Virus record (IMG/VR): IMGVR_UViG_3300037296_000055
Location: 18,505 to 82,504 of that record
Source: a virus
DNA length: 64,000 nucleotides
Reading direction: 5' to 3' (one strand)
Position 1 is the first letter of the stretch. Each line of letters opens with the position of its first letter. This document shows positions 1 through 64,000 of the stretch, in pieces. The notes below the pieces were generated by a model. The model made no database searches. It worked only from the letters and a program-made list of their open reading frames with translations, and had not been told where the DNA came from. Made by a program: the position numbers and the translations under genes.

Positions 1-4
1 GGCA

Positions 5-262
5 TCACAACAACCCCTGATGTTTGAGTTCCGCGTACCACGCAGGCTCTTGATAGCGCAGCTTATAGCGCCACATGATGCCGAACGAGGGCCGCTGAAG
101 GAACCACCAATCAGAGTGGTCGTCGTACACCGACATCGCGTTACCGATGGCGGCGATGGGAGAGGAGGTTATTGGCGACCCCTCCCAAAAGCCCGAAAGG
201 ATAAGACCGGGTCCTGAGTTCAAAGCCAGGAACCGATAGTTATCGATCCAGATCTGTGCCAT
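5..262 (-). CDS. Hypothetical protein, 85 aa
   Basis: Unrecognised small aromatic-rich protein. The ATG at 262 overlaps the TGA of the upstream gene by one base, the coupling seen throughout this leftward block; a GTG one codon earlier is less likely. The middle has a hydrophobic, Gly/Ser/Pro-rich stretch (GLILSGFWEGSPITSSPIA) and the C-terminus is rich in Trp and Tyr. No domain recognised. It is complete and is the last gene of the leftward block inside the window. Confidence 0.7.
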   Translation of the reverse strand: MAQIWIDNYRFLALNSGPGLILSGFWEGSPITSSPIAAIGNAMSVYDDHSDWWFLQRPSFGIMWRYKLRYQEPAWYAELKHQGLL

Positions 263-660
263 CACTCGATACCAAGCAACAGTTTCTTCAGGACCATCAG
301 GTCGCCATGAGCAACCTCAGAGTCCAGATCCGACACACGGTCAACGAGCTCGGCATGCTCCTTGGCCCAGGCCGTTTCAACAAAGTAGATGTCACCACCC
401 TCGTTGGTTGTTCCGACGAAGAAATAGATGTAAGTCCCATCCTTCGTGGCACCGCAGTTGTCCAGGACCCACTCATGCGAGTAGTCCGAGTAGAGCGCCT
501 CGTCCAGCGCTTCCCAGTCTTCAGGACCGTCCAGGATGCACAAGTCGCCCCCCATTGCTGCAGGTAGATCTTCGTTCTGGCCCAGGTCCTCGAAGTAGCT
601 GGCGACCAGAGCACGGATTGCGAACTCGGGGACTTGCTCAAGTTTGGTGTAACGCTGCAT
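262..660 (-). CDS. Hypothetical acidic protein, 132 aa
   Basis: Unrecognised soluble acidic protein starting at an ATG. It has no signal peptide or membrane segment. The central part alternates hydrophobic and acidic residues (DGTYIYFFVGTTNEGGDIYF), suggesting a small alpha/beta fold. It lies 2 bases after the preceding gene and is coupled to the next by a one-base overlap, so it belongs to the same leftward mRNA. Confidence 0.75.
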   Translation of the reverse strand: MQRYTKLEQVPEFAIRALVASYFEDLGQNEDLPAAMGGDLCILDGPEDWEALDEALYSDYSHEWVLDNCGATKDGTYIYFFVGTTNEGGDIYFVETAWAKEHAELVDRVSDLDSEVAHGDLMVLKKLLLGIE

Positions 661-662
661 GA

Positions 663-869
663 TCAGGACTCGACTTTCTGGAAGAACAGGACGTTGGTCT
701 GGAAGAACTCCAGCGATTGGGTCGTGATGACATAGTTAGTGCCAGGATTGAAGATCTCATCCAGTCGGTCAGAGTCCAGGCGAACCTGGGTCATGCGGTG
801 GTACGGTGTGACCAGGTCTCCGATAGCGAGCTTGGAGTCTTGGTTCAGTGGTGTCGTCGATCCCATCAT
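663..869 (-). CDS. Hypothetical protein, 68 aa
   Basis: Unrecognised small protein. Two consecutive ATG codons (869 and 866) follow an AAGGAG ribosome binding site; the second has the better spacing. The upstream gene ends inside this start (ATGATG), indicating translational coupling. It contains a segment reading IGDLVTPYHRM and ends in a hydrophobic patch (FFQTNVLFF). No function can be assigned. Confidence 0.7.
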   Translation of the reverse strand: MMGSTTPLNQDSKLAIGDLVTPYHRMTQVRLDSDRLDEIFNPGTNYVITTQSLEFFQTNVLFFQKVES

Positions 870-1006
870 AGGGCTCCTTCGTTATTGTTGTTGTTGGCTT
901 CTTCGGCCAGGATTGCTTCCCAACGGCATTTCTTTGTGAACCAGTGGGAGGTATACATCGCTCCTGCCAGGACAAGGACGATGATCGATACGGTAAGATA
1001 AGTCAT
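866..1006 (-). CDS. Small membrane protein, 46 aa
   Basis: A 46-codon gene with ATG at 1006 and an upstream AAGGAA site. The product has one N-terminal hydrophobic segment (residues 2-18, TYLTVSIIVLVLAGAMY) followed by a short basic then acidic/Asn-rich tail (EEANNNNNEGAL), typical of a bitopic inner-membrane peptide. Its TGA overlaps the next gene's ATG. It fills what would otherwise be an empty gap in a compact operon, which supports it as real. Confidence 0.65.
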   Translation of the reverse strand: MTYLTVSIIVLVLAGAMYTSHWFTKKCRWEAILAEEANNNNNEGAL

Positions 1007-1020
1007 TGGGAAGTTCCTTA

Positions 1021-1254
1021 TTAGGGGTTAGCGAGCCGCAGCTCGTGAGGGTAGCGGTTGAACAGTTCTTGGCTCCAGCTGGTGGAGTACTGTCCGACCT
1101 TGTTGCCTTTGTTGGAGCCAGACATCAGGCAGACGCCATGGCGACGTTCGTGGAACAAAACCACTAAACCATTCTCCGGAATGTAGCCCAGCCACGGGTA
1201 CTTGATAGGTTCTGGTAGAGGCGGGTCTCGCAGGATACGGGTGATCATGATCAT
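1021..1254 (-). CDS. Hypothetical protein, 77 aa
   Basis: Unrecognised small protein. The ATG at 1254 is seven bases after a GGAGG site, which decides the start over a second in-frame ATG at 1248. The middle segment (GYIPENGLVVLFHERRHGV) suggests a beta-rich fold. No membrane segment. A very short ORF directly upstream ends at this start and may couple translation. Confidence 0.72.
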   Translation of the reverse strand: MIMITRILRDPPLPEPIKYPWLGYIPENGLVVLFHERRHGVCLMSGSNKGNKVGQYSTSWSQELFNRYPHELRLANP

Positions 1255-1301
1255 ACGCCTGCCTCCTTCAATTGTAGCTGATGTCCTTGTGGCATCGGCA
1301 T
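1251..1301 (-). CDS. Possible 16-aa leader peptide
   Basis: A 16-codon ORF (MPMPQGHQLQLKEAGV) whose TGA overlaps the ATG of the next gene. It sits just after a GGAG motif and a run of eleven T on the + strand at 1306-1316 (A on the mRNA). It may only serve to deliver ribosomes to the following gene. The evidence is positional only. Confidence 0.22.
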   Translation of the reverse strand: MPMPQGHQLQLKEAGV

Positions 1302-1325
1302 CTCCTTTTTTTTTTTCCTTTAGAG

Positions 1326-1568
1326 TTACGTACGAACGTTGCTCATGGTCACAACGTCATCGGTCAGGTCCCAGTACTGGTGCTGGAGAGTCTTGATCAC
1401 CGTCCCTACCTCCTGGCAGGTAGCGCTGACACCTTGGGCCACAACAACATACTCGCCGTTGTTGGTGGCCATGACCACAGTCTCATGCTTACGATGCCGC
1501 ATCAGATACGGACGCTTTGGGACCTTGCCTGTGGGGGCGGGGGGTAGGCTTGTGCTCACTATAGGCAT
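1326..1568 (-). CDS. Hypothetical protein, 80 aa
   Basis: Unrecognised small protein. I prefer the ATG at 1568, which follows a GGGGA stretch and starts just after the upstream stop; an ATG at 1583 would add five residues and overlap the upstream gene by 14 bases. It contains a basic stretch (KVPKRPYLMRHRKHE) followed by a beta-like segment (ETVVMATNNGEYVVVAQGV). No domain recognised. Confidence 0.65.
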   Translation of the reverse strand: MPIVSTSLPPAPTGKVPKRPYLMRHRKHETVVMATNNGEYVVVAQGVSATCQEVGTVIKTLQHQYWDLTDDVVTMSNVRT

Positions 1569-1569
1569 C

Positions 1570-1905
1570 TCAGATCCCCACATTCACGATCACACGGACA
1601 CACTGCTCAGGGTTGCCCTCGAACAGACGATCGATCAGTGTGGCCTCACCGGTCCAGCAGAGGTTCTGCCAGAACTGAAGTGGTTCCTTCGTCCCTTTCG
1701 GGGTGAAGACGAGACCCAGCATGAACTCTTCAGGCTCAACACACTCGATCGTGTGCGTGGTGCTGGTGAACGGAACAAAGTCATCACAGCTCAGGGGGGC
1801 CGGGGCCTCAAAGTTTGAGAAGGACACCTCAGGGACAGTACCAGCGTCAAGACCTGGAAGTACGGTCATCACGAACATGATAGTGCTAAGTGTTGTGGAC
1901 ATCAT
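1570..1905 (-). CDS. Exported hypothetical protein, 111 aa
   Basis: The double ATG at 1905/1902 lies just after a GGAGG site, so an upstream extension in the same frame was discarded. The first about 20 residues (MMSTTLSTIMFVMTVLPGLD) look like a signal peptide or N-terminal membrane anchor, followed by a soluble part with three cysteines. Probably periplasmic or membrane-attached. It overlaps the upstream gene by 20 bases. Function unknown; the company of other exported proteins suggests a role at the host envelope. Confidence 0.65.
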   Translation of the reverse strand: MMSTTLSTIMFVMTVLPGLDAGTVPEVSFSNFEAPAPLSCDDFVPFTSTTHTIECVEPEEFMLGLVFTPKGTKEPLQFWQNLCWTGEATLIDRLFEGNPEQCVRVIVNVGI

Positions 1906-2188
1906 AGTCCTCCTTGAATTTGGCCCTGTCTTTGTAAGGGCCATTGATGGGTATGGAACCGGTGAACTTGAGCATCAACGGGAAGTTGTACTCAGAGTGC
2001 AGCCAGCAGTGATGCTTCTCCGACCAGGTTCCGTAGAACGTGTGGCCGTGGAAGTCGAGGTGCATTGGGCCCCAGTGACGTGGGATCCAAGCATTTTCAT
2101 AGTTGTACTCAGCGAGTTTTTTCTCGGAGACAACGTGGTGGAAGAGCCAAGCTTTACGCTTGACCCAGGACCAGAGTGAACCGGTCAT
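1886..2188 (-). CDS. Hypothetical His/Trp-rich protein, 100 aa
   Basis: Unrecognised. The ATG at 2188 overlaps the stop of the upstream gene by four bases (ATGA). The protein is unusually rich in Trp, His and Tyr, including a stretch WIPRHWGPMHLDFHGHTFYG that could bind metal or form a beta-sheet core. No signal peptide or membrane helix. Confidence 0.72.
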   Translation of the reverse strand: MTGSLWSWVKRKAWLFHHVVSEKKLAEYNYENAWIPRHWGPMHLDFHGHTFYGTWSEKHHCWLHSEYNFPLMLKFTGSIPINGPYKDRAKFKEDYDVHNT

Positions 2189-2790
2189 CCAGCCATCGAT
2201 CCTAACAGGAGCGTGGTATCCTCAGCCTTGACCCTTGCCTCAAGGACCTGAGGGTCTTCTGCCTTCCGTACCAGCACACACCAGTCTTCCGGCGCGTGGA
2301 GCAGGATGGTCTTGCTCGCGTCTTCACGATAGAGACCTGCCTTCTCATCCCAGCTTGCGCTGATCGAGCGACCGTCAGGCATTTCCACCATGATCTCCGG
2401 GAACTTGTGCTTGCAGAAGCGATCCCAGGAGCCCTGGATATCAAGGCCAAGATCATCGTCCACACCCAGCAGCCGTTCATCCCGGACACTTGGCTTTGCG
2501 GAGATGTCGACCCAGCGGTTAGGGACTAGGCCAACAAGGTGGTGAGGGTGGTTTGCGAAGCGATACGCATTCCAGGTGTTGTCCCACTCAAGCACGTGGG
2601 GCTCGCCACTCCCTGGGAACTGAACAACCACACGACGACACTTCCTTCCACAGAAGTTCATCCAGGCCAGGTCAGTGTCCACAGCGTCTTCAGCGAGCTG
2701 AGCTTCAGCAAGCTTCTGCAGGGTCTTACGACCGAACACGACAGACAGTAGCAAGAGGGAGAATAGTAGGGGGAAGAAACCATTGTTCAT
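2185..2790 (-). CDS. Membrane-anchored protein with two tandem WxxFC domains
   Basis: The start is the ATG at 2790, seven bases after AAGGAG; the longer frame lacks a site. Residues about 6-20 (FPLLFSLLLLSVVFG) form a signal anchor. The rest holds two copies of a domain of about 50 residues. Copy one starts WMNFCGRKCRRVVVQFPG and copy two WDRFCKHKFPEIMVEMPD, and each ends in a NRW or EDW turn. The same domain occurs once in each of the membrane proteins at 3551-3928 and 3930-4280. Function unknown; localisation inferred as inner membrane with the domains outside. Confidence 0.72.
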   Translation of the reverse strand: MNNGFFPLLFSLLLLSVVFGRKTLQKLAEAQLAEDAVDTDLAWMNFCGRKCRRVVVQFPGSGEPHVLEWDNTWNAYRFANHPHHLVGLVPNRWVDISAKPSVRDERLLGVDDDLGLDIQGSWDRFCKHKFPEIMVEMPDGRSISASWDEKAGLYREDASKTILLHAPEDWCVLVRKAEDPQVLEARVKAEDTTLLLGSMAG

Positions 2791-2824
2791 CACAGAACTC
2801 CTTATGGTAGGTTGGGTTGGGTTG

Positions 2825-3145
2825 TTATACGTTAGCCGCAGCTTCACCGATCAGGTGGTAGGTCAGGTTAGCGGCACCGGGATAAGCCTCACGGGCCAGC
2901 TCTTCTGACGTGTAGAGGACCGTGCTGTAGACGTTGCTGCCCCGCATGATGATCCAGCTCTCCTTGACCTCGGTGTCGCTGACGGAAGTCGCCACTGCTA
3001 GAGAACGGAACTCGCCAGGAGTTCGCTCAGACTCCTTGACCAACCGGCCAGAGGTCTGAGAAATCATGATCCGGCGACCACTGTTCATGGTGTGGATCAC
3101 GTCGAAATTGGCGATGTAGCCGCCGGTGCTTCTGAGCTTAACCAT
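2825..3145 (-). CDS. Hypothetical protein, 106 aa
   Basis: The frame runs upstream to 3268, but that part is antisense-like and overlaps the lipoprotein gene, so I take the ATG at 3145, which overlaps the upstream stop by eight bases. The soluble product mixes beta-like segments (NVYSTVLYTSEELAREAYPG) with a C-terminal Ala-rich end. No recognised domain. The site in front of the ATG is weak, consistent with translational coupling. Confidence 0.65.
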   Translation of the reverse strand: MVKLRSTGGYIANFDVIHTMNSGRRIMISQTSGRLVKESERTPGEFRSLAVATSVSDTEVKESWIIMRGSNVYSTVLYTSEELAREAYPGAANLTYHLIGEAAANV

Positions 3146-3554
3146 TGTCAGACACCGGAACATCAGTGGTGGAGCCCTTGAAGTCGACATCAGGGATGAC
3201 CGACTGCGGACGGAACACGACCTTGTAGTGGTACTCGGACACGTCGATAGCATCGATCTGTTCGGCAAAGTAGGTCACGTTGTCAGAGAGACCCAGGTAG
3301 TGTTTCTTGTACTCGTCAGGGCCGACCTTGCAGGTGACCTTCAGGCTGGTGCCGATGTCCAGAGAGCACTTACCCTCGACCACCAGGATGTACGAGTCGG
3401 TGATACCGTTGTAGAACACGATACGCCGTTCAACACCGAAGTTCGATGCGGACTGCGACAGGTTGCGTGAGGCCACTGAGGCAGCATCATCACAGGCGAC
3501 CAGAGCGGCCAGAGCGAGCAGGGCAATGCCTGCGTTACGAAGGATCTTCTTCAT
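3138..3554 (-). CDS. Phage lipoprotein of the conserved beta-sandwich family
   Basis: The N-terminus is a lipoprotein signal: basic MKKILRN, a hydrophobic stretch and the lipobox LVAC with Cys21. The mature part matches a small lipoprotein family found in many tailed phages, with the block GVERRIVFYNGITDSYILVV followed by a YKKHYLGLSDNVTYF block. It should be lipid-anchored in a membrane facing the periplasm. The family's role is not settled; superinfection exclusion is a reasonable guess. ATG at 3554 overlaps the upstream TGA (ATGA). Confidence 0.85.
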   Translation of the reverse strand: MKKILRNAGIALLALAALVACDDAASVASRNLSQSASNFGVERRIVFYNGITDSYILVVEGKCSLDIGTSLKVTCKVGPDEYKKHYLGLSDNVTYFAEQIDAIDVSEYHYKVVFRPQSVIPDVDFKGSTTDVPVSDNG

Positions 3555-3928
3555 TTGTAGGACTCTTTCTTTTCCAGTAGAGCATTGAGCTCTTGTTGAT
3601 TTTTAGAAGGTGGTCTCGACACGATATCAAACCCCGATGGGATCTGAACTGCTTCAAAGCGGTATGGAGCCTTCGAGAGGTACCTATGACTGTAGGAGTC
3701 ATAACCGTCTAGGCGAGGGACCCACATCCACAGGACAGGGTCACAGGTCTTTGTTTCCCACACAAGCACCAGGGGGTGTTTGCGGGTCTGGAACTTTGCC
3801 CACACTTCTTTACGTGTGCGGTATTCCTCGGCCTTCTTCATCTCCAAGAGTTTATACTTGAAGATCTGCTGTCGGATCCAGAGGAAGACGTACAGGATGA
3901 TCAGCAGTGTCCACAGAGCAGCTTCCAT
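3551..3928 (-). CDS. Membrane protein with one WxxF domain, 125 aa
   Basis: ATG at 3928 lies just after the upstream stop, with GGAGG further upstream than usual (11 bases). Residues 2-20 form a membrane helix (ALWTLLIILYVFLWI), followed by a basic amphipathic linker and one copy of the WxxF domain (VWAKFQTRKHPLVLVWETK), ending with an ALLEKKE helix. The Cys of the related copies is Gln here. It is a paralogue of its neighbours at 2185-2790 and 3930-4280. Confidence 0.72.
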   Translation of the reverse strand: MEAALWTLLIILYVFLWIRQQIFKYKLLEMKKAEEYRTRKEVWAKFQTRKHPLVLVWETKTCDPVLWMWVPRLDGYDSYSHRYLSKAPYRFEAVQIPSGFDIVSRPPSKNQQELNALLEKKESYK

Positions 3929-3929
3929 C

Positions 3930-4280
3930 TTACAGGTTACCTCCACGGATGTTGAGCCAGCTCGGAAGTGGGATGTGCTCCCAACGGTAGGGCACCCGTG
4001 TTAGGGCATGGCCGTCGTAGTCCTGGTAGTTGCCGATGGCCACGTTCCAGTAGTAGTGCTCGGGATCAGAAGCCCCGTAGAGCCTGATCTCGATGATCGG
4101 ATGACGGTGCTTACAAAACGTCTTCCAGTTGGCAGCACGTTCTTCGTCCCTCCGTACCTCCGCCCGACGCTCTTCAGCCTCGGACAGTCGGTGTAGTGTG
4201 AGGATGATCCAGAACAACACTGCAAAGAACAGCAGCATCATGGAACCTACCACAAGGTTTATCAGGGTAAGGTCTGTCAT
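3930..4280 (-). CDS. Membrane protein with one WxxFC domain, 116 aa
   Basis: ATG at 4280 follows AAGGAA by seven bases. A membrane helix (LVVGSMMLLFFAVLFWIIL, about residues 9-27) is followed by a charged helix (EAEERRAEVRRDEERAA). The WxxFC domain comes next (NWKTFCKHRHPIIEIRLYG), closing with the PYRWEHIPLP motif that matches PYRFEAVQIP in the next gene. The third member of the local family; function unknown. Confidence 0.75.
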   Translation of the reverse strand: MTDLTLINLVVGSMMLLFFAVLFWIILTLHRLSEAEERRAEVRRDEERAANWKTFCKHRHPIIEIRLYGASDPEHYYWNVAIGNYQDYDGHALTRVPYRWEHIPLPSWLNIRGGNL

Positions 4281-4325
4281 CTCACGTTCCTTGTATCAAG
4301 ACTGGTGATGGCGAGTCGCTGGGGC

Positions 4326-4688
4326 TCATGACCCCTTCCCCTCTTTGATGTACCATCCCTCTGTCTGGGACAGTTTGAGGCCAGGGATCCGAATACCGGC
4401 AATCTCCAACGCGGCAAACTGCTCAGCCCGGAACCGGTTGAACTCCATCCGCTTCTGCAGACGGGGTATCCAGTCAGGAACCAACATCATGGAGAAGAGG
4501 ACATCCCCGAACTCCTCGATGATCCGAGCAGTGCCCTCCTGGTTGTCGATTGACTCTCCGAGCTCTCCCAGTTCCTCATCAAGCTTACGACGAGCGTAGC
4601 CTGCCTTACCCAGCCGAGCCTTGCGCTCCTCCTGGGCCTTGCTGAAAGTATAGAGATCCTTGAGGAACTCTTTGTTGAAAGTGTCCAT
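4326..4688 (-). CDS. MazG-like nucleotide pyrophosphohydrolase
   Basis: An all-alpha protein of 120 aa resembling the MazG/all-alpha NTP pyrophosphatase superfamily. It carries the paired metal-binding acidic motifs EELGEL (about residues 38-43) and EEFGDVLFSMM (about 58-68). The family hydrolyses NTPs or dNTPs to monophosphates, or alarmones. In phages it may sanitise the nucleotide pool or lower ppGpp. It is first behind the promoter-like module at 4798-4842, with an untranslated leader carrying GATGGAGTA. Confidence 0.72.
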   Translation of the reverse strand: MDTFNKEFLKDLYTFSKAQEERKARLGKAGYARRKLDEELGELGESIDNQEGTARIIEEFGDVLFSMMLVPDWIPRLQKRMEFNRFRAEQFAALEIAGIRIPGLKLSQTEGWYIKEGKGS

Positions 4689-4797
4689 AGTGGGTTGTAC
4701 TCCATCAAAGGTGTGTGTGTGTTAGGTAGTGTGGGGTGAGGGCTTTAGCCTCGTTGTCATCGTGTAACCTCATGGGGTTAGAGTTCTTTGTTGGGTT

Positions 4798-4842
4798 AGA
4801 AGATCATTCTTCTATTATAGATACACCCTTTTCCTCACTTTT
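4798..4842 (-). promoter_or_regulatory. Leftward promoter-like module, copy 1
   Basis: Read leftward, the module has an AAAAGTGAGGAA block, then GTGTATCTATAATAG with a perfect TATAAT, then an inverted repeat AGAAG-loop-CTTCT (4798-4813). It is almost identical to the copy at 5809-5853. Both copies lie upstream of leftward genes and are followed by a similar leader (CCTTTGATGGAGTA). It could be a host sigma-70 type -10 region. Alternatively, the hairpin could be a recognition element of the kind used by N4 virion RNA polymerase. Confidence 0.6.
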
Positions 4843-4847
4843 CTGGG

Positions 4848-5084
4848 CTATTTCCGGGAGTTCCGCAGGACCACCTTGCCGAAGTAGTTCCGCCAGTGTG
4901 GGCCCTCAGCATCCTCCCGCTTGTAGTGGTTGAAGACCTTAGGGAGCGTCAGAGCCTCCGCAGGGGACACCCAGAGCACGAGTCCTGACAGCTTGTTGAA
5001 CATGTGCAAGATGCTACCGTCCGGGGTCACCTTGAGGCAGGGGTAAGGTGTTAGGCTGACCTTCAGCTTGACCTTGACGCTCAT
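4848..5084 (-). CDS. Hypothetical basic protein, 78 aa
   Basis: Unrecognised basic protein. The ATG at 5084 overlaps the upstream TGA by four bases. It begins with an alternating Lys/hydrophobic beta strand (MSVKVKLKVSLTPY) and ends in a basic tail (GKVVLRNSRK). No membrane segment. It is the last gene before the promoter-like module at 4798. Confidence 0.7.
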   Translation of the reverse strand: MSVKVKLKVSLTPYPCLKVTPDGSILHMFNKLSGLVLWVSPAEALTLPKVFNHYKREDAEGPHWRNYFGKVVLRNSRK

Positions 5085-5428
5085 CCCAGGAACCTCCCCA
5101 GAATGGTCACATGACGGAGTTCGATCTTTTCGATCGTGTGGACCCCCTCTTGCCCGTGAGGTACTAGGTCGGAGAAGATGTCCAACTCCTCCTCGGTCAG
5201 GGTGGGATACACACTCTCACGGGTCTCACCACCACGGAAGTGGCCCCAGTTGTACAGGTGTGGTTGGTTTACGGAACGCTCCCGGATCAGGTCTGAGACC
5301 TTTTGCACGAGGGCAAGAGTCTCCAGTCCCTCCTTGTTGTCCGGTATCACGGTCTCCTGGGTCACGTAGTCCGCATCGTTCTCGTCGGCTTTCACCAGAA
5401 GGAAAGTCTGTGTTGTCTTGTCGCTCAT
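5081..5428 (-). CDS. Hypothetical acidic protein, 115 aa
   Basis: The start is the ATG at 5428, which overlaps the upstream TGA (ATGA); the frame extends further upstream only as a shadow of the neighbour. The soluble acidic product has charged helices (ETLALVQKVSDLIRERSV and TEEELDIFSDLV). No family recognised. Confidence 0.7.
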   Translation of the reverse strand: MSDKTTQTFLLVKADENDADYVTQETVIPDNKEGLETLALVQKVSDLIRERSVNQPHLYNWGHFRGGETRESVYPTLTEEELDIFSDLVPHGQEGVHTIEKIELRHVTILGRFLG

Positions 5429-5766
5429 GTTGTGGGGTTCTCCGTGGTTGTGGGGGTGGGGGTGGACCTGGCGCCGGTGCTGTACCAGGCCCAGGCCGTA
5501 GCAGCGTCCTCGAAAGAAATGGCCGACTCCGGACACTGCCGTAGCCCGTGGGCCTTCTTGAACAGGAGCAGGAGGTAGGCCAACTGTTGGAACTGCTGGA
5601 GGGTATTGACCTCACCGTGCAGGAACAGGTTGATGTGGTTCTCAGGATCGCCCTCGGCAGGTACGAGGGGCTCGCGGGTGTAGGCGTAGTAGCCTCCCCC
5701 GAACAGACCGCCCTGGTCGAAGTAGAGGAACAAACGTCGTGGTGTGTCTTGGCTGATGCTGGTCAT
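5425..5766 (-). CDS. Hypothetical protein, 113 aa, first gene of the leftward block
   Basis: Unrecognised. It opens the leftward block directly behind the promoter-like module at 5809-5853, with GGAG nine bases before its ATG. It contains a Gly-rich segment (FDQGGLFGGGYYAY), a hydrophobic helix (QLAYLLLLFKKAHGL) and a Thr/Pro-rich tail. First position behind a strong promoter suggests an immediate-early product, but no function can be read. Confidence 0.72.
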   Translation of the reverse strand: MTSISQDTPRRLFLYFDQGGLFGGGYYAYTREPLVPAEGDPENHINLFLHGEVNTLQQFQQLAYLLLLFKKAHGLRQCPESAISFEDAATAWAWYSTGARSTPTPTTTENPTT

Positions 5767-5808
5767 GGTGTAGGTTACTCCATCAAAGGTGTTGTTGTTG
5801 TTGTGGTC

Positions 5809-5853
5809 AGAAGATCATTCTTCTATTATAGATACACTAAATTCCTCACTTTT
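5809..5853 (-). promoter_or_regulatory. Leftward promoter-like module, copy 2
   Basis: Second copy of the module at 4798-4842: the AAAAGTGAGGAA block, GTGTATCTATAATAG with TATAAT, and the AGAAG/CTTCT inverted repeat (5809-5824). It stands in front of the first leftward gene and about 12 bp from the rightward promoter-like motif at 5865, making a divergent control region. Confidence 0.6.
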
Positions 5854-5864
5854 TACCACGTTTC

Positions 5865-5886
5865 TACCAGGGGACGTTATATGATA
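5865..5886 (+). promoter_or_regulatory. T7-promoter-like 22-bp motif, copy 1
   Basis: Reads TACCAGGGGACGTTATATGA then TA, followed within a few bases by GGAG. Identical 22-mers occur at 5911-5932 and 23300-23321, and a 15-bp core occurs leftward at 55663-55677. Length, an AT-rich 3' half and a nearby purine start resemble promoters of single-subunit phage RNA polymerases. All copies lie between genes, pointing into operons. A likely partner is the polymerase encoded at 18756-23276. Confidence 0.7.
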
Positions 5887-5910
5887 TAGGAGTCCCAAAA
5901 CCGGTAGTTT

Positions 5911-5932
5911 TACCAGGGGACGTTATATGATA
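5911..5932 (+). promoter_or_regulatory. T7-promoter-like 22-bp motif, copy 2
   Basis: Exact second copy of the motif at 5865-5886, 46 bp downstream in the same direction, followed by AGGG. A small AAAAC/GTTTT inverted repeat precedes it. Tandem promoters here would drive the whole rightward morphogenesis operon through the structured leader at 6003-6180. Confidence 0.7.
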
Positions 5933-6002
5933 AGGGTGCCTCGGTTCCCTCATCGGTGGTCCTGACCATCAAGATAAATCAGGCTCTGTGACCAGACTCT
6001 TA

Positions 6003-6180
6003 GGGTAAGGTATCAGAAGAAGTATCTAAGCTCCACGGGGCGAGGGTCTGCCGAGGGTCACCTGAATGACAACTTGGTAAGGCGGGATGACTCAGCAGAG
6101 AGTTGTCCGAGGGAAGTAATGTCAGGTCTACTGTTACCCCGGTCCCCCTCCTTTATGATACTTCTTCTGATGCTTTACCC
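6003..6180 (+). ncRNA. Structured leader RNA closed by a 24-bp stem
   Basis: The arms 6003-6026 and 6157-6180 pair over 24 positions. The only two non-Watson-Crick pairs are G-U in the rightward RNA; in the opposite strand they would be C-A mismatches. Inside is a further stem (GACAACT 6068-6074 with AGTTGTC 6101-6107) and GC-rich segments. It lies downstream of both T7-like motifs and before the first rightward gene. It may be an mRNA-stabilising leader, a processed small RNA or an antitermination element; which one is not visible. Confidence 0.55.
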
Positions 6181-6305
6181 AGTAGAGAGGGTCATATAGG
6201 ATGTCCGAGGCTTATGAAGTAACCTCCTCATTCATCCTTCATCATCCATTCCTATACTACATCCTTCATCATACATCATCACCACACATAAGGTAATACA
6301 CCCAC
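6181..6305 (+). other. Pyrimidine-rich untranslated leader
   Basis: Non-coding stretch made largely of repeated CATCC, TTCATC and CATCATC words, ending in an AAGG before the first gene. A similar TCATTCATCCTTC element follows the promoter motifs at 23.3 kb and (leftward) 55.6 kb. No ORF is seen here on either strand beyond short shadows. Confidence 0.5.
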
Positions 6306-6458
6306 ATGACTTACTCCACATACTTCGCCGGTGCCAACTCTGCTCCAACAGCCAGCGTTGCACCTGATGAACAACAACAACCCAACACCACAACTAAACA
6401 ACCTATCACCAGCTACTCCGAGTACTTCGGTGAAGCGGTGAAAACCATGCTGAAATAA
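6306..6458 (+). CDS. Hypothetical protein, 50 aa
   Basis: A 50-codon ORF, first of the rightward block. The protein has an internal resemblance between its ends (TYSTYFAGA and SYSEYFGEA) with a Gln/Asn/Thr-rich linker. The ribosome binding site is weak (AAGG, 12 bases away). No function known; accepted because it fits tightly before the next gene. Confidence 0.55.
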   Translation: MTYSTYFAGANSAPTASVAPDEQQQPNTTTKQPITSYSEYFGEAVKTMLK

Positions 6459-6470
6459 GGAAACCTGATC

Positions 6471-6878
6471 ATGGCACGAGGACTCGACGAAAAAGACATC
6501 GCTAAGGTGACGAAGCAAGAGAAGGGTAAACGGCTCGGAGGTCGTCCCAAAGGGGGCAAGAACCGGTTTAACTGGAACGCTGTACGCCAGATGGAAGATG
6601 CCGGGTTCGACCCCATTGAGAAGATGATGGAGCTCTATCTGATCCTCCATGAAGAGATCGTGGCAGTCCGTGAGCGGGAGGGTAAACTTACCTACACCAG
6701 CTCCAGTCTTGTCACCTCAGCACGACAGATCCTTGAGACTCTGGCCCAGTATGGCTACCTCAAACGTCGTCCTGATATCGAAGATCCTGAAGCGATGGAT
6801 CCCCTGTCGATCAAGCTTGTGCTGGTCCAGGAACAACCACGGGTGAAGGCTGAGCCTGACCCTAGCACTGAGGAATAA
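6471..6878 (+). CDS. Putative terminase small subunit
   Basis: A 135-aa protein with a basic N-terminal segment (GGRPKGGKNRFNWNAVRQM) of the kind seen in phage DNA-packaging small subunits, then helical segments and an acidic tail. Its position four genes upstream of the large terminase supports a role in recognising phage DNA for packaging. Sequence resemblance to a specific family is weak, so the call rests on context. Start ATG at 6471 with AAGGAA upstream. Confidence 0.55.
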   Translation: MARGLDEKDIAKVTKQEKGKRLGGRPKGGKNRFNWNAVRQMEDAGFDPIEKMMELYLILHEEIVAVREREGKLTYTSSSLVTSARQILETLAQYGYLKRRPDIEDPEAMDPLSIKLVLVQEQPRVKAEPDPSTEE

Positions 6879-6886
6879 TAAGCATA

Positions 6887-7195
6887 ATGACCATCCGCCT
6901 GATGATACGCCAACCTGACTGGGACGAGCAGACGTTCGTTCCCTTCGACTATGATATTGGTGATGAGGACACGGAGACGAAAGCTCTGGAGCTGTTCCAA
7001 CAACGTAAGCCAGGACCGCTGGACCGTCGTGTACAGAAAGACTTTTCGAAGCTGTTCCCTGAGGGTCTCTGGGTGGTCAGTGGCATGATCATGGAGTTTG
7101 ATGATGACGGTTATCCGTTGTTTGACCATGACGAAGATACGGGTGAGCGGATTATCCCTGACCCTGTAGAAATTCATAAAGGATACTTTCACTGA
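6887..7195 (+). CDS. Hypothetical acidic protein, 102 aa
   Basis: Unrecognised, strongly acidic protein (for example EFDDDGYPLFDHDEDTGER). No membrane segment. It lies nine bases after the putative small terminase, and its TGA overlaps the next ATG. It may be a packaging accessory, but nothing in the sequence proves it. Confidence 0.7.
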   Translation: MTIRLMIRQPDWDEQTFVPFDYDIGDEDTETKALELFQQRKPGPLDRRVQKDFSKLFPEGLWVVSGMIMEFDDDGYPLFDHDEDTGERIIPDPVEIHKGYFH

Positions 7196-7347
7196 TGAGT
7201 AGTAGTAATACAACTGTAAATAAATCAGGCACCTACGCCGCTCTTGCTGCGGGCTTCGTGTTCTGTGTGGGCTATGTTGTGGGCAAAATTGCTCAGGGCA
7301 TGATCCTTGGCATCGGGGTGGCTATTACCCTGCACCTACTGGGCTAG
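7195..7347 (+). CDS. Small membrane protein, 50 aa
   Basis: ATG overlaps the upstream stop (ATGA). After a polar N-terminus of about 12 residues there are two closely spaced hydrophobic stretches (YAALAAGFVFCVGYVVG and MILGIGVAITLHLLG), suggesting a small hairpin membrane protein. Its function is unknown; a holin-like role is possible, but other candidates lie next to the endolysin. Confidence 0.65.
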   Translation: MSSSNTTVNKSGTYAALAAGFVFCVGYVVGKIAQGMILGIGVAITLHLLG

Positions 7348-7427
7348 AGCGCCAACCTCTGACACCAGAGGATAGTACCTCCCCCACCACCATCACTCCC
7401 CCCATCCTCAAGGAGACTTCTACTGCT

Positions 7428-7496
7428 ATGGCACACTCTCATGCACCATTGTACAGTGAAAGCGAGGTGATCCGGTATCTCCAAGTACGTCTCTAA
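7428..7496 (+). CDS. Possible 22-aa peptide
   Basis: A short ORF (MAHSHAPLYSESEVIRYLQV plus RL) with AAGGAG 12 bases upstream. It lies in an otherwise gene-free 250-base stretch that also holds a perfect 6-bp hairpin at 7356-7371 (CCTCTG/CAGAGG) without a T run. The evidence is weak. Confidence 0.28.
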   Translation: MAHSHAPLYSESEVIRYLQVRL

Positions 7497-7602
7497 AGGA
7501 CACTACTTGGTCAAGGTGCCGAGCCGTTCCTCTAACGTTGATCCGGCACACCCCCACTCGTCTCTACCCCCATCATAACAACCCCCTTGAAAGAACCACA
7601 TC

Positions 7603-7776
7603 ATGTTTAAAGATAACACACCTGTAGAAGAAGTCGTAGTCGCCAAGACCGCCGCTGTTGCACCCAAGCGCTCCAAGGAAGTCCTTGACGCTGTTGATGT
7701 TGTGACGCGTGAGCTGTCTGACATTCCTGGTGGGGATAACATCTCCAACCACATCCGAGCCTTGCTGGAAGTGTAA
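7603..7776 (+). CDS. Hypothetical protein, 57 aa
   Basis: A 57-codon ORF ending six bases before the large terminase gene. It has a Val/Ala-rich N-terminal half and a helical C-terminal half with basic and acidic residues (PKRSKEVLDAVDVVTREL). No domain recognised. Tight spacing to the terminase gene supports translation. Confidence 0.6.
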   Translation: MFKDNTPVEEVVVAKTAAVAPKRSKEVLDAVDVVTRELSDIPGGDNISNHIRALLEV

Positions 7777-7782
7777 CACACC

Positions 7783-9138
7783 ATGCCCACCGTAGAACTT
7801 CACCGAGCTCAGTCAGAGATTGTCTATGACATGTTCGGACCCAATCCTGAGTGGACCCTCCGCTACGGCGTTGTTGTTGGCTCACGAGGGTTGGGGAAGT
7901 CCTACGTTGCGGCAACCTCAGCTGTCATGGCCATCGCAGAGCTGGAAACCCTCCCCTCTTCTGTTCCCAATAAAAACATCAGCTTGATTTGTGGGTCAAA
8001 CCAACAGGTTGCTGACGTTTATCTTCCTCTTTTCAACTTCGTCTACGGACTAGACCACCCACGACGCTGTGTCAAGCACACGACAGCCCTTGGCCAGGTC
8101 CGCTGGACTTTCAAGAACGGCACCACGCTCTCCCTACGCTCGGCAGAAGTCGCTGAACGGATGCGGGGCACAGGCCAGTACATGGTGATCCTTGACGAGA
8201 TGCCCACCTGGGAACTCAAAGGCTCTAACCACGAGACGGTCTGGGAGTCGATCATCAACCCCACAATCACCACCCGTTGGTCCCCTGAACAAGCCACCGC
8301 TGTTGGAGCTCCTAGCCCCGGTCGCGCTCTGTTCATCGCCTCGCCCCTCGGCAAGGACTACTTCTACGAGCTCTCCATGAACACTATCGTGGATCCTCGC
8401 TGGAAGACCCGTCAGTATACCTATCGCGACTCTCCTCTGCTGTCCCAGAAGACTATCGAGGAAGAGAAGAAATCCATGGACCCCATGCGGTTCGCCCGAG
8501 AGTACGAGGCCTCCTTCGAAGAGTCTGGTGCTCGTGTCTACCATTCGTTCGATCGTGTTATGCATGTTGAGAAAGACTTGGCCCCCTTCGGAGAGACCGA
8601 GACTGTCCATGCCGCTATCGACTTCAACGTTCTGAAGAACTGCACAAGCTTCCATGCCATCCGTGGTGGCCAAATTCACACACTGGAAGAGTCCATTGGT
8701 ACAGCAAATACTCAAGAGCTTGCGGAGCTTATCCGTCGTCGCTTTCCTAAGAACAAGATCATCTGTTACCCTGACCCCTCAGGAGTTGCAAGAAAGACTT
8801 CCGCTGTGGTTGGAGTCACCGACTTTAGTATCCTACGACAGGCAGGCTTCGAAGTTCTAGCAAAGTCTAAGGCCCCTGGTATTACCGACTCTGCCAACGC
8901 TGTGAACAGGATGTTCCTGAACGCTGCTGGAGAGACCAACTGGTATGTCGCTCCTGTCTGCACCCACTTCATCAAGTCTCTGGAACGTACTGTGTGGCTA
9001 GAGAGCCGCCCTGACTCGGCCATCATTGACAAGTCTCTGGACGTGGAACACTTCGGCGACGGTGCTCGCTACTTCGCTGAGTACATGTTCCCCGTAAACT
9101 CCTATCGTACAGCAACCAAGAGAGGCTTTGTGTTCTGA
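7783..9138 (+). CDS. terL: Terminase large subunit
   Basis: ATP-driven DNA-packaging motor with headful/cos nuclease. The N-terminal ATPase has Walker A GSRGLGKS (residues 33-40) and Walker B VILDE (D138, E139). The C-terminal RNase H-like nuclease shows acidic residues in AAIDFN (D280), CYPDPSG (D331) and EHFGDGARYF (D426). The length, 451 aa, is normal. Its stop overlaps the ATG of the next gene. Confidence 0.93.
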   Translation: MPTVELHRAQSEIVYDMFGPNPEWTLRYGVVVGSRGLGKSYVAATSAVMAIAELETLPSSVPNKNISLICGSNQQVADVYLPLFNFVYGLDHPRRCVKHTTALGQVRWTFKNGTTLSLRSAEVAERMRGTGQYMVILDEMPTWELKGSNHETVWESIINPTITTRWSPEQATAVGAPSPGRALFIASPLGKDYFYELSMNTIVDPRWKTRQYTYRDSPLLSQKTIEEEKKSMDPMRFAREYEASFEESGARVYHSFDRVMHVEKDLAPFGETETVHAAIDFNVLKNCTSFHAIRGGQIHTLEESIGTANTQELAELIRRRFPKNKIICYPDPSGVARKTSAVVGVTDFSILRQAGFEVLAKSKAPGITDSANAVNRMFLNAAGETNWYVAPVCTHFIKSLERTVWLESRPDSAIIDKSLDVEHFGDGARYFAEYMFPVNSYRTATKRGFVF

Positions 9139-10016
9139 TGTCTATTTCCACCTATATGTTCTCGGCTCTGGCCGTCTCCGACCGCGCCTATATCGACGGT
9201 AAGGATCCTAACGAGTCCTTCAACAGTAACCAGGAGTTCACGGTCCTGCCCAACGTCCGCGCCTTTGACGAGATCAAGTCAGCGGCAAGGAATGCAGGGG
9301 CGCTGCCCGTGTTCGGTCGTAGGGTCATGAAGCCTTACTCCACACAGCCTGAGCCCAGCATCGTCACCGTGACCATCAACCTTGACTCCTCACAGTGGCG
9401 CTACAACTCTGCCTTCGCAGGCCTCTGGACAGGAACCAACAGAGAGCGAGTATTCAAACTTGCCCTGTCTGATGTTCCGTTCGCCGATATCTCATCAGAG
9501 CTCTATGACGGTGATTACATCCTCTTCCGGGGTGTGCCTTCGGGCCACTCCATGCAGCTCTCCACCGCCGATGCTGCGACCGTAAAGCTTGAGATTGTTC
9601 TTACAGAAGAGCTGAGCCCTATCATCCGTAACCGGGTGGCTGAGGCTAACTCCGCTCTGTTCTCCCCCTTGGACATCAACTGGTTCTCCGGAGCCACACC
9701 CGTCAACTGGACCTCCAACGGCACTCCTGTCCTCTGGTCCACAGGTATCGCCCTGTCAGGTACTCCGAGTATCGACTCCGATGGACGTTATCGCTTCACC
9801 GTACAGAACGTTCCGAGCACTGTGGCAGGTCGAACTGTTATTGCCAGGACCGGTGACTATATCCGTGTCTTCACAGGAGACGACCCCTCCGTCGGTATCA
9901 CAACCCGTGTGAACCAGAACGCAATCTTCTATGGTGGAAGTAACGCTGTGATCTTCGTGGATGACTATATCCCTAAAGCTGGCAACGTCTTCATAGGTTT
10001 CAACAGGAGCTACTAA
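9138..10016 (+). CDS. Putative virion appendage protein, 292 aa
   Basis: Unrecognised beta-rich protein. Translation is coupled to the terminase gene by a one-base overlap. The composition (Thr, Ser, Asp, aromatic; few charges clustered) and alternating strands such as PSIVTVTINLDSS look structural. It precedes the fibre genes, so it may be a fibre adaptor or head decoration protein. No membrane or signal segment. Confidence 0.6.
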   Translation: MSISTYMFSALAVSDRAYIDGKDPNESFNSNQEFTVLPNVRAFDEIKSAARNAGALPVFGRRVMKPYSTQPEPSIVTVTINLDSSQWRYNSAFAGLWTGTNRERVFKLALSDVPFADISSELYDGDYILFRGVPSGHSMQLSTADAATVKLEIVLTEELSPIIRNRVAEANSALFSPLDINWFSGATPVNWTSNGTPVLWSTGIALSGTPSIDSDGRYRFTVQNVPSTVAGRTVIARTGDYIRVFTGDDPSVGITTRVNQNAIFYGGSNAVIFVDDYIPKAGNVFIGFNRSY

Positions 10017-10017
10017 C

Positions 10018-12471
10018 ATGCCAGCACCTATCTTTACGGACCCAAGCTACGCTTCTGGTAGCAACCTTGTCATGGGCTTGGGTTCCTTCAACACGGCTCT
10101 GAACAACACCCTGGAGAAAGTCTGGAAAGACATTCTTACCAAGGGTGTTCAGCACATCGAAAATACCAGCGGTAACACCTCCGGTTCGGCCTACACAGGT
10201 ACCACCGTTGAGACTGCCAACAACAACACTAACGGCGCTTTCTTCACCTGGACCTGTCCCGTAACAAGCGCCGGTGCAACCTCCATCACCATCAACGGTA
10301 ACTCTACCCGTAACCTCCGTTACTATGATGCAGGTAGCGGCTCCTCCAACACCAAGGCAGGCAGCCTCCTTGCAGGTCGCACTTACCTACTGCAGGTTCG
10401 GGGTAGCAGCAACTACTGGATCGTCTCTGAGAGCCTTTCTCTGAGCGAGTTCATGGAGAACCTCACCTACCGTCTTGTTGATGAGGGTGGTACGGCCTCC
10501 GCCTACACCGCCAACACAACCACCTCCACCAACACTGCAGGCTTTGTTCTTACCAACTACAGCACCTTCACCTGGGTCCCCACGCTCGACTGTCTGGCCA
10601 ACGCCACCTTGAGCATCAACGGTACCACAGCCCTACCCCTGAACCGTGGCAACAACACCACCGTACAGGCAGGGGACCTCAAAGCAGGTCGTACCTACGT
10701 GCTGCAGAAGCGTACTAACAACTACACTGTCATGAACTCCGGTCTCAACCAGGGTGACCTCGACATTATCACTGCTGCTGCAAACACTGCCTCCACAGCT
10801 GCTGCTGCTGCTTCTGCCAAGGTTGACACTCTGCTGGTGCCTGGTACTTCCATGGGTGGCTTCTCTCTGCTGGAAGACGCTGCAGGAAACACTCTGCTTC
10901 GTAAGGACCCTGATGGTCTGAACTTCATTCCTAGCCAGCCCATGTCTGACCGGGTCGGTGTGAAGATAGGCACCTCGGACAAGACCCTCTCTGGCTTCCC
11001 CATGTTCACTGATGGTAACGGCAACATGCTGATGGTCAAGGACCCCACAGGTCTAGACTTCGTGCCTAGCGATACACTCCTGGGCCGTCTGGGCGCTGTG
11101 AGCTCTGCTGCTCCTGCCGGGGCCGCCTACTCTCGCACTGTCGGCAGCCTGTTCGTCTACGCCATCCGTAACGCCAAGAACCAACTGGAAGAGTTTGTCT
11201 CTAACGGTAACTACACCTTCTTCCGTAACGACACCTCCGAGGGTGAGACCCCCACGCCTGTCCTTGACATGATCACCGTACAGGGCCAGTCTCTGTCGGT
11301 CGGTGCTACCTGGACAAACACTGCTACTCCTGACACTATCGACATCGGTAACGAAGATGCCTACATTCTTGTGGGTCTGAAACGTGCGGATTCTCAGAAC
11401 GTTGTTATTGACGTCCGTGGTGCCCTGTCCCAGCCTCTGCTCAAGACTGCTGATGCTACTGACATCGGACCTCTGGACTTCTCCGGTAACGGTGCTAACA
11501 CCATCTCCTCCGTTGCGGCTCCTATGGCCGGATCCCTGAACCGTCACCGTAAGACTGCAGGGGCTCCTCGCAGCTCTGTCCTTACGATCTCTCATGGCTA
11601 CTCAGGTGTTGCCTGGGACCTGATTGACTCGGATCCTGCAACGGGCCCCAGCTCTGACACTACCATCTGGGATAACACTGTGTACTGGACTCAGCAGGCC
11701 AAACGTATGGCCGGTATCCAATCCGCAAGCCTTGCCTGTCCTGCCCACGTCATGGTCCACGGTACCTCAGCAAAGAGCGTTTCCAGCCCGATCTACTACA
11801 ACTTCCTCACCAACTACATGACCGACTACCGGAACATGCTGCTCTCTGAGGGCATCCCTGGTGCTGCTCACCTCTACCTGACGCAGTCTTCTGGTGATGC
11901 TAATACGGCTAACGATACTAACTGGGATGTTACCCAAGACCAGCTACGGTTCTGCCAGGAAAACAAGGCCACTCTGGCCACTCCTCTGTATCCGTATCCT
12001 ATCTGGGACAACAACGTTCACCCTGATGGTGAGACCACCTTACGGTTCTCCGAAGCCATTGCTAAGGCGATCGCTGAAGAAGCTGCTGGTCGTAAGTGGA
12101 CAACTTTGGGCCCTCTGGGCTGGACCGTCCATGGTAACTCTGTGACCATCCAACTGGATCGTCGTCTTGATGAGAACCTGGTGGCTCACGCCTCAAGCAA
12201 GTACGCTGGCGCTGGCATCAGCAACATCGGCTTCGAAGCGACCGGTGCTACCATCTCCTCTGTGGACGTGTTCACTGACCGTGTCCGCCTGAACTGCTCG
12301 GCTGTGCCAACAACCATCAGCTATGCCATGCAGGTACAGGACATGACAGGTGTTTCCGGAAACCAGTACACCGCTCACCGTGGTCTGCTCCGCTCCAGCT
12401 ACTCATGGAAATCCCTCTATGATGGCAACCTGATCTACCGTTGGGTTCCAAGCTTCAAAATCACCCTGTAA
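10018..12471 (+). CDS. Tail fibre/spike with SGNH-type esterase domain
   Basis: An 817-aa receptor-binding candidate. The N-terminal part holds two similar beta repeats (around FTWTCPVTSAGATSITING and FTWVPTLDCLANATLSING, each ending in AGRTYLLQ or AGRTYVLQ). An Ala-rich helical neck follows, then two repeats ending in KDPDGLNF/KDPTGLDF. The middle resembles SGNH/sialate O-acetylesterase enzymes: ITVQGQS with Ser425 and DNNVHPDG with Asp664 and His668. It could deacetylate host surface polysaccharide. AGGAG precedes the ATG. Confidence 0.72.
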   Translation: MPAPIFTDPSYASGSNLVMGLGSFNTALNNTLEKVWKDILTKGVQHIENTSGNTSGSAYTGTTVETANNNTNGAFFTWTCPVTSAGATSITINGNSTRNLRYYDAGSGSSNTKAGSLLAGRTYLLQVRGSSNYWIVSESLSLSEFMENLTYRLVDEGGTASAYTANTTTSTNTAGFVLTNYSTFTWVPTLDCLANATLSINGTTALPLNRGNNTTVQAGDLKAGRTYVLQKRTNNYTVMNSGLNQGDLDIITAAANTASTAAAAASAKVDTLLVPGTSMGGFSLLEDAAGNTLLRKDPDGLNFIPSQPMSDRVGVKIGTSDKTLSGFPMFTDGNGNMLMVKDPTGLDFVPSDTLLGRLGAVSSAAPAGAAYSRTVGSLFVYAIRNAKNQLEEFVSNGNYTFFRNDTSEGETPTPVLDMITVQGQSLSVGATWTNTATPDTIDIGNEDAYILVGLKRADSQNVVIDVRGALSQPLLKTADATDIGPLDFSGNGANTISSVAAPMAGSLNRHRKTAGAPRSSVLTISHGYSGVAWDLIDSDPATGPSSDTTIWDNTVYWTQQAKRMAGIQSASLACPAHVMVHGTSAKSVSSPIYYNFLTNYMTDYRNMLLSEGIPGAAHLYLTQSSGDANTANDTNWDVTQDQLRFCQENKATLATPLYPYPIWDNNVHPDGETTLRFSEAIAKAIAEEAAGRKWTTLGPLGWTVHGNSVTIQLDRRLDENLVAHASSKYAGAGISNIGFEATGATISSVDVFTDRVRLNCSAVPTTISYAMQVQDMTGVSGNQYTAHRGLLRSSYSWKSLYDGNLIYRWVPSFKITL

Positions 12472-12482
12472 GGAACTACAAC

Positions 12483-13190
12483 ATGCCTCTTAAATTCCAA
12501 TTTGCTGAGAACTCTGGGCTGGGCAACCTCGGCCCGAGCACCTCCATCAAGACGACCCTTGCCGGTCTCACTGGCTTCCAAAGCTTCTTCGTTGTCGGGG
12601 AGGGCGAGACCCTCAGTGGTAGCGCCGTTTCCTCCTGGGTAGCTGCTGAAGGTACAGGGGCCTTTGCGGCTCCTAGCACAGTACGTCGCCCTATCAAGGC
12701 TGCACGGGACGGTCTCTCCACCCACCGCTATGACGGTACCATGGTGCAGTCGCTGTCCGGAGTCACTCTGGGAACCAAGACCAACTACACTGTTGGCATG
12801 CGGTTCTACTCCAACGAGTATACCGAAGACGTTCAGATCATCTGTGGTCAGGACACCGCGGCCCCGAACACCCGCATCTTGAGCCGCTTTGCTAACGGTG
12901 CTCACCGCTTCGAGTCTGATACGGCTCAGGTGCCTGTGGACAACCGTAACGGCTGGCGCACTATGCTATGGTGTATTTCCGGTGGTACTGCGAAGCTGAG
13001 CATCGATGGCTCTCCCTTCGCCACCCAGGCCGTTGCAAGCTTCAACTTCCCTGACTTCCATATCGGTAACGCCCGCCTCTCCGCAGGTGATGCCAAGATC
13101 GACATCCGCTCTGTTCTCCTGATGAACTCTGACGTGTCGTTGGTCCCCGCAAACCTTGCCATCGCCAAGCGCGCTCTTGACGTTGCATAA
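12483..13190 (+). CDS. LamG-like appendage protein, 235 aa
   Basis: The start is ATG 12483, eight bases after AAGGA; the frame extends upstream only as overlap. The fold looks like a concanavalin/LamG beta sandwich, with the typical NYTVGMRFYSNEY strand and SIDGSPFATQAVASFNFPDF segment. Such domains bind carbohydrate in phage appendages. It lies among fibre genes, so a second receptor-binding or fibre-tip protein is likely. Confidence 0.6.
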   Translation: MPLKFQFAENSGLGNLGPSTSIKTTLAGLTGFQSFFVVGEGETLSGSAVSSWVAAEGTGAFAAPSTVRRPIKAARDGLSTHRYDGTMVQSLSGVTLGTKTNYTVGMRFYSNEYTEDVQIICGQDTAAPNTRILSRFANGAHRFESDTAQVPVDNRNGWRTMLWCISGGTAKLSIDGSPFATQAVASFNFPDFHIGNARLSAGDAKIDIRSVLLMNSDVSLVPANLAIAKRALDVA

Positions 13191-13207
13191 CCCTAAGGAC
13201 TATTCTC

Positions 13208-13471
13208 ATGTCTCTACCATCAGACTACTACTCCTCAGGGGGCATCAGTGCTCCCGCCTCCACAGTACTGGCCGTAACGCCCTCTGACACTGTCTCATTC
13301 GAGAACGTTGCTGTTACCCTGTACATCACAGGTGGTGGGGCTCTACACTTCATCACTCTGTCCGGCTCTGAGGCCACCGTCACCGTCCCTGACAATTGTT
13401 TCTGGCCCGTTCGGGTCTCGCAGGTCCTGGCCACTGGCACAACCGCAACCGGCATCTTTGCCCTAGTCTAA
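13208..13471 (+). CDS. Spike base-like protein
   Basis: An 87-aa beta-rich protein resembling the small spike-base proteins of gene transfer agents and related phages (Rcc01079 type). It has an N-terminal TPSDTVSFENVAVTLYITGG block, a central strand and the C-terminal PVRVSQVLATGTTATGIFAL block. The family forms a trimeric base under head spikes or fibres. AAGGA precedes its ATG. Confidence 0.62.
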   Translation: MSLPSDYYSSGGISAPASTVLAVTPSDTVSFENVAVTLYITGGGALHFITLSGSEATVTVPDNCFWPVRVSQVLATGTTATGIFALV

Positions 13472-13481
13472 GGAGAGCGAC

Positions 13482-14783
13482 ATGAAACTCGGATTAGGCC
13501 TAGCCCTCACGGCTCAACGTCTGAACCTACGGCGGCTTGTCCCTGTCGATGTCCCTCCCGCCGAGGCACCTGCCGTTGTTACTCCTCTGAGCACCAGCTC
13601 TAGCTCTGCTCTGGTAGGCCAGACCCTTACCGTCACTACTGGGGAGTACAGCGGCGAGCCCGCACCTGGCTTCCGCACTTACCAGTGGTACCGTGATGGG
13701 GTCACTCCTATCGACAATACCGACAGTACGACCTACACCGTTATCGAAGCGGACAATGGCCATGGTATCAGTGTTACGGAGACGGCCTCTAACCCCTCAG
13801 GTGCTGTAACTTCAAGTCTTGCCTACTGGACCGGTGGTGTTGCCCAAGGGCTCACTGCCATGTCCCCTCCTACTATTGTAGGGACTCCCTCTGTCACCCT
13901 CTCAGGTACCACAGCGACGCTCAGTGCGGTCTCGACAACCGGCTGGCCAAAGCCTCGCTTGTCCTATGTCTGGAAGAAAGACGGAGTGTCCATTGATGGT
14001 GAGTTCGGCACGACCCTTACTACCACGGGGGCCGGAGTCTACACAGTAGTCGTCACAGCTCTTTCCCTCGGAACCTCTGTGAACAAGACCTCTAACTCTG
14101 TGACCTACGTTGCTGCTCCTGCCTATCAGATCCTTGAGTTCAACCCCACAACATCCAACACCTTCACTGATGATGCGGGTACCGTGGCCGCCTCCACAGG
14201 CGCTGCCATTGCTGTTGCCAAGGGCGACGGTGGTAAGACTTTCCGCCAGACCCTCGCGTCACGCCGACCTACGCTCTCCGGAACCAACGCTATCAAGTTC
14301 CAGAACAGCACTTCTCAGCTGCTGGAGTCTACGGACCCGGCAATCCTGGGTCTCCATGGCAGCTTCACCAAACCTTTCGAGGTTGAGCTGGTCATCAACT
14401 TCCAGGCCATCAATCTGAACACTGCAATGATCAACTGGGGACTATCGAGCTCTAACACACCGTGGTTCAACTTTACGCTGAACTCGTCTAACGCTCTTGT
14501 GACCTCCGTCCGCAACGACGCGTCTTCTTCCACCACGCTGTCCGCAGGCCTCTTTGAGCCTACCCTGAACACGGACTATAACGTGCGCTCTCGTTGGGTA
14601 AGTGGTGTCTGGACAACCTGGATCAACGGCAACATGCTGAACTCTCCTGTGGACTCCTCATCTCTGATTGCTCCCACGACAACCGACCGGTTCAACATCA
14701 ACGGTCGCTATCTCGGATCTAGCAACCTGTCACAGCAAGGTAACTTCACGCTGAAGTCCTTGATCCTCCGTGATCTATCGTAA
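13482..14783 (+). CDS. Ig-like and LamG-like virion protein, 433 aa
   Basis: Residues about 30-115 and 125-210 form two Ig-like domains, recognised from YQWYRDGV and YVWKKDGVSI with the usual trailing strands. The C-terminal half (about 215-433) looks like a LamG/concanavalin domain with FNFTLNSSNALV and VWTTWINGNMLNS segments. Such proteins decorate phage heads or spikes and bind surface sugars. AAGGAG lies before the ATG. Confidence 0.65.
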   Translation: MKLGLGLALTAQRLNLRRLVPVDVPPAEAPAVVTPLSTSSSSALVGQTLTVTTGEYSGEPAPGFRTYQWYRDGVTPIDNTDSTTYTVIEADNGHGISVTETASNPSGAVTSSLAYWTGGVAQGLTAMSPPTIVGTPSVTLSGTTATLSAVSTTGWPKPRLSYVWKKDGVSIDGEFGTTLTTTGAGVYTVVVTALSLGTSVNKTSNSVTYVAAPAYQILEFNPTTSNTFTDDAGTVAASTGAAIAVAKGDGGKTFRQTLASRRPTLSGTNAIKFQNSTSQLLESTDPAILGLHGSFTKPFEVELVINFQAINLNTAMINWGLSSSNTPWFNFTLNSSNALVTSVRNDASSSTTLSAGLFEPTLNTDYNVRSRWVSGVWTTWINGNMLNSPVDSSSLIAPTTTDRFNINGRYLGSSNLSQQGNFTLKSLILRDLS

Positions 14784-14793
14784 GGAACCTATC

Positions 14794-15405
14794 ATGCAAT
14801 ACGATCTTGATCTGGAAGAAACACATCGCCACACACCTGACGTAGGGCCACCACCGGTCCCTTCGGTGATCACGACTATTGTATCAGTGGACGAGGGGCT
14901 CTCTATAGAAGAGGGCTCCCAGCCACCTATCATACGGGTCCATAGCGGCCACCCTCACCAAGTCCACCACAACCCTATCGTCCTCAACCTACTTGAGCAA
15001 GGACGTGGCCTAGAATGGCTCACCTCGTTCGTTCTTCTATGGTTTGCTATTAGCCTCTGGGTTCCTGGTAATACCTTCGACTCTGTCAACTATAGTACCT
15101 TCCAATCGATGGGTATTCACGAGACCATCATGGCCATACCCCTCGCAGCTGTTGCGTTCATGCGGATGGTCGGATTACACATCAATGGGCGCTGGAAGCG
15201 TTCCCCTATGCTACGGATGATAGGTGCTATCGCTGGTGCTGGTGCCTTTGCCATGCTTGGTTCCGCCTTCCTTGGACCCTACGTTGCCGGTCTCAGTCCA
15301 CTATCCACAGGCCCTGGGGTTTACTTCCTACTCGCGCTCTCTGATACACTTGCAGCTTACAGGAGCGGAACCGATGTTCGAATGGCTAAGTCAGGCCACG
15401 AGTGA
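14794..15405 (+). CDS. Polytopic membrane protein near lysis genes
   Basis: A 203-aa protein; ATG 14794 follows AAGGAACC. A polar, Pro/His-rich N-terminal domain of about 65 residues is followed by four hydrophobic segments (LTSFVLLWFAISLWV, IMAIPLAAVAFMRMVG, MIGAIAGAGAFAMLGSAFLG and FLLALSDTLAAYRSG). It overlaps the next gene. It may be a holin or a conserved phage membrane protein; location next to the endolysin is the only functional clue. Confidence 0.62.
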   Translation: MQYDLDLEETHRHTPDVGPPPVPSVITTIVSVDEGLSIEEGSQPPIIRVHSGHPHQVHHNPIVLNLLEQGRGLEWLTSFVLLWFAISLWVPGNTFDSVNYSTFQSMGIHETIMAIPLAAVAFMRMVGLHINGRWKRSPMLRMIGAIAGAGAFAMLGSAFLGPYVAGLSPLSTGPGVYFLLALSDTLAAYRSGTDVRMAKSGHE

Positions 15406-15643
15406 AGATTGGGTTATCCTTGGTAGTTTTATTGGTACTGTTCTTGCTGCGGCCATAGTGGCTGCTCAAGGCATGCTCAAAGGTAAGGCTCCCCAGAAAG
15501 CAGTTCTACAGACTACGGTTGACAACTACTGCGGTGCGGATAAACTGGTCGCTCTCATTCGTGAGGACCTGAAAGAAATCAAACAAGATCTCGACAGGCT
15601 AGATGAACGCGTCATCAGGCTGGACGAGAGGACAAGGAAATAA
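15374..15643 (+). CDS. Holin- or spanin-like protein with coiled coil
   Basis: An 89-aa protein starting at ATG 15374, eight bases after AGGAG, inside the end of the upstream gene. One hydrophobic segment (VILGSFIGTVLAAAIVAAQG, about residues 14-33) is followed by a soluble part ending in a coiled coil (EDLKEIKQDLDRLDERVIRL). The N-terminal helix plus coiled coil resembles i-spanins; a holin role is also possible. Confidence 0.6.
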   Translation: MFEWLSQATSEDWVILGSFIGTVLAAAIVAAQGMLKGKAPQKAVLQTTVDNYCGADKLVALIREDLKEIKQDLDRLDERVIRLDERTRK

Positions 15644-15644
15644 C

Positions 15645-16289
15645 ATGCAAACTACTTCTGACCGAGGCATCGTTCAACTAGTCGGTCTGGAAGGGATTGT
15701 GCCTGCCCCCTACCTTGACTCCAAGAACATTTGGACTTTCGGTATCGGACACACAGTGAACGCTGGTGGTCTCGATCCTGCCAAGATGCCCCGTGGTAAC
15801 CCCACAGACCTAAGCTATGCCCTGAGCACCGCTATCCAAGTATTTGACACAGATCTCCAGAGCTATGAAGAACGAGTACGCTCTGCCCTGAAGGTCCCCG
15901 TGGCCCAGCATCAGTTCGATGCCCTGGTCAGCTTCGACTTCAACACGGGCGGTATCTTCCGGGCCAACCTTACTAAGCTCCTCAATGCCGGAGCCTCCAC
16001 CGATGCTGTTGCTGATGCCTTCTATGGCTGGCTCGTACCCCCTGAGATCCGTTCCCGGCGGACTGCTGAGGCTGAGCTCTTCCGTACAGGTACCTACCAG
16101 AACCGCACCAACATTCCAGTATACGGCGTCAATACTGCAGGAAAGCTGTTGGGGGCAACCTCCACAGTGAGTGCCACGCAACTCCTTGCTATCCTTCAAA
16201 AAAATAACTCCGTGACCAGTCCCTCCAACTTTACCTCCAAGGAGACTCTCGAATGGTCAAAGATTTTCCCGTGCCTTTTCCCAAGCTAA
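15645..16289 (+). CDS. Endolysin, GH24 lysozyme
   Basis: A 214-aa T4/P22-type muramidase cleaving peptidoglycan. The E-8-D-5-T catalytic pattern is intact: Glu16, Asp25 and Thr31 in EGIVPAPYLDSKNIWTFGIG. Further family blocks are AQHQFDALVSFDFNTGG and RRTAEAELFRTG. There is no signal peptide, so it needs a holin. A C-terminal extension of about 45 residues follows the domain. AAGGAA lies before ATG 15645. Confidence 0.9.
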   Translation: MQTTSDRGIVQLVGLEGIVPAPYLDSKNIWTFGIGHTVNAGGLDPAKMPRGNPTDLSYALSTAIQVFDTDLQSYEERVRSALKVPVAQHQFDALVSFDFNTGGIFRANLTKLLNAGASTDAVADAFYGWLVPPEIRSRRTAEAELFRTGTYQNRTNIPVYGVNTAGKLLGATSTVSATQLLAILQKNNSVTSPSNFTSKETLEWSKIFPCLFPS

Positions 16290-16501
16290 AGGGCTGGCGC
16301 ACCCGCATCTTCAACATCACTATCGGTCTCGTCACCGTTGGCGTGTCGGTGGTCGGTGCCCTACAAGACAACATCTCCTACCTAGATCTAACTCCAAATA
16401 CGCGAAACATGCTGCTGATCGGCATTGTCGTCTTTCAGACTATCGGCAACGTAATCCTACGTGAATTCACAGATAGCGCTCCAGGAACAAATGGTAAATA
16501 A
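16253..16501 (+). CDS. Putative holin, two membrane segments
   Basis: An 82-aa protein; ATG 16253 lies eight bases after AAGGAG and overlaps the endolysin end. Two hydrophobic helices (IFNITIGLVTVGVSVVGAL and MLLIGIVVFQTIGNVIL) are separated by a short polar loop, with a hydrophilic tail. The size and topology are typical of small phage holins, and the endolysin is adjacent. Confidence 0.6.
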   Translation: MVKDFPVPFPKLKGWRTRIFNITIGLVTVGVSVVGALQDNISYLDLTPNTRNMLLIGIVVFQTIGNVILREFTDSAPGTNGK

Positions 16502-17135
16502 ACCGTATAGCTACGTCAAGCCAAAGAACCAAACTCAGATCGATCTCGTTGAGTCGTTGAAAACCAATCCCGTAACCGTTGTACGAGGACCTGCCGGTAC
16601 AGGCAAGACCTTCATGTCAATGGCCACTTACGTTGAGATGCTGCTTTCTTCCAATGAGTTCCGTCAACTTGTGTTCTGCCGCCCAAACGAACCTACCGGA
16701 CGAAGCTTAGGCTCCTTCCCAGGCACCCCTGATGAGAAGCTTGAGCTCTGGCTTAAACCTCTCACAGCTAACCTTGTGGAGCTTCTGCCCAGCACAGAGA
16801 TCACGCGTCTTCGTACGCAGGGTCGACTTGCTTACCAACCTCTTGAAACAATCCGTGGTATGAGCTTTGAGTACAGTCTGCTCCTTGTGGACGAAGCCCA
16901 GAACCTTACCAAGCATGAACTTATTGCCATCGTAACCCGTCTGGGTGAAGGCTCCCGTCTCGTCATCCTCGGTGACCCGGATCAGTCCGACCGTCATCAA
17001 TCAGGTTTGGAGTGGTTAGCCGACTTCTGCAAACACCATAACCTGTCCAGTGGAAACATCGAGTTCGGTCTTGATGATATTGTCCGCTCCGACTTTGTTG
17101 GACAATTCCTCCGAGCCCTTGCCAAGAAAGAGTAA
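16491..17135 (+). CDS. PhoH-like ATPase
   Basis: A 214-aa P-loop NTPase of the PhoH family. It has Walker A GPAGTGKT near residue 32, Walker B LLLVDEAQN, the sensor segment ILGDPDQSD, and the family block RGMSFEYS before Walker B. PhoH-like proteins are common in tailed phages; a role in RNA metabolism or phosphate response has been proposed but is unproven. Its position inside the morphogenesis operon is unusual. ATG 16491 overlaps the upstream gene. Confidence 0.82.
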   Translation: MVNKPYSYVKPKNQTQIDLVESLKTNPVTVVRGPAGTGKTFMSMATYVEMLLSSNEFRQLVFCRPNEPTGRSLGSFPGTPDEKLELWLKPLTANLVELLPSTEITRLRTQGRLAYQPLETIRGMSFEYSLLLVDEAQNLTKHELIAIVTRLGEGSRLVILGDPDQSDRHQSGLEWLADFCKHHNLSSGNIEFGLDDIVRSDFVGQFLRALAKKE

Positions 17136-17141
17136 ACCCTC

Positions 17142-18743
17142 ATGGTACAACGCCCTACAAAACCTCTATCCCAATCCCCTGGTGCTGAGAATGCCCAGTA
17201 TGAGTCTTTCCTCCCTCTGTGGAAGCGAGCCAGGGCGGTAATGAACGGAGAGCATGCCGTAAAGGAAGCTGATGCACGTATTGATCGCATAAAGTTTTCT
17301 AACCTCCTGCTCCCCTTCTCCCCAATGATGGACGACCAGCAGTACGCCTTCTACAAGGCCGAAGCTGAGCTCCCCGGTCTTACCTCTCAGTATGGTAAGG
17401 TCATTGCGGGTGGCCTCCTGCGCCGCCAGCCCACCATCGAGCTCCCTGAGTCTGTTCCTGAAGACGCTAAGACCTGGTTCACCGACGACTTCACTGTTGA
17501 TGGTAAGTCCATGGTCTCCTTCCTGGACGAAGCCCTGTGGGAAGAAGTATGTTCCTCCCGTGCCTGGGTCATTATCGATTATCCTAGCGTGGACAATCCT
17601 GAAGAGCTGACCTCTGAGCAACGTGCAAAGATCCGCCCCTACCCTGTCCTCTGGAAGGCCGAAGATGTCATCAACTGGCAGACTCAGCTGAGCCCCTATA
17701 CCGGTCAGGAGGAGCTCTCTCGCCTGGTCATCCGCTACTACGAAGAAGAGTTCGTGGACAAAGACGCCTTCAGCCCTGAGCTGGTCGAGTACGCTATCGA
17801 CTATTCGCTTGACGCAGAAGGTGATTACCGAGTACGGTACTTCAAACATATCGACAATCAGGCCGTCACCATCACCAACGGCAACATGTCCCGACCTAAC
17901 AACCTTGCCGCTAATGGCGTGGGCGAAGACTGGGACCTGGTACGTACTGTCTACCCGGAAATCCGTGGCGAGATGCTGAAGTCTATTCCTGCCTTCCCTC
18001 TGAACGGTTCTCTCCGTCCCCGTGAGCCCATCCTGATGCCGCTGGTTGACCGTGAGGTCTCCCTGTACAACAAGCTTGCTCACCGTAACCACCTGCTCTA
18101 CACAGCCTCCACCTTCACTCCTGTCTTGTTCACCGACATCCAAGACGAAGAGTTCCTGGACATTGTGCAGCAAGGTCTGGGTACCTACATCCGGCTACGC
18201 CCTGATGACAAGGTAGGGGCTCTGAAGGCCCCTGTTGAGGCACTCTCCGGTCTGGAGTCCGCTATCGCAAGCACCATCGACGAGATGGCCCGGATGGGTA
18301 TCCGTCTACTGTCTCCTGACGGTAATCAAGGTGACTCCGGTGTTGCTCTGGAAATCCGTAACTCTGCTCAGACCTCTCAGCTCGCAACGCTGAACGTGAA
18401 GATCTCTCAGACAATGCGTGACATCCTGTCCCTGATGATCGACTGGAAGTATGACCTCCAGATCGAGCCTCATGACATCGACTTCACTCTTAGTGCTGAC
18501 TTCAACCCTACTCCTATCGGCGAAGCTTGGATGACAATGATCACCGGCTGGTACGATACTGGCAAGATCCCTCGCTCCCTGTGGCTCTCCGTGGCCAAGC
18601 AGAACGACATCATCCCACCTGACTACGATGATGATGAAGGTATGCAGGAGATCGGCAGTGACCCCACCCGGATCGCTGAGACTCCCACAACCCTGGATCC
18701 TGACTCCTTCGAGAGGCCAGCTCCCAAACCCGTCGCAACCTAA
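17142..18743 (+). CDS. Portal protein (DUF4055 type)
   Basis: A 533-aa protein matching the DUF4055 portal family by its N-terminal block (LPLWKRARAVMNGEHAVKEA), the YKAEAELPGLTSQYGKVIAG region and the following LRRQPTIELP. It would form the dodecameric ring through which DNA is packaged and ejected. The downstream MuF gene is the usual neighbour of portals. The C-terminal tail is acidic and Pro-rich (YDDDEGMQEIG). Confidence 0.85.
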   Translation: MVQRPTKPLSQSPGAENAQYESFLPLWKRARAVMNGEHAVKEADARIDRIKFSNLLLPFSPMMDDQQYAFYKAEAELPGLTSQYGKVIAGGLLRRQPTIELPESVPEDAKTWFTDDFTVDGKSMVSFLDEALWEEVCSSRAWVIIDYPSVDNPEELTSEQRAKIRPYPVLWKAEDVINWQTQLSPYTGQEELSRLVIRYYEEEFVDKDAFSPELVEYAIDYSLDAEGDYRVRYFKHIDNQAVTITNGNMSRPNNLAANGVGEDWDLVRTVYPEIRGEMLKSIPAFPLNGSLRPREPILMPLVDREVSLYNKLAHRNHLLYTASTFTPVLFTDIQDEEFLDIVQQGLGTYIRLRPDDKVGALKAPVEALSGLESAIASTIDEMARMGIRLLSPDGNQGDSGVALEIRNSAQTSQLATLNVKISQTMRDILSLMIDWKYDLQIEPHDIDFTLSADFNPTPIGEAWMTMITGWYDTGKIPRSLWLSVAKQNDIIPPDYDDDEGMQEIGSDPTRIAETPTTLDPDSFERPAPKPVAT

Positions 18744-18755
18744 CAGTAGGTACTT

Positions 18756-21700
18756 ATGGAAAATCAAGACATCTTCGATCGGCAGGTAGACCACCTGATC
18801 CGCACTCGTATGTTCACCGAAGAGCTTCAGAACAAAGTCTCGTCCATGTCCGAAGGGCATCGTCGTAGTCTCCTGAACATCTTCCGTACTGGACGACCGA
18901 GTGAGATCCGCCTGGAAGTCAACCGCTACGTGGAGGAAATGAAGTCCTCCATCCGTGGTGGTATGACCGACTACCTTGGAGCGGAGATCTCTTTCCAAAA
19001 GTCAACAGCTCAGCGTTCTGTGGGGAGCTTCTATTCCCTGCAGGATGTTGACCGTGGCAAGGTGGCCAACCGGCTGCTGAACCAGCCTATCACCTTCTCG
19101 CAGACTTCCTCTGTAGGGACAGGCATCCTTCCTTCCCTGGATGCCATGGCCCCTGCCCAAACCTCTCGCCTGAACACCGTGATCCAGAAGGGTCTGTTGG
19201 AAGGCAAGTCAAGGGCCGAGATCGAAGCCTCTCTGCTGAAGACCACCAAGCTGACCGAGAACCAGGCCCGCACCCTGGTCACCACCGGTATTACCCATGC
19301 GCAAGAATTGACCACCCAAGAGTTCTGGGACGCTAACCCTGATGTTCTGTCAGGCTTCGTCTACACAGCAATTCTGGATGGTAACACCACTCGCACCTGC
19401 GGCTCCTTGGATGGCACTGTGTTCCCTGCGGATGCTGTCACCCATCGCCCACCCCTACACTGGAACTGTCGTTCTAGTCTGGTGCCTGTCCTGAAGGACT
19501 ACGACGCTCTGGTTGCCACTGACAGCCCACGCGTCACACAAAGCGCCCTTGCTGACATTCCTCCGAGCAGGTTCAATGGCCAACCACCACTCCGCGAGAA
19601 CTTCGAAGAGTGGTTGCGTCGTCAGCCCTTCAAGCGACAACAATCCTTACTCGGCTCCGAAGATGCTGCCACTCTGTTCCAGAACGGTACGCTCCGGATG
19701 AACGAGTTCTTCACTAAGCTGAAACGTCCTATCTCTATCGGCCAACTCCGCACACTGGATGCCAAGTCCACCTTCTCGTATTCAAAAGACTCTCTGGATG
19801 CTAAGGTACGTGTTGCGGCCACCCGTCCTGCAGATCTTGTTCGTAGCCCTGGCTTGGCCAAAGATCTAAAGGCCCTAATTCTGGCGGACGCCCGAGATGC
19901 CTCTCAGTCAATTTCTCTCACTGACTATCGCGGTGTTACCCTTGGAGGTAAGCGCAGCGTACGTCGTGCTACTTACAATGAGTACGATCCTCGCAACCAC
20001 CAGTATGATCCCTACACCGGCGAGGTTAGAAGTTCATACTACTACAACCCCGACTATGTCTTACTTACAGAGCGCCTTGATGTTATCCAACGATCCCAGG
20101 TACTCTCCAAGCCCCAACGAGAATGGATCACGAAGTTCGTAAACTCTCTGGAGGATGACGTCTCCGTGAACCAGCAGTCCGTGATTGCTGAGACACTACG
20201 TCTTACCTTCGAGCGTGCTGCCCGTGACACCTCCATGGGCTGGAGCGACTATGCCGGTGTTTTCCGGGCCGAGTCCAAGTTTGGTGTGACCAACGTCTCC
20301 CGTATCCTTGACCGACGCTCTCGTGCCGGTGACGAGATGTTCACCCGCTTTGCTGATGTTGATGAGCCTGCCGCTATCCAGATCCTGGGTGAGTGGAAGA
20401 CCTTTGAAGACCTCACTTCTAATCGGAACCGGAACCAACAGTTCATTAGGGACTGGGACAAGCAAGAGGGCCGCGCTCTGGCACGGAGGGTATACTACGG
20501 GCGTGCAGTTGACCTTGCGAAGGGTCGTGTAATAGACGCTCCTGGTGCTCCCACACGGGCCTATTTGCTGGGCCTCCGTCCGAAGGTCAAAGGACCTAAC
20601 AAGGACATTGTCAAGTGGGTCGAGGCCAACATCCCTGGCATCAACACTTTCAAGTTCGGAGCTCTGAAGGGCTCTAACACTGTGGCTGGCTGGATCGAGT
20701 CGGTCCCCGGAGTGAAGCAGTGGAACTCGTTCATGAAGGAATGGGCTAAGCCTTACGATCCGATCCTCTACCGTCTGAAGAATGGACTGAGTGCCAAGGT
20801 ACGTAACATCCTTGACCTTGAGTTCCTGAAGATGAGTGACCGACGTGGTCTGGTTGACCGCTTCATAACTTCCCGAGTTCTTGGGGACAACGAAGACATT
20901 CAGGTGCTGCAGAAGGTGATGAAGACCATCGCCGGAGGGACCATGACTGACTATGACGGTCTTGCCATCACCATCGGTAAGGAACTGTACAAGCAGTATC
21001 GCCCTCTCCGTCCCTGGTACAAGCCTACTCTGCAAGACTACCACCGGGATGGTGCGGGTATCCTTGAGTCTCTCCGTGAGAACGGTACGCTCCGAGTGAT
21101 GTCCCGTGGCGTGAACCGTCGTGGAGTTCTTGACCTTGATACAGGTCGTGTAGGACCACCTTTCCGAGACACCGTGTCCCGTGAGGTGACCATCCTTGAT
21201 AAGGACCTGGTTCAGCTCCAGCGAGCTAACCGTGAGATCATCGTTGCTGACCGTGTGGGTATCACAGGTCCCTCCAACGAGTATCACGTTCGTGTGGGTA
21301 AGAAAGAGTACTTCGACGCTTACGGCAACAACACTGGTCGTTCTGTGATCACCAGGTCTGCAGCGCCGTTCTACGATGAGAACCTGATCGATAAAGACTT
21401 CGCTGACATGCTCAATCATACCATGTCTTCCAAATACCAGACCGATAACGACTTCTCCCGGTTCATGCTGGACCTTGCCCGCTTCCGCGATGTTCGTGGT
21501 CGTGTGGACTACTATGACGACCTCAACCTGTTCCGCCACGACATCATCAAGCGAGGAGAGCAAGGCTTTGGGCTTATGGAAACTGTAAAGTTCCACAATG
21601 CTCGACAGAAGCCCTTCTCCGTGATGGCTCGTATCGACGGTCGAGGCCGTGTCTACTACAATGGCTATCTGACCCCCACAGGCGGTGAGATGGTCCGACC

Positions 21701-23276
21701 CTTCCTGAACTCTGCCAAGGCTGTGCCTATGACGCCAGGGGGACTACAACAACTTCGTGCTACCATCGGTGTTCTGACAGGTAGCTCCACTGAAACCCTA
21801 ACAGATGCTGGACGCTACGCCTCCTTCTACAAGAACGAGAAATCAATCTTGGAGATCGGTCGGCTCATGCAAGCAACCACTCAGCGAGATCGTCGTATCC
21901 GTGAGTTCCTCGAACATCCTCTCATCCGCGCAACGGACGGTGAGGAGGTGGCCAAGCTAGGCCGCTTTGCTCTGGAATACGCACGTATCCACGATCACAT
22001 GGGCGGTGACTTCACGGATCTACGCAGGCTCTCGTTGTACGAGACGCGTCTGATGTCCGAGGTCGATGCCAGTGCCAGCGCACTACAAATGATTTCACTT
22101 GCCACAGGTGACCGCCAAGCAGCACTCTTGTCTAACGTTCTTCCCACAACTCGGAAGCAGCGGATCTATGACATTGTTGCTCAGGAAGTTGCCAGTGACC
22201 CTCGGTTCCTGAAGATCATGGAAGAAACCGGACTTGACCTGAACTGGGAAGACCTTCAAAAGGCTGCCAAGTATCACGTCCTTGTTTCCTACTATGGTGC
22301 CGGGAGCACAGGCCAGCGTGCCCGTGTTACTGCCGAACTTGTGAACATCCTGAAGAAACGAAACGTGGGCTACATTACACGTTCTGAACAGCTTGCGGTG
22401 AACCGCGCCCTTACTGACAACATCAAGACAGCAACCGCAATGGGAGCTGAGGAGACTGTTGATGCCCTTACCTCGTTCAAGCGTGAGCTGAATGATCTGG
22501 TCAAATCAGGAGAGCGTCCGTCCACAGCAATGTTCACTGAAGCGGCTGAGATGCATCCAGACGTCTTCAACTTTCTTGATAAGCTGTCCCGTCCAACGGC
22601 AGATCCCTTCGTCGGTCCCGAGACCTTCAAAGATATCGCTGTCCTGTTGTCCGAGAAGCTGGAAGAACAAACCCCGAGGGCTTCCCAGTACATCAAATTC
22701 TGGAAGAAGGCTGCCCAGCGGTTTGCAGAAGAGACCAACACGGTCGACGTCCCCTGGGTTACTTTCGACGGAAAGCAGCTATGGCAGAGGTATCGTCCTA
22801 AGGTCCAAGAGTCAATACGTTTCCGTGATCCTGTGTCGAACCGCTTCGTGCGGAACGTGTATCAGGAGGCAGCGGAGAGCGCCACACTGCTTGGCAAGGG
22901 TTCCATCGGCGATGTTCGCCTAGGGGCTGGAGTCAACGGTACCCACATGAATGACGCCTCGATCGTGAGGATGTTCCACCTGTGGGGTAAGAAGAACGGT
23001 ATCCAGACGGGCACCATTCATGACGCTTTCTTCGTGAACCTAAATCACCTTGACGACTCTGTCCAGACGCTTCTTGAGATCTACGCTAAGGCCTCTCAGG
23101 CCCACCAGATCGAGAACACGATGCTTGCCATGCTTAAGGAAGGCATGACCAAGTCCTCGTACAACGAACTGCTGGCGACCGCGAGAGAACTCGGTTTGAT
23201 AGGTCAAACTCTTGACCCGAACGAGATCTTACGTATCCCGAACGCTAACGAGTCCCGCTACGGTTTCGGCCCCTAA
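18756..23276 (+). CDS. MuF minor head protein fused to single-subunit RNA polymerase
   Basis: A 1506-aa protein. Residues about 1-245 are a MuF-like minor capsid domain (TTRTCGSLDGTVF with Cys215; PPLHWNCRSS with His235 and Cys238). The C-terminal third is a T7/N4-type RNA polymerase: DGRGRVYY at 961-968 (T7 DWRGRVY), motif A SEVDASASALQ with Asp1104 (T7 D537), motif B KYHVLVSYYGAG with Lys1172 and Tyr1180 (T7 K631, Y639), NGTHMND with His1397 (T7 H784), motif C TIHDAFF with Asp1423 (T7 D812). All catalytic residues are intact. Residues about 250-950 are not assigned. MuF proteins sit inside the capsid by the portal, so the polymerase is probably packaged. No usual phage polymerase appears elsewhere in the window. 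Confidence 0.88.
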   Translation: MENQDIFDRQVDHLIRTRMFTEELQNKVSSMSEGHRRSLLNIFRTGRPSEIRLEVNRYVEEMKSSIRGGMTDYLGAEISFQKSTAQRSVGSFYSLQDVDRGKVANRLLNQPITFSQTSSVGTGILPSLDAMAPAQTSRLNTVIQKGLLEGKSRAEIEASLLKTTKLTENQARTLVTTGITHAQELTTQEFWDANPDVLSGFVYTAILDGNTTRTCGSLDGTVFPADAVTHRPPLHWNCRSSLVPVLKDYDALVATDSPRVTQSALADIPPSRFNGQPPLRENFEEWLRRQPFKRQQSLLGSEDAATLFQNGTLRMNEFFTKLKRPISIGQLRTLDAKSTFSYSKDSLDAKVRVAATRPADLVRSPGLAKDLKALILADARDASQSISLTDYRGVTLGGKRSVRRATYNEYDPRNHQYDPYTGEVRSSYYYNPDYVLLTERLDVIQRSQVLSKPQREWITKFVNSLEDDVSVNQQSVIAETLRLTFERAARDTSMGWSDYAGVFRAESKFGVTNVSRILDRRSRAGDEMFTRFADVDEPAAIQILGEWKTFEDLTSNRNRNQQFIRDWDKQEGRALARRVYYGRAVDLAKGRVIDAPGAPTRAYLLGLRPKVKGPNKDIVKWVEANIPGINTFKFGALKGSNTVAGWIESVPGVKQWNSFMKEWAKPYDPILYRLKNGLSAKVRNILDLEFLKMSDRRGLVDRFITSRVLGDNEDIQVLQKVMKTIAGGTMTDYDGLAITIGKELYKQYRPLRPWYKPTLQDYHRDGAGILESLRENGTLRVMSRGVNRRGVLDLDTGRVGPPFRDTVSREVTILDKDLVQLQRANREIIVADRVGITGPSNEYHVRVGKKEYFDAYGNNTGRSVITRSAAPFYDENLIDKDFADMLNHTMSSKYQTDNDFSRFMLDLARFRDVRGRVDYYDDLNLFRHDIIKRGEQGFGLMETVKFHNARQKPFSVMARIDGRGRVYYNGYLTPTGGEMVRPFLNSAKAVPMTPGGLQQLRATIGVLTGSSTETLTDAGRYASFYKNEKSILEIGRLMQATTQRDRRIREFLEHPLIRATDGEEVAKLGRFALEYARIHDHMGGDFTDLRRLSLYETRLMSEVDASASALQMISLATGDRQAALLSNVLPTTRKQRIYDIVAQEVASDPRFLKIMEETGLDLNWEDLQKAAKYHVLVSYYGAGSTGQRARVTAELVNILKKRNVGYITRSEQLAVNRALTDNIKTATAMGAEETVDALTSFKRELNDLVKSGERPSTAMFTEAAEMHPDVFNFLDKLSRPTADPFVGPETFKDIAVLLSEKLEEQTPRASQYIKFWKKAAQRFAEETNTVDVPWVTFDGKQLWQRYRPKVQESIRFRDPVSNRFVRNVYQEAAESATLLGKGSIGDVRLGAGVNGTHMNDASIVRMFHLWGKKNGIQTGTIHDAFFVNLNHLDDSVQTLLEIYAKASQAHQIENTMLAMLKEGMTKSSYNELLATARELGLIGQTLDPNEILRIPNANESRYGFGP

Positions 23277-23299
23277 AAGTGATGATTTTATGTCATTTC

Positions 23300-23321
23300 T
23301 ACCAGGGGACGTTATATGATA
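23300..23321 (+). promoter_or_regulatory. T7-promoter-like 22-bp motif, copy 3
   Basis: Exact copy of the 22-mer at 5865 and 5911, preceded by TTTC as at 5865 and followed directly by GGGG. It begins 23 bp after the stop of the polymerase fusion and points into scaffold and capsid. It would give the highly expressed capsid genes a promoter of their own. Confidence 0.7.
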
Positions 23322-23497
23322 GGGGTGGAGTATTTATGCTCCCCCCTGCCCCCGGTTGATCGATGCTGATGATCGAAACTTCATCATTCATCCTTCATTC
23401 CTCCCCCAAGATTATCTAATGATGATAATCATGAAACCCTTCCTTGGGACTGTGTCCCTAACCTTGTCAATAGCTGTGCTACTGGAGAACTACTACT
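23322..23497 (+). other. Leader shared with the 55.6-kb promoter
   Basis: Untranslated region between the motif and the scaffold gene. It holds ATGCTCCCCCCTGCCC (23336 onward) and a TCATTCATCCTTCATTCCTCC stretch (23384-23404). Both blocks recur in the same order behind the leftward motif copy at 55.6 kb. Two GATC words (near 23358 and 23371) could pair as a small hairpin. Confidence 0.5.
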
Positions 23498-23505
23498 ATG
23501 CCTGA
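23419..23505 (+). CDS. Possible 28-aa hydrophobic peptide
   Basis: A short ORF with an AT-rich start (MMIIMKPFLGTVSLTLSIAV and more) that overlaps the scaffold start by eight bases. It would be a single membrane helix or a translational coupler. There is no clear ribosome binding site, so it may be chance. Confidence 0.25.
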   Translation: MMIIMKPFLGTVSLTLSIAVLLENYYYA

Positions 23506-24160
23506 CGATATTGAAAACACCGAAACTGATACCGGTAACGAAGAGACTGAGCTGGAGCTTTCCGAAGCCCAACTGGCCATGTTCGATAAGCTTGTCAAAG
23601 CCCGTTCTGAAGAGAACCTGTCTAAGATGAAGACTAACATGGACCGTATGTCTGAAGAGCGTGATCAAGCGATCCGCGAGAAAGCCCGTTTTGAAGAAGC
23701 TGAAACTGTGCGCAAGCAAGAACAGCTCGAGAAGGACGGTAAGATCCAAGAGTCCCTGGAGATGCAGCTGACTGCTCTCAAAGAGAAAAACAAGCTGCTC
23801 AATGACCGTATCTCAACAGAGAGTCGTTCCCGAAACCTTAGCTCTGCCCTACGCAGCGTTGACTTCCGAAATGACCGTGCTGCTGAGCTGGCAGAGATGG
23901 CAATCGTTCCCCAACTGATCCAAGACAAGGACGGTAACTGGGTTCACAAATCGGGTATTTCAATCAGTGAATTCGTCAAGACTTACTTCTCTGACGAAGA
24001 CAATGAATACCTGCTGAAACCAAAACAATCACGTGGCACTGGCGACGTACCCAACCCCGGAACCAAGTCGGACAAAGCTCCCGCTTCTCTCTCCGGTGTT
24101 TCAAGCTCCAAGATGCTTGAGCTCGTTCGAGCAGGTAAAGTCGGTCGTGGTGTCAAGTAA
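23498..24160 (+). CDS. Scaffolding protein
   Basis: A 220-aa acidic, mostly helical protein directly upstream of the capsid gene. Residues about 20-105 form a long coiled coil (SEERDQAIREKARFEEAETV and LEMQLTALKEKNKLLNDRIS). The C-terminal end is basic (ELVRAGKVGRGVK), as in scaffold tails that bind capsid protein. Such proteins guide prohead assembly and are then removed. No separate head protease was recognised. Confidence 0.82.
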   Translation: MPDDIENTETDTGNEETELELSEAQLAMFDKLVKARSEENLSKMKTNMDRMSEERDQAIREKARFEEAETVRKQEQLEKDGKIQESLEMQLTALKEKNKLLNDRISTESRSRNLSSALRSVDFRNDRAAELAEMAIVPQLIQDKDGNWVHKSGISISEFVKTYFSDEDNEYLLKPKQSRGTGDVPNPGTKSDKAPASLSGVSSSKMLELVRAGKVGRGVK

Positions 24161-24184
24161 CACACACACCTAAGGAAATAACAA

Positions 24185-25282
24185 ATGGTTATCACCAACA
24201 CAGCCTTCCAAGACATCGAAGTCGCGATCACCGCGTATTCCGATGAGCAGTACACGGAAGCCCGTAAACTAAACTCCACCGGTCTGGTGTCCAGCTCTGC
24301 TGACATCGACACGACCATGGAGTCGTTCATCGGCCAAATGCGCTGGTACAAGACGATCGACGCGAACTTCAACACTCCGTCGCTCGTAACTCCAACTGAC
24401 GGTACCGTGACTGACGTCTCGACCGAAGTTGCCAAGTACATCAAGTCCATGCAGAGCTTCGGTGCTCGCCAGGTCAACCTGCAGAAGGTTGTTACCCAGG
24501 AAGATGGTCTTGAGAAAGTCGCACGTGACTTCTCCGAACTGCAATCGCAGAACGAAGACGCTGCTGTTAAAGCCGTCCTGACAGGCGTTGCTGGGGCTGA
24601 GACTGGCACTGGTATCACCGGTGGCATCGTCGGCTTCGACACTGAGGCCAACGCAACAACCGGTATGTTCGTGGACATGAACGCTGCTGGCGCTTACGGC
24701 GCTGTGGTTGCTTCTGCCGCTAACGGTCGTCGTTTGTTCGACAGCTCGGTCGCCGGTGCTGCTCGTGGCGAGCGTCTGTTCCGTGCCATCGGCATGGGCT
24801 TTAAAGACTATGAGCCTGATTGGGCTTACATGGTCACGACCCCTGAGACAATGGCTGACCTCCGTGCAGCTAACCTTGTGGACGACACGACCGTCACCGA
24901 CGGTAACCTGGAATTCGCAACCATCTTCGGTGGCAAGTTCCGTCTGATCCAGTCCCGCTGGAACCAGGGTGACTTCTCCTCGGCCAGCTCGCTGAACACC
25001 TACTCCAAGCGCACAACCTTCATCGTGAAGCCCGGTGCGATCGTCTGGAACCCAATCCAGCTGGAGATGCCTACCGAAATCGACCGGAATGCCAAAGCCT
25101 ATCTGGGCGGTGGTACGACCGAGATTTGGTACCGTTGGGGCTACGTCGCACACCCACGCGGCTATAGCTGGTCCGGCGCTGAGAACGTCTTCGCGAACCC
25201 TGCCTCCCTGGCAGCTGGCGCAAGCTGGGAGCGTAAGTACGACCCTCTGAACCTGTCGATCCTGCCAATCTTCCACTCCTAA
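24185..25282 (+). CDS. Major capsid protein
   Basis: A 365-aa protein in the canonical position after the scaffold, with a strong AAGGAA site. Family features include the GARQVNLQKVVTQEDGLEKV segment and the WNPIQLEMPTEIDRNAKAYL block, typical of HK97-fold capsids of this phage type. Codon choice shifts to TCG/GCA-type codons shared with the tail tube gene, suggesting very high expression. There is no N-terminal delta domain; the separate scaffold takes that role. Confidence 0.88.
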   Translation: MVITNTAFQDIEVAITAYSDEQYTEARKLNSTGLVSSSADIDTTMESFIGQMRWYKTIDANFNTPSLVTPTDGTVTDVSTEVAKYIKSMQSFGARQVNLQKVVTQEDGLEKVARDFSELQSQNEDAAVKAVLTGVAGAETGTGITGGIVGFDTEANATTGMFVDMNAAGAYGAVVASAANGRRLFDSSVAGAARGERLFRAIGMGFKDYEPDWAYMVTTPETMADLRAANLVDDTTVTDGNLEFATIFGGKFRLIQSRWNQGDFSSASSLNTYSKRTTFIVKPGAIVWNPIQLEMPTEIDRNAKAYLGGGTTEIWYRWGYVAHPRGYSWSGAENVFANPASLAAGASWERKYDPLNLSILPIFHS

Positions 25283-25299
25283 GCTCGAGGTGACCGACC

Positions 25300-25800
25300 A
25301 TGACTATCACACTGTTTGAGAACTCTTACGTGTCGGTCGCTGAAGCGGATGCTTACCTGAGCCCCGTGTCCACTCTCTGGAACTCAGCCACTCTCGAAGA
25401 GCAAGAACGCTTTCTCATTGTGGCTTCCAGGGAACTGGATGCTCTTCCTTGGTTAGGGACTTCTGTCTCTGACACACAGCCGATGGCTTGGCCTCGCCAG
25501 GACGTGGTGTATCATGACCGTAAACTCGGTCGGATCATCATGGTTCCTGACGGGACGCTCCCCCGTCCTGTGAAGGAGGCTCTGTTTAATCAGGTTCAGC
25601 ACTTGATGGCGTATCCTCAGCTGGTGACCATGTCACAACAGCAGGATTTCGAAAGCATCAAGGTTGGGCCGATTGAGATCGTGGACTCAGACTCGAACAC
25701 TGTTCGCTCTGTTCCTCGCATCCCCACCCGCTCCGTACACAGTCTGATCAAGGACTTCTTGTCACAAGGATCCTCTAACGTGTACTGGAGGGCGGGATGA
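25300..25800 (+). CDS. Head-tail connector (DnaT-like fold family)
   Basis: A 166-aa protein with the N-terminal block SYVSVAEADAYLS and the LAWPRQD-like segment MAWPRQDVVYHDR, typical of the connector family annotated as DnaT-like. It should sit below the portal as an adaptor. Its TGA overlaps the next ATG. Confidence 0.72.
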   Translation: MTITLFENSYVSVAEADAYLSPVSTLWNSATLEEQERFLIVASRELDALPWLGTSVSDTQPMAWPRQDVVYHDRKLGRIIMVPDGTLPRPVKEALFNQVQHLMAYPQLVTMSQQQDFESIKVGPIEIVDSDSNTVRSVPRIPTRSVHSLIKDFLSQGSSNVYWRAG

Positions 25801-26147
25801 GTCTCTCAATCGCCACGCTTGAAGCTGCCGTGAACTCCGCGTTTGCGGCGGCAGGAGAGTTGGTAAAGACCGCGCAGTTGGTGAACAAAGATCCTTCAGG
25901 CTTCAGCTGGACTCAACAAGAGCTCACTGATGCCCAGGAAACCCCCACCGGTGTCCAGGTCATCCTTTACGAACAGAAGAAGTTAGACGGCTCCGGAGCT
26001 ATGACCTCCGCAATCATCCGTTCCAACCAATACAACCCAAGTGTCTACAGCAAGATCATCATTGATGGTGTTACCTACGGTATCATCGACTATGTTGAGA
26101 GCGTTGTTGTGACCGAGCTGATATTGGAGCGCACGAATGCTGTCTGA
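25797..26147 (+). CDS. Head closure/neck protein, 116 aa
   Basis: A small beta-rich protein between the connector and tail-terminator positions. The C-terminal half (IIIDGVTYGIIDYVESVVV) resembles the barrel of head-closure proteins that gate DNA exit. The call rests mainly on gene order; sequence similarity is weak. It overlaps both neighbours. Confidence 0.6.
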   Translation: MSLSIATLEAAVNSAFAAAGELVKTAQLVNKDPSGFSWTQQELTDAQETPTGVQVILYEQKKLDGSGAMTSAIIRSNQYNPSVYSKIIIDGVTYGIIDYVESVVVTELILERTNAV

Positions 26148-26523
26148 AATCTATGAACGTCTAGGCCCATCACTCGACACAATTTCTGCGGTAGCCCCTG
26201 TGCTGCCTGCAGGGTACAACGGTGACCTTCAGTCTCCACCCTTCATCTACTTCAACCTGGTTGCCCCTAAGGGTGAGTTGCAAGGTTATGATGGCTCCGG
26301 CTCTCTTGAAGGTGTACTAACATTCGCGATCTATGCTGACAAGGGAACTCCTCATGGCTTTTTGCCCATTGTGGACGTTCTGGATCAACAGCTCACTAAT
26401 CGTACCTTCGGTCAACTAAAGACTTACATCCCTGGCTTCCAGGAACTAGGTCTGGACTCAGTGAACAAATCACTGCTTCGCTTTGACTGGGTGCTTCCCT
26501 TCAAATTCTTCGGAGAACCATAA
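26137..26523 (+). CDS. Tail terminator-like protein, 128 aa
   Basis: Position and size fit the tail terminator (lambda gpU-type) that caps the tail tube. It begins MLSEIYERLGPSLDTI and has a TFAIYADKGTPHGFLPIVDV segment like the strand-helix of these proteins. It overlaps the upstream gene by 11 bases and lies two bases before the tube gene. Confidence 0.6.
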   Translation: MLSEIYERLGPSLDTISAVAPVLPAGYNGDLQSPPFIYFNLVAPKGELQGYDGSGSLEGVLTFAIYADKGTPHGFLPIVDVLDQQLTNRTFGQLKTYIPGFQELGLDSVNKSLLRFDWVLPFKFFGEP

Positions 26524-26525
26524 TC

Positions 26526-27065
26526 ATGGCACTACAAACTTCCATTGGCGCAGGTACCTTTTCGGCCCTGACGTACGCAAACGTTGTCGTCCCGACGACT
26601 CTTCCCAGCTCGGCCGCTTCCTGGCAAGCGCTGTTCGCCACCATCGGCGACTTTACGGAGATCAAAGACATTCGCGAGATGCCGACTTTCGGTACTCCTG
26701 CGAACATCGTCAAGGTCCCACAGTTCGGCGTGGCTCAGTCCCTGTCGATCGGTGCTCAGTCCGACGCTCCTGACCTGGAGCTGACCCTGAACTACATCCC
26801 AAGCCGTTTCGCAATTGGTCAACAGATCAAGACCGACTTGGACTCGAAAGCCTCGCGTATCTTCCGCTTCTCGCTGCTGTACGCAAAGCCAACCAACCTG
26901 GCCGACGCAACGACCGGTATCGGTACTGTCCAGAACTCCTCGATCTACTTCGTAGGTAAGATGGAGTCGCTGCAGATCATGCCATCGCTGTCTGACTCGA
27001 ACACTGCCACTCTGGCTCTGTCGATCCAGTCCGACTTCTTCGGTCCATACACCGTCGACGCATAA
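26526..27065 (+). CDS. Major tail tube protein
   Basis: A 179-aa protein of the size and position of the siphovirus tail tube subunit. It is beta-rich and ends in a LALSIQSDFFGPYTVDA strand. Like the capsid gene it uses many TCG and CCA codons, consistent with high expression. It precedes the two tail chaperone frames. Confidence 0.75.
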   Translation: MALQTSIGAGTFSALTYANVVVPTTLPSSAASWQALFATIGDFTEIKDIREMPTFGTPANIVKVPQFGVAQSLSIGAQSDAPDLELTLNYIPSRFAIGQQIKTDLDSKASRIFRFSLLYAKPTNLADATTGIGTVQNSSIYFVGKMESLQIMPSLSDSNTATLALSIQSDFFGPYTVDA

Positions 27066-27092
27066 TCCCCTCACTGATGAGATAATTCCAAC

Positions 27093-27335
27093 ATGACAAC
27101 CCATATCCCCTTTACGCAGGCGTTCGTACTGGACGTCACGATGAAGAACATGAAGGGGGCGGTTGATCTTTCCATGCGAAAGACTGCCGCTCGCCTGATT
27201 GACTTCGCTGAAGACCAGGATAAGAAGATGGAGATCCTTGCGACGCTATCGTCCTTGGATCGTCTCCATAAGCTTCTTGCCGAAATTGAACAAAATAACC
27301 CCCACCTATTCCAGGATACCCACACACATGCGTAA
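27093..27335 (+). CDS. Hypothetical tail protein, 80 aa
   Basis: A small helical protein between the tail tube and the tail chaperone. It has charged helices (ARLIDFAEDQDKKMEILATL) and a His-rich end. The stop overlaps the next start by eight bases. It may be an extra chaperone or tube-associated protein; no family recognised. Confidence 0.6.
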   Translation: MTTHIPFTQAFVLDVTMKNMKGAVDLSMRKTAARLIDFAEDQDKKMEILATLSSLDRLHKLLAEIEQNNPHLFQDTHTHA

Positions 27336-27672
27336 GCTGCTTGCACAAGACCGTATCACCGTAGAAGTTCCTTTTCAGGGCGACACGCTGCAGGTCAAAG
27401 AACTCTCCGTGGCCGAGATCAAGACGTTCCAGAAGACTGTAAAGACTCTGAACGACGATAAGAAGGCCGACAACGAAGACAAGGCCCTGGGCACCCAGCG
27501 TGAGCTGATCCGCCTGGCCGTGGTCGACGCAAACGACATGACAGATGAAGAGCTGGACACGTTCCCTCTGAAAGCTCTGTCCGCACTGTGTAACCGCATT
27601 CTCGAAATCAACGGTCTGGCCTCAAACATGAATGACGAGCCTGACGCTGACGGAGAGGTGGGAAACGCCTAA
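27328..27672 (+). CDS. Tail assembly chaperone G-like
   Basis: A 114-aa protein starting at ATG 27328 inside the end of the preceding gene. The acidic helical product (VAEIKTFQKTVKTL, DEELDTFPLKALSALCNRIL) resembles the lambda gpG class that coats the tape measure protein. A GGGAAAC slippery heptamer near its end allows some ribosomes to continue into the -1 frame and make a longer G-T product. Confidence 0.75.
   Translation: MRKLLAQDRITVEVPFQGDTLQVKELSVAEIKTFQKTVKTLNDDKKADNEDKALGTQRELIRLAVVDANDMTDEELDTFPLKALSALCNRILEINGLASNMNDEPDADGEVGNA
27660..27666 (+). promoter_or_regulatory. -1 ribosomal frameshift site GGGAAAC
   Basis: Perfect XXXYYYZ heptamer placed in the correct phase (codons GGA AAC) six bases from the end of the G-like frame. 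After slippage reading continues as CGC CTA AGC AGC in the -1 frame, which is open to 27989. The lambda site is GGGAAAG, differing only in the last base. Confidence 0.85.
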
Positions 27673-27989
27673 GCAGCGAAGAGCTTGAGCTCTACGAGAT
27701 CGCTTTTGTGCTCAACCGTACAGTCTACGAAATTGAGCACGAAATGTCTAACAGAGAACTCCTCGGTTGGGTCGAATATTTTCGACGTCGACCTCCCGGC
27801 TGGAAGGACGATCAGCGTACCTCGATGATTGTCTCAGCTTTCGGCTCTAAGGCTAAGCCTGAGGAGCTGTTCCCTTCAATAGCTGCTATCAAGAAAGACC
27901 TAGAACGTAGCCAGAAGAAGAAGTCTGTAGCACAAGCGTTCATGGAGAAATTTGGCCATCTATTCCCACAATTGGAGCTGGAAGAATGA
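27666..27989 (+). CDS. Tail chaperone T extension (made by -1 frameshift)
   Basis: A -1 frame open from the slippery site, adding 107 residues to give a G-T protein of about 220 aa. The extension contains YEIEHEMSNRELLGWVEYFR and PPGWKDDQRTSMIV, blocks typical of the T part in lambda-like phages, which recruit tail tube subunits. A GTG at 27708 could start a free protein but has no good ribosome site. Confidence 0.8.
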   Translation, partial: RLSSEELELYEIAFVLNRTVYEIEHEMSNRELLGWVEYFRRRPPGWKDDQRTSMIVSAFGSKAKPEELFPSIAAIKKDLERSQKKKSVAQAFMEKFGHLFPQLELEE

Positions 27990-28315
27990 GTATACTCTCA
28001 GTCCGCTTCCGAGGGGACATCAAAGGCCAAGTCAGCAGAGAGCTCTCCGATAATCAGGAGAAGGAGCTGAAACAAGTTCAAGCAGAGTCCCTGCAATCAA
28101 TGATCGCTGCGACCCCTATTGATACAGGGGAAGCACGATCGAACTGGCGAGTTCAGGACATCGGTCCTGACGGTTTTACGCTGGTGAACGACTCACCCTA
28201 TATCGGTGTCCTCAATGCAGGGCACTCGGGTCAAGCACCCGCACGATTTATTGAAGGCGTTGCCCTACGTTACGGTAGAGCCTTCGGAACAATAGTCAAC
28301 TACTTCCGCTCGTGA
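27986..28315 (+). CDS. HK97 gp10-like tail completion/minor tail protein
   Basis: A 109-aa protein with the family signature TPIDTGEARSNWRV, then a Tyr-containing strand and LNAGHSGQAPARFIE. These proteins act at the tail tube-connector junction. Unusually it is placed after the chaperones. ATG overlaps the upstream stop (ATGA). A terminator follows. Confidence 0.7.
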   Translation: MSILSVRFRGDIKGQVSRELSDNQEKELKQVQAESLQSMIAATPIDTGEARSNWRVQDIGPDGFTLVNDSPYIGVLNAGHSGQAPARFIEGVALRYGRAFGTIVNYFRS

Positions 28316-28321
28316 GATAAC

Positions 28322-28360
28322 AGCCCCGTTATGACGTCTGTGTCACTTCGGGGCTTTTTT
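28322..28360 (+). terminator. Intrinsic terminator before the tape measure gene
   Basis: Stem AGCCCCG (28322-28328) with CGGGGCT (28349-28355), a 20-base loop and T run to 28360. It ends just 14 bases before the tape measure start, so it probably attenuates rather than stops transcription of the distal tail genes, giving less tape measure than tube. Confidence 0.7.
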
Positions 28361-28373
28361 ATGGAGTAAGTCC

Positions 28374-31300
28374 GTGGCAGTCACCATTGAATTCGACGCT
28401 AACGTACTCCCTGCACAGCGGGGAATACGAAACCTTGATCGTTCCATGGACACCCTCATGTCCTCGGCCAATAAAGCAACACGCTCTACTGGCAAGCTGA
28501 ACGACCTTAGTACCCTGAAAGCTCAGCGCTCTCTCGATACTATGAACAAATCTTTGAAGAGCATGGAGAAGCAAGCTTCTTCAACCAAACGTATGATGAT
28601 GGGCATGATTGCCAGCGTCGGTGCCGGTATGTCCGTCACAGCGCTCGCACGTACCGCCGACTCATACAAGAACATGACCAACAAGCTGATGTCCATGGGG
28701 CAATCCACCGGCGAAGCTCGGGATACTCTCCTGGACCTCTCTGACGTGGCAGCTCGTACCCGTACACCTCTGGCTGACATGGCCTCCCTGTATGCCAAGG
28801 CTTCCCTCGCAGCTAACGACCTCGGAGCCTCGCAGGCTGACATCATGCAGTTCACCGAGAACATCGGTAACGCCCTTGGTTCCTCCGGTACTTCCGCAAC
28901 CTCCGCAGCTGGCGCACTCTTGCAGCTGGGTCAGGCTCTGGGCGGTACTCTGGTTCAGGCCGAGGAATTCAACTCGATCCTTGATGGTTCGTTCGCCGTG
29001 GCTCAGGCCGCTGCTGACGGTATCGAAGCAGCTGGTGGCTCCGTTGCCAAGCTGAACCGTATGGTCAAGGACCAAAAAGTCACTCCCCAGATGCTCTATC
29101 AGGGCATCATGTCTCAGTCGGAACAACTTGCTGAGAAGATGGGTAAGACGACTTCCACCATCGGTCAAGCCTTTGAAGTTCTACGCAACCGCTGGACCCT
29201 GTTCATTGGTACTCTGGACCTCACCTATGGCGTGTCCACCGGTGTCTCCAACATCATTCTCAGGATCGCTGACGCGGTCAACTACCTCGCACGGAACATG
29301 GAGCTGATCGAGATCCCGATCAAGACGTTCCTGACCCTGCTCGCTGTCATCCCCCTCATGCTGGGCTTCATGGTCGTTGATCCGATCAAGGCCAAGATCG
29401 CAGAGATGCGGGAAGCCTTCGATAGCTTCCTGGGCGGTAACGGCATCAGCTTCGAGGGGCTGAAGTCTGCCTTCTCTAACCTGAAAGCCTCGTTCCCTGG
29501 CACGATGGACTTTGCCGGAAACCTGTTCAAGCAGCTCTGGGAAACCATCAAGCTCTACGGCGCTGGAATTGGCGACTCTGTCAAGGTACTTGGGGCCTAC
29601 GTCAAGTTCGAGTTCCAACAGCTCTGGGCGTCCTTCGCCCTGAAGTTCCCTGACTTCTCCATCAAGGTCAAGGAGTACGCCACCAAGACGGTCGAGTACG
29701 TCAAGTGGATGGTCGAGATGCTCAAGTCCCTTGCTGTGGGTGTCAAGGACTCCATCGGTGGGTTCTTCGCTGACATCGACTTCGACGCCGCCTTTGGTCT
29801 GGACGAAGGTGTCTTTGACTCCATCACCGGCAAGGTGACTTCCAAGGTCAAGGGTATCCGTGACGCCATCTCCGGTCTGTTCGGTCCTGCGCGTGAAGCG
29901 CCGAGAGGTAACTTCCTGGAAGTAATGGCTCAGCGGATCAAGGAGTCCAAGGAAGACCCTCTACTGCAGAAGTCCAACTTCATCAAGGACACGATCCTGG
30001 ATGCTACTGGCTTTTCCATCGGTGAGATCGAGAACGCTGAAGGTCTGGGCATCCAGATCGACAAAGTCCTTGGTAACGCTGAAGGCCAAACCAAAGTCCT
30101 GGACCTGATCTTTGACCGTAGTGGTGCCAAAGCTCGTCTGAACATGCTGCTGATCCAGAACGCTCTGATCTCGTTCGGTCAAGCCATCATCCACCCTATC
30201 AAGACCATTTCCGAGGGCTTCTCGAAAGCCTTCAACTCGACCGAGCGTGCCTTTGATACTGGCATGTTCGCCATCGGCATCAAGAACTTCGCAGAGTCCC
30301 TGCGTAACTTGTCTATCGCTTCCATCGTCATGACCCACTACAAAGAGTCCCTGCGGGCTCTGACCATGACCTTTGGCTCTTCTATCCGTGGTACCCTGGC
30401 CGTTCTTGGTCTGGTCGTCATGGGCATCATGCAGCTCCCTGGCCTGTTCGGTCACGTTCTGGCAACCCTGAAGGTTGTCGGCGAATACGTGGGCGAGATC
30501 CTGGGCGGTATCTGGGAAGGGTTCGCCCTCACAGACATCGGCGAGGCTGTCAAGGATAGCTTCAAAAGTGTCAAAGACTTCGGTGCTGATCTCCTGGACG
30601 CCATGGGTCTGGAGCGTCTGAAGGACGGCTTCAGGTCTGTCAAAGAAGCCATGGAGAACATCTTCGGTGACTTCTCCGGCACTGTCGGTATCACCAGCCT
30701 TGTTGCTCTGGGTTCTGCCCTGGCAATGGTGGTCTGGCGTACCGGTGCTCTGGGCATTGCCTTCAAGCAAGTCTCCCTGGGTGCTACCGCGCTGATGACC
30801 GGTAACTCTCTGCTGACCCGCTCCCTCCGGGGTGTGGCCAGTGGTTTCTTCCTCTGGATTTCTGTCTTCAACCTCCTACCTGACCTGATGCGCTTTGCCG
30901 CAAAGTTCTTGCCGGAAGAGATGGCAACGATCGTGAAGGACGCGGCTGAGGAACTGTCTGACTTTCCGATCCTGATCAAAGACCTGTTCCTGAAAGGCTT
31001 CAAGAACCTCGAAGATATCGAGTGGGGCGAAGTCGGAACTAACATCGCTGAGCAACTGTCCAAGGCCCTTCAGAAGGGTGCTGAGGCGCAGGGCTGGGTC
31101 GATGACCAAGGTCAGAAGATCTGGGAAAAGCTGATGAACTTTGATGGTCGGTCCGCGCTGGCCAACATCAAGGGCAAGCTGCGTAGCCTGTATCAGGGCA
31201 TCGTGAGCCTTGTCAAAGGTATCTTCTCGGTAATCACGTTCCCCGCAAAGATCTTCCAGTTCGATGCTAACGTTATCCTGGCTGCTGCTTCTGCTCTGGG

Positions 31301-34300
31301 TCTCTTGTTCATCAAGGGCTTCCGGGACGGTCTGCTGCGTGCTGCCAAGGTCACTATCGGTCTGGGCATCCTGCTTCCGATGTTTGACAGTGGCTCCATG
31401 CGTCGAGTGGTTTACGGCTATGCTTCTGGCATCGTCGGTATCCTGTTCGAAGCTCTGGGCAAAGAGTTCGAGTCGGTTGGCTGGGATGAAATGAACTCAC
31501 GGGTGCTTGACAAGATCCTGACTCCTCCGAAAGAGGGAGACACGATGGTTGGGAACTACATCCGTAAAGTCGGCAACATCATGAAGAACATCGGCGCTAC
31601 GCTGATCCTCTCCGTGATGGACAACCTGGGCTTCAGTGAAGAAACTGGCAACTGGGTGGCCGAACAGTTCTCCGGCTCCATCGGTGGTGGTCTTGTTCTG
31701 GGTGCAGCAATGCTCCTGTCCGGCACTGCTCGTGGTGTTATCTTCGGAAGTCTGAAAGCACTCTTCGGTGCCAAGATGATGAAGATGGCCTTCGAACACT
31801 GGGGCGACACTACTGAAGATGGTATGAAGCACTTCGCACGGGGTATCCGTGGTAGTGTGATCCGTCTGATCGGTGTTGCTGGAGGCATGCTAGGTTACGG
31901 TATCGGTCAGCACATCGCTGATCGTATGGACCTTAGCGGCGTCGAACGTATGTTCACTGTGGGTCTGTCCACTCTGTTGGGCTTCATCCTTCCGCAGATG
32001 TTCGGAACTGCTCTCTTCGGCATGATGGCAACCCGCTGGGCCGCTGTCATGGCTCGCTTCGCCACTTTCGGTGCGAGTTCCTTCGGCCAAGTTCTGGGTC
32101 GTATCTTCTCCCTCAAGGGCGCTGCTCTTGCTGGTGGTACGTTCCTGACTCTGGACGGTCTGTTCGGTGGAATGACCGGGCTCTCCGAGCAGATGGAGAA
32201 AGGCCTGTTCGCCGCAATCTCCATCGGTCTCGCAGGTGCTTCCCGCTTCATGCCTGACCTTCTGGGTCGTTGGTGGCGTCAAGTTGGTCTCTACATGTCC
32301 ATCAGCCTCTACGGCATGCTGGCACCTCTGGGAGCCGCTCTGCAACGTCAGCTCACAACCACTCTAGGTCGCGCATTCCTGAATGCGGGTCCTGCTCTAG
32401 GTTCCCTTATCGGTGGCGTGTTCCGAGGCCTAAACCTTGGCTCCGTGATCGGTATGATCATTGGTCAGAACCTCCAAGACGCAAGCATCGGTGACATCAT
32501 CCAACGGGTGCTGTATGCCACTGTTGCGGGTATGGTACTAGGTGCAGGCTGGAAGAAATCTCTGGCCCTGTCCGTGGTCTACGCAATCATCGAAGCGTGG
32601 AACAACCCTGAGATCCAGAACGCCGTTTCAGGTCTGGAAGGTATCCTGCAAGGGTTCCTGAACGAGATGGGCTTCGACGTTGAGCTCTCTGGCTTCACCA
32701 ACAACATCGGCATGACTATCACGGACGCGCTGTCCGAGAACAAGCTGGGTTCCTTCATCCTGAAGAACTGGCAGACCGTCTTGCCCGCAATGTTGAGCAG
32801 TGCAGTCCGTAAGATGTCCTTCCCCGCACTAGGGGCGGCGCTGCTTGACGGCTTGGCAAAGTCCTTCGTTGGTGACTCCAACCTCCCTGCTGAATTGCAG
32901 GCTGAGCTGGATGACGTCTTCTCTGACGCGACCCTTGCTATGGGTGTTGCTGGTACTGTTGGTACGGCTGTCGGTGGTCCATTCGTGGGCATCGGCATGG
33001 GTATTGCTGCTGGTATCATCACTGGCATGATGTCCTACTTCAACTCAGGTCTTCCTGGTTCCATGGTTTCCGACGCGATCGGTAACATGGTTGCCAAGGG
33101 CCTCCGTGGTACTATGGGCGATACTGTTGCGGACGCTATGCTCCGTGCAGGTAACCTGATGAACTCCGGGAAGGACGGTCCCGTCAATGACTATGAGCTG
33201 GCAATCCAGCCCTACATTGACCAAGACTACATCACTCCTGAGATCGAGGCCACCGCTAAGGCTGCGATGGAGGCTCTGCAAGCCACGCTTGACCGTCGCT
33301 CCGATGGCTACGCTGGTCTGGAAGTGTTCGACTCGATGGTCGCCAACCTGGCCACCACTCGTGCCGCGATCGAAGGGTTCACCAACGACATCGGCGCAAT
33401 GAATGCTGCTGCAGACCTTGCTGCTAGCCGGATTGCTGGTCTGGGTGAGAACCTTGCCGCTCGTCCTGCAACCTCAGACCGTCAGAGCGATCGTGCTAAT
33501 GACGTCCTGGGTGAGATCCAGCCTAAGGTTTCTCCGGACGCCTTCGCTGATCTTGTGCAGCAAGCCCTTGACGCTAAGCTGGAGATTGAGCAAGTCTTCA
33601 TCGACGCGTTGGACACGACCTCTATCACTACCGGGCTGGAGACTTCTGTCTCTGTTGCGGACATGACACCTGACACTTCTCCGATCACGAACGCGTTCGG
33701 TCAGATGTTCGGTGACTTGGCAACTCGCTCTATCGCTGAGGGCGCGGGCTTCGCTCGTAACCTTACCGATCCTCTGCCTCCTGCGATGCAGGGCGCGGCT
33801 GACTCTGCCATCAACATGGTCGAGACCTCTCTGAACAGCAACGCTCAGCGTCTTGGTCAGGACTTCGCCAACACCCTCGTGACTGGCATCAAGGGCGTCT
33901 TTGGTTCCACAACCATCGCGGCTCCGACCATCTCGGCCCCCAAGCTGAGCTATGGTGCAACGACCTCGAAGGCCCCTCCCGCAGGTGGTCGTCCGAGTGA
34001 GTTCTCCACAGGTGGTTCCGTCTTCGGCCCTGGCACAGGCACCTCCGACAGCATCCCCGCGCTGTTGTCCAACGGTGAGTTTGTGATCAATGCCAAGGAC
34101 ACTTCCAAGAACCTGGCTCTGCTGAAAGCGATCAACACCGGGAAAGACATCTCTCGGTTCGCTGCTGGAGGTATGGCCGGTCAACGTCGTCAGGTTGTAC
34201 AACGCTTCAAGACGGGCACTGATGAGCCTGCCAAGGCGAAGTACTCCTACACTGAGGACTTTGAAGGTCCGGCTGCTGGCTGGGCTGACTGGATCAGTGA

Positions 34301-35420
34301 CAAGTCGACCAAGGCCGCAGAAGCTCTCCGTCAAACGGTTGAGACTGGTGCTGCCAACCTTCTGCGTATCAACAGAGAGGGTAACGACTCCGCAAGCGAT
34401 ACCCGGAAGAACACCTCCGGTATCACTGACGCTGTCGAGAAGAGCAAGAAGGACGCCGCAAACTCCGGTAAGAAGATCGTTGATGCGATCGAGAAGGAGA
34501 AGGAGCTGAAGCCGCTGAACGCGACGGATGCTGCTGCTGCGGAGATGAAAGAACAGACCGACCTGTTGAAGGGCATCCAAGATGCGCTGCTGCAACAGAC
34601 CGGCTCTGGCCGTATTCGTCTGGCTGACAAGATCGTAACAACGATCGACCAGTATGGCGAAGAGCAGAAGTCTATCGAACCTCAGTACCAGTACACCGGT
34701 ATGATGAACGAGGTTGACTTTGCTCAGGCAGGCGCTGATGGCGCTCAAGAGATGCTGAACGGTTTCAAGACTCAGATGTCTGGTTTCCTGTCAGGTGATC
34801 TGAGCTTCGGAGACGCTATCGATGGCTTCCTTGATCAACTGACCAACGGGATCATCAACTCCTTCGTCAACTCCTTCTCCAACTCCATGTTTGGTCCTGG
34901 TGGTTTGAACCTCAGCTCCATGTTCTCCGGCTTGTTCGGTGGCATGAGCTCTCAGGGTGCAAGCTCCGGTCTCGGCGCTTCGGGCATCATCGGCACTATC
35001 GGTGGTTTCCTGGGCTTCGCAGACGGTGGTCCGATCTCTGGTCAGGGTGGTCCTCGTTCGGATGACATCCCTGCCATGCTGTCCAACGGTGAGTACGTCA
35101 TCAATGCTTCAGCAACCCGCAAGAACCGTGACCTTCTGGACGCGATCAACTCTGGTCGTCGCCCTGCAGGGTTCGCAAACGGGGGACTCGTGGGACCTGC
35201 TGCCTTCAAGGCTGCTGCTGTCGGTACCATGGCCGACATGGCCTCAATGGTCTCAGGTAGCCAAGCCGGTGGTAGCGCTTCCGCCCAACCCGCCTCGCAG
35301 ACTACGGTCAACCTGGGCATCACCGGAGATGTCTCTGACGCAACCCGTCAGCAACTCCGTCGGATGATCCCCGAGCTCGTATCTCAAATGGACTCCTACA
35401 AAAGAAATAGGAACAAGTAA
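28374..35420 (+). CDS. Tail tape measure protein
   Basis: A 2348-aa protein with GTG start seven bases after GGAG. The N-terminus has the usual tape measure region (SSTKRMMMGMIASVGAGMSV, then ATSAAGALLQLGQALGG). Long helical and hydrophobic segments fill the middle. Near the C-terminus are two copies of a motif with LLSNGEFVINAKD and MLSNGEYVINASA, each followed by a Gly-rich AAGG/ANGG turn. At roughly 0.15 nm per residue the tail would be about 350 nm, unusually long. Confidence 0.93.
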   Translation: MAVTIEFDANVLPAQRGIRNLDRSMDTLMSSANKATRSTGKLNDLSTLKAQRSLDTMNKSLKSMEKQASSTKRMMMGMIASVGAGMSVTALARTADSYKNMTNKLMSMGQSTGEARDTLLDLSDVAARTRTPLADMASLYAKASLAANDLGASQADIMQFTENIGNALGSSGTSATSAAGALLQLGQALGGTLVQAEEFNSILDGSFAVAQAAADGIEAAGGSVAKLNRMVKDQKVTPQMLYQGIMSQSEQLAEKMGKTTSTIGQAFEVLRNRWTLFIGTLDLTYGVSTGVSNIILRIADAVNYLARNMELIEIPIKTFLTLLAVIPLMLGFMVVDPIKAKIAEMREAFDSFLGGNGISFEGLKSAFSNLKASFPGTMDFAGNLFKQLWETIKLYGAGIGDSVKVLGAYVKFEFQQLWASFALKFPDFSIKVKEYATKTVEYVKWMVEMLKSLAVGVKDSIGGFFADIDFDAAFGLDEGVFDSITGKVTSKVKGIRDAISGLFGPAREAPRGNFLEVMAQRIKESKEDPLLQKSNFIKDTILDATGFSIGEIENAEGLGIQIDKVLGNAEGQTKVLDLIFDRSGAKARLNMLLIQNALISFGQAIIHPIKTISEGFSKAFNSTERAFDTGMFAIGIKNFAESLRNLSIASIVMTHYKESLRALTMTFGSSIRGTLAVLGLVVMGIMQLPGLFGHVLATLKVVGEYVGEILGGIWEGFALTDIGEAVKDSFKSVKDFGADLLDAMGLERLKDGFRSVKEAMENIFGDFSGTVGITSLVALGSALAMVVWRTGALGIAFKQVSLGATALMTGNSLLTRSLRGVASGFFLWISVFNLLPDLMRFAAKFLPEEMATIVKDAAEELSDFPILIKDLFLKGFKNLEDIEWGEVGTNIAEQLSKALQKGAEAQGWVDDQGQKIWEKLMNFDGRSALANIKGKLRSLYQGIVSLVKGIFSVITFPAKIFQFDANVILAAASALGLLFIKGFRDGLLRAAKVTIGLGILLPMFDSGSMRRVVYGYASGIVGILFEALGKEFESVGWDEMNSRVLDKILTPPKEGDTMVGNYIRKVGNIMKNIGATLILSVMDNLGFSEETGNWVAEQFSGSIGGGLVLGAAMLLSGTARGVIFGSLKALFGAKMMKMAFEHWGDTTEDGMKHFARGIRGSVIRLIGVAGGMLGYGIGQHIADRMDLSGVERMFTVGLSTLLGFILPQMFGTALFGMMATRWAAVMARFATFGASSFGQVLGRIFSLKGAALAGGTFLTLDGLFGGMTGLSEQMEKGLFAAISIGLAGASRFMPDLLGRWWRQVGLYMSISLYGMLAPLGAALQRQLTTTLGRAFLNAGPALGSLIGGVFRGLNLGSVIGMIIGQNLQDASIGDIIQRVLYATVAGMVLGAGWKKSLALSVVYAIIEAWNNPEIQNAVSGLEGILQGFLNEMGFDVELSGFTNNIGMTITDALSENKLGSFILKNWQTVLPAMLSSAVRKMSFPALGAALLDGLAKSFVGDSNLPAELQAELDDVFSDATLAMGVAGTVGTAVGGPFVGIGMGIAAGIITGMMSYFNSGLPGSMVSDAIGNMVAKGLRGTMGDTVADAMLRAGNLMNSGKDGPVNDYELAIQPYIDQDYITPEIEATAKAAMEALQATLDRRSDGYAGLEVFDSMVANLATTRAAIEGFTNDIGAMNAAADLAASRIAGLGENLAARPATSDRQSDRANDVLGEIQPKVSPDAFADLVQQALDAKLEIEQVFIDALDTTSITTGLETSVSVADMTPDTSPITNAFGQMFGDLATRSIAEGAGFARNLTDPLPPAMQGAADSAINMVETSLNSNAQRLGQDFANTLVTGIKGVFGSTTIAAPTISAPKLSYGATTSKAPPAGGRPSEFSTGGSVFGPGTGTSDSIPALLSNGEFVINAKDTSKNLALLKAINTGKDISRFAAGGMAGQRRQVVQRFKTGTDEPAKAKYSYTEDFEGPAAGWADWISDKSTKAAEALRQTVETGAANLLRINREGNDSASDTRKNTSGITDAVEKSKKDAANSGKKIVDAIEKEKELKPLNATDAAAAEMKEQTDLLKGIQDALLQQTGSGRIRLADKIVTTIDQYGEEQKSIEPQYQYTGMMNEVDFAQAGADGAQEMLNGFKTQMSGFLSGDLSFGDAIDGFLDQLTNGIINSFVNSFSNSMFGPGGLNLSSMFSGLFGGMSSQGASSGLGASGIIGTIGGFLGFADGGPISGQGGPRSDDIPAMLSNGEYVINASATRKNRDLLDAINSGRRPAGFANGGLVGPAAFKAAAVGTMADMASMVSGSQAGGSASAQPASQTTVNLGITGDVSDATRQQLRRMIPELVSQMDSYKRNRNK

Positions 35421-35995
35421 TGGCTGACTACACCTTCCAAGACATGACTATCATAGCCCCAGTCTCTTTCGAGTCGGAACAAAAGATCCTCTCAACCAAA
35501 ACGTGGGGATCTTCCGAGGAACGTGTTGTCATGGATGGACAGCGTTGGAAGGTGACTTTCAACGTTGAGCCACATGAGGGGGCTTCCCTGCTCCCCCATC
35601 TGGTCTCCAGCTTTGGCGATACCTTCGACTTCGAAATGCCTCAAGCAGAGGACCCGACACTGGACCATGAATTCCGGCATGTCTACTCAACCTCCGCAGC
35701 CCTCGCGGGCACCAACGCAATTCAGATCTCTGATGATGATCGGATGCTGGTGGCCAAGGGCCGCTTCATCAAGTTCAACAACCATACCAAGGTCTACATG
35801 ATCATCAACCTTTCAAGCAATACGATGTACATCTATCCTGAGCTACAGTCGGACATCTCGACTGGTCAGTACATCCCTTGTGGGCGCAACGTTACCATGA
35901 AGTGTCGCTACGATACCAACATGGTCCGTGGCATCACTTTCTCCGACGGTCTACTCTCAGACCCCGGCTCAATTACTCTGGTGGAGGCAGTATGA
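35420..35995 (+). CDS. Distal/minor tail protein, 191 aa
   Basis: First gene after the tape measure, coupled by TAATG. The beta-rich protein has YTFQDMTIIAPVSFESEQKI at the start and a CRYDTNMVRGITFSDGLLSD region near the end. Order and size fit a lambda gpM/distal-tail type component of the tail tip. Sequence similarity is weak. Confidence 0.62.
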   Translation: MADYTFQDMTIIAPVSFESEQKILSTKTWGSSEERVVMDGQRWKVTFNVEPHEGASLLPHLVSSFGDTFDFEMPQAEDPTLDHEFRHVYSTSAALAGTNAIQISDDDRMLVAKGRFIKFNNHTKVYMIINLSSNTMYIYPELQSDISTGQYIPCGRNVTMKCRYDTNMVRGITFSDGLLSDPGSITLVEAV

Positions 35996-36558
35996 AGGAC
36001 GTACCACAGTTTATCCGTAATCGCCTTGCTGACACCGACGCAAAGATGTTCGCCAAGGTCTACATCGGGGCAACGGGTGGGGGCTACTACGCTTCCACTC
36101 TTCCCTACGACTTCACCCACGCAGGAAAAACCTGGAAGGGCAAGTCAGGCCTCAAAGAGATCGACACCACGACCCAGGATGATCGCGTATCCCGCGACCC
36201 CTACAGCATCTCTATCGTGGACGACGCTAACAGCTCTCTGGAGTTCCGTCTCCAGGTCGGCCAACCCATGACCATCGCGGTAGGGTTCTACGATCCCAAT
36301 CGTAACCAGCCGAACACTGAGGATTTCCTCACTCTCTACAACGGAAGAATTGACTTCTGGAGCCGTTCAATCGGTTCTGACAACCAACGCATACTACAGA
36401 TCCAGGGTGTATCTCCCTCAGGCGTTCTGTCACTAACTCGCGGCGTGTACACAGACATTGTCTACACACGTCAAATCGACTCAACAGACACCTCAATGCA
36501 GACCATCGGGCGAATGCGCTCTGATGATATCGTTCTGGATTGGGGCAAGCCGAGGTAA
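35992..36558 (+). CDS. Minor tail protein, 188 aa
   Basis: ATG 35992 overlaps the upstream TGA (ATGA); the longer open frame is a shadow. The middle (SISIVDDANSSLEFRLQVGQ, then LYNGRIDFWSRS) resembles tail-tip proteins that join the distal tail to the hub in lambda-like phages. No cysteine cluster as in lambda gpL is seen. Confidence 0.62.
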   Translation: MKDVPQFIRNRLADTDAKMFAKVYIGATGGGYYASTLPYDFTHAGKTWKGKSGLKEIDTTTQDDRVSRDPYSISIVDDANSSLEFRLQVGQPMTIAVGFYDPNRNQPNTEDFLTLYNGRIDFWSRSIGSDNQRILQIQGVSPSGVLSLTRGVYTDIVYTRQIDSTDTSMQTIGRMRSDDIVLDWGKPR

Positions 36559-36562
36559 ACCC

Positions 36563-39040
36563 ATGGGACTATTCACACTAGGCATTTCGATTGCCTACCA
36601 GTGGTATACTGGAAACAAGGCCAAGAAGGCCGCTCAGAAGGAAAAGGACAAGAACACTGGCTTCGAGGTTGAAGCCTACTTCGAGTCTCGCCCTCTCTCC
36701 GTCATCTACGGTCAGCAGTTGGTACCCTCTGTGGTTACATGGGCCCAGGTCTCTGATGACTTTGTCCAGACCAATATCGCGACCGTGGGCAAGATGCTCA
36801 TTGACTACAAGACCCCGGACACCGCAAGGGACGTCTGGGATCTGCTCTACGTGGCAAGGGTGCCTGTGGGTACCTACATCAACTGGTCAGGTCTGCTCTT
36901 CTGCATCGACACGACCATCAGCTCTCGGAGCAACGCCCCCTCTTTATCATCGTACGCCGCGATCGACGACCTCTACAGGAACTCTGACCCCAACAAGACG
37001 TATGACGACAGCGTTCTGAAGCTCCCTCTGGGCGAGATCCCCAGCCGACTCACGGTGAACATCGCCCCTATCCTGGGCGGCGTATCGGACGAGAATGGTA
37101 TCTTCTACACCTTCAACGAGAACACCAGAGATCGCTCTTTGTTCTTCTCCAAGTCAACCACCGCCAATGTTGACTGGATACACTCCACTCAGAACAGGTC
37201 ACATTCTGCCAGGAAAGACGACAGCCCTTTCCTCTACCAGGAGATCGCGATCTGCGCAGGTCCTGTGAACCGTGTGGTAACCGCCATCGTTGATGGTAAG
37301 CCCGTGAACCACGAGGACTTCAACTACGGTCAGCGGCTCCATGTGGGCTACAACAAGACCGCAACCGATCCAATGATCCTGAAGAACTTCCCTGCACGGA
37401 CAGGAAAGAAGTTCTCCAACATGACCTCCGGCTCCTGTGTGTTCAAGCTGAAGCCAGACGACCCCCAGTACGGCAACGGAATGGTTGACGTGGAGTGGTT
37501 GGTCGAGGGCGCTCCTGTGAAGAGGCTCACCTACAACAACACTGACAAGTTCACTCTTACGGACTATACAGGGTACTCCAACAACCCTGCCGAAGTGCTT
37601 GTGGACTACATGACCAACGCGGACTATGGCATGGGACTCCCTGTGTCCAGCCTGGACCTCAAGTCCTTCTACAAGGCCCACGAGGTCTGTGAGATAGACG
37701 TTCCTGCAATCGTTGTTGGAGGTCTGCTCGGGCACTTCTACGGGACTGAGGATGAGGACGACGAGGTCTCCATCCAGACTCAGCTCTACACCTGCAACAT
37801 CTCGCTGGACACTTCCGAGAACTGCTGGGATAACGTGGTCAAGATCCTGGACACGATGAACGACGCAAGCCTTGTCTGGACCCCTGAGGGCTACAAGCTG
37901 CACCTGGACTACCACACTTCCACGGCAGAAGCTGAGGAAGCTGTCGTTGCAGAGCTCACATCTCTGGACATCCTGGACACTGACTGGTCCTTCTCCGTAG
38001 CAAGCCAAGACGACCGTCTGAACCAGGTCACCGTCCGCTTCGACAACCTCTGCCTTGATGGTGGTCAAGACTCCCGCACGTGGCCAGACCGTAGCTCCAA
38101 TCAGTACAAGAACTATCTTGCTGAAGACTCAGGCGTAATCCTTTCCCGTGAGATCACGCTGGACGGGGTAATCGATCCTTACCATGCCACTCACATCGCC
38201 CAGTTCGAAGTGAAGAACTCTCGGGGTTCTCCCACTCTGACCATGTCCGTAAGGCGCCGTTGGCTCATCCTTGAACCAGGGGACATTATTAGGGTGACGA
38301 TTGGTACAGAACGTATCAACGGGTTGTTCCGGGTGCAAGAAGTTGAGATGAGTGACGAGATGACCGTCCAGCTCACCCTGAAGAAGTATGTTGTGGGTCA
38401 TGACTCCTGGCCTGTCCTTGTGGATGATCTGAGCGTGAAGGGTACTCGTATCCTCTTCAACGCTGAGAAACCCTCTAACGTCTACGTGGAAGAGTTCACC
38501 CGGTCTAACGCTGGCATTTCCTACGCCACGGTGAACTGGGACTACAACTACAACAACAAGCCCACCTTCAACATTTGGTTCTCAAGGACCTCCGTGGACA
38601 AGTGGACCAAGGCAGGATCCACCCAAGCGAACAGCTTCGTCATTCCTACCCCTCTGGGGAACGACTCCTACACCTTCGGCGTGAGCACGACTCACCGGGG
38701 AAAGCAGTCTGTGAAGGTTATCGCTCCGTTTGACGCCTCTGTCATCGTGGCCATTCCCGCATCGCGAGAGGCCATCTGGGTCAAGAACACCGCTCTGGTA
38801 CGCTTCAACTGGACAGCCCCACCAGGCTACCCTGAGCCAGACTCCTACCACATCATACGACGGAAGATCGGGTCCGCCAACAACGCTCCCTGGACAGACA
38901 TCACCTACCTGTACAACGGTGCGGCGACCACGTGGGTCTGGGACTACGGTAACTTGAAGCCTGACGAATGGAACTACAAGATTGGCGCAAAGGTCGCTGG
39001 CTCCGGTGGTTACTCTTACACCAAAGCAACCTACGTCTAA
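36563..39040 (+). CDS. Tail tip hub / host specificity protein J-like
   Basis: An 825-aa protein; ATG 36563 lies seven bases after GAGG. It has an N-terminal hydrophobic segment (GLFTLGISIAYQWYTG), a hub-like core with FNVNIA-like strands, and the conserved RWLILEPGDIIRVTIG block seen in tail hub proteins. Two fibronectin-like beta domains near the C-terminus begin at about SYATVNWDYNYNNKPTFNIW. It is expected at the tail tip. The receptor-binding fibres are encoded elsewhere, at 9-15 kb. Confidence 0.8.
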   Translation: MGLFTLGISIAYQWYTGNKAKKAAQKEKDKNTGFEVEAYFESRPLSVIYGQQLVPSVVTWAQVSDDFVQTNIATVGKMLIDYKTPDTARDVWDLLYVARVPVGTYINWSGLLFCIDTTISSRSNAPSLSSYAAIDDLYRNSDPNKTYDDSVLKLPLGEIPSRLTVNIAPILGGVSDENGIFYTFNENTRDRSLFFSKSTTANVDWIHSTQNRSHSARKDDSPFLYQEIAICAGPVNRVVTAIVDGKPVNHEDFNYGQRLHVGYNKTATDPMILKNFPARTGKKFSNMTSGSCVFKLKPDDPQYGNGMVDVEWLVEGAPVKRLTYNNTDKFTLTDYTGYSNNPAEVLVDYMTNADYGMGLPVSSLDLKSFYKAHEVCEIDVPAIVVGGLLGHFYGTEDEDDEVSIQTQLYTCNISLDTSENCWDNVVKILDTMNDASLVWTPEGYKLHLDYHTSTAEAEEAVVAELTSLDILDTDWSFSVASQDDRLNQVTVRFDNLCLDGGQDSRTWPDRSSNQYKNYLAEDSGVILSREITLDGVIDPYHATHIAQFEVKNSRGSPTLTMSVRRRWLILEPGDIIRVTIGTERINGLFRVQEVEMSDEMTVQLTLKKYVVGHDSWPVLVDDLSVKGTRILFNAEKPSNVYVEEFTRSNAGISYATVNWDYNYNNKPTFNIWFSRTSVDKWTKAGSTQANSFVIPTPLGNDSYTFGVSTTHRGKQSVKVIAPFDASVIVAIPASREAIWVKNTALVRFNWTAPPGYPEPDSYHIIRRKIGSANNAPWTDITYLYNGAATTWVWDYGNLKPDEWNYKIGAKVAGSGGYSYTKATYV

Positions 39041-39041
39041 C

Positions 39042-39091
39042 AAAAAAAAAAAAAGAAGAGAGGACGCCGCCACCCGAAGGTGACGACGCCC
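39042..39091 (-). terminator. Leftward intrinsic terminator with UUCG loop
   Basis: Read leftward, a 13-bp stem (39091-39079 with 39074-39062) is closed by a UUCG tetraloop and followed by a pyrimidine tract ending in thirteen U. The three non-Watson-Crick pairs are all G-U on this strand only. It ends the leftward operon that begins near 55.6 kb. Confidence 0.8.
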
Positions 39092-39094
39092 AAA

Positions 39095-39131
39095 CCCTCT
39101 ATCAGCATCGCGCTGGTAGGGGGCTTTTTTC
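39095..39131 (+). terminator. Rightward intrinsic terminator
   Basis: A 12-bp stem, 39095-39106 with 39112-39123, containing two G-U pairs, with a five-base loop (ATCGC) and six T after it. It ends the morphogenesis operon 55 bases after the tail hub gene. Confidence 0.82.
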
Positions 39132-39146
39132 GGTTCTTAGACCTGG

Positions 39147-40205
39147 TTACCAGAGTTCCCCTTCAGGAAACTCTTCTTCAGGAGCAGGTGGCGCTTCACC
39201 ACGACGGCCACGTGCCATCGCTTCCACACGTTCTAGCGTAGCACGCCAGTCACGCGTCGCGTTGTCACGTAGCGCCTGGCGACCGCCCTCCGGCATGGGG
39301 GCAGCACCCGCCACCTCCATCTCAGGCTCAGGCGTGATAGCCCCAGGTCGGGCGTCCAGAGCTTCATCAGCAGCGACCCACTCAGCGCGGTCACCAAAGG
39401 CCCGCATGGTGTTGAGGCCGTAGCGAGGCATTGCTCCGGTCGTGGCGTTGTTGCGGCCACCCCCGTACGCTGCCATCATCTGATCCCTCTTCAGGTAACT
39501 TGAGCCCTTCTTCTTAGGAGCAGCTTCCATCGGTGGAGTCCGATCATACAGGAACGGACCCTCCGACTTTGCCAGCTGAGCCAGCCACAGCACCGGAAGC
39601 TCGTGCCGCCTCATGGCCTCCATCCAGTAGTCCACACCCCAAGGCATCTTCATGATGTTCACAGCATCAGTCAGAACGTTCAGGGTGGGGTCAGCCTCTG
39701 TCATGGCAACAGCGCCCTTCAGATCCTCGGCCTTGGCCCAGGGTTGAAGAACATCCTCCAGAAGAAGAGTGCGAGACAGAGCCACAACAAGCTCCTGGCA
39801 CATCACCTCCAGACGGGAATGGACCCGCATGGCGTTGGCCGTACTCATGGTCCACCCGCTGTCACGAGTGAAGTAGTTGTTCAATCGTTCCCAGCCATGC
39901 TGACCGGGGAAACAGCTCGACCAGTGGAGTGAGAAGTTCAGAATACGACCCAGGCTCAGGGAGCCGTGCTGCGCCAGGTCCCGAGCGGAGGAAGTCCGGG
40001 TGGACCGCCGCTGCTCAAAGCTCTCGTAGTACTCCCGCCCGGCATCCCGGACAGAAGCTTCAACAGACTCGGCCACGAAGGCACGAGCAGAGAGGAACTG
40101 ACGACGTAGCTGTGCCGGTGTTCGACCCTGTGACTCAGGTGGGATCTCTTCCAGGATTTCTCCCATAGCTCGGATAACAATGTCTGCGGCTGCGCGAGTA
40201 TCCAT
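39147..40205 (-). CDS. Hypothetical protein, 352 aa
   Basis: ATG 40205 follows an AAGGAA site. Mostly helical and soluble (for example QLRRQFLSARAFVAESVEAS), with a basic linker (APKKKGSSYLKRDQMM) and an acidic, Pro/Ala-rich C-terminal tail ending EEFPEGELW. No family recognised. It is the last gene of the operon that contains the amidoligase cluster and may be its substrate or a scaffold, but that is only context. Confidence 0.75.
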   Translation of the reverse strand: MDTRAAADIVIRAMGEILEEIPPESQGRTPAQLRRQFLSARAFVAESVEASVRDAGREYYESFEQRRSTRTSSARDLAQHGSLSLGRILNFSLHWSSCFPGQHGWERLNNYFTRDSGWTMSTANAMRVHSRLEVMCQELVVALSRTLLLEDVLQPWAKAEDLKGAVAMTEADPTLNVLTDAVNIMKMPWGVDYWMEAMRRHELPVLWLAQLAKSEGPFLYDRTPPMEAAPKKKGSSYLKRDQMMAAYGGGRNNATTGAMPRYGLNTMRAFGDRAEWVAADEALDARPGAITPEPEMEVAGAAPMPEGGRQALRDNATRDWRATLERVEAMARGRRGEAPPAPEEEFPEGELW

Positions 40206-40224
40206 AGTAGTGGTTCCTTCCTTC

Positions 40225-41061
40225 TTAGTACAATTGCGAGAGGGCCTCGACATAGTCAGTCAGTGTCGAACCCTCCATGCCAGGCGCGGTGTTCACTTCC
40301 AGGATGTACGCCTCTTGACGGCGCTCATTCCAGATAACGTCCACAGCACAGAAGTCCAGACCCGACGCTTCGAAAGCGCGGAGGGCCTGAGCACGGACAT
40401 CTGCGGGGACTTCCACCCCATCGTTACGTGCGAAGATGAAGCCGTTGGCATGGCTCCGGATCTCATAGTTTACAGTGCCCTCAGCCGCCCCGGTCTGGGT
40501 GGCCTTGCGCTGGGTTAGGAACTGGTTCACAGGGTTCCCATCAAGACGCTTGGCAAAGTGCAGACGGAACTCAGTCCGCTTACGAACATACTCCACCAGC
40601 AGAACGCCAGCACGCAGAGCACGGAGCTCCGCAATGTTGGACGCGTCATACCGGACGATACCCTCGCCGGAGTGGCCGTTCAGTTCGGTCCGGGCGAAGA
40701 TCACGTTGCACCGGTCATCACCGTTCTCGATCCAGCCTGCAGCCTCGGTCGGGCTTGTGGTGAAGCGTGGCATCCGAGGACGCTGGGTCTCTTCCACCGC
40801 CGCCATTGCCTGGAAGAACGACAGCTTGTTCGAAGCGGTCTCGACCCGCTCAGGAGCGTTCAGAACCCGGCCCGAGGAAGTCACGGCCTCAGGAAGACGA
40901 CGGCAGCCCCAGTTGATGACCGCGTGGTGCGCCTTACCGGCGAAGTTAGAACCCTCGCGACGGATGCGACGGATGCCTAGGGCCGAAGCCAGAGCTGCTG
41001 CGGAGTTCGAACCTGTGGAGTAAGGGTACAGGTACGCGATTGTTTTCTTAGCGGTTGCCAT
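40225..41061 (-). CDS. ATP-grasp ligase (RimK-like)
   Basis: A 278-aa enzyme; ATG 41061 lies eight bases after GGAG. ATP-grasp features are a nucleotide-binding region (VLNAPERVETASNKLSFFQA), the VEYVRKRTEFRLHF strand pair, and the C-terminal metal-binding FCAVDVIWNERRQEAYILEV followed by NTAPG (Asp, Glu, Asn ligands). These enzymes join a carboxylate to an amine at the cost of ATP, for example adding amino acids to a peptide end. It overlaps the amidoligase gene. Confidence 0.82.
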   Translation of the reverse strand: MATAKKTIAYLYPYSTGSNSAAALASALGIRRIRREGSNFAGKAHHAVINWGCRRLPEAVTSSGRVLNAPERVETASNKLSFFQAMAAVEETQRPRMPRFTTSPTEAAGWIENGDDRCNVIFARTELNGHSGEGIVRYDASNIAELRALRAGVLLVEYVRKRTEFRLHFAKRLDGNPVNQFLTQRKATQTGAAEGTVNYEIRSHANGFIFARNDGVEVPADVRAQALRAFEASGLDFCAVDVIWNERRQEAYILEVNTAPGMEGSTLTDYVEALSQLY

Positions 41062-41998
41062 TTGTGGTGCTCCAGTTTGTGTTGTATGCGAAGGATTGGA
41101 CGAGACGAACGCCACGGAAGACTTTCGACTCGATGTCAGGCGTATTCAGCTGAGCCAGGATGTTGGGCTCATCAGCAAAGATCTGCTGTAGAAGTTGGGT
41201 AGCACCACCACCCGAAATAGCGTTCAAGATCTCCTGTGGGTTCTCATAGCCCATAGCAGTCGTACGAACAGCGTTCAGAGCCCGCATCCAGTCAAGGATA
41301 GGCTGGGCAGCCTGGGGAGTACGCAGAGTACGGAACTCCAGGGTACCATACTTCCCAAGACTTGTCAGGTTCAAACCTGCGTAGCGAAGGTTGGAAGAGT
41401 CACCGACCCCACCCCAGCGACCGTTTCCACGGCGACCGCCTCCATTCAGGTTCCGGAGAGAGTTCTCCAGTTCCATGATAGGGTATTCTGCATCCACAAG
41501 GCGGAGACAGAACATGTTACCTGCACGTTCCTCACCGCACAGAGCATCGACCATCGCCTCTTCCAGGATCCAGAAGAGGAAAGCAAAGTTGACGGTCTCC
41601 AGCAGCGTACGGTCACGCTGGTTGATGTGGACGTGGACGCCAGCCCGCACCGAGTCCTTCACCCGGATGTAGGGGTTACGCTCGTTGACATGGCCGTCCA
41701 TCCAGTCATAGAGAGCTGTGACGTCTGCCAGAGCGCGGTCCATAGGGGTAGGACCTCGGAAGACGAATTCCACAGCATGGCCACGGAGAGAACCGTCAGA
41801 CTCGCTACGCCAGTTGGCGCAGTTTCCTGGACGGGTGCGGATACTTGCCCGATCACCTGCAACCCGCCCACGTGCGGGATCCCAAGTGTCGAATTCCATT
41901 TCCACTTCAACCCCCATCAGGGGATTGTTGACTGTTGCACCTGTTGTCGCCCCAGTGTCCGGAAGCGAAAGCAGTCTATCGATTGATGTTGACAGCAA
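41048..41998 (-). CDS. Amidoligase-family enzyme (glutamine synthetase-like fold)
   Basis: Resembles putative amidoligases: GVEVEMEFDTWD, SDGSLRGHAVEFVFRGP, VRAGVHVHINQRD with the paired His, and TLEFRTLRTPQ. These four blocks match the metal/ATP sites of carboxylate-amine ligases. The start is uncertain: I propose TTG at 41998 behind GGGGGA, giving 316 aa; the first ATG is 41917. It forms an amide bond on an unknown substrate, probably with the ATP-grasp and second ligase next door. Confidence 0.72.
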   Translation of the reverse strand: MLSTSIDRLLSLPDTGATTGATVNNPLMGVEVEMEFDTWDPARGRVAGDRASIRTRPGNCANWRSESDGSLRGHAVEFVFRGPTPMDRALADVTALYDWMDGHVNERNPYIRVKDSVRAGVHVHINQRDRTLLETVNFAFLFWILEEAMVDALCGEERAGNMFCLRLVDAEYPIMELENSLRNLNGGGRRGNGRWGGVGDSSNLRYAGLNLTSLGKYGTLEFRTLRTPQAAQPILDWMRALNAVRTTAMGYENPQEILNAISGGGATQLLQQIFADEPNILAQLNTPDIESKVFRGVRLVQSFAYNTNWSTTNGNR

Positions 41999-42590
41999 GG
42001 ATATTTTCCCCCATTTCTTGCAGAAGTTGTTCACGAAGCCAGCCAAAGCGCTCGAATAGCTCGATCGTGTCGTTATGAAGGATGCGACCAACGTGTTGGT
42101 TCCCCCGGTAGTAAACGCCGAACTCAGCATTCACAAAGAAGTTAGGCGAGATCGCCCGGAACGTTGCCCACTCCTCGAGAGCAGCCAGCGTCTGTTGTAG
42201 TGGGTCGTACTGCCCCCGGAGGGAACGGTTGACCTGCGCCCAGTGGTTCCGGATCCAATCCCCGCCGGAATTGAACCCCATCTGCCGGTCCGAAGTGCTC
42301 AGCGTGAACTGAGACGACCGCAGACCCTGACGATAGCCCTGTCCGCGAACGGCCATCCGGGTTGCGTAGAATGCAGAGCCCCGATCCGTGTTGACCGCGT
42401 TGAGACGAGGTGTTGCGAAGGCAAGATCCGCGAACGGAAGGTTTACCGGCATACCATCGAAAGGAGTAACAGAACAACGATCACCGCTGTAGCTGTCGGA
42501 GACATAAACGAGCTCCGCACGCCCAGGCGCAAACACATACGTGCTACGGATGCGCGAGTGCGCGTGATCAAAGTCGCCATCATACCGCAA
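41976..42590 (-). CDS. Hypothetical protein of the amidoligase cluster, 204 aa
   Basis: No ATG fits; a TTG at 42590 seven bases after AAGGGG is the likely start, overlapping the upstream gene by 11 bases. The protein is soluble and aromatic-rich, with AELVYVSDSYSGDRCSVTPF and a helical C-terminal half (FERFGWLREQLLQEMGEN). No family recognised. Overlaps with ligase genes on both sides suggest it is a partner subunit or the substrate-recognition protein. Confidence 0.65.
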   Translation of the reverse strand: MRYDGDFDHAHSRIRSTYVFAPGRAELVYVSDSYSGDRCSVTPFDGMPVNLPFADLAFATPRLNAVNTDRGSAFYATRMAVRGQGYRQGLRSSQFTLSTSDRQMGFNSGGDWIRNHWAQVNRSLRGQYDPLQQTLAALEEWATFRAISPNFFVNAEFGVYYRGNQHVGRILHNDTIELFERFGWLREQLLQEMGENILAVNINR

Positions 42591-43455
42591 CGTAGTTCCC
42601 CTTATTGTCCATGGTTTTGGTTGGCATGATGCCAACGTGTTGTTGCACAGCGTACCGTGCTGCGACAGAAGCCCGACGGTTGGTCCGAAGAGCAGTGCTC
42701 ATCGCGCCCCCGTTGGCCAGACGACGTTCGGCCCAGAACTTGCCAGCATGCAAGTCCCGGATAGCTCCCTGAACACCGTCGATAGCGGCCCGGATGAACC
42801 GTTCTTCAGACATCCAGGCAGACGACAGCGACCGATACTCCATCCCGTAGGACTTGGTCCGGAAGGCACCGGGAGCCCCATACAAGGTCCGGCGCATGTC
42901 GTCGTTATCCCACAGAGAAGACAGGGGAAGAATAGTACCGTCCAGCTGCTGTGACAGCAAACGGCATTGCATGAACAGATCAGGATCCGACATGTCAAAC
43001 TCAGAACCCCACCCGATATGGATGTGACCGCCGGAAGTCCGGAAGTAAGGGTTCTGCGGAGCGGGCCGGGGGTTGGCCTCCCCGCTGTAGGCGTTGAAGT
43101 CAGGCTCACAACCCAGGATCAGTTGTTCCGGGGGCTGGGCCTCGATGACCTCACGGTCGAACGTCACGGAAGGCTGGGCCTTCAGAATGTAACGATCGGT
43201 GTCGAAGAGCTGGCGGATACGGCCCATGACCGCATCAATGTTCGCCACGAACTCGTCGGTGGTACGTGCCGGTGGGATGCCGAATTCCAGCGCCATACCG
43301 TCGACCTGAACCATGCCACCTTCGTCGAAGATGTACGGCTCATCTTTGGTTCCGGGAACGATCCCATGAGCGCCGACGAAGCGCTCTGCATGAGTGTCCC
43401 AGATGAACAGCTCGGGGTCACAGCCAAAGACGTATTCGATGTTGTCAAGTTTCAT
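42580..43455 (-). CDS. phiEco32-like COOH-NH2 ligase
   Basis: A 291-aa protein with the marks of phage carboxylate-amine ligases of the phiEco32 type: EYVFGCDPELFIWD, GIVPGTKDEPY, QVDGMALEFGIPPA, ILGCEPDFNAYSG and RTSGGHIHIGW. Such enzymes have a glutamine synthetase-like fold and make an amide or peptide bond using ATP. It sits directly upstream of the first amidoligase partners in the same mRNA. Confidence 0.85.
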   Translation of the reverse strand: MKLDNIEYVFGCDPELFIWDTHAERFVGAHGIVPGTKDEPYIFDEGGMVQVDGMALEFGIPPARTTDEFVANIDAVMGRIRQLFDTDRYILKAQPSVTFDREVIEAQPPEQLILGCEPDFNAYSGEANPRPAPQNPYFRTSGGHIHIGWGSEFDMSDPDLFMQCRLLSQQLDGTILPLSSLWDNDDMRRTLYGAPGAFRTKSYGMEYRSLSSAWMSEERFIRAAIDGVQGAIRDLHAGKFWAERRLANGGAMSTALRTNRRASVAARYAVQQHVGIMPTKTMDNKGNYVAV

Positions 43456-43460
43456 GTTGG

Positions 43461-44573
43461 TTAGCCTTCAATCGTTGTTTTCAGAACGCAAGCAGTGCAG
43501 ATGGCGGTTTCTTGATTGATCAGGAACCGGAGGCTCCCGCTCTGAAACTCTTCGAAGGAGATGCCGTTGCTGCAGAAAGCACACTGACACCCTGTTTTTT
43601 GGTCGAACTCGCTCTTGCCGGAGAACTTGGGAGCAAACCAAGCATCACGAGACGACTTAGGATTAGGAACCCCCAGAACGGGAGACCGTACCGCCGGGGA
43701 CCCTTTCCCATGACGGTTCTGCGCGTAGTTAGGCCGGTTGTTGCCGTAACCGGTGTTGTTGCCGTACTGCCCACCGGGCCTATACGCCGAAGCACCCGTC
43801 CCATTGTTCCCAACCGTCGAGGTAAAAGGGGGGCGTTTCTCGAAGCTCGACACCTTGGCGGTCTTGAACACCTCAAGGCCCCGCTTGTTGAAGTCGAATT
43901 CCCACTGGGTAAAGGCCTCCACTTCCTTCGGCTCTTCCCAGTTAGCGCCACACTTCATGGCACCGACAGCGGCATAGAGGATCCAGGGCATGGAAGCAAA
44001 CATCAGAGTGGTGTGGCTCTTGTTCCACGTATACCACATCGGACGAGCCGAGTTCCGGCCAATAGTGAAGATCTTTGTCTTCGCGTTGTAGAAGACCAGA
44101 GCCATGTCCAGATCGACTTCTTTCTCGATCCGGGCCATGTCCCAGCCCTCGTTGAGCGCATGCATCACAGCCTGCGAGTCAACTTCATACTCGGCACCCT
44201 TAGGGAGAGCGCGAGGTGTGCCACGGGTTGTACCGTTGTGAACCCCGATCACGTCACCCTCAAGGAAGGGGTGAGCGTTCTTGGAGGTGTTAGCGCCGCG
44301 CGTCTTGGCACGGTTGTGGCCGACCAGGACCCGCAGGTTGTGGGCCTTGAACTCGCCGTCGATGTCCATCAGAGCGCGGGAACCAGGATTGGTCCACAGG
44401 TCCTGCGGGGAGCCAACGCCCTTGATGTAGCTGGCGTTGTTAGTCTGGTCAACCCAGAAGTAGCCGGTGGCGTCAGTACCCCGAGGATAGTCGAAGTATG
44501 ACAACCAGCGAAGAAGATTGCGCTCTTGAATGGAGAGCGAGGTTGTCGTCATGATGCCTACGATGCCACACAT
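43461..44573 (-). CDS. Class II glutamine amidotransferase
   Basis: A 370-aa Ntn-hydrolase. After Met removal the nucleophile is Cys2 (MCGIVGIM). Glutamine-site motifs are RGTDATGY, VLVGHNRAKTRG, NAHPFLEGD and IGVHNGTTRG. It frees ammonia from glutamine, or hydrolyses a gamma-glutamyl bond, for a ligase. The C-terminal 130 residues are unlike synthetase domains: an Asn/Gly/Tyr-rich linker, then a CQCAFCSNG...CTAC zinc-ribbon-like end. ATG overlaps the upstream TAA. Confidence 0.85.
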   Translation of the reverse strand: MCGIVGIMTTTSLSIQERNLLRWLSYFDYPRGTDATGYFWVDQTNNASYIKGVGSPQDLWTNPGSRALMDIDGEFKAHNLRVLVGHNRAKTRGANTSKNAHPFLEGDVIGVHNGTTRGTPRALPKGAEYEVDSQAVMHALNEGWDMARIEKEVDLDMALVFYNAKTKIFTIGRNSARPMWYTWNKSHTTLMFASMPWILYAAVGAMKCGANWEEPKEVEAFTQWEFDFNKRGLEVFKTAKVSSFEKRPPFTSTVGNNGTGASAYRPGGQYGNNTGYGNNRPNYAQNRHGKGSPAVRSPVLGVPNPKSSRDAWFAPKFSGKSEFDQKTGCQCAFCSNGISFEEFQSGSLRFLINQETAICTACVLKTTIEG

Positions 44574-45319
44574 TATTTGGCTTCCTTTTCAGTTACTTCG
44601 GAGGGGGTGGGTGTGGTCGACGCGGGTGTGGTCACCTCTGCCGTCGGTTCTTTGAGGATCTGGAAGTGAGTCAACATCTTCTGGAAGAAGTTGGCCCCCT
44701 CACTGTCCTCATCGAATTGGGTCACGTCAGGCATGGAGCCGAACGCGTTGTAGCGGGAAGAATAAGCCATCTCGACCTGACGAGACAGCCCTGCACAGCG
44801 CGAGTCCTGTTCCCGGATAGCGACCGGAGACCAAGACGGTGCGGTCTGACGACCGGAGATCACCTGCGAGTGTTCGGAGCGGAAGGAGAGTGTCAGGATC
44901 TGTTCCCGGAGCTCCGCTTCCTTCAGGGTGTTAGTGAACGCGTTGTGGTAGCTCGGAACGTTCAGGCGAGCCCGATCCAGGATCGGTACCACCTTCTGCA
45001 GAGAGCCGCCGGTCGCGACGGTCAGAAAGTTGAACCCATAGCCAAAGCCGACCATGGGCAGGTTGCGTAGATAGGCTTGACGGAAGACGGTGAACTGCTG
45101 GAAGTACTCCAACAGGTCCCCTTCGATCCGATCGTCACCTGCAGTCCACGAGGCCGCGACCTGGTGTGTGCTGTCAATGAAGGTGTCCAGGTGGTTCTCA
45201 CCGAACACCACAACATCGATGGTGGGGTCGAGGATCTTGTTGGTCGTGTCGTGTCCCCAGTTCTCGAACATGTCGACAAGCAACGGACGTGTATCGCACT
45301 GATTAATAAAGACTTTCAT
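44573..45319 (-). CDS. Class I glutamine amidotransferase homologue lacking the catalytic Cys
   Basis: A 248-aa protein. The nucleophile elbow of class I amidotransferases is recognisable as PMVGFGYGFNFLTVATGGSL, aligning with FLGVCRGGQLLNIIAGGSM of the active paralogue at 48083-48688. Gly93 occupies the Cys position. It is probably inactive as an amidase and may be a regulatory or binding subunit. The C-terminal tail is Thr/Pro/Glu-rich. It overlaps the next gene upstream by 17 bases. Confidence 0.68.
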   Translation of the reverse strand: MKVFINQCDTRPLLVDMFENWGHDTTNKILDPTIDVVVFGENHLDTFIDSTHQVAASWTAGDDRIEGDLLEYFQQFTVFRQAYLRNLPMVGFGYGFNFLTVATGGSLQKVVPILDRARLNVPSYHNAFTNTLKEAELREQILTLSFRSEHSQVISGRQTAPSWSPVAIREQDSRCAGLSRQVEMAYSSRYNAFGSMPDVTQFDEDSEGANFFQKMLTHFQILKEPTAEVTTPASTTPTPSEVTEKEAK

Positions 45320-46328
45320 TGATCAGGACCTCCCAGTTCAGTGATGCTGTTGATGTCTTCCCACGAGAGGAACCACCGGACTTTGGTTTGTCTTGGACGA
45401 GCGCACCCATGCTTATTGCGGGCCAGGGCAGAACACTTTTGTTCTTACCCCCCGGTTCGGGCATGTCGACCACTTCCGCCAGAACTGCTGCCGCTTCTGC
45501 ACGGCTCAACAAGAACGCTTCCGGTGTTGGCAACGGCACCTGAGGAATGAACAGCGTGTCCCCCTCACCGAAGTTCTTCAGTCCATCGTGGCGGGTAGAG
45601 TAGATCCGCGAGATGTCACCGGTGCTGGCGAAGGCGTAGTTGGAGGCCACCATCTTCTCGTGCAGGGTCGCGCCATCGTCAGGAAACACAAAGATGTTGT
45701 GACGGACGTTGTGCATGAGGTCCACAACACGGGCCCCATCCTGGAACGGAAGGTGACCGTTCACAAAGTTCCAGACGCTCTGAGGTCGGAGGAAGCGGTC
45801 CCCGTCCACGCCTGTCTTGGTCCAGGCCAGCAGCATCCAGGCTTCAAGAGGCTCAACCCCTTCAAGCTGTGACAGTGCGTCCCACGCGTAGATGAAGGAC
45901 GACTGAACCTGGAACATCGACCGGAAGATCTGTGCTGCCATGAAGAACTGCGGCCAGGGCATCGTGTTGATGGGACTGATCACCAGCCCGTGCTCCATGA
46001 TGAAGTCGACATCCTTGATGAAGAAGAAGCCCTCGGTCACCGGGTGGGAGACCAAGAACTGAAGGAAGCGACGTGTTGCTGCAGGGTTCAAGTCCGCAGC
46101 GAACCGGAAGCTTGTGGCGACCAGTGTGTCCGACGCAATCCGCGTCGAGATGTTGTACAGTGGACCGTGGCAGATCGAGTTAGTTGCCAGATTGGTGACA
46201 TGGATGCCAACGTCTGGGTTGCTACGGATCAGCTTGAGCATCACTTTGTTACTTGCTGTGAGCGTGGTGTTCACCTGAAAGGTTGTCAGATGGTCTTCCA
46301 CGTATTCACGTACTGCAGTTTCGTCCAT
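45303..46328 (-). CDS. Hypothetical protein, 341 aa
   Basis: A soluble protein of unknown family with many aromatic residues (FFFIKDVDFIMEHG, PWPQFFMAAQIFRSMF) and a basic Ser/Gly-rich linker near the end (DKPKSGGSSRGKTS). It overlaps the inactive amidotransferase gene. It may belong to the peptide-ligase system. A hairpin CCCCCA/TGGGGG lies just upstream at 46357-46375. Confidence 0.72.
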   Translation of the reverse strand: MDETAVREYVEDHLTTFQVNTTLTASNKVMLKLIRSNPDVGIHVTNLATNSICHGPLYNISTRIASDTLVATSFRFAADLNPAATRRFLQFLVSHPVTEGFFFIKDVDFIMEHGLVISPINTMPWPQFFMAAQIFRSMFQVQSSFIYAWDALSQLEGVEPLEAWMLLAWTKTGVDGDRFLRPQSVWNFVNGHLPFQDGARVVDLMHNVRHNIFVFPDDGATLHEKMVASNYAFASTGDISRIYSTRHDGLKNFGEGDTLFIPQVPLPTPEAFLLSRAEAAAVLAEVVDMPEPGGKNKSVLPWPAISMGALVQDKPKSGGSSRGKTSTASLNWEVLINESLY

Positions 46329-46389
46329 GTGTACCAGTTCCTATTTCCGAAATTTACCCCCAACATCTGTGGGGGCTTCATGATTGTGG

Positions 46390-46632
46390 TTACTTCAGCA
46401 CGGCACGAAGTGCGCCGTAATCATCAATTAGTTCTACGGTCTCGTCATAGCCACCGGAGGCCTCCAGGGTGGCCACTTGGTCAGCGGCCTTGTCCTGGAA
46501 CTCCTTAGTATAGTTCTTGATAGAAACGCTCTGTGGCGTCAGAGAGACGGTCTCAGAAGGACCCGTCCCGCAGCTTGTCAGAAACAGGCCGCTCATCATT
46601 GCGATAAGCAGCATCCCGTTTGAGTGCTTCAT
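46390..46632 (-). CDS. Putative o-spanin lipoprotein (Rz1-like)
   Basis: An 80-aa protein; ATG 46632 lies seven bases after GGAG inside the upstream gene. The signal peptide ends in lipobox LTSC, predicting an outer-membrane lipoprotein. The nested arrangement with the small membrane protein at 46553-46744 is the classic spanin arrangement; together they would fuse inner and outer membranes at lysis. It is less Pro-rich than lambda Rz1, so the call is tentative. Confidence 0.6.
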   Translation of the reverse strand: MKHSNGMLLIAMMSGLFLTSCGTGPSETVSLTPQSVSIKNYTKEFQDKAADQVATLEASGGYDETVELIDDYGALRAVLK

Positions 46633-46744
46633 CTTGTTTCTCCTCGTCAGCCTTGGCCGACTTGTTTTTGCTGTAGTTGTAGCCCGCATACCCTCCGAGG
46701 AGAGTTGCGAGGAGCCCCAGCAGGCCCACGATAGAGCTGATCAT
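46553..46744 (-). CDS. Putative i-spanin (Rz-like), 63 aa
   Basis: The N-terminal membrane helix (SIVGLLGLLATLLGGYAGY) is followed by a highly charged helical periplasmic tail (KSAKADEEKQDEALKRDAAY). The lipoprotein gene starts inside it in another frame. Short for an Rz protein. It is located 30 kb from the endolysin and on the other strand, so its timing may differ from the lysozyme. ATG overlaps the upstream stop. Confidence 0.58.
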   Translation of the reverse strand: MISSIVGLLGLLATLLGGYAGYNYSKNKSAKADEEKQDEALKRDAAYRNDERPVSDKLRDGSF

Positions 46745-46986
46745 GCCATGTAACGTACGGCAGGCGCGACCACGATAGGGCGCTTCACCGAAGCACTCCC
46801 CACCTGGATGTTAGATCGCGCAGTGATCGTTGTGATGTAGTCGGCAGGAACGTAGTAGACACGCTCCACAGGGCCGTCTTCGTAGACGACCTTGTTATAG
46901 TAGACCCCCAATTCCTTGAGGGTTCCGTTTCCGGCGATGGACTTCAGGCTTACGCAAGCGTCCAGGAAAAGGTCTTGCTGTTTCAT
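46741..46986 (-). CDS. Hypothetical protein, 81 aa
   Basis: ATG 46986 lies seven bases after GGAG, just past the nrdF stop. A small beta-rich protein (GVYYNKVVYEDGPVERVYYV) with no membrane segment or known domain. It sits between nrdF and the spanin pair. Confidence 0.68.
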   Translation of the reverse strand: MKQQDLFLDACVSLKSIAGNGTLKELGVYYNKVVYEDGPVERVYYVPADYITTITARSNIQVGSASVKRPIVVAPAVRYMA

Positions 46987-46987
46987 G

Positions 46988-47938
46988 TTAGAACTCCCAA
47001 TCATCGTCCTTTGTTTCAGTCTTAGTACCCATTACGTAGGATGAGCCGGAGCCTGAGAAGAAATCGTGGTTCTCGGAGTCAGGCGCTAAAGAGGCAAGGA
47101 TTGCCGGATTGACCTTGGTCATCTCAGGAGGGAACAGAGGTTCGTAGCCAAGGTTGGCCAGAGCCTTGTTTGCGTTGTAGTGGAGGAATGTCTTGACCTC
47201 GGATGTCATCCCGATGTCGTCATACAGTTCTTCCGTATAGCGAGACTCAATCTCGTAGAGATCTCCCAGAAGGGTGTAGGTGAAAGCTTTTACGCTCTCT
47301 TGCTCTTCCGTAGTAAGAAGGAGCTTACGATACTTCTGGTGTTGGTAGCCGACGTAGTACCCGTGGATTGACTCGTCCCGGATGATCAGTCGGATCAGGT
47401 CAGCCGTGTTGGTCAGGAGACCTCGCGACGACCAGTACATAGGAAGAAAGAAGCCCGAGTAAAAGGAGAAGGACTCCAGGAACACAGACGCTGCCATTGA
47501 CTCCGCCCAGTTACCGTTCTGGTAGATGTCGTTGATACGTGCTGCTTTCTCCTGAAGCCAACGGTTCTTCCCAGCCCACTGAAAGACTTCGTTGATCTCG
47601 TCCGTCGAACACAGCGTTGAGAACACTGAGCTGTAGGACTTCGCATGCACCGACTCCATGAAGCCGATGTTCGTGTAGATCGCCTGAGCGTGGGGAGTAC
47701 TCGGACAGCCCAGCAGCATCTGCAGACCGCCGGTGGCCTGGAGAGTGTCCAGTGCCGTGAGACCTGCGAAGGCCCTGATAGTTGCTTTCTTCTGTACGGG
47801 AGTCATCCGTTCCCAGGATTGCTGGTCAGCAGCGAGTGGGACTTTCTCAGGAAGCCAGAAGTTAGAGGTTAGACGGTTCCAGACTTCAAGATCTTTAGAG
47901 TCCTGAATTTGGTTCCAGTTGATTGGTTGTAGCGTCAT
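46988..47938 (-). CDS. nrdF: Ribonucleotide reductase class Ib beta subunit
   Basis: A 316-aa radical-bearing subunit. Metal ligands are all present: Asp64, Glu95, His98, Glu155, Glu189 and His192; the radical Tyr is Tyr102 (HAKSYSSVF). The C-terminal DDWEF tail binds the alpha subunit. It works with NrdE, NrdI and NrdH encoded in the same operon to make deoxynucleoside diphosphates for phage DNA. Separated from nrdE by seven small genes, unlike bacterial nrdHIEF operons. Confidence 0.93.
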   Translation of the reverse strand: MTLQPINWNQIQDSKDLEVWNRLTSNFWLPEKVPLAADQQSWERMTPVQKKATIRAFAGLTALDTLQATGGLQMLLGCPSTPHAQAIYTNIGFMESVHAKSYSSVFSTLCSTDEINEVFQWAGKNRWLQEKAARINDIYQNGNWAESMAASVFLESFSFYSGFFLPMYWSSRGLLTNTADLIRLIIRDESIHGYYVGYQHQKYRKLLLTTEEQESVKAFTYTLLGDLYEIESRYTEELYDDIGMTSEVKTFLHYNANKALANLGYEPLFPPEMTKVNPAILASLAPDSENHDFFSGSGSSYVMGTKTETKDDDWEF

Positions 47939-48095
47939 GCCAGGGACAATCCTTGTTTACAGTTGACTGAACGTCATTGAATAGTGGCTTCATCATTGCA
48001 GCGCAGCTATGATGTTCCTTGTAGTGATCGTGATACGGACAGGCCGCACAGCGATGGACCCTATGGGTCAGTAGCCCCCGTTCTACGCGAACCAT
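47895..48095 (-). CDS. Small Cys/His-rich protein, 66 aa
   Basis: ATG 48095 overlaps the upstream gene by 13 bases and its end overlaps nrdF by 44 bases. It fills an otherwise empty gap in a compact operon. The sequence CAACPYHDHYKEHHSC and a later DCPWHD give a plausible zinc site. Function unknown; the frame may instead be chance. Confidence 0.45.
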   Translation of the reverse strand: MVRVERGLLTHRVHRCAACPYHDHYKEHHSCAAMMKPLFNDVQSTVNKDCPWHDATTNQLEPNSGL

Positions 48096-48688
48096 TCGTC
48101 GATCATGCGGAAGTACAGCCGACGGGTCGGAGCCTCCTGCGTGACGAATTCGGGGTGCGGTTGGAAGCAGAGGAATTGTTCCTCAGCGTAGAAGATTGCT
48201 TCCGGGTCTTGTTGTGGCTCATTCTCGACCACACCAACATTCTCGCGCCGGGTGGACAAGCCGTCAGCGAAGGCCAACAGGTCAGCCCCCTCCGACGCAG
48301 GGATCATCATCTGGTGGTGAACCGAGTTGACCCGGTGTACCGAGCCGTCAGGAACATACGTGATGTCGTGGTACCCACGGTGCCCTGAGATGTCCTGCCA
48401 CATGGAGCCGCCCGCAATGATGTTCAGGAGCTGGCCACCACGACATACCCCCAGGAACTTCTTCTTCCGGCGGAAGGCTTTGATCAGGGCCAACTCACGT
48501 GCATCACGCTCGTCAGTCCAGTAGGACGTTGGGTGAGGCTCCAGACCGTAGAGCTTAGGGTTGAGGTCGGAACCCCCTGTCAGCTGGATGTAGTCAGCTT
48601 CCTCCGGACCCCCCACAACAGTCCAGCCCTCCTCCGTGAACATCTCCGGATAGGTAGGACCCGCTGACGCGATGTAAACTGTCTTCAT
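48083..48688 (-). CDS. Class I glutamine amidotransferase / gamma-glutamyl hydrolase-like (C26)
   Basis: A 201-aa protein with an intact triad: Cys82 in FLGVCRGGQLL, His178 and Glu180 in CFQPHPE. The DYIQLTGGSDLNP block and VHRVNSVHHQM are typical of the peptidase C26 branch, which cleaves gamma-glutamyl bonds. It is a paralogue of the Cys-less protein at 44573-45319. It may recycle or trim gamma-glutamyl products of the ligase cluster. ATG at 48688. Confidence 0.82.
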   Translation of the reverse strand: MKTVYIASAGPTYPEMFTEEGWTVVGGPEEADYIQLTGGSDLNPKLYGLEPHPTSYWTDERDARELALIKAFRRKKKFLGVCRGGQLLNIIAGGSMWQDISGHRGYHDITYVPDGSVHRVNSVHHQMMIPASEGADLLAFADGLSTRRENVGVVENEPQQDPEAIFYAEEQFLCFQPHPEFVTQEAPTRRLYFRMIDEWFA

Positions 48689-49154
48689 AAATCACCTGTT
48701 TGCTTTGGATGTTTGCGGCTTGCATAAGCTTGGATGAACGTGTCCAACGCTTTCCATAGTGCGCAAACTGGTCCTTCGGGGGCTGAACGTGTACGATACG
48801 CTTCACCCTTGCCTGGATCAGTCGAGCAGTGCACTTGGCGCAGGGGAACCGGGTGATGTACACCGTTGCCCCCTCCACCGAAGTGTTAGCATTCAGCATG
48901 GCGTTCTCTTCCGCGTGGATGACCACATCGTCTTTGAACGACTTGTCGAGGTATAGTTTGGGATCATCAGGGATGCCCCGAGGGAACCCGTTGTAGCCCA
49001 GACTCAGGACTTGGTTCCGATCATTAGTGATCACACAGCCCACCTTACGATGAGGGTCCTTGGACCACTGTGCGACCATAGAGGCCATGGCCAGGAACCG
49101 AAGCTCCCAGCCTGTTGCCACGCCTACACTACGCTGCCGCGTTGTCGACTTCAT
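48594..49154 (-). CDS. dCMP deaminase
   Basis: A 186-aa zinc deaminase. The HAEENAML motif gives the His ligand and catalytic Glu, and FPCAKCTARLI gives the two Cys. It converts dCMP to dUMP, feeding dTTP synthesis along with the ribonucleotide reductase. ATG 49154 (or 49160) lies after AAAGAG and overlaps the upstream gene. The Gly/Ser/Cys-rich C-terminus overlaps the amidotransferase gene by 95 bases, an unusually long overlap. Confidence 0.85.
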   Translation of the reverse strand: MKSTTRQRSVGVATGWELRFLAMASMVAQWSKDPHRKVGCVITNDRNQVLSLGYNGFPRGIPDDPKLYLDKSFKDDVVIHAEENAMLNANTSVEGATVYITRFPCAKCTARLIQARVKRIVHVQPPKDQFAHYGKRWTRSSKLMQAANIQSKQVIYEDSLHRVSGSYLSGDVHGGGLDCCGGSGGS

Positions 49155-49827
49155 CAGCATCTCTTTCTGGATAAGTACGGACCAGCAGGTTCAGGAGCGA
49201 ACCAGTACGGGAGCTCACGACCGCCCCGATCCACTGGAAGCCCAGCGCCTTCACAGCCGCACCCGACTGGTGGTACTGGTGACCGGCAAGCACAATCTCT
49301 TGCATCTCGCCCTCAGCAATCTCCAGTTCCGCCAGAGGGCGGCTGGACCGACGAGCCTGCCGACCGAACGCTTGTTCGACAGTCATGCCCACGCGCTCCG
49401 CATGCACACGCATACGCTCCTGGTTGGCCGCATCGCTCGCTCGCTGTTGCACCATGGCACGCTCAGAAACCCAGCCAATGCCGAAGACCGACATGTTCTC
49501 GTGGCCGGAGTAGGTTAGAGTCCGAGGGCCCATGTTGGTGACGTAGTCCGGCTCCCGGTATGCGGAGATGTCGGGTTCAGCGTGTGAGGGGCTGAGCAGG
49601 AACAGAGTGCCCCCTTGGTGGTTGGGGTACCAGATGGACTTGAAGCCCGGTTCCGTATTGCGCGGTTCGAAGTAGGCCGGGTCATAACGATCCCCGACGT
49701 TGGTGAAGCGACGGATGCGGCCCGACCCTGCGTTGCGATACCGGTAAGGGTACTTCAGCGCGTTCTGGTTGAAGGGCTCAGCACCCTGTTGGTAGCCACA
49801 GCAATAACCGTCATGGTGAGTATACAT
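49129..49827 (-). CDS. CCG-motif family protein 1, 232 aa
   Basis: First described member of a family of four tandem paralogues. It begins MYTHHDGYCCGYQQG. Shared blocks are a QGGTLFLLS strand (where others have GGQ.W or GGFIW), TYSGHENMSVFGIG, and a C-terminal half with MQEIVLAGHQYHQSGAAVKA then LGFQW. It differs from the others by a helical, Arg-rich insertion (RMRVHAERVGMTVEQAFGRQ). Function unknown. Confidence 0.75.
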   Translation of the reverse strand: MYTHHDGYCCGYQQGAEPFNQNALKYPYRYRNAGSGRIRRFTNVGDRYDPAYFEPRNTEPGFKSIWYPNHQGGTLFLLSPSHAEPDISAYREPDYVTNMGPRTLTYSGHENMSVFGIGWVSERAMVQQRASDAANQERMRVHAERVGMTVEQAFGRQARRSSRPLAELEIAEGEMQEIVLAGHQYHQSGAAVKALGFQWIGAVVSSRTGSLLNLLVRTYPERDADEVDNAAA

Positions 49828-49841
49828 AGTATGTCCTTTAT

Positions 49842-50471
49842 TCAGTGGTTCTTGAGGAAGAGGAATAGTGTATTACCGGTCGACGCTGACACGGCAGTAC
49901 TTGCAAGAGACCAGCCAAGCTGGAACATAGTTGCACCGTAGTCATAGACTTGGTGCGATGATAGAACGACCTCAAGTACCTGGTCAGGGGGAAGGAGGTT
50001 GGCCTCAATGAGAGGCCCTTGCGTATAGTCTCCATCAACGTCGTCCTCGCGAACGATGCCATGGAAGCAGATGCCGCTGAACTCCTCGTAGTAGAGCTTC
50101 GGAGTCGGGTGAGCAAGGATATCCTTCTGATACCCCGCCAACCGCTCACCATGCTTAGCCAGCGAGTCCACTTTCGTGTACCAGAGCTGACCACCGTACT
50201 TCGGCGAATAGAGGTTCCAGTATCCCTTAGAAGCCAGGATGGGCTGAAACGCTGCGGCCATCTCAGGAGTGACGTCCTGGATCCGCTGGAGCCACTGGCC
50301 CCCTTCATAACCATCACCGTCCCAGGCGTTGTTGCGCTCGTTACGGCCAAGGGTCAGGACCCGTTTCAGGTCATGGTTGTCCACGACTTTCCACCACTGC
50401 ATGTAACCGCAGCAGTCTCCGTCATGCCCTTTGTAATGGTTGGGCTCTTTACCCTTCACGTACTTCGGCAT
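49842..50471 (-). CDS. CCG-motif family protein 2, 209 aa
   Basis: ATG 50471 is chosen over a TTG ten codons earlier. It starts with HYKGHDGDCCGYMQWW. It shares SKGYWNLYSPKYGGQLWYTK, SGICFHGIV, and the C-terminal LEVVLSSHQVYDYGATMFQL then GWS with its neighbours. It overlaps the upstream paralogue by 23 bases. Function unknown. Confidence 0.75.
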   Translation of the reverse strand: MPKYVKGKEPNHYKGHDGDCCGYMQWWKVVDNHDLKRVLTLGRNERNNAWDGDGYEGGQWLQRIQDVTPEMAAAFQPILASKGYWNLYSPKYGGQLWYTKVDSLAKHGERLAGYQKDILAHPTPKLYYEEFSGICFHGIVREDDVDGDYTQGPLIEANLLPPDQVLEVVLSSHQVYDYGATMFQLGWSLASTAVSASTGNTLFLFLKNH

Positions 50472-51069
50472 TGGGACCAATCCCCAGAGTCCAGAGTGCA
50501 AGGTGCTGAGAGCTGGTCCGTGATCGGACGGTGGTCTGGTGTGTCCAGCCCAGCTTCGCCATGGCAGCTCCCATCGTGTATTGTTGGGCGTTGTTCAGGA
50601 TAATCTCCTTCACTTTACCCGCCGGAAGCTGGAACCTACTCAGGCTTCGGGTCCCACCCCGCATGATGCCCTGAAGCGCCAGGCCATTTTCCTCGGAGTA
50701 GGTGAGCTGCTCCGGGCTTCTGATCACCAGCTCCTTGAAGTGACCGGAGTCCTGTACAGCCTCGTCGAAACTGTCGTGGAAGGTTTTCCGACCGAACATG
50801 CTACGACGCTTACGATGGAACCAGATCTGGCCACCGCTCAGCTCCGTATGCAGAGTCCAGAACCGACGCCGGCTCAGTTCTTCCAGCAGCTCGGGGATGT
50901 CCTTCCGGGAGTTGATCGCTGGCATCCGGAACAGGAAGGAGCCCTGGTGCGTGTTGTTGCAAGCGCTTTCGAGGTACGACCAGTCGTGGCTTCCAAGTTG
51001 GAGCACCGAGTTCTGCAACTGCCAGAAGCCACAGCAGCCCCCGTCATGGATCATGCGACGAATGCTCAT
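50449..51069 (-). CDS. CCG-motif family protein 3, 206 aa
   Basis: Starts MSIRRMIHDGGCCGFWQLQ. Shared blocks are RRFWTLHTELSGGQIWFHRK, LTYSEENGLALQGIMRG and VKEIILNNAQQYTMGAAMAK then LGW. The closest relative is member 4 (both end with an ALWTLG or TLWTLG segment). ATG overlaps the upstream stop (ATGA). Function unknown. Confidence 0.76.
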   Translation of the reverse strand: MSIRRMIHDGGCCGFWQLQNSVLQLGSHDWSYLESACNNTHQGSFLFRMPAINSRKDIPELLEELSRRRFWTLHTELSGGQIWFHRKRRSMFGRKTFHDSFDEAVQDSGHFKELVIRSPEQLTYSEENGLALQGIMRGGTRSLSRFQLPAGKVKEIILNNAQQYTMGAAMAKLGWTHQTTVRSRTSSQHLALWTLGIGPNAEVREG

Positions 51070-51665
51070 TCCTCCACCCCCAAAGTCCAGAGGGTAATGA
51101 ACCGGTTAGAGCTTGGCGACCGGGTAGTGACCTGGTGTTTCCAACCCAGCTCGGTCAGGGGCTTGGCCAGCTTGAGGTACTGACGTTGGTTCAGCACGAT
51201 CTCCCGCACCCCGTCCTTCGGAACCTCGAAGTTGGTCAGCTGCCGTGAGGACGGAGTACCGTACACCTGGTCGTGGATACCCGACAGGCTGATACCACGC
51301 TCAAGCATGAAGCACGGTTGGGCGGCCGGTTTACACTCATCAGGCGAAGCATTCCGCTCAAATTGGTCCAGGCCTGCTTGAGGGGTGTTACCCTTAGGCT
51401 CCAGGCGGATCTTGGCGAACCAGATGAAGCCCCCCTGCTTGGTGGTGGCCTTTGCCCAGTACCCCTCCGCCTTCAAACGGGGCAGGAGGTCGTCAACGTT
51501 TGTCCGCTGGTTCACGTTGTTCAGGCGGGCCAGATAGCTGGTGTGGAGGTAGGTACGGAAGAACCCGTCCAGCTGGCTCCAGTCAGCATCCCGTGTGAGG
51601 GAGCCGCTGAAGGGGAGGAAGCCGCAGCACCCCCCTTCGTGTGGTTTGAGGACTAGATTACTCAT
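51066..51665 (-). CDS. CCG-motif family protein 4, 199 aa
   Basis: First of the four in transcription order. It starts MSNLVLKPHEGGCCGFLPF. Shared blocks are EGYWAKATTKQGGFIWFAK, LERGISLSGIHDQ and VREIVLNQRQYLKLAKPLTE then LGW. The near-invariant HxGxCCG N-terminus in all four suggests a metal site or redox pair. Function unknown. Confidence 0.76.
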   Translation of the reverse strand: MSNLVLKPHEGGCCGFLPFSGSLTRDADWSQLDGFFRTYLHTSYLARLNNVNQRTNVDDLLPRLKAEGYWAKATTKQGGFIWFAKIRLEPKGNTPQAGLDQFERNASPDECKPAAQPCFMLERGISLSGIHDQVYGTPSSRQLTNFEVPKDGVREIVLNQRQYLKLAKPLTELGWKHQVTTRSPSSNRFITLWTLGVEE

Positions 51666-51739
51666 GGTGAGTCTCCATATGGTGGTTTCGGTTTGTTAGG
51701 TCGAAGAGTGGCATGGAGGGGCCACTGACATAAGTAGTA

Positions 51740-52018
51740 TCAGACTTGCACGAAGCCCTGATCAAGGAGGCTCTTCAGAACCCCCCGGCAGTAGTTGCTG
51801 TGGACCTCGTTACGGCGGTCCGGCAGCAGGTTATAGGTGGAGCCGCTCAGGGTCTTGACCTGTAGCGAGTCCGGCCCGGTGAACCCTTGCAGCGTTGTGG
51901 AGAACCGGTAGCTCTCGTCAGGCCAGCTGCTGAACAGGTGAAGGTCCTTGGTCACGGGGTTTTCGAGGATGACCCATCCGGCGGGCGTGAGGCCTACTTC
52001 GGGAGCAACACTAAACAT
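51740..52018 (-). CDS. Hypothetical protein, 92 aa
   Basis: ATG 52018 with AAGGAA upstream, just after nrdE. Soluble, beta-rich N-terminal half (GWVILENPVTKDLHLFSSW) and a helical C-terminal end. No domain recognised. Confidence 0.7.
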   Translation of the reverse strand: MFSVAPEVGLTPAGWVILENPVTKDLHLFSSWPDESYRFSTTLQGFTGPDSLQVKTLSGSTYNLLPDRRNEVHSNYCRGVLKSLLDQGFVQV

Positions 52019-52035
52019 GTTATTGTTTCCTTAGG

Positions 52036-54153
52036 TTAGAGAGTACAGCTTACGCAGCCTTCCGTCTCGACCCCGTCAAGGATCTGTTGACGCAGACGTA
52101 CGTAGTAGATAGTCTTGAGCCCTGCTTTCCAAGCGTAGATCTGCGCTCGGTTCACGTCGCGGGTTGTTGCTGAGTCCTTGAAGAACAGGGTACAGCTCAG
52201 GCCTTGGTCAACGTGTTCTGTTGCGGCAGCGTACACTCGGATCAGAGCCTCAGGGCCGATCTCGTAAGCATCCTTGTAGAACTCCTGGTTCTCGTTGGTC
52301 AGGTAAGGTGCAGGGTAGTAGATACGACCCAGCCGTCCTTCTTTACGGACTTCGACCTTGGCAACAATAGGATGGATGCTGGAAGTGGAGTTGTTGATGT
52401 AGCTGATCGAGCCTGTCGGTGGAACGGCCTGAAGGTTCTGATTGAACAGACCGTGCTTCATGACCTTAGACTTTAGGTCTTTCCACTCCTCGACTGTTGG
52501 TAGCCCGATACCGAACTTGGAGAAGAGTTCTTGAACCGTTGGAGTTGTCGGTGTCCACTTTCGTTCAGTGTACTTGTTGAAGAACTCACCGGTGGCATAG
52601 GTGCTTCGCTCGAAACCGTCAAACGTCGCGTTACGTTCGCGAGCAAGCCCGCAACTCGCAGCAAGAGCATGGTAAGTAATCGCTGCGAAGTAAGCCGAAG
52701 TAAAGTCCACGGCCTCGGGAGAGTCATAGTGAATTCCTTCTCGTGCAAGGAACCCGTGAAGGTTCATTTGACCCAGGCCAATGGCCCGAGACTTATCGTT
52801 ACCGTTCTCGATGCTAGGTACTGCCCCGATGTGGGACATCTCAGACACGGCTGTCAGAGCTCGGATGGACACGCTCACCGTCTCGCCCAGATCACCATAG
52901 TCCATCGCCTTCGCAATGTTCAGGGAACCCAGGTTACAACTGATGTCCTTACCGACCTCGAGGTAGTTGGCCGCCGCATCGTACGTGGAAGCCTGAGACA
53001 CTTGGAGGATCTCAGAACAAAGGTTAGACATTGAGATACGACCGTCAATCGGGTTGGCCCGGTTCACAGTGTCCTCGAACATGATGTAGGGGTAGCCGGA
53101 CTCAAACTGGAGCTCAGCAAGAGTCTGGAAGAGCTTACGAGCATTCACCTTGGTCTTGGTGATCGACTCGTCCTCAACCATCTCCCAATACTTCTCAGTG
53201 ACGGAGATCTCTGACATGGCCACACCGTACACCCGCTCCACATCGTAGGGCGAGAACAGGTACATGTCCAGGTTGTCACGTGCCAGCTCGAACGCGATGT
53301 CAGGAACAACAACGCCCAGGCTCAGAGTCTTGATCCGTACTTTCTCATCAGCATTCTCCCTCTTGGTATCAAGGAAGCGCAGGATGTCAGGGTGGTTCAT
53401 GTGCAGGTAGACCGCTCCGGCCCCCTGTCGTTGACCCAACTGGTTAGCGTAGGAGAACGCATCCTCCAACATCTTCATCACGGGAAACACCCCCGATGCG
53501 GCCTTCTGTACCTTCTTGATAGGGGCGTTGAACTCCCGAAGGTTTGTCAGACACAGGCCCACACCACCGCCACGCTTGGACAGTTGCAGGGACGAGGTCA
53601 CAGCACGACTGATAGACTCCATGTTGTCCTCAACACGAAGTAGGAAGCAAGAAACCAGCTCACCCCGTTGCATACGCCCTGCATTCAGGAACGTTGGAGT
53701 GGCCGGTTGAAAGGTACCGAGCATGATCTGGTCCACCACAGAGCAAGCAAGCTCCATGTTTCCCTGGCCCAACATCAAGCCCACAGCAACCACACGGTCC
53801 TCAAAACGTTCAAGGAAACGTTCTCCGTCGAAGGTTTTCAGGGTGTAGCTGTTGTAATATTTGTAGGCTCCGAGAAAGGACTCGAAGCGGAACTTGTGAG
53901 CATACGCTTGCTTATACAGGTCTTTAATCTGGTCAGGCGGATACTGGTCAAATACCGAGGGGTCATAGTATCCCTCAGCGATCAGATACTCCAGCTTCTC
54001 CTCGATCGAGTGGAAGAAGACGGTGTTCTGGTTTACGAAGTCCAGGAAGTAGCGACGGGTGGCATCGTGGTCAGCGTCGAGCTGCATCTTACCATCAGCG
54101 TCGTAGAGGTTCAGGAGCGCATTCAGCGCGTGGTAGTCAAGTTGTTCAGTCAA
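52036..54153 (-). CDS. nrdE: Ribonucleotide reductase class Ib alpha subunit
   Basis: A 705-aa catalytic subunit. It has family blocks such as [37 protein letters not shown] and NLCSEIL, and the redox pair Cys700/Cys703 in GCVSC at the C-terminus, re-reduced by NrdH. There is no N-terminal ATP cone, as expected for class Ib. It overlaps nrdI by eight bases and reduces ribonucleoside diphosphates for phage replication. Confidence 0.94.
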
Positions 54154-54526
54154 GGGCTTCTATTCTTTCTCTGGTTTTAGTGACGTCGTCGTCGTTACCG
54201 TCCAGCTCCACACAGTGTAGTAGTGGAACGTTACACTTCCGAGCGACCATCTTTGCACCCAGGCAAAAGGTCTCTCCAAAGTTACGATTACCGGTGCCGA
54301 TAACACCGACGATGTCTTCATGATTAGTATTGATGAAGGCTCTTACAGCGCGGGGCAGAGCTCCACGTCCTTCACCATCTGCATAGGTAGGGCATACAAG
54401 AACAAAGGGCTCACCCTTGGTGTGCTCTGCGTGCCTCACGTCTAGTGCCGGGTACCCCAGCTTTTGTACAAACCTTGCGGTGTTTTGTGTTGCCGAAGAG
54501 AAGTAGTAGACTTTTTTCGTATCCAC
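54146..54526 (-). CDS. nrdI: NrdI flavodoxin
   Basis: A 126-aa flavodoxin-like protein that supplies oxidant to build the manganese-tyrosyl radical in NrdF. The FMN phosphate loop is [12 protein letters not shown]; later blocks are [19 protein letters not shown] and [17 protein letters not shown] take the GTG at 54526, seven bases after AAGGA, rather than a longer frame without a site. Confidence 0.88.
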
Positions 54527-54606
54527 AGGCACTTCCTTGTTATGGCGTAGTAGCCTAGCCCGATCCCCAGAAGGGACAGGGCCAGCGGAAATAGTTGTTG
54601 AAGCAT
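54442..54606 (-). CDS. Small membrane protein, 54 aa
   Basis: ATG 54606 directly follows the upstream TAG. The N-terminal membrane helix (LFPLALSLLGIGLGYYAI) is followed by a very basic tail ([18 protein letters not shown]). It overlaps the nrdI start by 85 bases in another frame. The fourth of four tiny membrane ORFs in a row; accepted because of the chained starts and stops. Confidence 0.5.
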   Translation of the reverse strand: MLQQLFPLALSLLGIGLGYYAITRKCLWIRKKSTTSLRQHKTPQGLYKSWGTRH

Positions 54607-54714
54607 CTAGCCCCGGAGGCAACCTCTCAAGAAGTCAGAGAAGCTTGCAGCGAGCAAGACAAGAAAGGCGATTGCACAAACGACAAACGCCCCGAAGAGT
54701 ATGGTGGCCAACAT
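54607..54714 (-). CDS. Small membrane protein, 35 aa
   Basis: A 35-codon ORF whose ATG overlaps the upstream TGA. Nearly all of it is one hydrophobic helix (TILFGAFVVCAIAFLVLLAA) followed by SFSDFLRGCLRG. Function unknown. Confidence 0.52.
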   Translation of the reverse strand: MLATILFGAFVVCAIAFLVLLAASFSDFLRGCLRG

Positions 54715-54806
54715 CAGTGGTCCCCCCAGTGTGTGAGTGCGAAGACAACGAGCGCTATGAAGCACAAGAGGACCCAGAAGAACGCTACGGTAGGGTCATT
54801 GGCCAT
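54714..54806 (-). CDS. Small membrane protein, 30 aa
   Basis: A 30-codon ORF starting inside the end of the preceding one. A polar start (MANDPTV) leads into a membrane helix (AFFWVLLCFIALVVFAL) and a short tail HWGDH. Function unknown; it may tune a membrane complex or be a decoy peptide. Confidence 0.52.
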   Translation of the reverse strand: MANDPTVAFFWVLLCFIALVVFALTHWGDH

Positions 54807-54903
54807 AGTAGTCGTCATCATCATTCGTCCATTGGTGATAGAGTTCAGTGGCAAGCAGGAACACAATGAACACGATGCAGATCCAGCCAAAGATTTCGAT
54901 CAT
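54796..54903 (-). CDS. Small membrane protein, 35 aa
   Basis: ATG 54903 overlaps the upstream TGA by one base. An N-terminal helix (IFGWICIVFIVFLLATEL) is followed by an acidic tail (TNDDDDYYGQ). First of the chain of four overlapping membrane ORFs. Confidence 0.55.
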   Translation of the reverse strand: MIEIFGWICIVFIVFLLATELYHQWTNDDDDYYGQ

Positions 54904-55316
54904 CAGATCTGCTCCCAGAAGGCTGTGTGTTGAGCAGAAGGAAGCAACCGCTCCTGACCTCCCAGCATCATCAGCGTTGAGAAGTCCAGCATAGCGGTAC
55001 TGTACTCCCAGTACCAGTTGTCAACCCGGAGCTCTCCAAAGTTGTAGACCACGTTAGTCCCGACCTGACGATCACCCCGCATAACCGGAGTCATGAGCGT
55101 GAACTCAGGAATGGAAGAATGATCGTAGAAGTCTTCCGGCACCTCGTACACCAGCAGGGAGTAAGCATCACCCCCGACCGGATACGTAAGTGTGTTCAGG
55201 AACATGACCGTTCTGCCAGGAAGGATGACGAAGGCAGTCTCAGCCAGGGAAGACCAGTGAGTCCAGTCCTCCACATTCGCTATGTTAGTCCATACGTCGT
55301 CGTCTCGTAAGTGCAT
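54903..55316 (-). CDS. Hypothetical protein, 137 aa
   Basis: A soluble, acidic, aromatic-rich protein between nrdH and the small membrane ORFs. Beta-like segments include ETAFVILPGRTVMFLNTLTY and DAYSLLVYEVPEDFYD. No family recognised. It starts three bases after the nrdH stop. Confidence 0.72.
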   Translation of the reverse strand: MHLRDDDVWTNIANVEDWTHWSSLAETAFVILPGRTVMFLNTLTYPVGGDAYSLLVYEVPEDFYDHSSIPEFTLMTPVMRGDRQVGTNVVYNFGELRVDNWYWEYSTAMLDFSTLMMLGGQERLLPSAQHTAFWEQI

Positions 55317-55319
55317 TGG

Positions 55320-55550
55320 TTATCCTTTTCCAAGGACCTCAATCAGGTCCGGGCGAAAGCCTGACCAGGAAGTACCATCCTCCAGCTCAACCACAGGGGC
55401 AGAACGGAAGCCAAGGGACTGGACCCGGCTCATTGCTTCAGCATTCGTGGTCAGGTCAACGGACACGTAGTCCAGACCATGGCGAGTTAGTGCCGCCTTG
55501 GTAGCATCGCATTGCACACAAGAGGGCTTGATGTAGAGGGTGAGTGGCAT
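55320..55550 (-). CDS. nrdH: NrdH glutaredoxin-like redoxin
   Basis: A 76-aa redoxin; ATG 55550 lies eight bases after AAGGA. The active site is CVQC (KPSCVQCDATK), and the thioredoxin-reductase-type C-terminal block is WSGFRPDLI. It reduces the NrdE C-terminal cysteines. It is the first gene behind the leftward T7-like motif core at 55663-55677, with a 106-base leader. Confidence 0.9.
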   Translation of the reverse strand: MPLTLYIKPSCVQCDATKAALTRHGLDYVSVDLTTNAEAMSRVQSLGFRSAPVVELEDGTSWSGFRPDLIEVLGKG

Positions 55551-55579
55551 AGAAGTAGTCCTTAGAGTTGTAGTATGAT

Positions 55580-55642
55580 GGAGGAAGAAGGATGAATGAC
55601 GTGGTTCCACCCTATAACCGGGGGGCGGGCAGGGGGGAGCAT
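55580..55642 (-). other. Leader block repeated from 23.3 kb
   Basis: Read leftward the leader contains ATGCTCCCCCCTGCCC, then CCGGTT, then TCATTCATCCTTC and TTCCTCC, the same blocks in the same order as 23336-23404. This extends the similarity between the two control regions well past the promoter motif. Confidence 0.5.
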
Positions 55643-55655
55643 CGTCCTCCCTCTT

Positions 55656-55677
55656 CCTGCTTTAACGTCCCCTGGTA
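55656..55677 (-). promoter_or_regulatory. T7-promoter-like motif, leftward copy 4
   Basis: Read leftward TACCAGGGGACGTTA matches the first 15 bases of the other copies exactly, but the following AT-rich part is AAGCAGG instead of TATGATA. It precedes nrdH and the whole 39-55 kb operon. The changed initiation half may make it a weaker or differently regulated promoter. Confidence 0.6.
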
Positions 55678-55691
55678 GGGGCCCTATGTTT

Positions 55692-55895
55692 TCAAGAGGT
55701 TACGGGTTTGAACTTTGAGCGAGAAAGCTTGATATTGTCCAGGATACCATCAGACCCCCGGACGTACTCCGCCTCATCGTTCTCCTTGTAGATCACAGGG
55801 TAGCGTTGACCCGCCGTGTAGAACTGGGTCGCGGCCGCCGTGCAGACCACCTCAGGAGGCTTGACCACCTTGGTAGATACTTCTGTTCCGGTCAT
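55692..55895 (-). CDS. Hypothetical protein, 67 aa
   Basis: A small protein ending just before the promoter motif. The central part (TQFYTAGQRYPVIYKENDEA) looks like a small beta barrel; the tail is basic. ATG overlaps the upstream stop by one base. Function unknown. Confidence 0.68.
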   Translation of the reverse strand: MTGTEVSTKVVKPPEVVCTAAATQFYTAGQRYPVIYKENDEAEYVRGSDGILDNIKLSRSKFKPVTS

Positions 55896-56512
55896 CAGAG
55901 AGCTCCATACGATTTACGGTAAGCATCAGAGAGCGCACGGAAGTCTGCCGTGGCTTTCGTTGTCAGGCGAGAGTATTCCAAGTCAATGACCTGGGACGCA
56001 CAGTCGTCAGCAGCAGCGTGAGCCGTGCCAACCTTGTCCAGCTTGAACGTGTGAGGCTGAACCTCGATAGCAGTACGGACGTCCCGGACTTGCCAGAACT
56101 TCCAGGGTGAGGCCATCTCGTAGTCATCGAACAGAGAACCCAGAATGGTCATGTCGAAGTGAGTACCCCGAGCCCACCACTTCAGGTCCCGAGTGCTGAC
56201 CCGGTTAGACCAGTTCTGCAGAGCCCGCAGAGTGTCAGCGACCTTTGTCTGAGAGGCCTTTGCCTGACCCTCAATGACCTGAGTCCGTGCGGCCAGGTCT
56301 TGTTCCATCCAGAACATAGTAGTGCCCGGAGTCATTGTCCGGCCCACCTTGATTTGTTCCTCAGCATTCACATGGAAGTTGAACTTCCCGATGAACCGTC
56401 GCTCAGAGGACTTCCAAGCAAGAGCGCCGATCTCTGTGACCACCGCATCCGAGCTTGTCCCGAAGGTTTCCAGGTCAAGCATGATTTCGATATCGTCGTT
56501 AGTAGCGGCCAT
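55895..56512 (-). CDS. DnaQ-like 3'-5' exonuclease
   Basis: A 205-aa protein; ATG 56512 follows GGAGG. DEDD-family motifs: IEIMLDLETFGT (Asp and Glu of motif I), the WWARGTHFDMTILGSLFDDY region (motif II Asp) and HAAADDCASQV (motif III with Asp). It resembles the Rv2179c-like branch found in phages. Possible roles are proofreading, RNA turnover or nucleotide scavenging from host DNA. Confidence 0.8.
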   Translation of the reverse strand: MAATNDDIEIMLDLETFGTSSDAVVTEIGALAWKSSERRFIGKFNFHVNAEEQIKVGRTMTPGTTMFWMEQDLAARTQVIEGQAKASQTKVADTLRALQNWSNRVSTRDLKWWARGTHFDMTILGSLFDDYEMASPWKFWQVRDVRTAIEVQPHTFKLDKVGTAHAAADDCASQVIDLEYSRLTTKATADFRALSDAYRKSYGAL

Positions 56513-56525
56513 GGGGCCTCCTATG

Positions 56526-56867
56526 TTATAAGTCAGTGTTTCGTCCGTCGTACTGAGTGACCCAGAGGCCAACCTCTCCGACGTCGTAGCCTACAGTCAC
56601 CGTGTCCGGCATGTCATCGATCCAGACGTCAGCGTAGACGCCATGCACCTTGAACAGATAGTCACGCTTAGCGACCCCGTTGGTACCTACGCAATGGTCC
56701 GCACCTATCAGTAGACCGATGCTTTCTTGAGCCTCCACCATGTGGTTCTGGTGTCTGGCAGAGACGCACCACACCTTGTGACCTCGCTGCATCAGGAGCC
56801 GCAGCGCTAGCTCCCAACCCAACGGGTCTCTGGTGTAGGTGTCATCATAGTCGATGCTCAGGATCAA
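56526..56867 (-). CDS. HAD-like phosphatase
   Basis: A 113-aa protein with the DxDxT-type motif ILSIDYDDTYTRD and a later VWIDDMPDTV (motif IV). A TTG at 56867 overlapping the upstream TGA gives the typical short N-terminus before motif I; a GTG at 56879 is the alternative. It may act as a nucleotidase or a 5' or 3' phosphatase. It is probably translationally coupled. Confidence 0.7.
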   Translation of the reverse strand: MILSIDYDDTYTRDPLGWELALRLLMQRGHKVWCVSARHQNHMVEAQESIGLLIGADHCVGTNGVAKRDYLFKVHGVYADVWIDDMPDTVTVGYDVGEVGLWVTQYDGRNTDL

Positions 56868-57160
56868 CCGAGCACCCACCAGTGTTGAAGCCGCATCAAC
56901 AGCAGGGACAGCGCAAGGAAGGCCATCCACCCGTGATGGAAGATGAACCAGTTCTTGGAGGTGTCCACCATGTTGTCAAAGTCGAAGACAGAACCGGGGC
57001 GGCCATGGCAGCGGCGGTGACCGCTGAAGTACTCTCTGATACTGTCACACTTGACCAGCATCTCGTACCACATCCGGAGGTAGCCGTACACCAGCAGCGC
57101 CAACAGGCAGAGACCAGCCAGGACAAGAGAGGTCTCTATAAGGGTCCAAGGGTGGCCCAT
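56864..57160 (-). CDS. Membrane protein, 98 aa
   Basis: Two hydrophobic helices: TLIETSLVLAGLCLLALLVY near the N-terminus and FHHGWMAFLALSLLLMRL near the C-terminus. They are separated by a 45-residue polar part with two Cys (VKCDSIREYFSGHRRCHG). An inner-membrane protein of unknown role. Confidence 0.7.
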   Translation of the reverse strand: MGHPWTLIETSLVLAGLCLLALLVYGYLRMWYEMLVKCDSIREYFSGHRRCHGRPGSVFDFDNMVDTSKNWFIFHHGWMAFLALSLLLMRLQHWWVLG

Positions 57161-57161
57161 A

Positions 57162-57752
57162 CTAGTGCCTCACAGTGTTCAGGATAGGAGCCCCCGGAGG
57201 CACGCCCAGCGGGTTAGGAGTGGAGTGAGCCGCGAACCAGCTGCCCAGCTCAGGACCCACAAGACGGAACATCGTCCGGGGCTCGTCCGTCGGGATGGCC
57301 CGATGAGGAACATTGTCCCCGATCCGATAGATGATATTGGGGAACATCTCCGACTCAGGACCCAGATCCTTGATGTGAGAGGCGTCACCCCACACACCGA
57401 TCTCATCATCATCAAGACGACGTTGGAAGAAGATCCCGCAGGATCCCCGCACAGAGTTGGCCAGGTAGATGTGTTCCCGGCCCCACTGGTTTCCGCCCCA
57501 GGCCATCACAGGGCCCTTGTCTTCTGGCCAAGCCCACCGTTCAGTGTGGACCCCGCCCCTGGATTTCTTCTGAGCCCCGCGCTCGGTCTCGCGGATCGTC
57601 AAGTAGCAAACCTGGCCCTGAAGGCTAGGGTGACGGATGCTTTCAATGATAGGAAGGAAGTCATGGAGCTCCTTCGGAATAGAACCTGTCTCGCCCTTGA
57701 TGAAGGGCATCATGTTGACATCACGGTTTTGGCGTGTGGGGAACTCGATCAT
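57162..57752 (-). CDS. Hypothetical protein, 196 aa
   Basis: A soluble protein. ATG 57752 follows AGGAG. The GGVHTERWAW and VPHRAIPTDEPRTMFRLV segments place His, Glu, His and Arg in an order reminiscent of 2-oxoglutarate/Fe(II) oxygenases, but the similarity is too slight to call. No membrane part. Confidence 0.7.
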   Translation of the reverse strand: MIEFPTRQNRDVNMMPFIKGETGSIPKELHDFLPIIESIRHPSLQGQVCYLTIRETERGAQKKSRGGVHTERWAWPEDKGPVMAWGGNQWGREHIYLANSVRGSCGIFFQRRLDDDEIGVWGDASHIKDLGPESEMFPNIIYRIGDNVPHRAIPTDEPRTMFRLVGPELGSWFAAHSTPNPLGVPPGAPILNTVRH

Positions 57753-57761
57753 TATGATCTC

Positions 57762-57941
57762 CTATTTTTTCTGGATAGCGCGTTGTTGCCTATCTAGCTG
57801 GCGGTCTTGGCGATCCATGCGCAGTCGGAAGCGCAGCTGATCATCCTCAAGTCTCTTGACACGCGCCTTCAGGCTGTCGCTCTGTATGATAGACACGATG
57901 AGCAAGACCAGGATGGCAACGTCAAGTATCATTTCGATCAT
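57762..57941 (-). CDS. Small membrane protein with coiled coil, 59 aa
   Basis: ATG 57941 overlaps the upstream TGA (ATGA). The N-terminal helix (ILDVAILVLLIVSIIQ) leads into a basic amphipathic coiled coil (ARVKRLEDDQLRFRLRMDRQ, then DRQLDRQQRA). The topology is that of a bitopic membrane protein with a helical cytoplasmic or periplasmic arm. Function unknown. Confidence 0.65.
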   Translation of the reverse strand: MIEMILDVAILVLLIVSIIQSDSLKARVKRLEDDQLRFRLRMDRQDRQLDRQQRAIQKK

Positions 57942-58441
57942 GGTATAGGGAGTCCTCTCGTTTGTTCAGAGATGCAGGGGGTAGAGAAGCGTTTGAAGAA
58001 CGCCTTGTTGGAGATGGTCAGGTCGACCAGGACAGTGCCCCCTGTCGCGAAGGCACGTGGGTACTGCTGGATGGTGCCCACGACCAGGTGGAAGCCCGAG
58101 CGTAGGACCAGGCCCCGGACGGTCTCGTCCGAGTTGTAGTTGTTCTCCATCAGCAGGACCGTGGCGTCTAGCGAAGGGTCCCGGATGATGCAGGGCAGGG
58201 ACTTGACCCGACCGGCGCTCTGGTGGTAGTTCAGAGTACCGTGGAAGGGTTTGTATTCCTTCTTGTCCATCTTGTTGTGGATCACCCCGATGCCCTTGGG
58301 ATGCTCCGACCAGATGACGATGCCGGTCTTCGGCCCTGTCTGCAGGACAACAGTGGTACTCCCGTCCTTCTGGACCAGCATTGGCCAGGACGGAGGCGGT
58401 GGAGCAGGGCGGTTACGTTTCCGTGTTACCAGTGTAGACAT
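57938..58441 (-). CDS. Hypothetical protein, 167 aa
   Basis: A basic Pro-rich N-terminus (RKRNRPAPPPPSWPML) is followed by a beta-rich body (STTVVLQTGPKTGIVIWSEH, VRGLVLRSGFHLVVGTI). No signal peptide. No family recognised. Confidence 0.72.
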   Translation of the reverse strand: MSTLVTRKRNRPAPPPPSWPMLVQKDGSTTVVLQTGPKTGIVIWSEHPKGIGVIHNKMDKKEYKPFHGTLNYHQSAGRVKSLPCIIRDPSLDATVLLMENNYNSDETVRGLVLRSGFHLVVGTIQQYPRAFATGGTVLVDLTISNKAFFKRFSTPCISEQTRGLPIP

Positions 58442-58450
58442 TGTAGTCTC

Positions 58451-58684
58451 CTATCTCTGGGTGATCAGGTGAGCAAGCATCAGCGAGGTCTTCTCTTCCG
58501 GTGTGGTTCTCCGGTAGAGGTCGCCCACGCCCCCGCAGTTATCGCAGGGACACAGGCCTGTCTTGGTTCGCATGCCACGGACCCGGACATCGCCGGATCC
58601 ATCGCACACTTCGCACTCTCCATCCTTGATCAGATCAAAGTTGGGGAGCGGCCGGGGCTTACGGCTGAAGGGCCACCAGCTCAT
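58451..58684 (-). CDS. DnaJ-type zinc-finger protein, 77 aa
   Basis: Contains CEVCDGSGDVRV and CPCDNCGGVGD, two CxxCxGxG-like motifs that fold as the DnaJ central zinc module, but no J domain. Small stand-alone versions are common in phages and may help protein folding or recruit partners. ATG overlaps the upstream stop. Confidence 0.75.
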   Translation of the reverse strand: MSWWPFSRKPRPLPNFDLIKDGECEVCDGSGDVRVRGMRTKTGLCPCDNCGGVGDLYRRTTPEEKTSLMLAHLITQR

Positions 58685-59121
58685 GGCAGATACCGTCGGT
58701 TCGCAAAGCCACGCGGCTCATTCAGGGTCTCGGAGTCCAGGATGACCGGCCAGGGGAACCAGTCGTGGCATGGCAGCTGCTTGAGCTCCCCGATGAAGTG
58801 ATGCTGACCGCCCGTCCGTACGAGGACAGAACGTGTCTGGTTGGGATGCCCGATCCACACACCCCCCCGCCCTGACTCGTGGTAGAGATGGTGCAGGCTG
58901 CGGTTACTGTTTCCCCGGAGGTTCTCTAGGGTGATGACCCCATGATACGGGCGTAAGGCCCCCTCTGCTTCAAGCGACCGCAGACTGCGGAACTGGCCCA
59001 GCACGTTGGGGTAGTCCGGCGAGTGAACCAGTACGGATTGGTAGTCTCCCCCTTCACGTTGGAGGTAGACGTTCCCTGAGCGGATGTCCTGCACAAGGGA
59101 TGCTTGCTCAGAACCTTGCAT
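58681..59121 (-). CDS. Hypothetical protein, 146 aa
   Basis: ATG 59121 lies seven bases after GGAG in the end of the upstream gene. A soluble protein rich in His and Gly in the middle (NRSLHHLYHESGRGGVWIGH), with repeated strand-like units (YQSVLVHSPDYPN, TRSVLVRTGGQHH). No family recognised. Confidence 0.7.
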   Translation of the reverse strand: MQGSEQASLVQDIRSGNVYLQREGGDYQSVLVHSPDYPNVLGQFRSLRSLEAEGALRPYHGVITLENLRGNSNRSLHHLYHESGRGGVWIGHPNQTRSVLVRTGGQHHFIGELKQLPCHDWFPWPVILDSETLNEPRGFANRRYLP

Positions 59122-59302
59122 CAAGCATCTCCTTCAGCTCAGCACGATCGGGCATTTTCTTCGAGAGCATCATGCAGATCAGCTCCTCCTGAGCATTATA
59201 CCACTTGTCCGACTTCTTGCGGAAGTAGTTCAACCGGAGCTGTTGCATGAGGATGATCAGCGCCATCAGCATGACTATGTATACCGTATACTCTATTGGC
59301 AT
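59108..59302 (-). CDS. Small membrane protein, 64 aa
   Basis: The N-terminal helix (YTVYIVMLMALIILMQQL) is followed by a basic then acidic helical tail (RAELKEMLDARF). AGGAGG precedes ATG 59302. It overlaps the next gene by 14 bases. Function unknown. Confidence 0.65.
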   Translation of the reverse strand: MPIEYTVYIVMLMALIILMQQLRLNYFRKKSDKWYNAQEELICMMLSKKMPDRAELKEMLDARF

Positions 59303-59310
59303 TACGCCTC

Positions 59311-61047
59311 CTATGGTGTTGTGGACTCCTGCAGCACACCATTTACCAACATGAACTCTGTATCAGAGCTTGCCGGAGCCTTCTGCAGTCGTCCGGTGGG
59401 TCGGTGGTAGATCATCTCTCCCGCGTTCCCTGTGAGGCCGGTATGGCGACACTTCAGGACCCGGAAAGAAATGGTATTCTTCTCCCGCTCATCGAAAGCG
59501 ACAGTGTTACGTGCGAAGGCAATGATGTCCATCGCGATCTGTTTGGTGGAGCCAGAACCACGGATGTCGTCCATGGAAGGCATACCACCCTCTTCAAAGG
59601 ACTGTGCCCGTCCGGAAGTCTTCCGAAGGTGCGACACCAGCCCGATCCAGACATTGTAACGCTTGACCAGTCGTAGTAGGTCATTCATCACTTTGTCCTG
59701 AGCTTCAAGACCGTCCTTGCCCTCAACGCCCTCAGAGATCATGATGGTGAGGTGGTCAATGAAGATGTACTTTACGCCTGAGGCGCACATGAACTCAACC
59801 AGGTCAATAACACGACTATCAGTAGCAGCACCCGCGTGATCAAGAACCACAATTCGACCGTCTGCAAACACCTGATCGAAACCAGTTCGAAGCTCTTCGA
59901 GGGGAATAGACTCCTCAGCTGGGTTTCGGTTAAGAGCAAGTCCTGATAGCTTCCTCGTAGTTTCTCCCGGAGACTCCTCAAGCGCGACAATTCCGATCTT
60001 TTCCTCTGTTGCGGTCTTCAGGTTCCAGGCCATCTCTCGAACGATGGAAGACTTACCTGTGCCAGAGCCCGAGGTCAGCAGTGTGATCTCTCCAAGGCGC
60101 ATGCCCTGAAGCTTCTCGTTCAGTCCCTCCATCATGGCCGGATACGGTTGAGACTTTACCTCATCGTACTTGACCAACTCGGCCCACAGGTCCTCACCGG
60201 AAAGCAGACCGGAAGGGTTGTAGGGCTTCGGAGCGAACAGTGCGTCCAGGACCTTGTTCACACCGTCCTTGAGACCGTCCCCTAACATCAGGGTAGCATT
60301 AGCATCCTTCTGTTCTGAGCTCACAAGCTTGACTCGTTCAAAACCAAGGATCTTTGCTGCCTTGGCAACCGCCTTCTGACCTTCCTCGTCGTTGTCCAGC
60401 CATAGTAGGATCTCGTCAAACTTCAGCAGGGTCTCCCGGTCATTCAACAGGAAGTCTGTCTGAGAGCTCGATCCCATCGACACCACGGGGAACGTACGAC
60501 CCCAACGAGTCAGGTTGGCGACCTGGACAGCGATAGTGTCCTCTTCACCTTCCGTGATCACGAGCTTCTTACCGCCTGACCGGAAGTGTTCAAGACCGAA
60601 GATGCCTGAGACACTCCCGACCGAAAACTGTGATGCTTTGTCCTTAGGGTTCTTCGTCTTATACCCGGTGATCTCTGTGGCCGAAGCCTCAACGATCGGG
60701 AAGAAGAACCGATTGATCTCTCCGTCCGCTCCGTAGCGGGCTTTGACACCGTAGAACTCCATTGCTTCCTTTGTAAGACGACGCTGAGCGTTGCCTCGGG
60801 AACCAAGGAGCGCAATCTCCTCCATCGTGATGGTGGGCTTGCCAGTAGTAGTGGTTGGAGCCATGTAGACGCCATCCTCCTCTGCAGTAGTGTGGTCGGA
60901 GTCGGCCCAGCGGAAAGCTTTCCCGCCGCACTTCCCGGAGTTACAGAACCCCGCTCCGCTTTCAAAGTGAGTCGCTGCGTCAGAAGACTTACCGCAAGGG
61001 CAAGGCTGTCCGTAACGCAGGACCCGTGATTTAGTTTTAGTTGTCAT
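59311..61047 (-). CDS. Primase-helicase, T7 gp4-like
   Basis: A 578-aa replication protein. Residues 1-45 form a zinc-binding domain (CPCGK, Cys16/18, and Cys35/40). The TOPRIM primase follows (VITEGEEDT, Glu167; LWLDND, Asp218/220). The C-terminal RecA-type helicase has Walker A SGSGTGKSS near 326 and Walker B YIFIDHLT. It unwinds DNA and makes RNA primers at the fork. Length and order match T7 gp4, and it lies near the 5'-3' exonuclease as in T7-like modules. Confidence 0.92.
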   Translation of the reverse strand: MTTKTKSRVLRYGQPCPCGKSSDAATHFESGAGFCNSGKCGGKAFRWADSDHTTAEEDGVYMAPTTTTGKPTITMEEIALLGSRGNAQRRLTKEAMEFYGVKARYGADGEINRFFFPIVEASATEITGYKTKNPKDKASQFSVGSVSGIFGLEHFRSGGKKLVITEGEEDTIAVQVANLTRWGRTFPVVSMGSSSQTDFLLNDRETLLKFDEILLWLDNDEEGQKAVAKAAKILGFERVKLVSSEQKDANATLMLGDGLKDGVNKVLDALFAPKPYNPSGLLSGEDLWAELVKYDEVKSQPYPAMMEGLNEKLQGMRLGEITLLTSGSGTGKSSIVREMAWNLKTATEEKIGIVALEESPGETTRKLSGLALNRNPAEESIPLEELRTGFDQVFADGRIVVLDHAGAATDSRVIDLVEFMCASGVKYIFIDHLTIMISEGVEGKDGLEAQDKVMNDLLRLVKRYNVWIGLVSHLRKTSGRAQSFEEGGMPSMDDIRGSGSTKQIAMDIIAFARNTVAFDEREKNTISFRVLKCRHTGLTGNAGEMIYHRPTGRLQKAPASSDTEFMLVNGVLQESTTP

Positions 61048-61065
61048 GTCAGTAGTAGCAACTCC

Positions 61066-61359
61066 TTAGAGGAATTTAGCCAAGAACATCTCCCGCTCGT
61101 AAGCGTCAACGTTATACTTTAGCCCGAGCTCTTGTACAAGCTCAGTGAGGTTCTCCACATCGTCGGGAACCAGAGTTTCAAACCAATCGCCATCCTCAGG
61201 GTCCGAAGCGTCCACAACGGACACTCCGGCACAGAAGCCTTCTTCCCAGACCAGTACAGCATTCTTGCCGACCAGTGTGAGGACCTCTTCTAGAGTCTTC
61301 TCGGAGTTCACGTTGCCGTTGATCCAGGGAAAGACGATAGTTTGTTCAGTAGCAATCAT
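61066..61359 (-). CDS. Hypothetical acidic protein, 97 aa
   Basis: A strongly acidic soluble protein (SDPEDGDWFETLVPDDVENL), directly before the primase-helicase. It might mimic DNA or bind the helicase; nothing in the sequence shows this. No domain recognised. Confidence 0.7.
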   Translation of the reverse strand: MIATEQTIVFPWINGNVNSEKTLEEVLTLVGKNAVLVWEEGFCAGVSVVDASDPEDGDWFETLVPDDVENLTELVQELGLKYNVDAYEREMFLAKFL

Positions 61360-61371
61360 TAGTAGCCGTCC

Positions 61372-61500
61372 TTATTGTTCAGGGGCCGTAATAGTGGTGG
61401 TCGCAGCAGAGTCCGGAGTGTTATCCAAGACGTGCAGCATGGTCAAAGTCACCAGGAACCCTATCAGGGCCGCGATCATGATGCTGTTGCCTTCGTTCAT
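61372..61500 (-). CDS. Small membrane protein, 42 aa
   Basis: ATG 61500 overlaps the upstream stop (ATGA). One membrane helix (IMIAALIGFLVTLTMLHVL) with a polar Thr-rich tail (SAATTTITAPEQ). It fills a gap in the operon. Function unknown. Confidence 0.6.
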   Translation of the reverse strand: MNEGNSIMIAALIGFLVTLTMLHVLDNTPDSAATTTITAPEQ

Positions 61501-61793
61501 GGAAGCTCCTCCCCAAGGCCATGCTCCCGAATAAGCTCACCGACCCGTTGGGCCCAGCGAGCGTGTTGGAACTGACCGATCCGGACACGGCGTCCGCTCG
61601 GTGTGATGATGGACAGGCCATGGGACGTATCCCAGTGCCCTGCCTGCAGACGACCCTCTTTCTTCAGAGCGTCTTCACGAGCCTCCGCACAGTAGCTCGG
61701 ATGGTATTGTACCGGCTTCAGCTCCTGCTGGGGCTTGTCCGGTGCGGGCACGATGGCCCCTTTGTTGTACGGGGGTTCGGTCACGTGCGGCAT
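61497..61793 (-). CDS. Hypothetical protein, 98 aa
   Basis: ATG 61793 overlaps the upstream TGA. A basic soluble protein with a helix (YCAEAREDALKKEGRL) and a strand-turn segment (SIITPSGRRVRIGQF). No family recognised. Confidence 0.68.
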   Translation of the reverse strand: MPHVTEPPYNKGAIVPAPDKPQQELKPVQYHPSYCAEAREDALKKEGRLQAGHWDTSHGLSIITPSGRRVRIGQFQHARWAQRVGELIREHGLGEELP

Positions 61794-61960
61794 CAGCAGT
61801 ACCCCGTGCAAGGAGCTTCGCCGCAGGTCTTGCAGGTGTCTGACTGAGGTGCGTATCCACAGACCTCATAGGAGTTCCCGTTATAGGTATCGGCCCCGCA
61901 CTCTTCGCAGGTCCCGTTAGGTGGGTTAGACCGGCTTTCGCCCTGTGGTTCACAACACAT
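61793..61960 (-). CDS. Cys-rich zinc-ribbon-like protein, 55 aa
   Basis: ATG 61960 lies ten bases after GGAGG; the longer frame is unlikely. Nine of 55 residues are Cys: MCCEP, CEECGADTY, EVCGYAP and CKTCGEAPCTGYC. They give two probable zinc knuckles. Function unknown; such proteins often bind nucleic acid or host proteins. Confidence 0.65.
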   Translation of the reverse strand: MCCEPQGESRSNPPNGTCEECGADTYNGNSYEVCGYAPQSDTCKTCGEAPCTGYC

Positions 61961-62172
61961 TACTTTGGTTCCTCCAGATAGTACCGGACCATTGCCAGCT
62001 TGAAGCAATCGATAGTCCGCTCTACCCCTTGTGTTTCATCGAACACGATCACGTCGTTTGTGTGAGCGTACTTATCAACGTCAACAACCACCAGGACCCC
62101 CTCAGCACCATCAGCTCGATGATACCGTTGTCCTACTTTGATGTTATAGACGTCAGCCTGAGTGGTTGCCAT
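61960..62172 (-). CDS. Hypothetical protein, 70 aa
   Basis: A small beta-rich protein (YNIKVGQRYHRADGAEGVLV) resembling a short SH3-like barrel. AGGAG precedes ATG 62172. Ends with EEPK, overlapping the next start by one base. Function unknown. Confidence 0.68.
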   Translation of the reverse strand: MATTQADVYNIKVGQRYHRADGAEGVLVVVDVDKYAHTNDVIVFDETQGVERTIDCFKLAMVRYYLEEPK

Positions 62173-62175
62173 ACG

Positions 62176-62463
62176 TCACTCCTGTGTGATGGTGATGGAG
62201 TCCCCTTCAGGAGCCCAGTGTAGCGAGCTCAGGAGCTGCTGGGTCAGAGGGACCACCACCATGGTTTCGAGGTTCAGGGCGACCTTGCCCACGATAGTGT
62301 CAGTCCGGAACCCACCGACCCCGGCGTAAGCAAAGGCCTGAGAAGCCAGGATCAGGTACCGGGTGCTGGTGTACTGGGCCACGTCCGTGTTACGGCGATA
62401 GAACCCCGGCGCACCGTACTCCGGCAGCTCCGGCTCCTTCTTGCTAGTGATCTCATGCTTCAT
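62176..62463 (-). CDS. Hypothetical protein, 95 aa (tandem family member 1)
   Basis: ATG 62463 lies seven bases after GGAG. It shares a pattern with the next two genes: a PGFY-type turn, an aromatic-aliphatic strand (TRYLILASQ), a strand with NLETMVVV and a closing GDSITI strand. Probably a duplicated small beta domain. Function unknown. Confidence 0.65.
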   Translation of the reverse strand: MKHEITSKKEPELPEYGAPGFYRRNTDVAQYTSTRYLILASQAFAYAGVGGFRTDTIVGKVALNLETMVVVPLTQQLLSSLHWAPEGDSITITQE

Positions 62464-62707
62464 GATGCTGCTCCAGGCGTACGGACGCGCCAATGTTGAG
62501 AGGGAGAAGACGGTCCAGGGACATGTCAGTGGGGTTGAAGGACTCCAGCGTCTTCAGGTTGGTCAGGATAGCCACAGCCGCCTTATCTTCCGTCCGTGGG
62601 GCGTAGCTCAGCAGGTACAGCGTCTGGGCACTGTCCCAGCCTGTGTAGAGACCGGCCGCCCGCTTGGGCAACTTTGCTGGGGGCGTGTCTATGATTGTTG
62701 CTTTCAT
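62453..62707 (-). CDS. Hypothetical protein, 84 aa (tandem family member 2)
   Basis: Similar layout to its neighbours: AGLYTGWDSAQTLYLLSYA, then AAVAILTNLKTLESF, LLPLNIG and ASVRLEQ. ATG overlaps the upstream TGA (ATGA). Function unknown. Confidence 0.66.
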   Translation of the reverse strand: MKATIIDTPPAKLPKRAAGLYTGWDSAQTLYLLSYAPRTEDKAAVAILTNLKTLESFNPTDMSLDRLLPLNIGASVRLEQHHEA

Positions 62708-62931
62708 GGTTGCACCAGCTCCACCAGAGTACCGGATTTTACCCGCTTGAACTCACCGCCCAGACGGGCAAGGGCATGGCTGTTCTGCGTTGCCATGCAG
62801 GTGAGGGTCCCATGCCCCTGAAGACCCTCGTGGTTGGTCCAGAGGAAGAGCAAGTGCCCCCGCCCGTCCGTGTAGAAGCCAGGATCCCCGTGGAGACCCT
62901 CCTTCTCGTTTTCCTTGATCTTGAACTTCAT
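62704..62931 (-). CDS. Hypothetical protein, 75 aa (tandem family member 3)
   Basis: A basic acidic-mixed N-terminus (MKFKIKENEKEG) precedes DPGFYTDGRGHLLFLWTN, a TLTCMATQNS strand and a closing SGTLVELVQP, matching the shared pattern. AGGAG lies before ATG 62931. Function unknown. Confidence 0.66.
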   Translation of the reverse strand: MKFKIKENEKEGLHGDPGFYTDGRGHLLFLWTNHEGLQGHGTLTCMATQNSHALARLGGEFKRVKSGTLVELVQP

Positions 62932-62946
62932 CTCATTACTCCTGGG

Positions 62947-63273
62947 TTATGTTGATGTGAACATCAGAAACGCCGTGTCATAGTAGGGCTTGTCCTCTCC
63001 CGTCTTCTCCTCGTAAGGGTTCGGGGTGATGGCGCAAGCGGAATAGATGTTGGCTTCCCAACCGGTGAGACCAAAGTAGTCTGCAGCTTCCCCCATTATG
63101 GAGTTGAGGCTGAGCGCGTCCCAGCCGTCACCACAATAAACTCCGGCCATGCGCGTCCCGTCCTCCGTGTAACCGTCGAACCAACCCGAAGGATGGAACG
63201 TGAAGTTACGTCGGAGGTCGTATACGGCGAACATGTGCTCGAAGGGTTTGTTTACGGGATCTAGATTTGTCAA
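62947..63273 (-). CDS. Hypothetical protein, 108 aa
   Basis: No ATG at the start; a TTG at 63273 eight bases after AAGGA is the likely initiator. The sequence FEHMFAVYDLRRNFTFHPSG and the GDGWDALSLNSIMGEAADYF segment suggest a compact alpha/beta fold. Function unknown. Confidence 0.62.
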   Translation of the reverse strand: MTNLDPVNKPFEHMFAVYDLRRNFTFHPSGWFDGYTEDGTRMAGVYCGDGWDALSLNSIMGEAADYFGLTGWEANIYSACAITPNPYEEKTGEDKPYYDTAFLMFTST

Positions 63274-63274
63274 G

Positions 63275-63721
63275 TTAGGTTTCCTTAGGAAAGGGATACT
63301 TCTTCCTGTACTGAGCGAGCCGACGCTTGTGACGGTCTGTCACGGGCTCGGTCACCTTCCAGGAGATCTTGTCAATCAGACGGTTCATGAATTCAGAGTT
63401 GTTGCTAGGAGTCTCACAGAACACCTGACTCCAGACCTCAGCAAACGCCAGCCCTCCGATCGTGGAGTACTGCTCAATGATGATGAAGTCGAAGCGGTCT
63501 TTGCTCTTCTCCATGATCCGCCGATTGATCTCTGTAGAGGACGAAGTGTACTGACGCCAGGCTGACTCAACTCCTTTGTTGAACTTGCCACGACCTCGGA
63601 ACCACTTCCGCCCGATATATTTCTCGTGAGTGTCTTTGTCCACGATCATGTAGATGAACCCGACAGCAATGTCAGGCTCGAAGTTACGCGGGTAGAAGTT
63701 CCAGTGACCGAGTTGCTTCAT
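63275..63721 (-). CDS. GIY-YIG-like endonuclease
   Basis: A 148-aa protein. The start region AVGFIYMIVDKDTHEKYIG followed by RK fits the GIY-YIG strand pattern (GFIY ... YIGRK), and a later FIIIEQYS and FAEVWSQ could supply the metal-binding Glu. It may cut host or branched DNA; homing is also possible. It overlaps the exonuclease gene by 38 bases. Confidence 0.68.
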   Translation of the reverse strand: MKQLGHWNFYPRNFEPDIAVGFIYMIVDKDTHEKYIGRKWFRGRGKFNKGVESAWRQYTSSSTEINRRIMEKSKDRFDFIIIEQYSTIGGLAFAEVWSQVFCETPSNNSEFMNRLIDKISWKVTEPVTDRHKRRLAQYRKKYPFPKET

Positions 63722-64000
63722 CTTTTAGCTCCAGGTAGCGATCGATGCTGAAGCTGTCGCCCCAGTGTCGCCACAGAAAAAGTAGAGTTCCGGAGAAAAG
63801 GAAGCGTGATGTACCCTCCTCCATGCCGTACCGTTCCCGGTAGACATCCAGTGGGTCAACACCCTTCAGGAGGAACGCCTCAGCCTTCTTGGGTCCGATA
63901 CCATCAAGGCCGGGGATCCGGTCCATGTAGTCGCCCAGGAAGAACTGATACTGTAGATAGCGGAATGACTGTGCCACGGTGACATCCTGAAATTCCTGCT
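63684..64000 (-). CDS. 5'-3' exonuclease, C-terminal part (cut by window edge)
   Basis: The frame is open to the right edge, so the N-terminal part with most catalytic Asp residues lies outside. The visible part has the FLGDYMDRIPGLDGIGPKKA segment: metal-binding Asp residues and the helix-hairpin-helix of flap-nuclease/T7 gp6-like enzymes. It would remove primers or degrade host DNA. It stands next to the primase-helicase region as in T7-type replication modules. Confidence 0.78.
   Translation of the reverse strand, partial: QEFQDVTVAQSFRYLQYQFFLGDYMDRIPGLDGIGPKKAEAFLLKGVDPLDVYRERYGMEEGTSRFLFSGTLLFLWRHWGDSFSIDRYLELKDEATRSLELLPA

Follow-up and report, generated by a model that had tools for sequence, protein, structure and literature searches.

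Many genes in phage accessory regions are orphans, so that homology gives no clue to what they do. We analysed a window of 64,000 nucleotides (positions 18,505 to 82,504 of IMG/VR record IMGVR_UViG_3300037296_000055) in which four neighbouring genes on the minus strand encode proteins with an N-terminal HxGxCCG motif, and asked whether these genes are homologous and what their products may do. The genes were numbered 1 to 4 (A to D) in transcription order: paralogue 1 (51066..51665; 199 aa, pI 8.9, HEGGCCGF), paralogue 2 (50449..51069; 206 aa, pI 9.6, HDGGCCGF), paralogue 3 (49842..50471; 209 aa, pI 5.7, HDGDCCGY) and paralogue 4 (49129..49827; 232 aa, pI 6.5, HDGYCCGY).

An earlier note, made from the sequence alone, had placed four paralogues at 49129-51665 and named alignment scores no better than those of shuffled sequences, outside the N-terminal motif, as the result that would speak against their kinship. 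We removed HxGxCCG and all residues before it and calculated Smith-Waterman z-scores against 1000 shuffles. The results showed that every pair beat at least 999 of the 1000 shuffles, with no more than one shuffle equalling the real score in any pair, indicating that the four genes are homologous; the coordinates given were also right. The z-scores were 40.6 for pair 1-2, 20.2 for 2-3 and 14.1 for 1-3, and those with paralogue 4, the most divergent member, were 9.2 (2-4), 8.6 (3-4) and 4.9 (1-4). Paralogues 1 and 2 were closest to each other (33% identity). Similarity followed gene order (1-2 > 2-3 > 3-4) and was weakest between the two genes farthest apart, 1 and 4, as would be expected from serial tandem duplication within one phage lineage. 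The shared blocks described by the earlier note, GG.(I/L)(W/F) and E(I/V)(I/V)L..xQ...LG(W/F), were present, although the fourth gene has F where W had been given. Great divergence beyond a small core was borne out both by these pairwise scores and by the five-way alignment described below. The arms race with host targets suggested by the earlier note is a hypothesis only: since the searches of other phages returned no orthologue, rate and age of divergence cannot be separated in this family.

The four genes are tightly packed. A ribosome-binding-like GGAG lies upstream of paralogue 1, whose stop codon overlaps the start of paralogue 2 at an ATGA junction. Paralogue 3 starts 23 nt within paralogue 2; its listed ORF begins at a TTG at 50501, deeper inside paralogue 2, and the ATG at 50471 is therefore most simply taken as its start. 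The 3' end of paralogue 4 overlaps the start of a dCMP deaminase gene. The overlaps 1/2, 2/3 and 4/deaminase make co-translation of the array genes likely. Codon use on the coding strand fitted that of the phage's other genes and codon use on the antisense strand did not. No promoter or repeat common to the array was found near it.

The record (82,504 bases) carries an exact direct repeat of 127 bases at its two ends (window 63874-64000 and L002:1-127, where L002 denotes the part of the record outside the window); a length of 127 matches a k-mer setting common among assemblers. The repeat suggests that the assembly is complete and closes into a circle of about 82.4 kb. The phage RNA polymerase was nearest to that of Bacteriophage DSS3_VP1 (42% identity), whose record is classed in Naomviridae. 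Judged by its sequence, the source is a bacterial virus akin to marine Roseobacter phages. Structural and replication genes were common to 41 IMG/VR sister contigs, most of them fragments, and to the DSS3 phages. In the 39-58 kb segment of the window, BLASTP matches to the sister phages were confined to the deaminase, a 23% match of the reductase large subunit and one 73-aa ORF. This near-absence of matches marks an accessory region (window 39000-58600), with the array inside it and away from the structural genes.

All neighbours with coordinates given here lie on the minus strand. Upstream of the array are genes for an Rv2179c-like exonuclease, glutaredoxin, NrdI and the ribonucleotide reductase large subunit (nrdE, 52036..54153; 66-70% identical to many IMG/VR proteins), followed by a 92-aa ORF with no assigned function between nrdE and paralogue 1 (51740..52018). 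Downstream are dCMP/cytidine deaminase (48594..49160; PF00383), a Peptidase_C26 or class-I glutamine amidotransferase (48083..48688; PF07722) and the reductase small chain (nrdF, 46988..47938; PF00268). An amide-chemistry block follows at 39147..46328, with unassigned genes interspersed among those for an ATP-grasp protein (phrog_2599), an amidoligase (PF12224), a phiEco32-like COOH-NH2 ligase (PF14395) and a GATase_6 protein (PF13522).

The position of the array between the genes of the large subunit, itself preceded by NrdI and glutaredoxin, and the small subunit, together with the conserved HxxxCC, raises the question of whether its products assist the phage ribonucleotide reductase as auxiliary factors, perhaps by handling thiols or metal. 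We consider this very doubtful: no array copy was found near 80 viral loci with close relatives of the nrdE product, the probable fifth gene sits at another place in the record, and a single enzyme would hardly call for four divergent copies. As the neighbouring genes are metabolic, the array genes could equally encode auxiliary metabolic proteins, which speaks against the host-interaction reading favoured below.

We scanned the rest of the 82.5-kb record and found one further CCG protein near a start codon, encoded on the minus strand at L002:12902-13588 (MANHIAGCCGV...ALGF...SHNTLQLL). A profile of the four copies gave a collinear full-length alignment with this protein, scoring 17.4, whereas the best of 99 shuffles reached 11.3. 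When 981 other ORFs from this phage and from DSS3_VP1 were ranked, it came first, by a narrow lead of 24.3 to 23.7 over a spurious runner-up. Plain pairwise Smith-Waterman comparison with the four copies was not significant. These findings make it likely, though not proven, that the fifth gene belongs to the family. It adjoins a GGACT-family (gamma-glutamyl cyclotransferase-like) gene and a thioredoxin-like gene.

Five diverged orphan copies in one genome form a natural alignment, in which the few residues that matter stand out: H, C, C, G and LG. The five-way alignment kept these residues, one hairpin G and some Leu. The earlier note had suggested metal binding by the His and the two Cys, and the idea is plausible, since all three belong to the small set of positions that line up across the five proteins, though this segment was modelled with low confidence (see below). 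The probable, dispersed fifth copy also bears on the note's proposal that the four products are subunits of a hetero-oligomer, a reading under which all four would be needed in a fixed ratio. Tandem order, gene overlaps, a shared scaffold and contrasting pI (8.9/9.6 vs 5.7/6.5) are in keeping with such a complex, but it appears quite unlikely, given that one copy is encoded apart from the others and that the graded divergence along the array is what plain serial duplication would produce.

Profile searches with the array proteins yielded nothing credible in Pfam, PHROGs or NCBIfam and no match to virion families; PADLOC defence-system profiles did not match, and a PDB sequence search gave no credible relative. 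A match of PF09989 to paralogue 4 (E 0.11) failed the cut-off and was rejected. With the array family and the fifth gene, tblastn against 50,697 phages and against plasmids returned no matches or only chance ones. Scans of IMG/VR and GTDB with the family revealed no relatives, all HDGxCCG(F/Y) pattern matches looking like chance readings, and two further scans of IMG/VR, which started from neighbouring genes, found no array copy nearby. The profile of the four copies was also empty against the 41 sister-phage contigs and against 397 genomes from a single bacterial family, to which a Paracoccaceae MAG had led. These searches depend on conserved short peptides or recognisable profiles, and remote relatives may escape them; records close to this one may also be absent from the collections. 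The searches, which included the profile searches proposed by the earlier note, gave a probable fifth member in the same record but no relatives elsewhere, and the best reading of the sequence comparisons is a lineage-specific family without a relative in the collections searched.

Structure prediction of single proteins, also proposed in the earlier note, was carried out for paralogues 2 and 3 with AlphaFold2. The results showed the same two-lobed alpha/beta topology in both (beta-alpha-beta-alpha-beta-beta, helix, beta-alpha-beta-beta), but both models were weak, with a mean pLDDT of 65 and pTM of 0.71 for paralogue 2 and 56 and 0.57 for paralogue 3. Both were built from the same four sequences only and are thus not fully independent, and the HxxxCCG segment had low confidence in each. 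The topology hinted that one lobe might be a duplicate of the other, but profile-profile comparison did not support this, 96 of 100 shuffles scoring better. Neither model had a Foldseek match at E<=0.001. With VIA-align, the first lobe matched SirA/TusA, LarB, IF3-C-like and methyltransferase domains and the second matched C-terminal halves of GNAT proteins, all with Z <=5.5; at values below 8 a match may reflect no more than a common arrangement.

The N lobe loosely resembles TusA/SirA and IF3-C in its beta-alpha-beta-alpha-beta-beta order, with weak matches to 3hz7 (Z 4.5 and 4.9 over 69-70 of 74 residues). Unlike TusA/SirA, however, the array model places the two Cys before the first strand: residue 1 of 3hz7 aligns to residue 23, after C20-C21. 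The TusA/SirA profile (PF01206) gave no match to the array family at E<=10 while ringing in 13 of 14 controls. A sulphur carrier of the TusA type was rejected, as the Cys position does not fit and no CPxP-like motif follows the first strand.

The C lobe is predicted to share the strand-helix-strand-strand order of the GNAT C-terminal half, with LG(W/F) closing the helix, and for each of the two models GNAT chains recurred among its matches (Z about 4-4.8, e.g. Z 4.7 over 46-47 residues). The C lobe was the only part to match GNAT proteins consistently, the N-terminal half being different. GNAT proteins are known from phages, among them Rac of the phiKMV group (PMC7824862). The array proteins may be divergent, GNAT-derived acyl- or aminoacyl-transferase-like proteins that, with the ATP-grasp, amidoligase, COOH-NH2-ligase and glutamine-amidotransferase set, modify a protein or metabolite. 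The amide-ligase block lies downstream on the same strand, the Peptidase_C26 gene is just beyond the dCMP deaminase gene, and the fifth gene abuts the gamma-glutamyl cyclotransferase-like gene; in addition, amide-ligase sets with ATP-grasp and COOH-NH2 ligases have been linked with GNAT genes (Burroughs, Zhang and Aravind, PMC4431377, citing Iyer et al. 2009). We nevertheless judge a GNAT origin unlikely. The acetyl-CoA loop [QR]xxGx[GA] after strand 4 was absent from paralogues 1-3 and the fifth protein, paralogue 4 having only a chance-like match near its N-terminus. The Acetyltransf_1 profile (PF00583) found nothing in the array family at E<=10 and rang in 14 of 14 control genomes, and Z-scores of this size may reflect a common arrangement only.

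We favour, with a probability of roughly 0.4, the reading that the array proteins are intracellular, non-virion host-interaction factors in which a shared site is kept, the remainder has diverged and each copy has its own partner. The proteins would be made alongside the phage's nucleotide-metabolism genes and would combine a common two-lobed alpha/beta scaffold with a single conserved N-terminal H-x3-C-C-G site. We take this site as the functional or folding core because it is the sole strongly kept segment; it would most likely bind metal or provide a reactive thiol, and it may supply chemistry or fold stability, with the variable parts giving specificity. The variable remainder and the pI spread of 5.7-9.6 suggest different partners, so that each copy would most likely target a different host or phage partner in host takeover or counter-defence. 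It is this suggestion, together with the place of the genes in a non-structural accessory operon, that leads us to prefer host interaction, while the low confidence of the structure models (mean pLDDT 65 and 56) weighs against it.

Phage-specific arrays of diverged orphan paralogues are a general kind. The genes of the present array are likewise small, adjacent, same-strand, lineage-specific and placed in an accessory region, but the family differs in having no detected relative, a strongly kept HxxxCCG core and a probable fifth copy that is dispersed. A more specific proposal is a phage-specific family with a new fold combination, whose N-terminal HxxxCCG forms a catalytic or metal centre and whose copies, duplicated within one phage lineage, diversified so that one chemistry could be turned on several targets in the host or its defences; this we hold to be improbable. 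The five copies offer a testable case of a His/Cys site with variable surfaces and, if they hit different host targets, a ready set for target discovery.

Two further features of the accessory region were observed. Relatives of the COOH-NH2 ligase in the amide-chemistry block occur in 317 phage records, many of them Pseudomonas and Escherichia phages. Between this block and nrdF, at window positions 46390-46744 on the minus strand, two small overlapping ORFs in different frames had no Pfam match but resemble an Rz/Rz1 spanin pair, one having a membrane-like N-terminus and the other a lipobox-like LTSCG.
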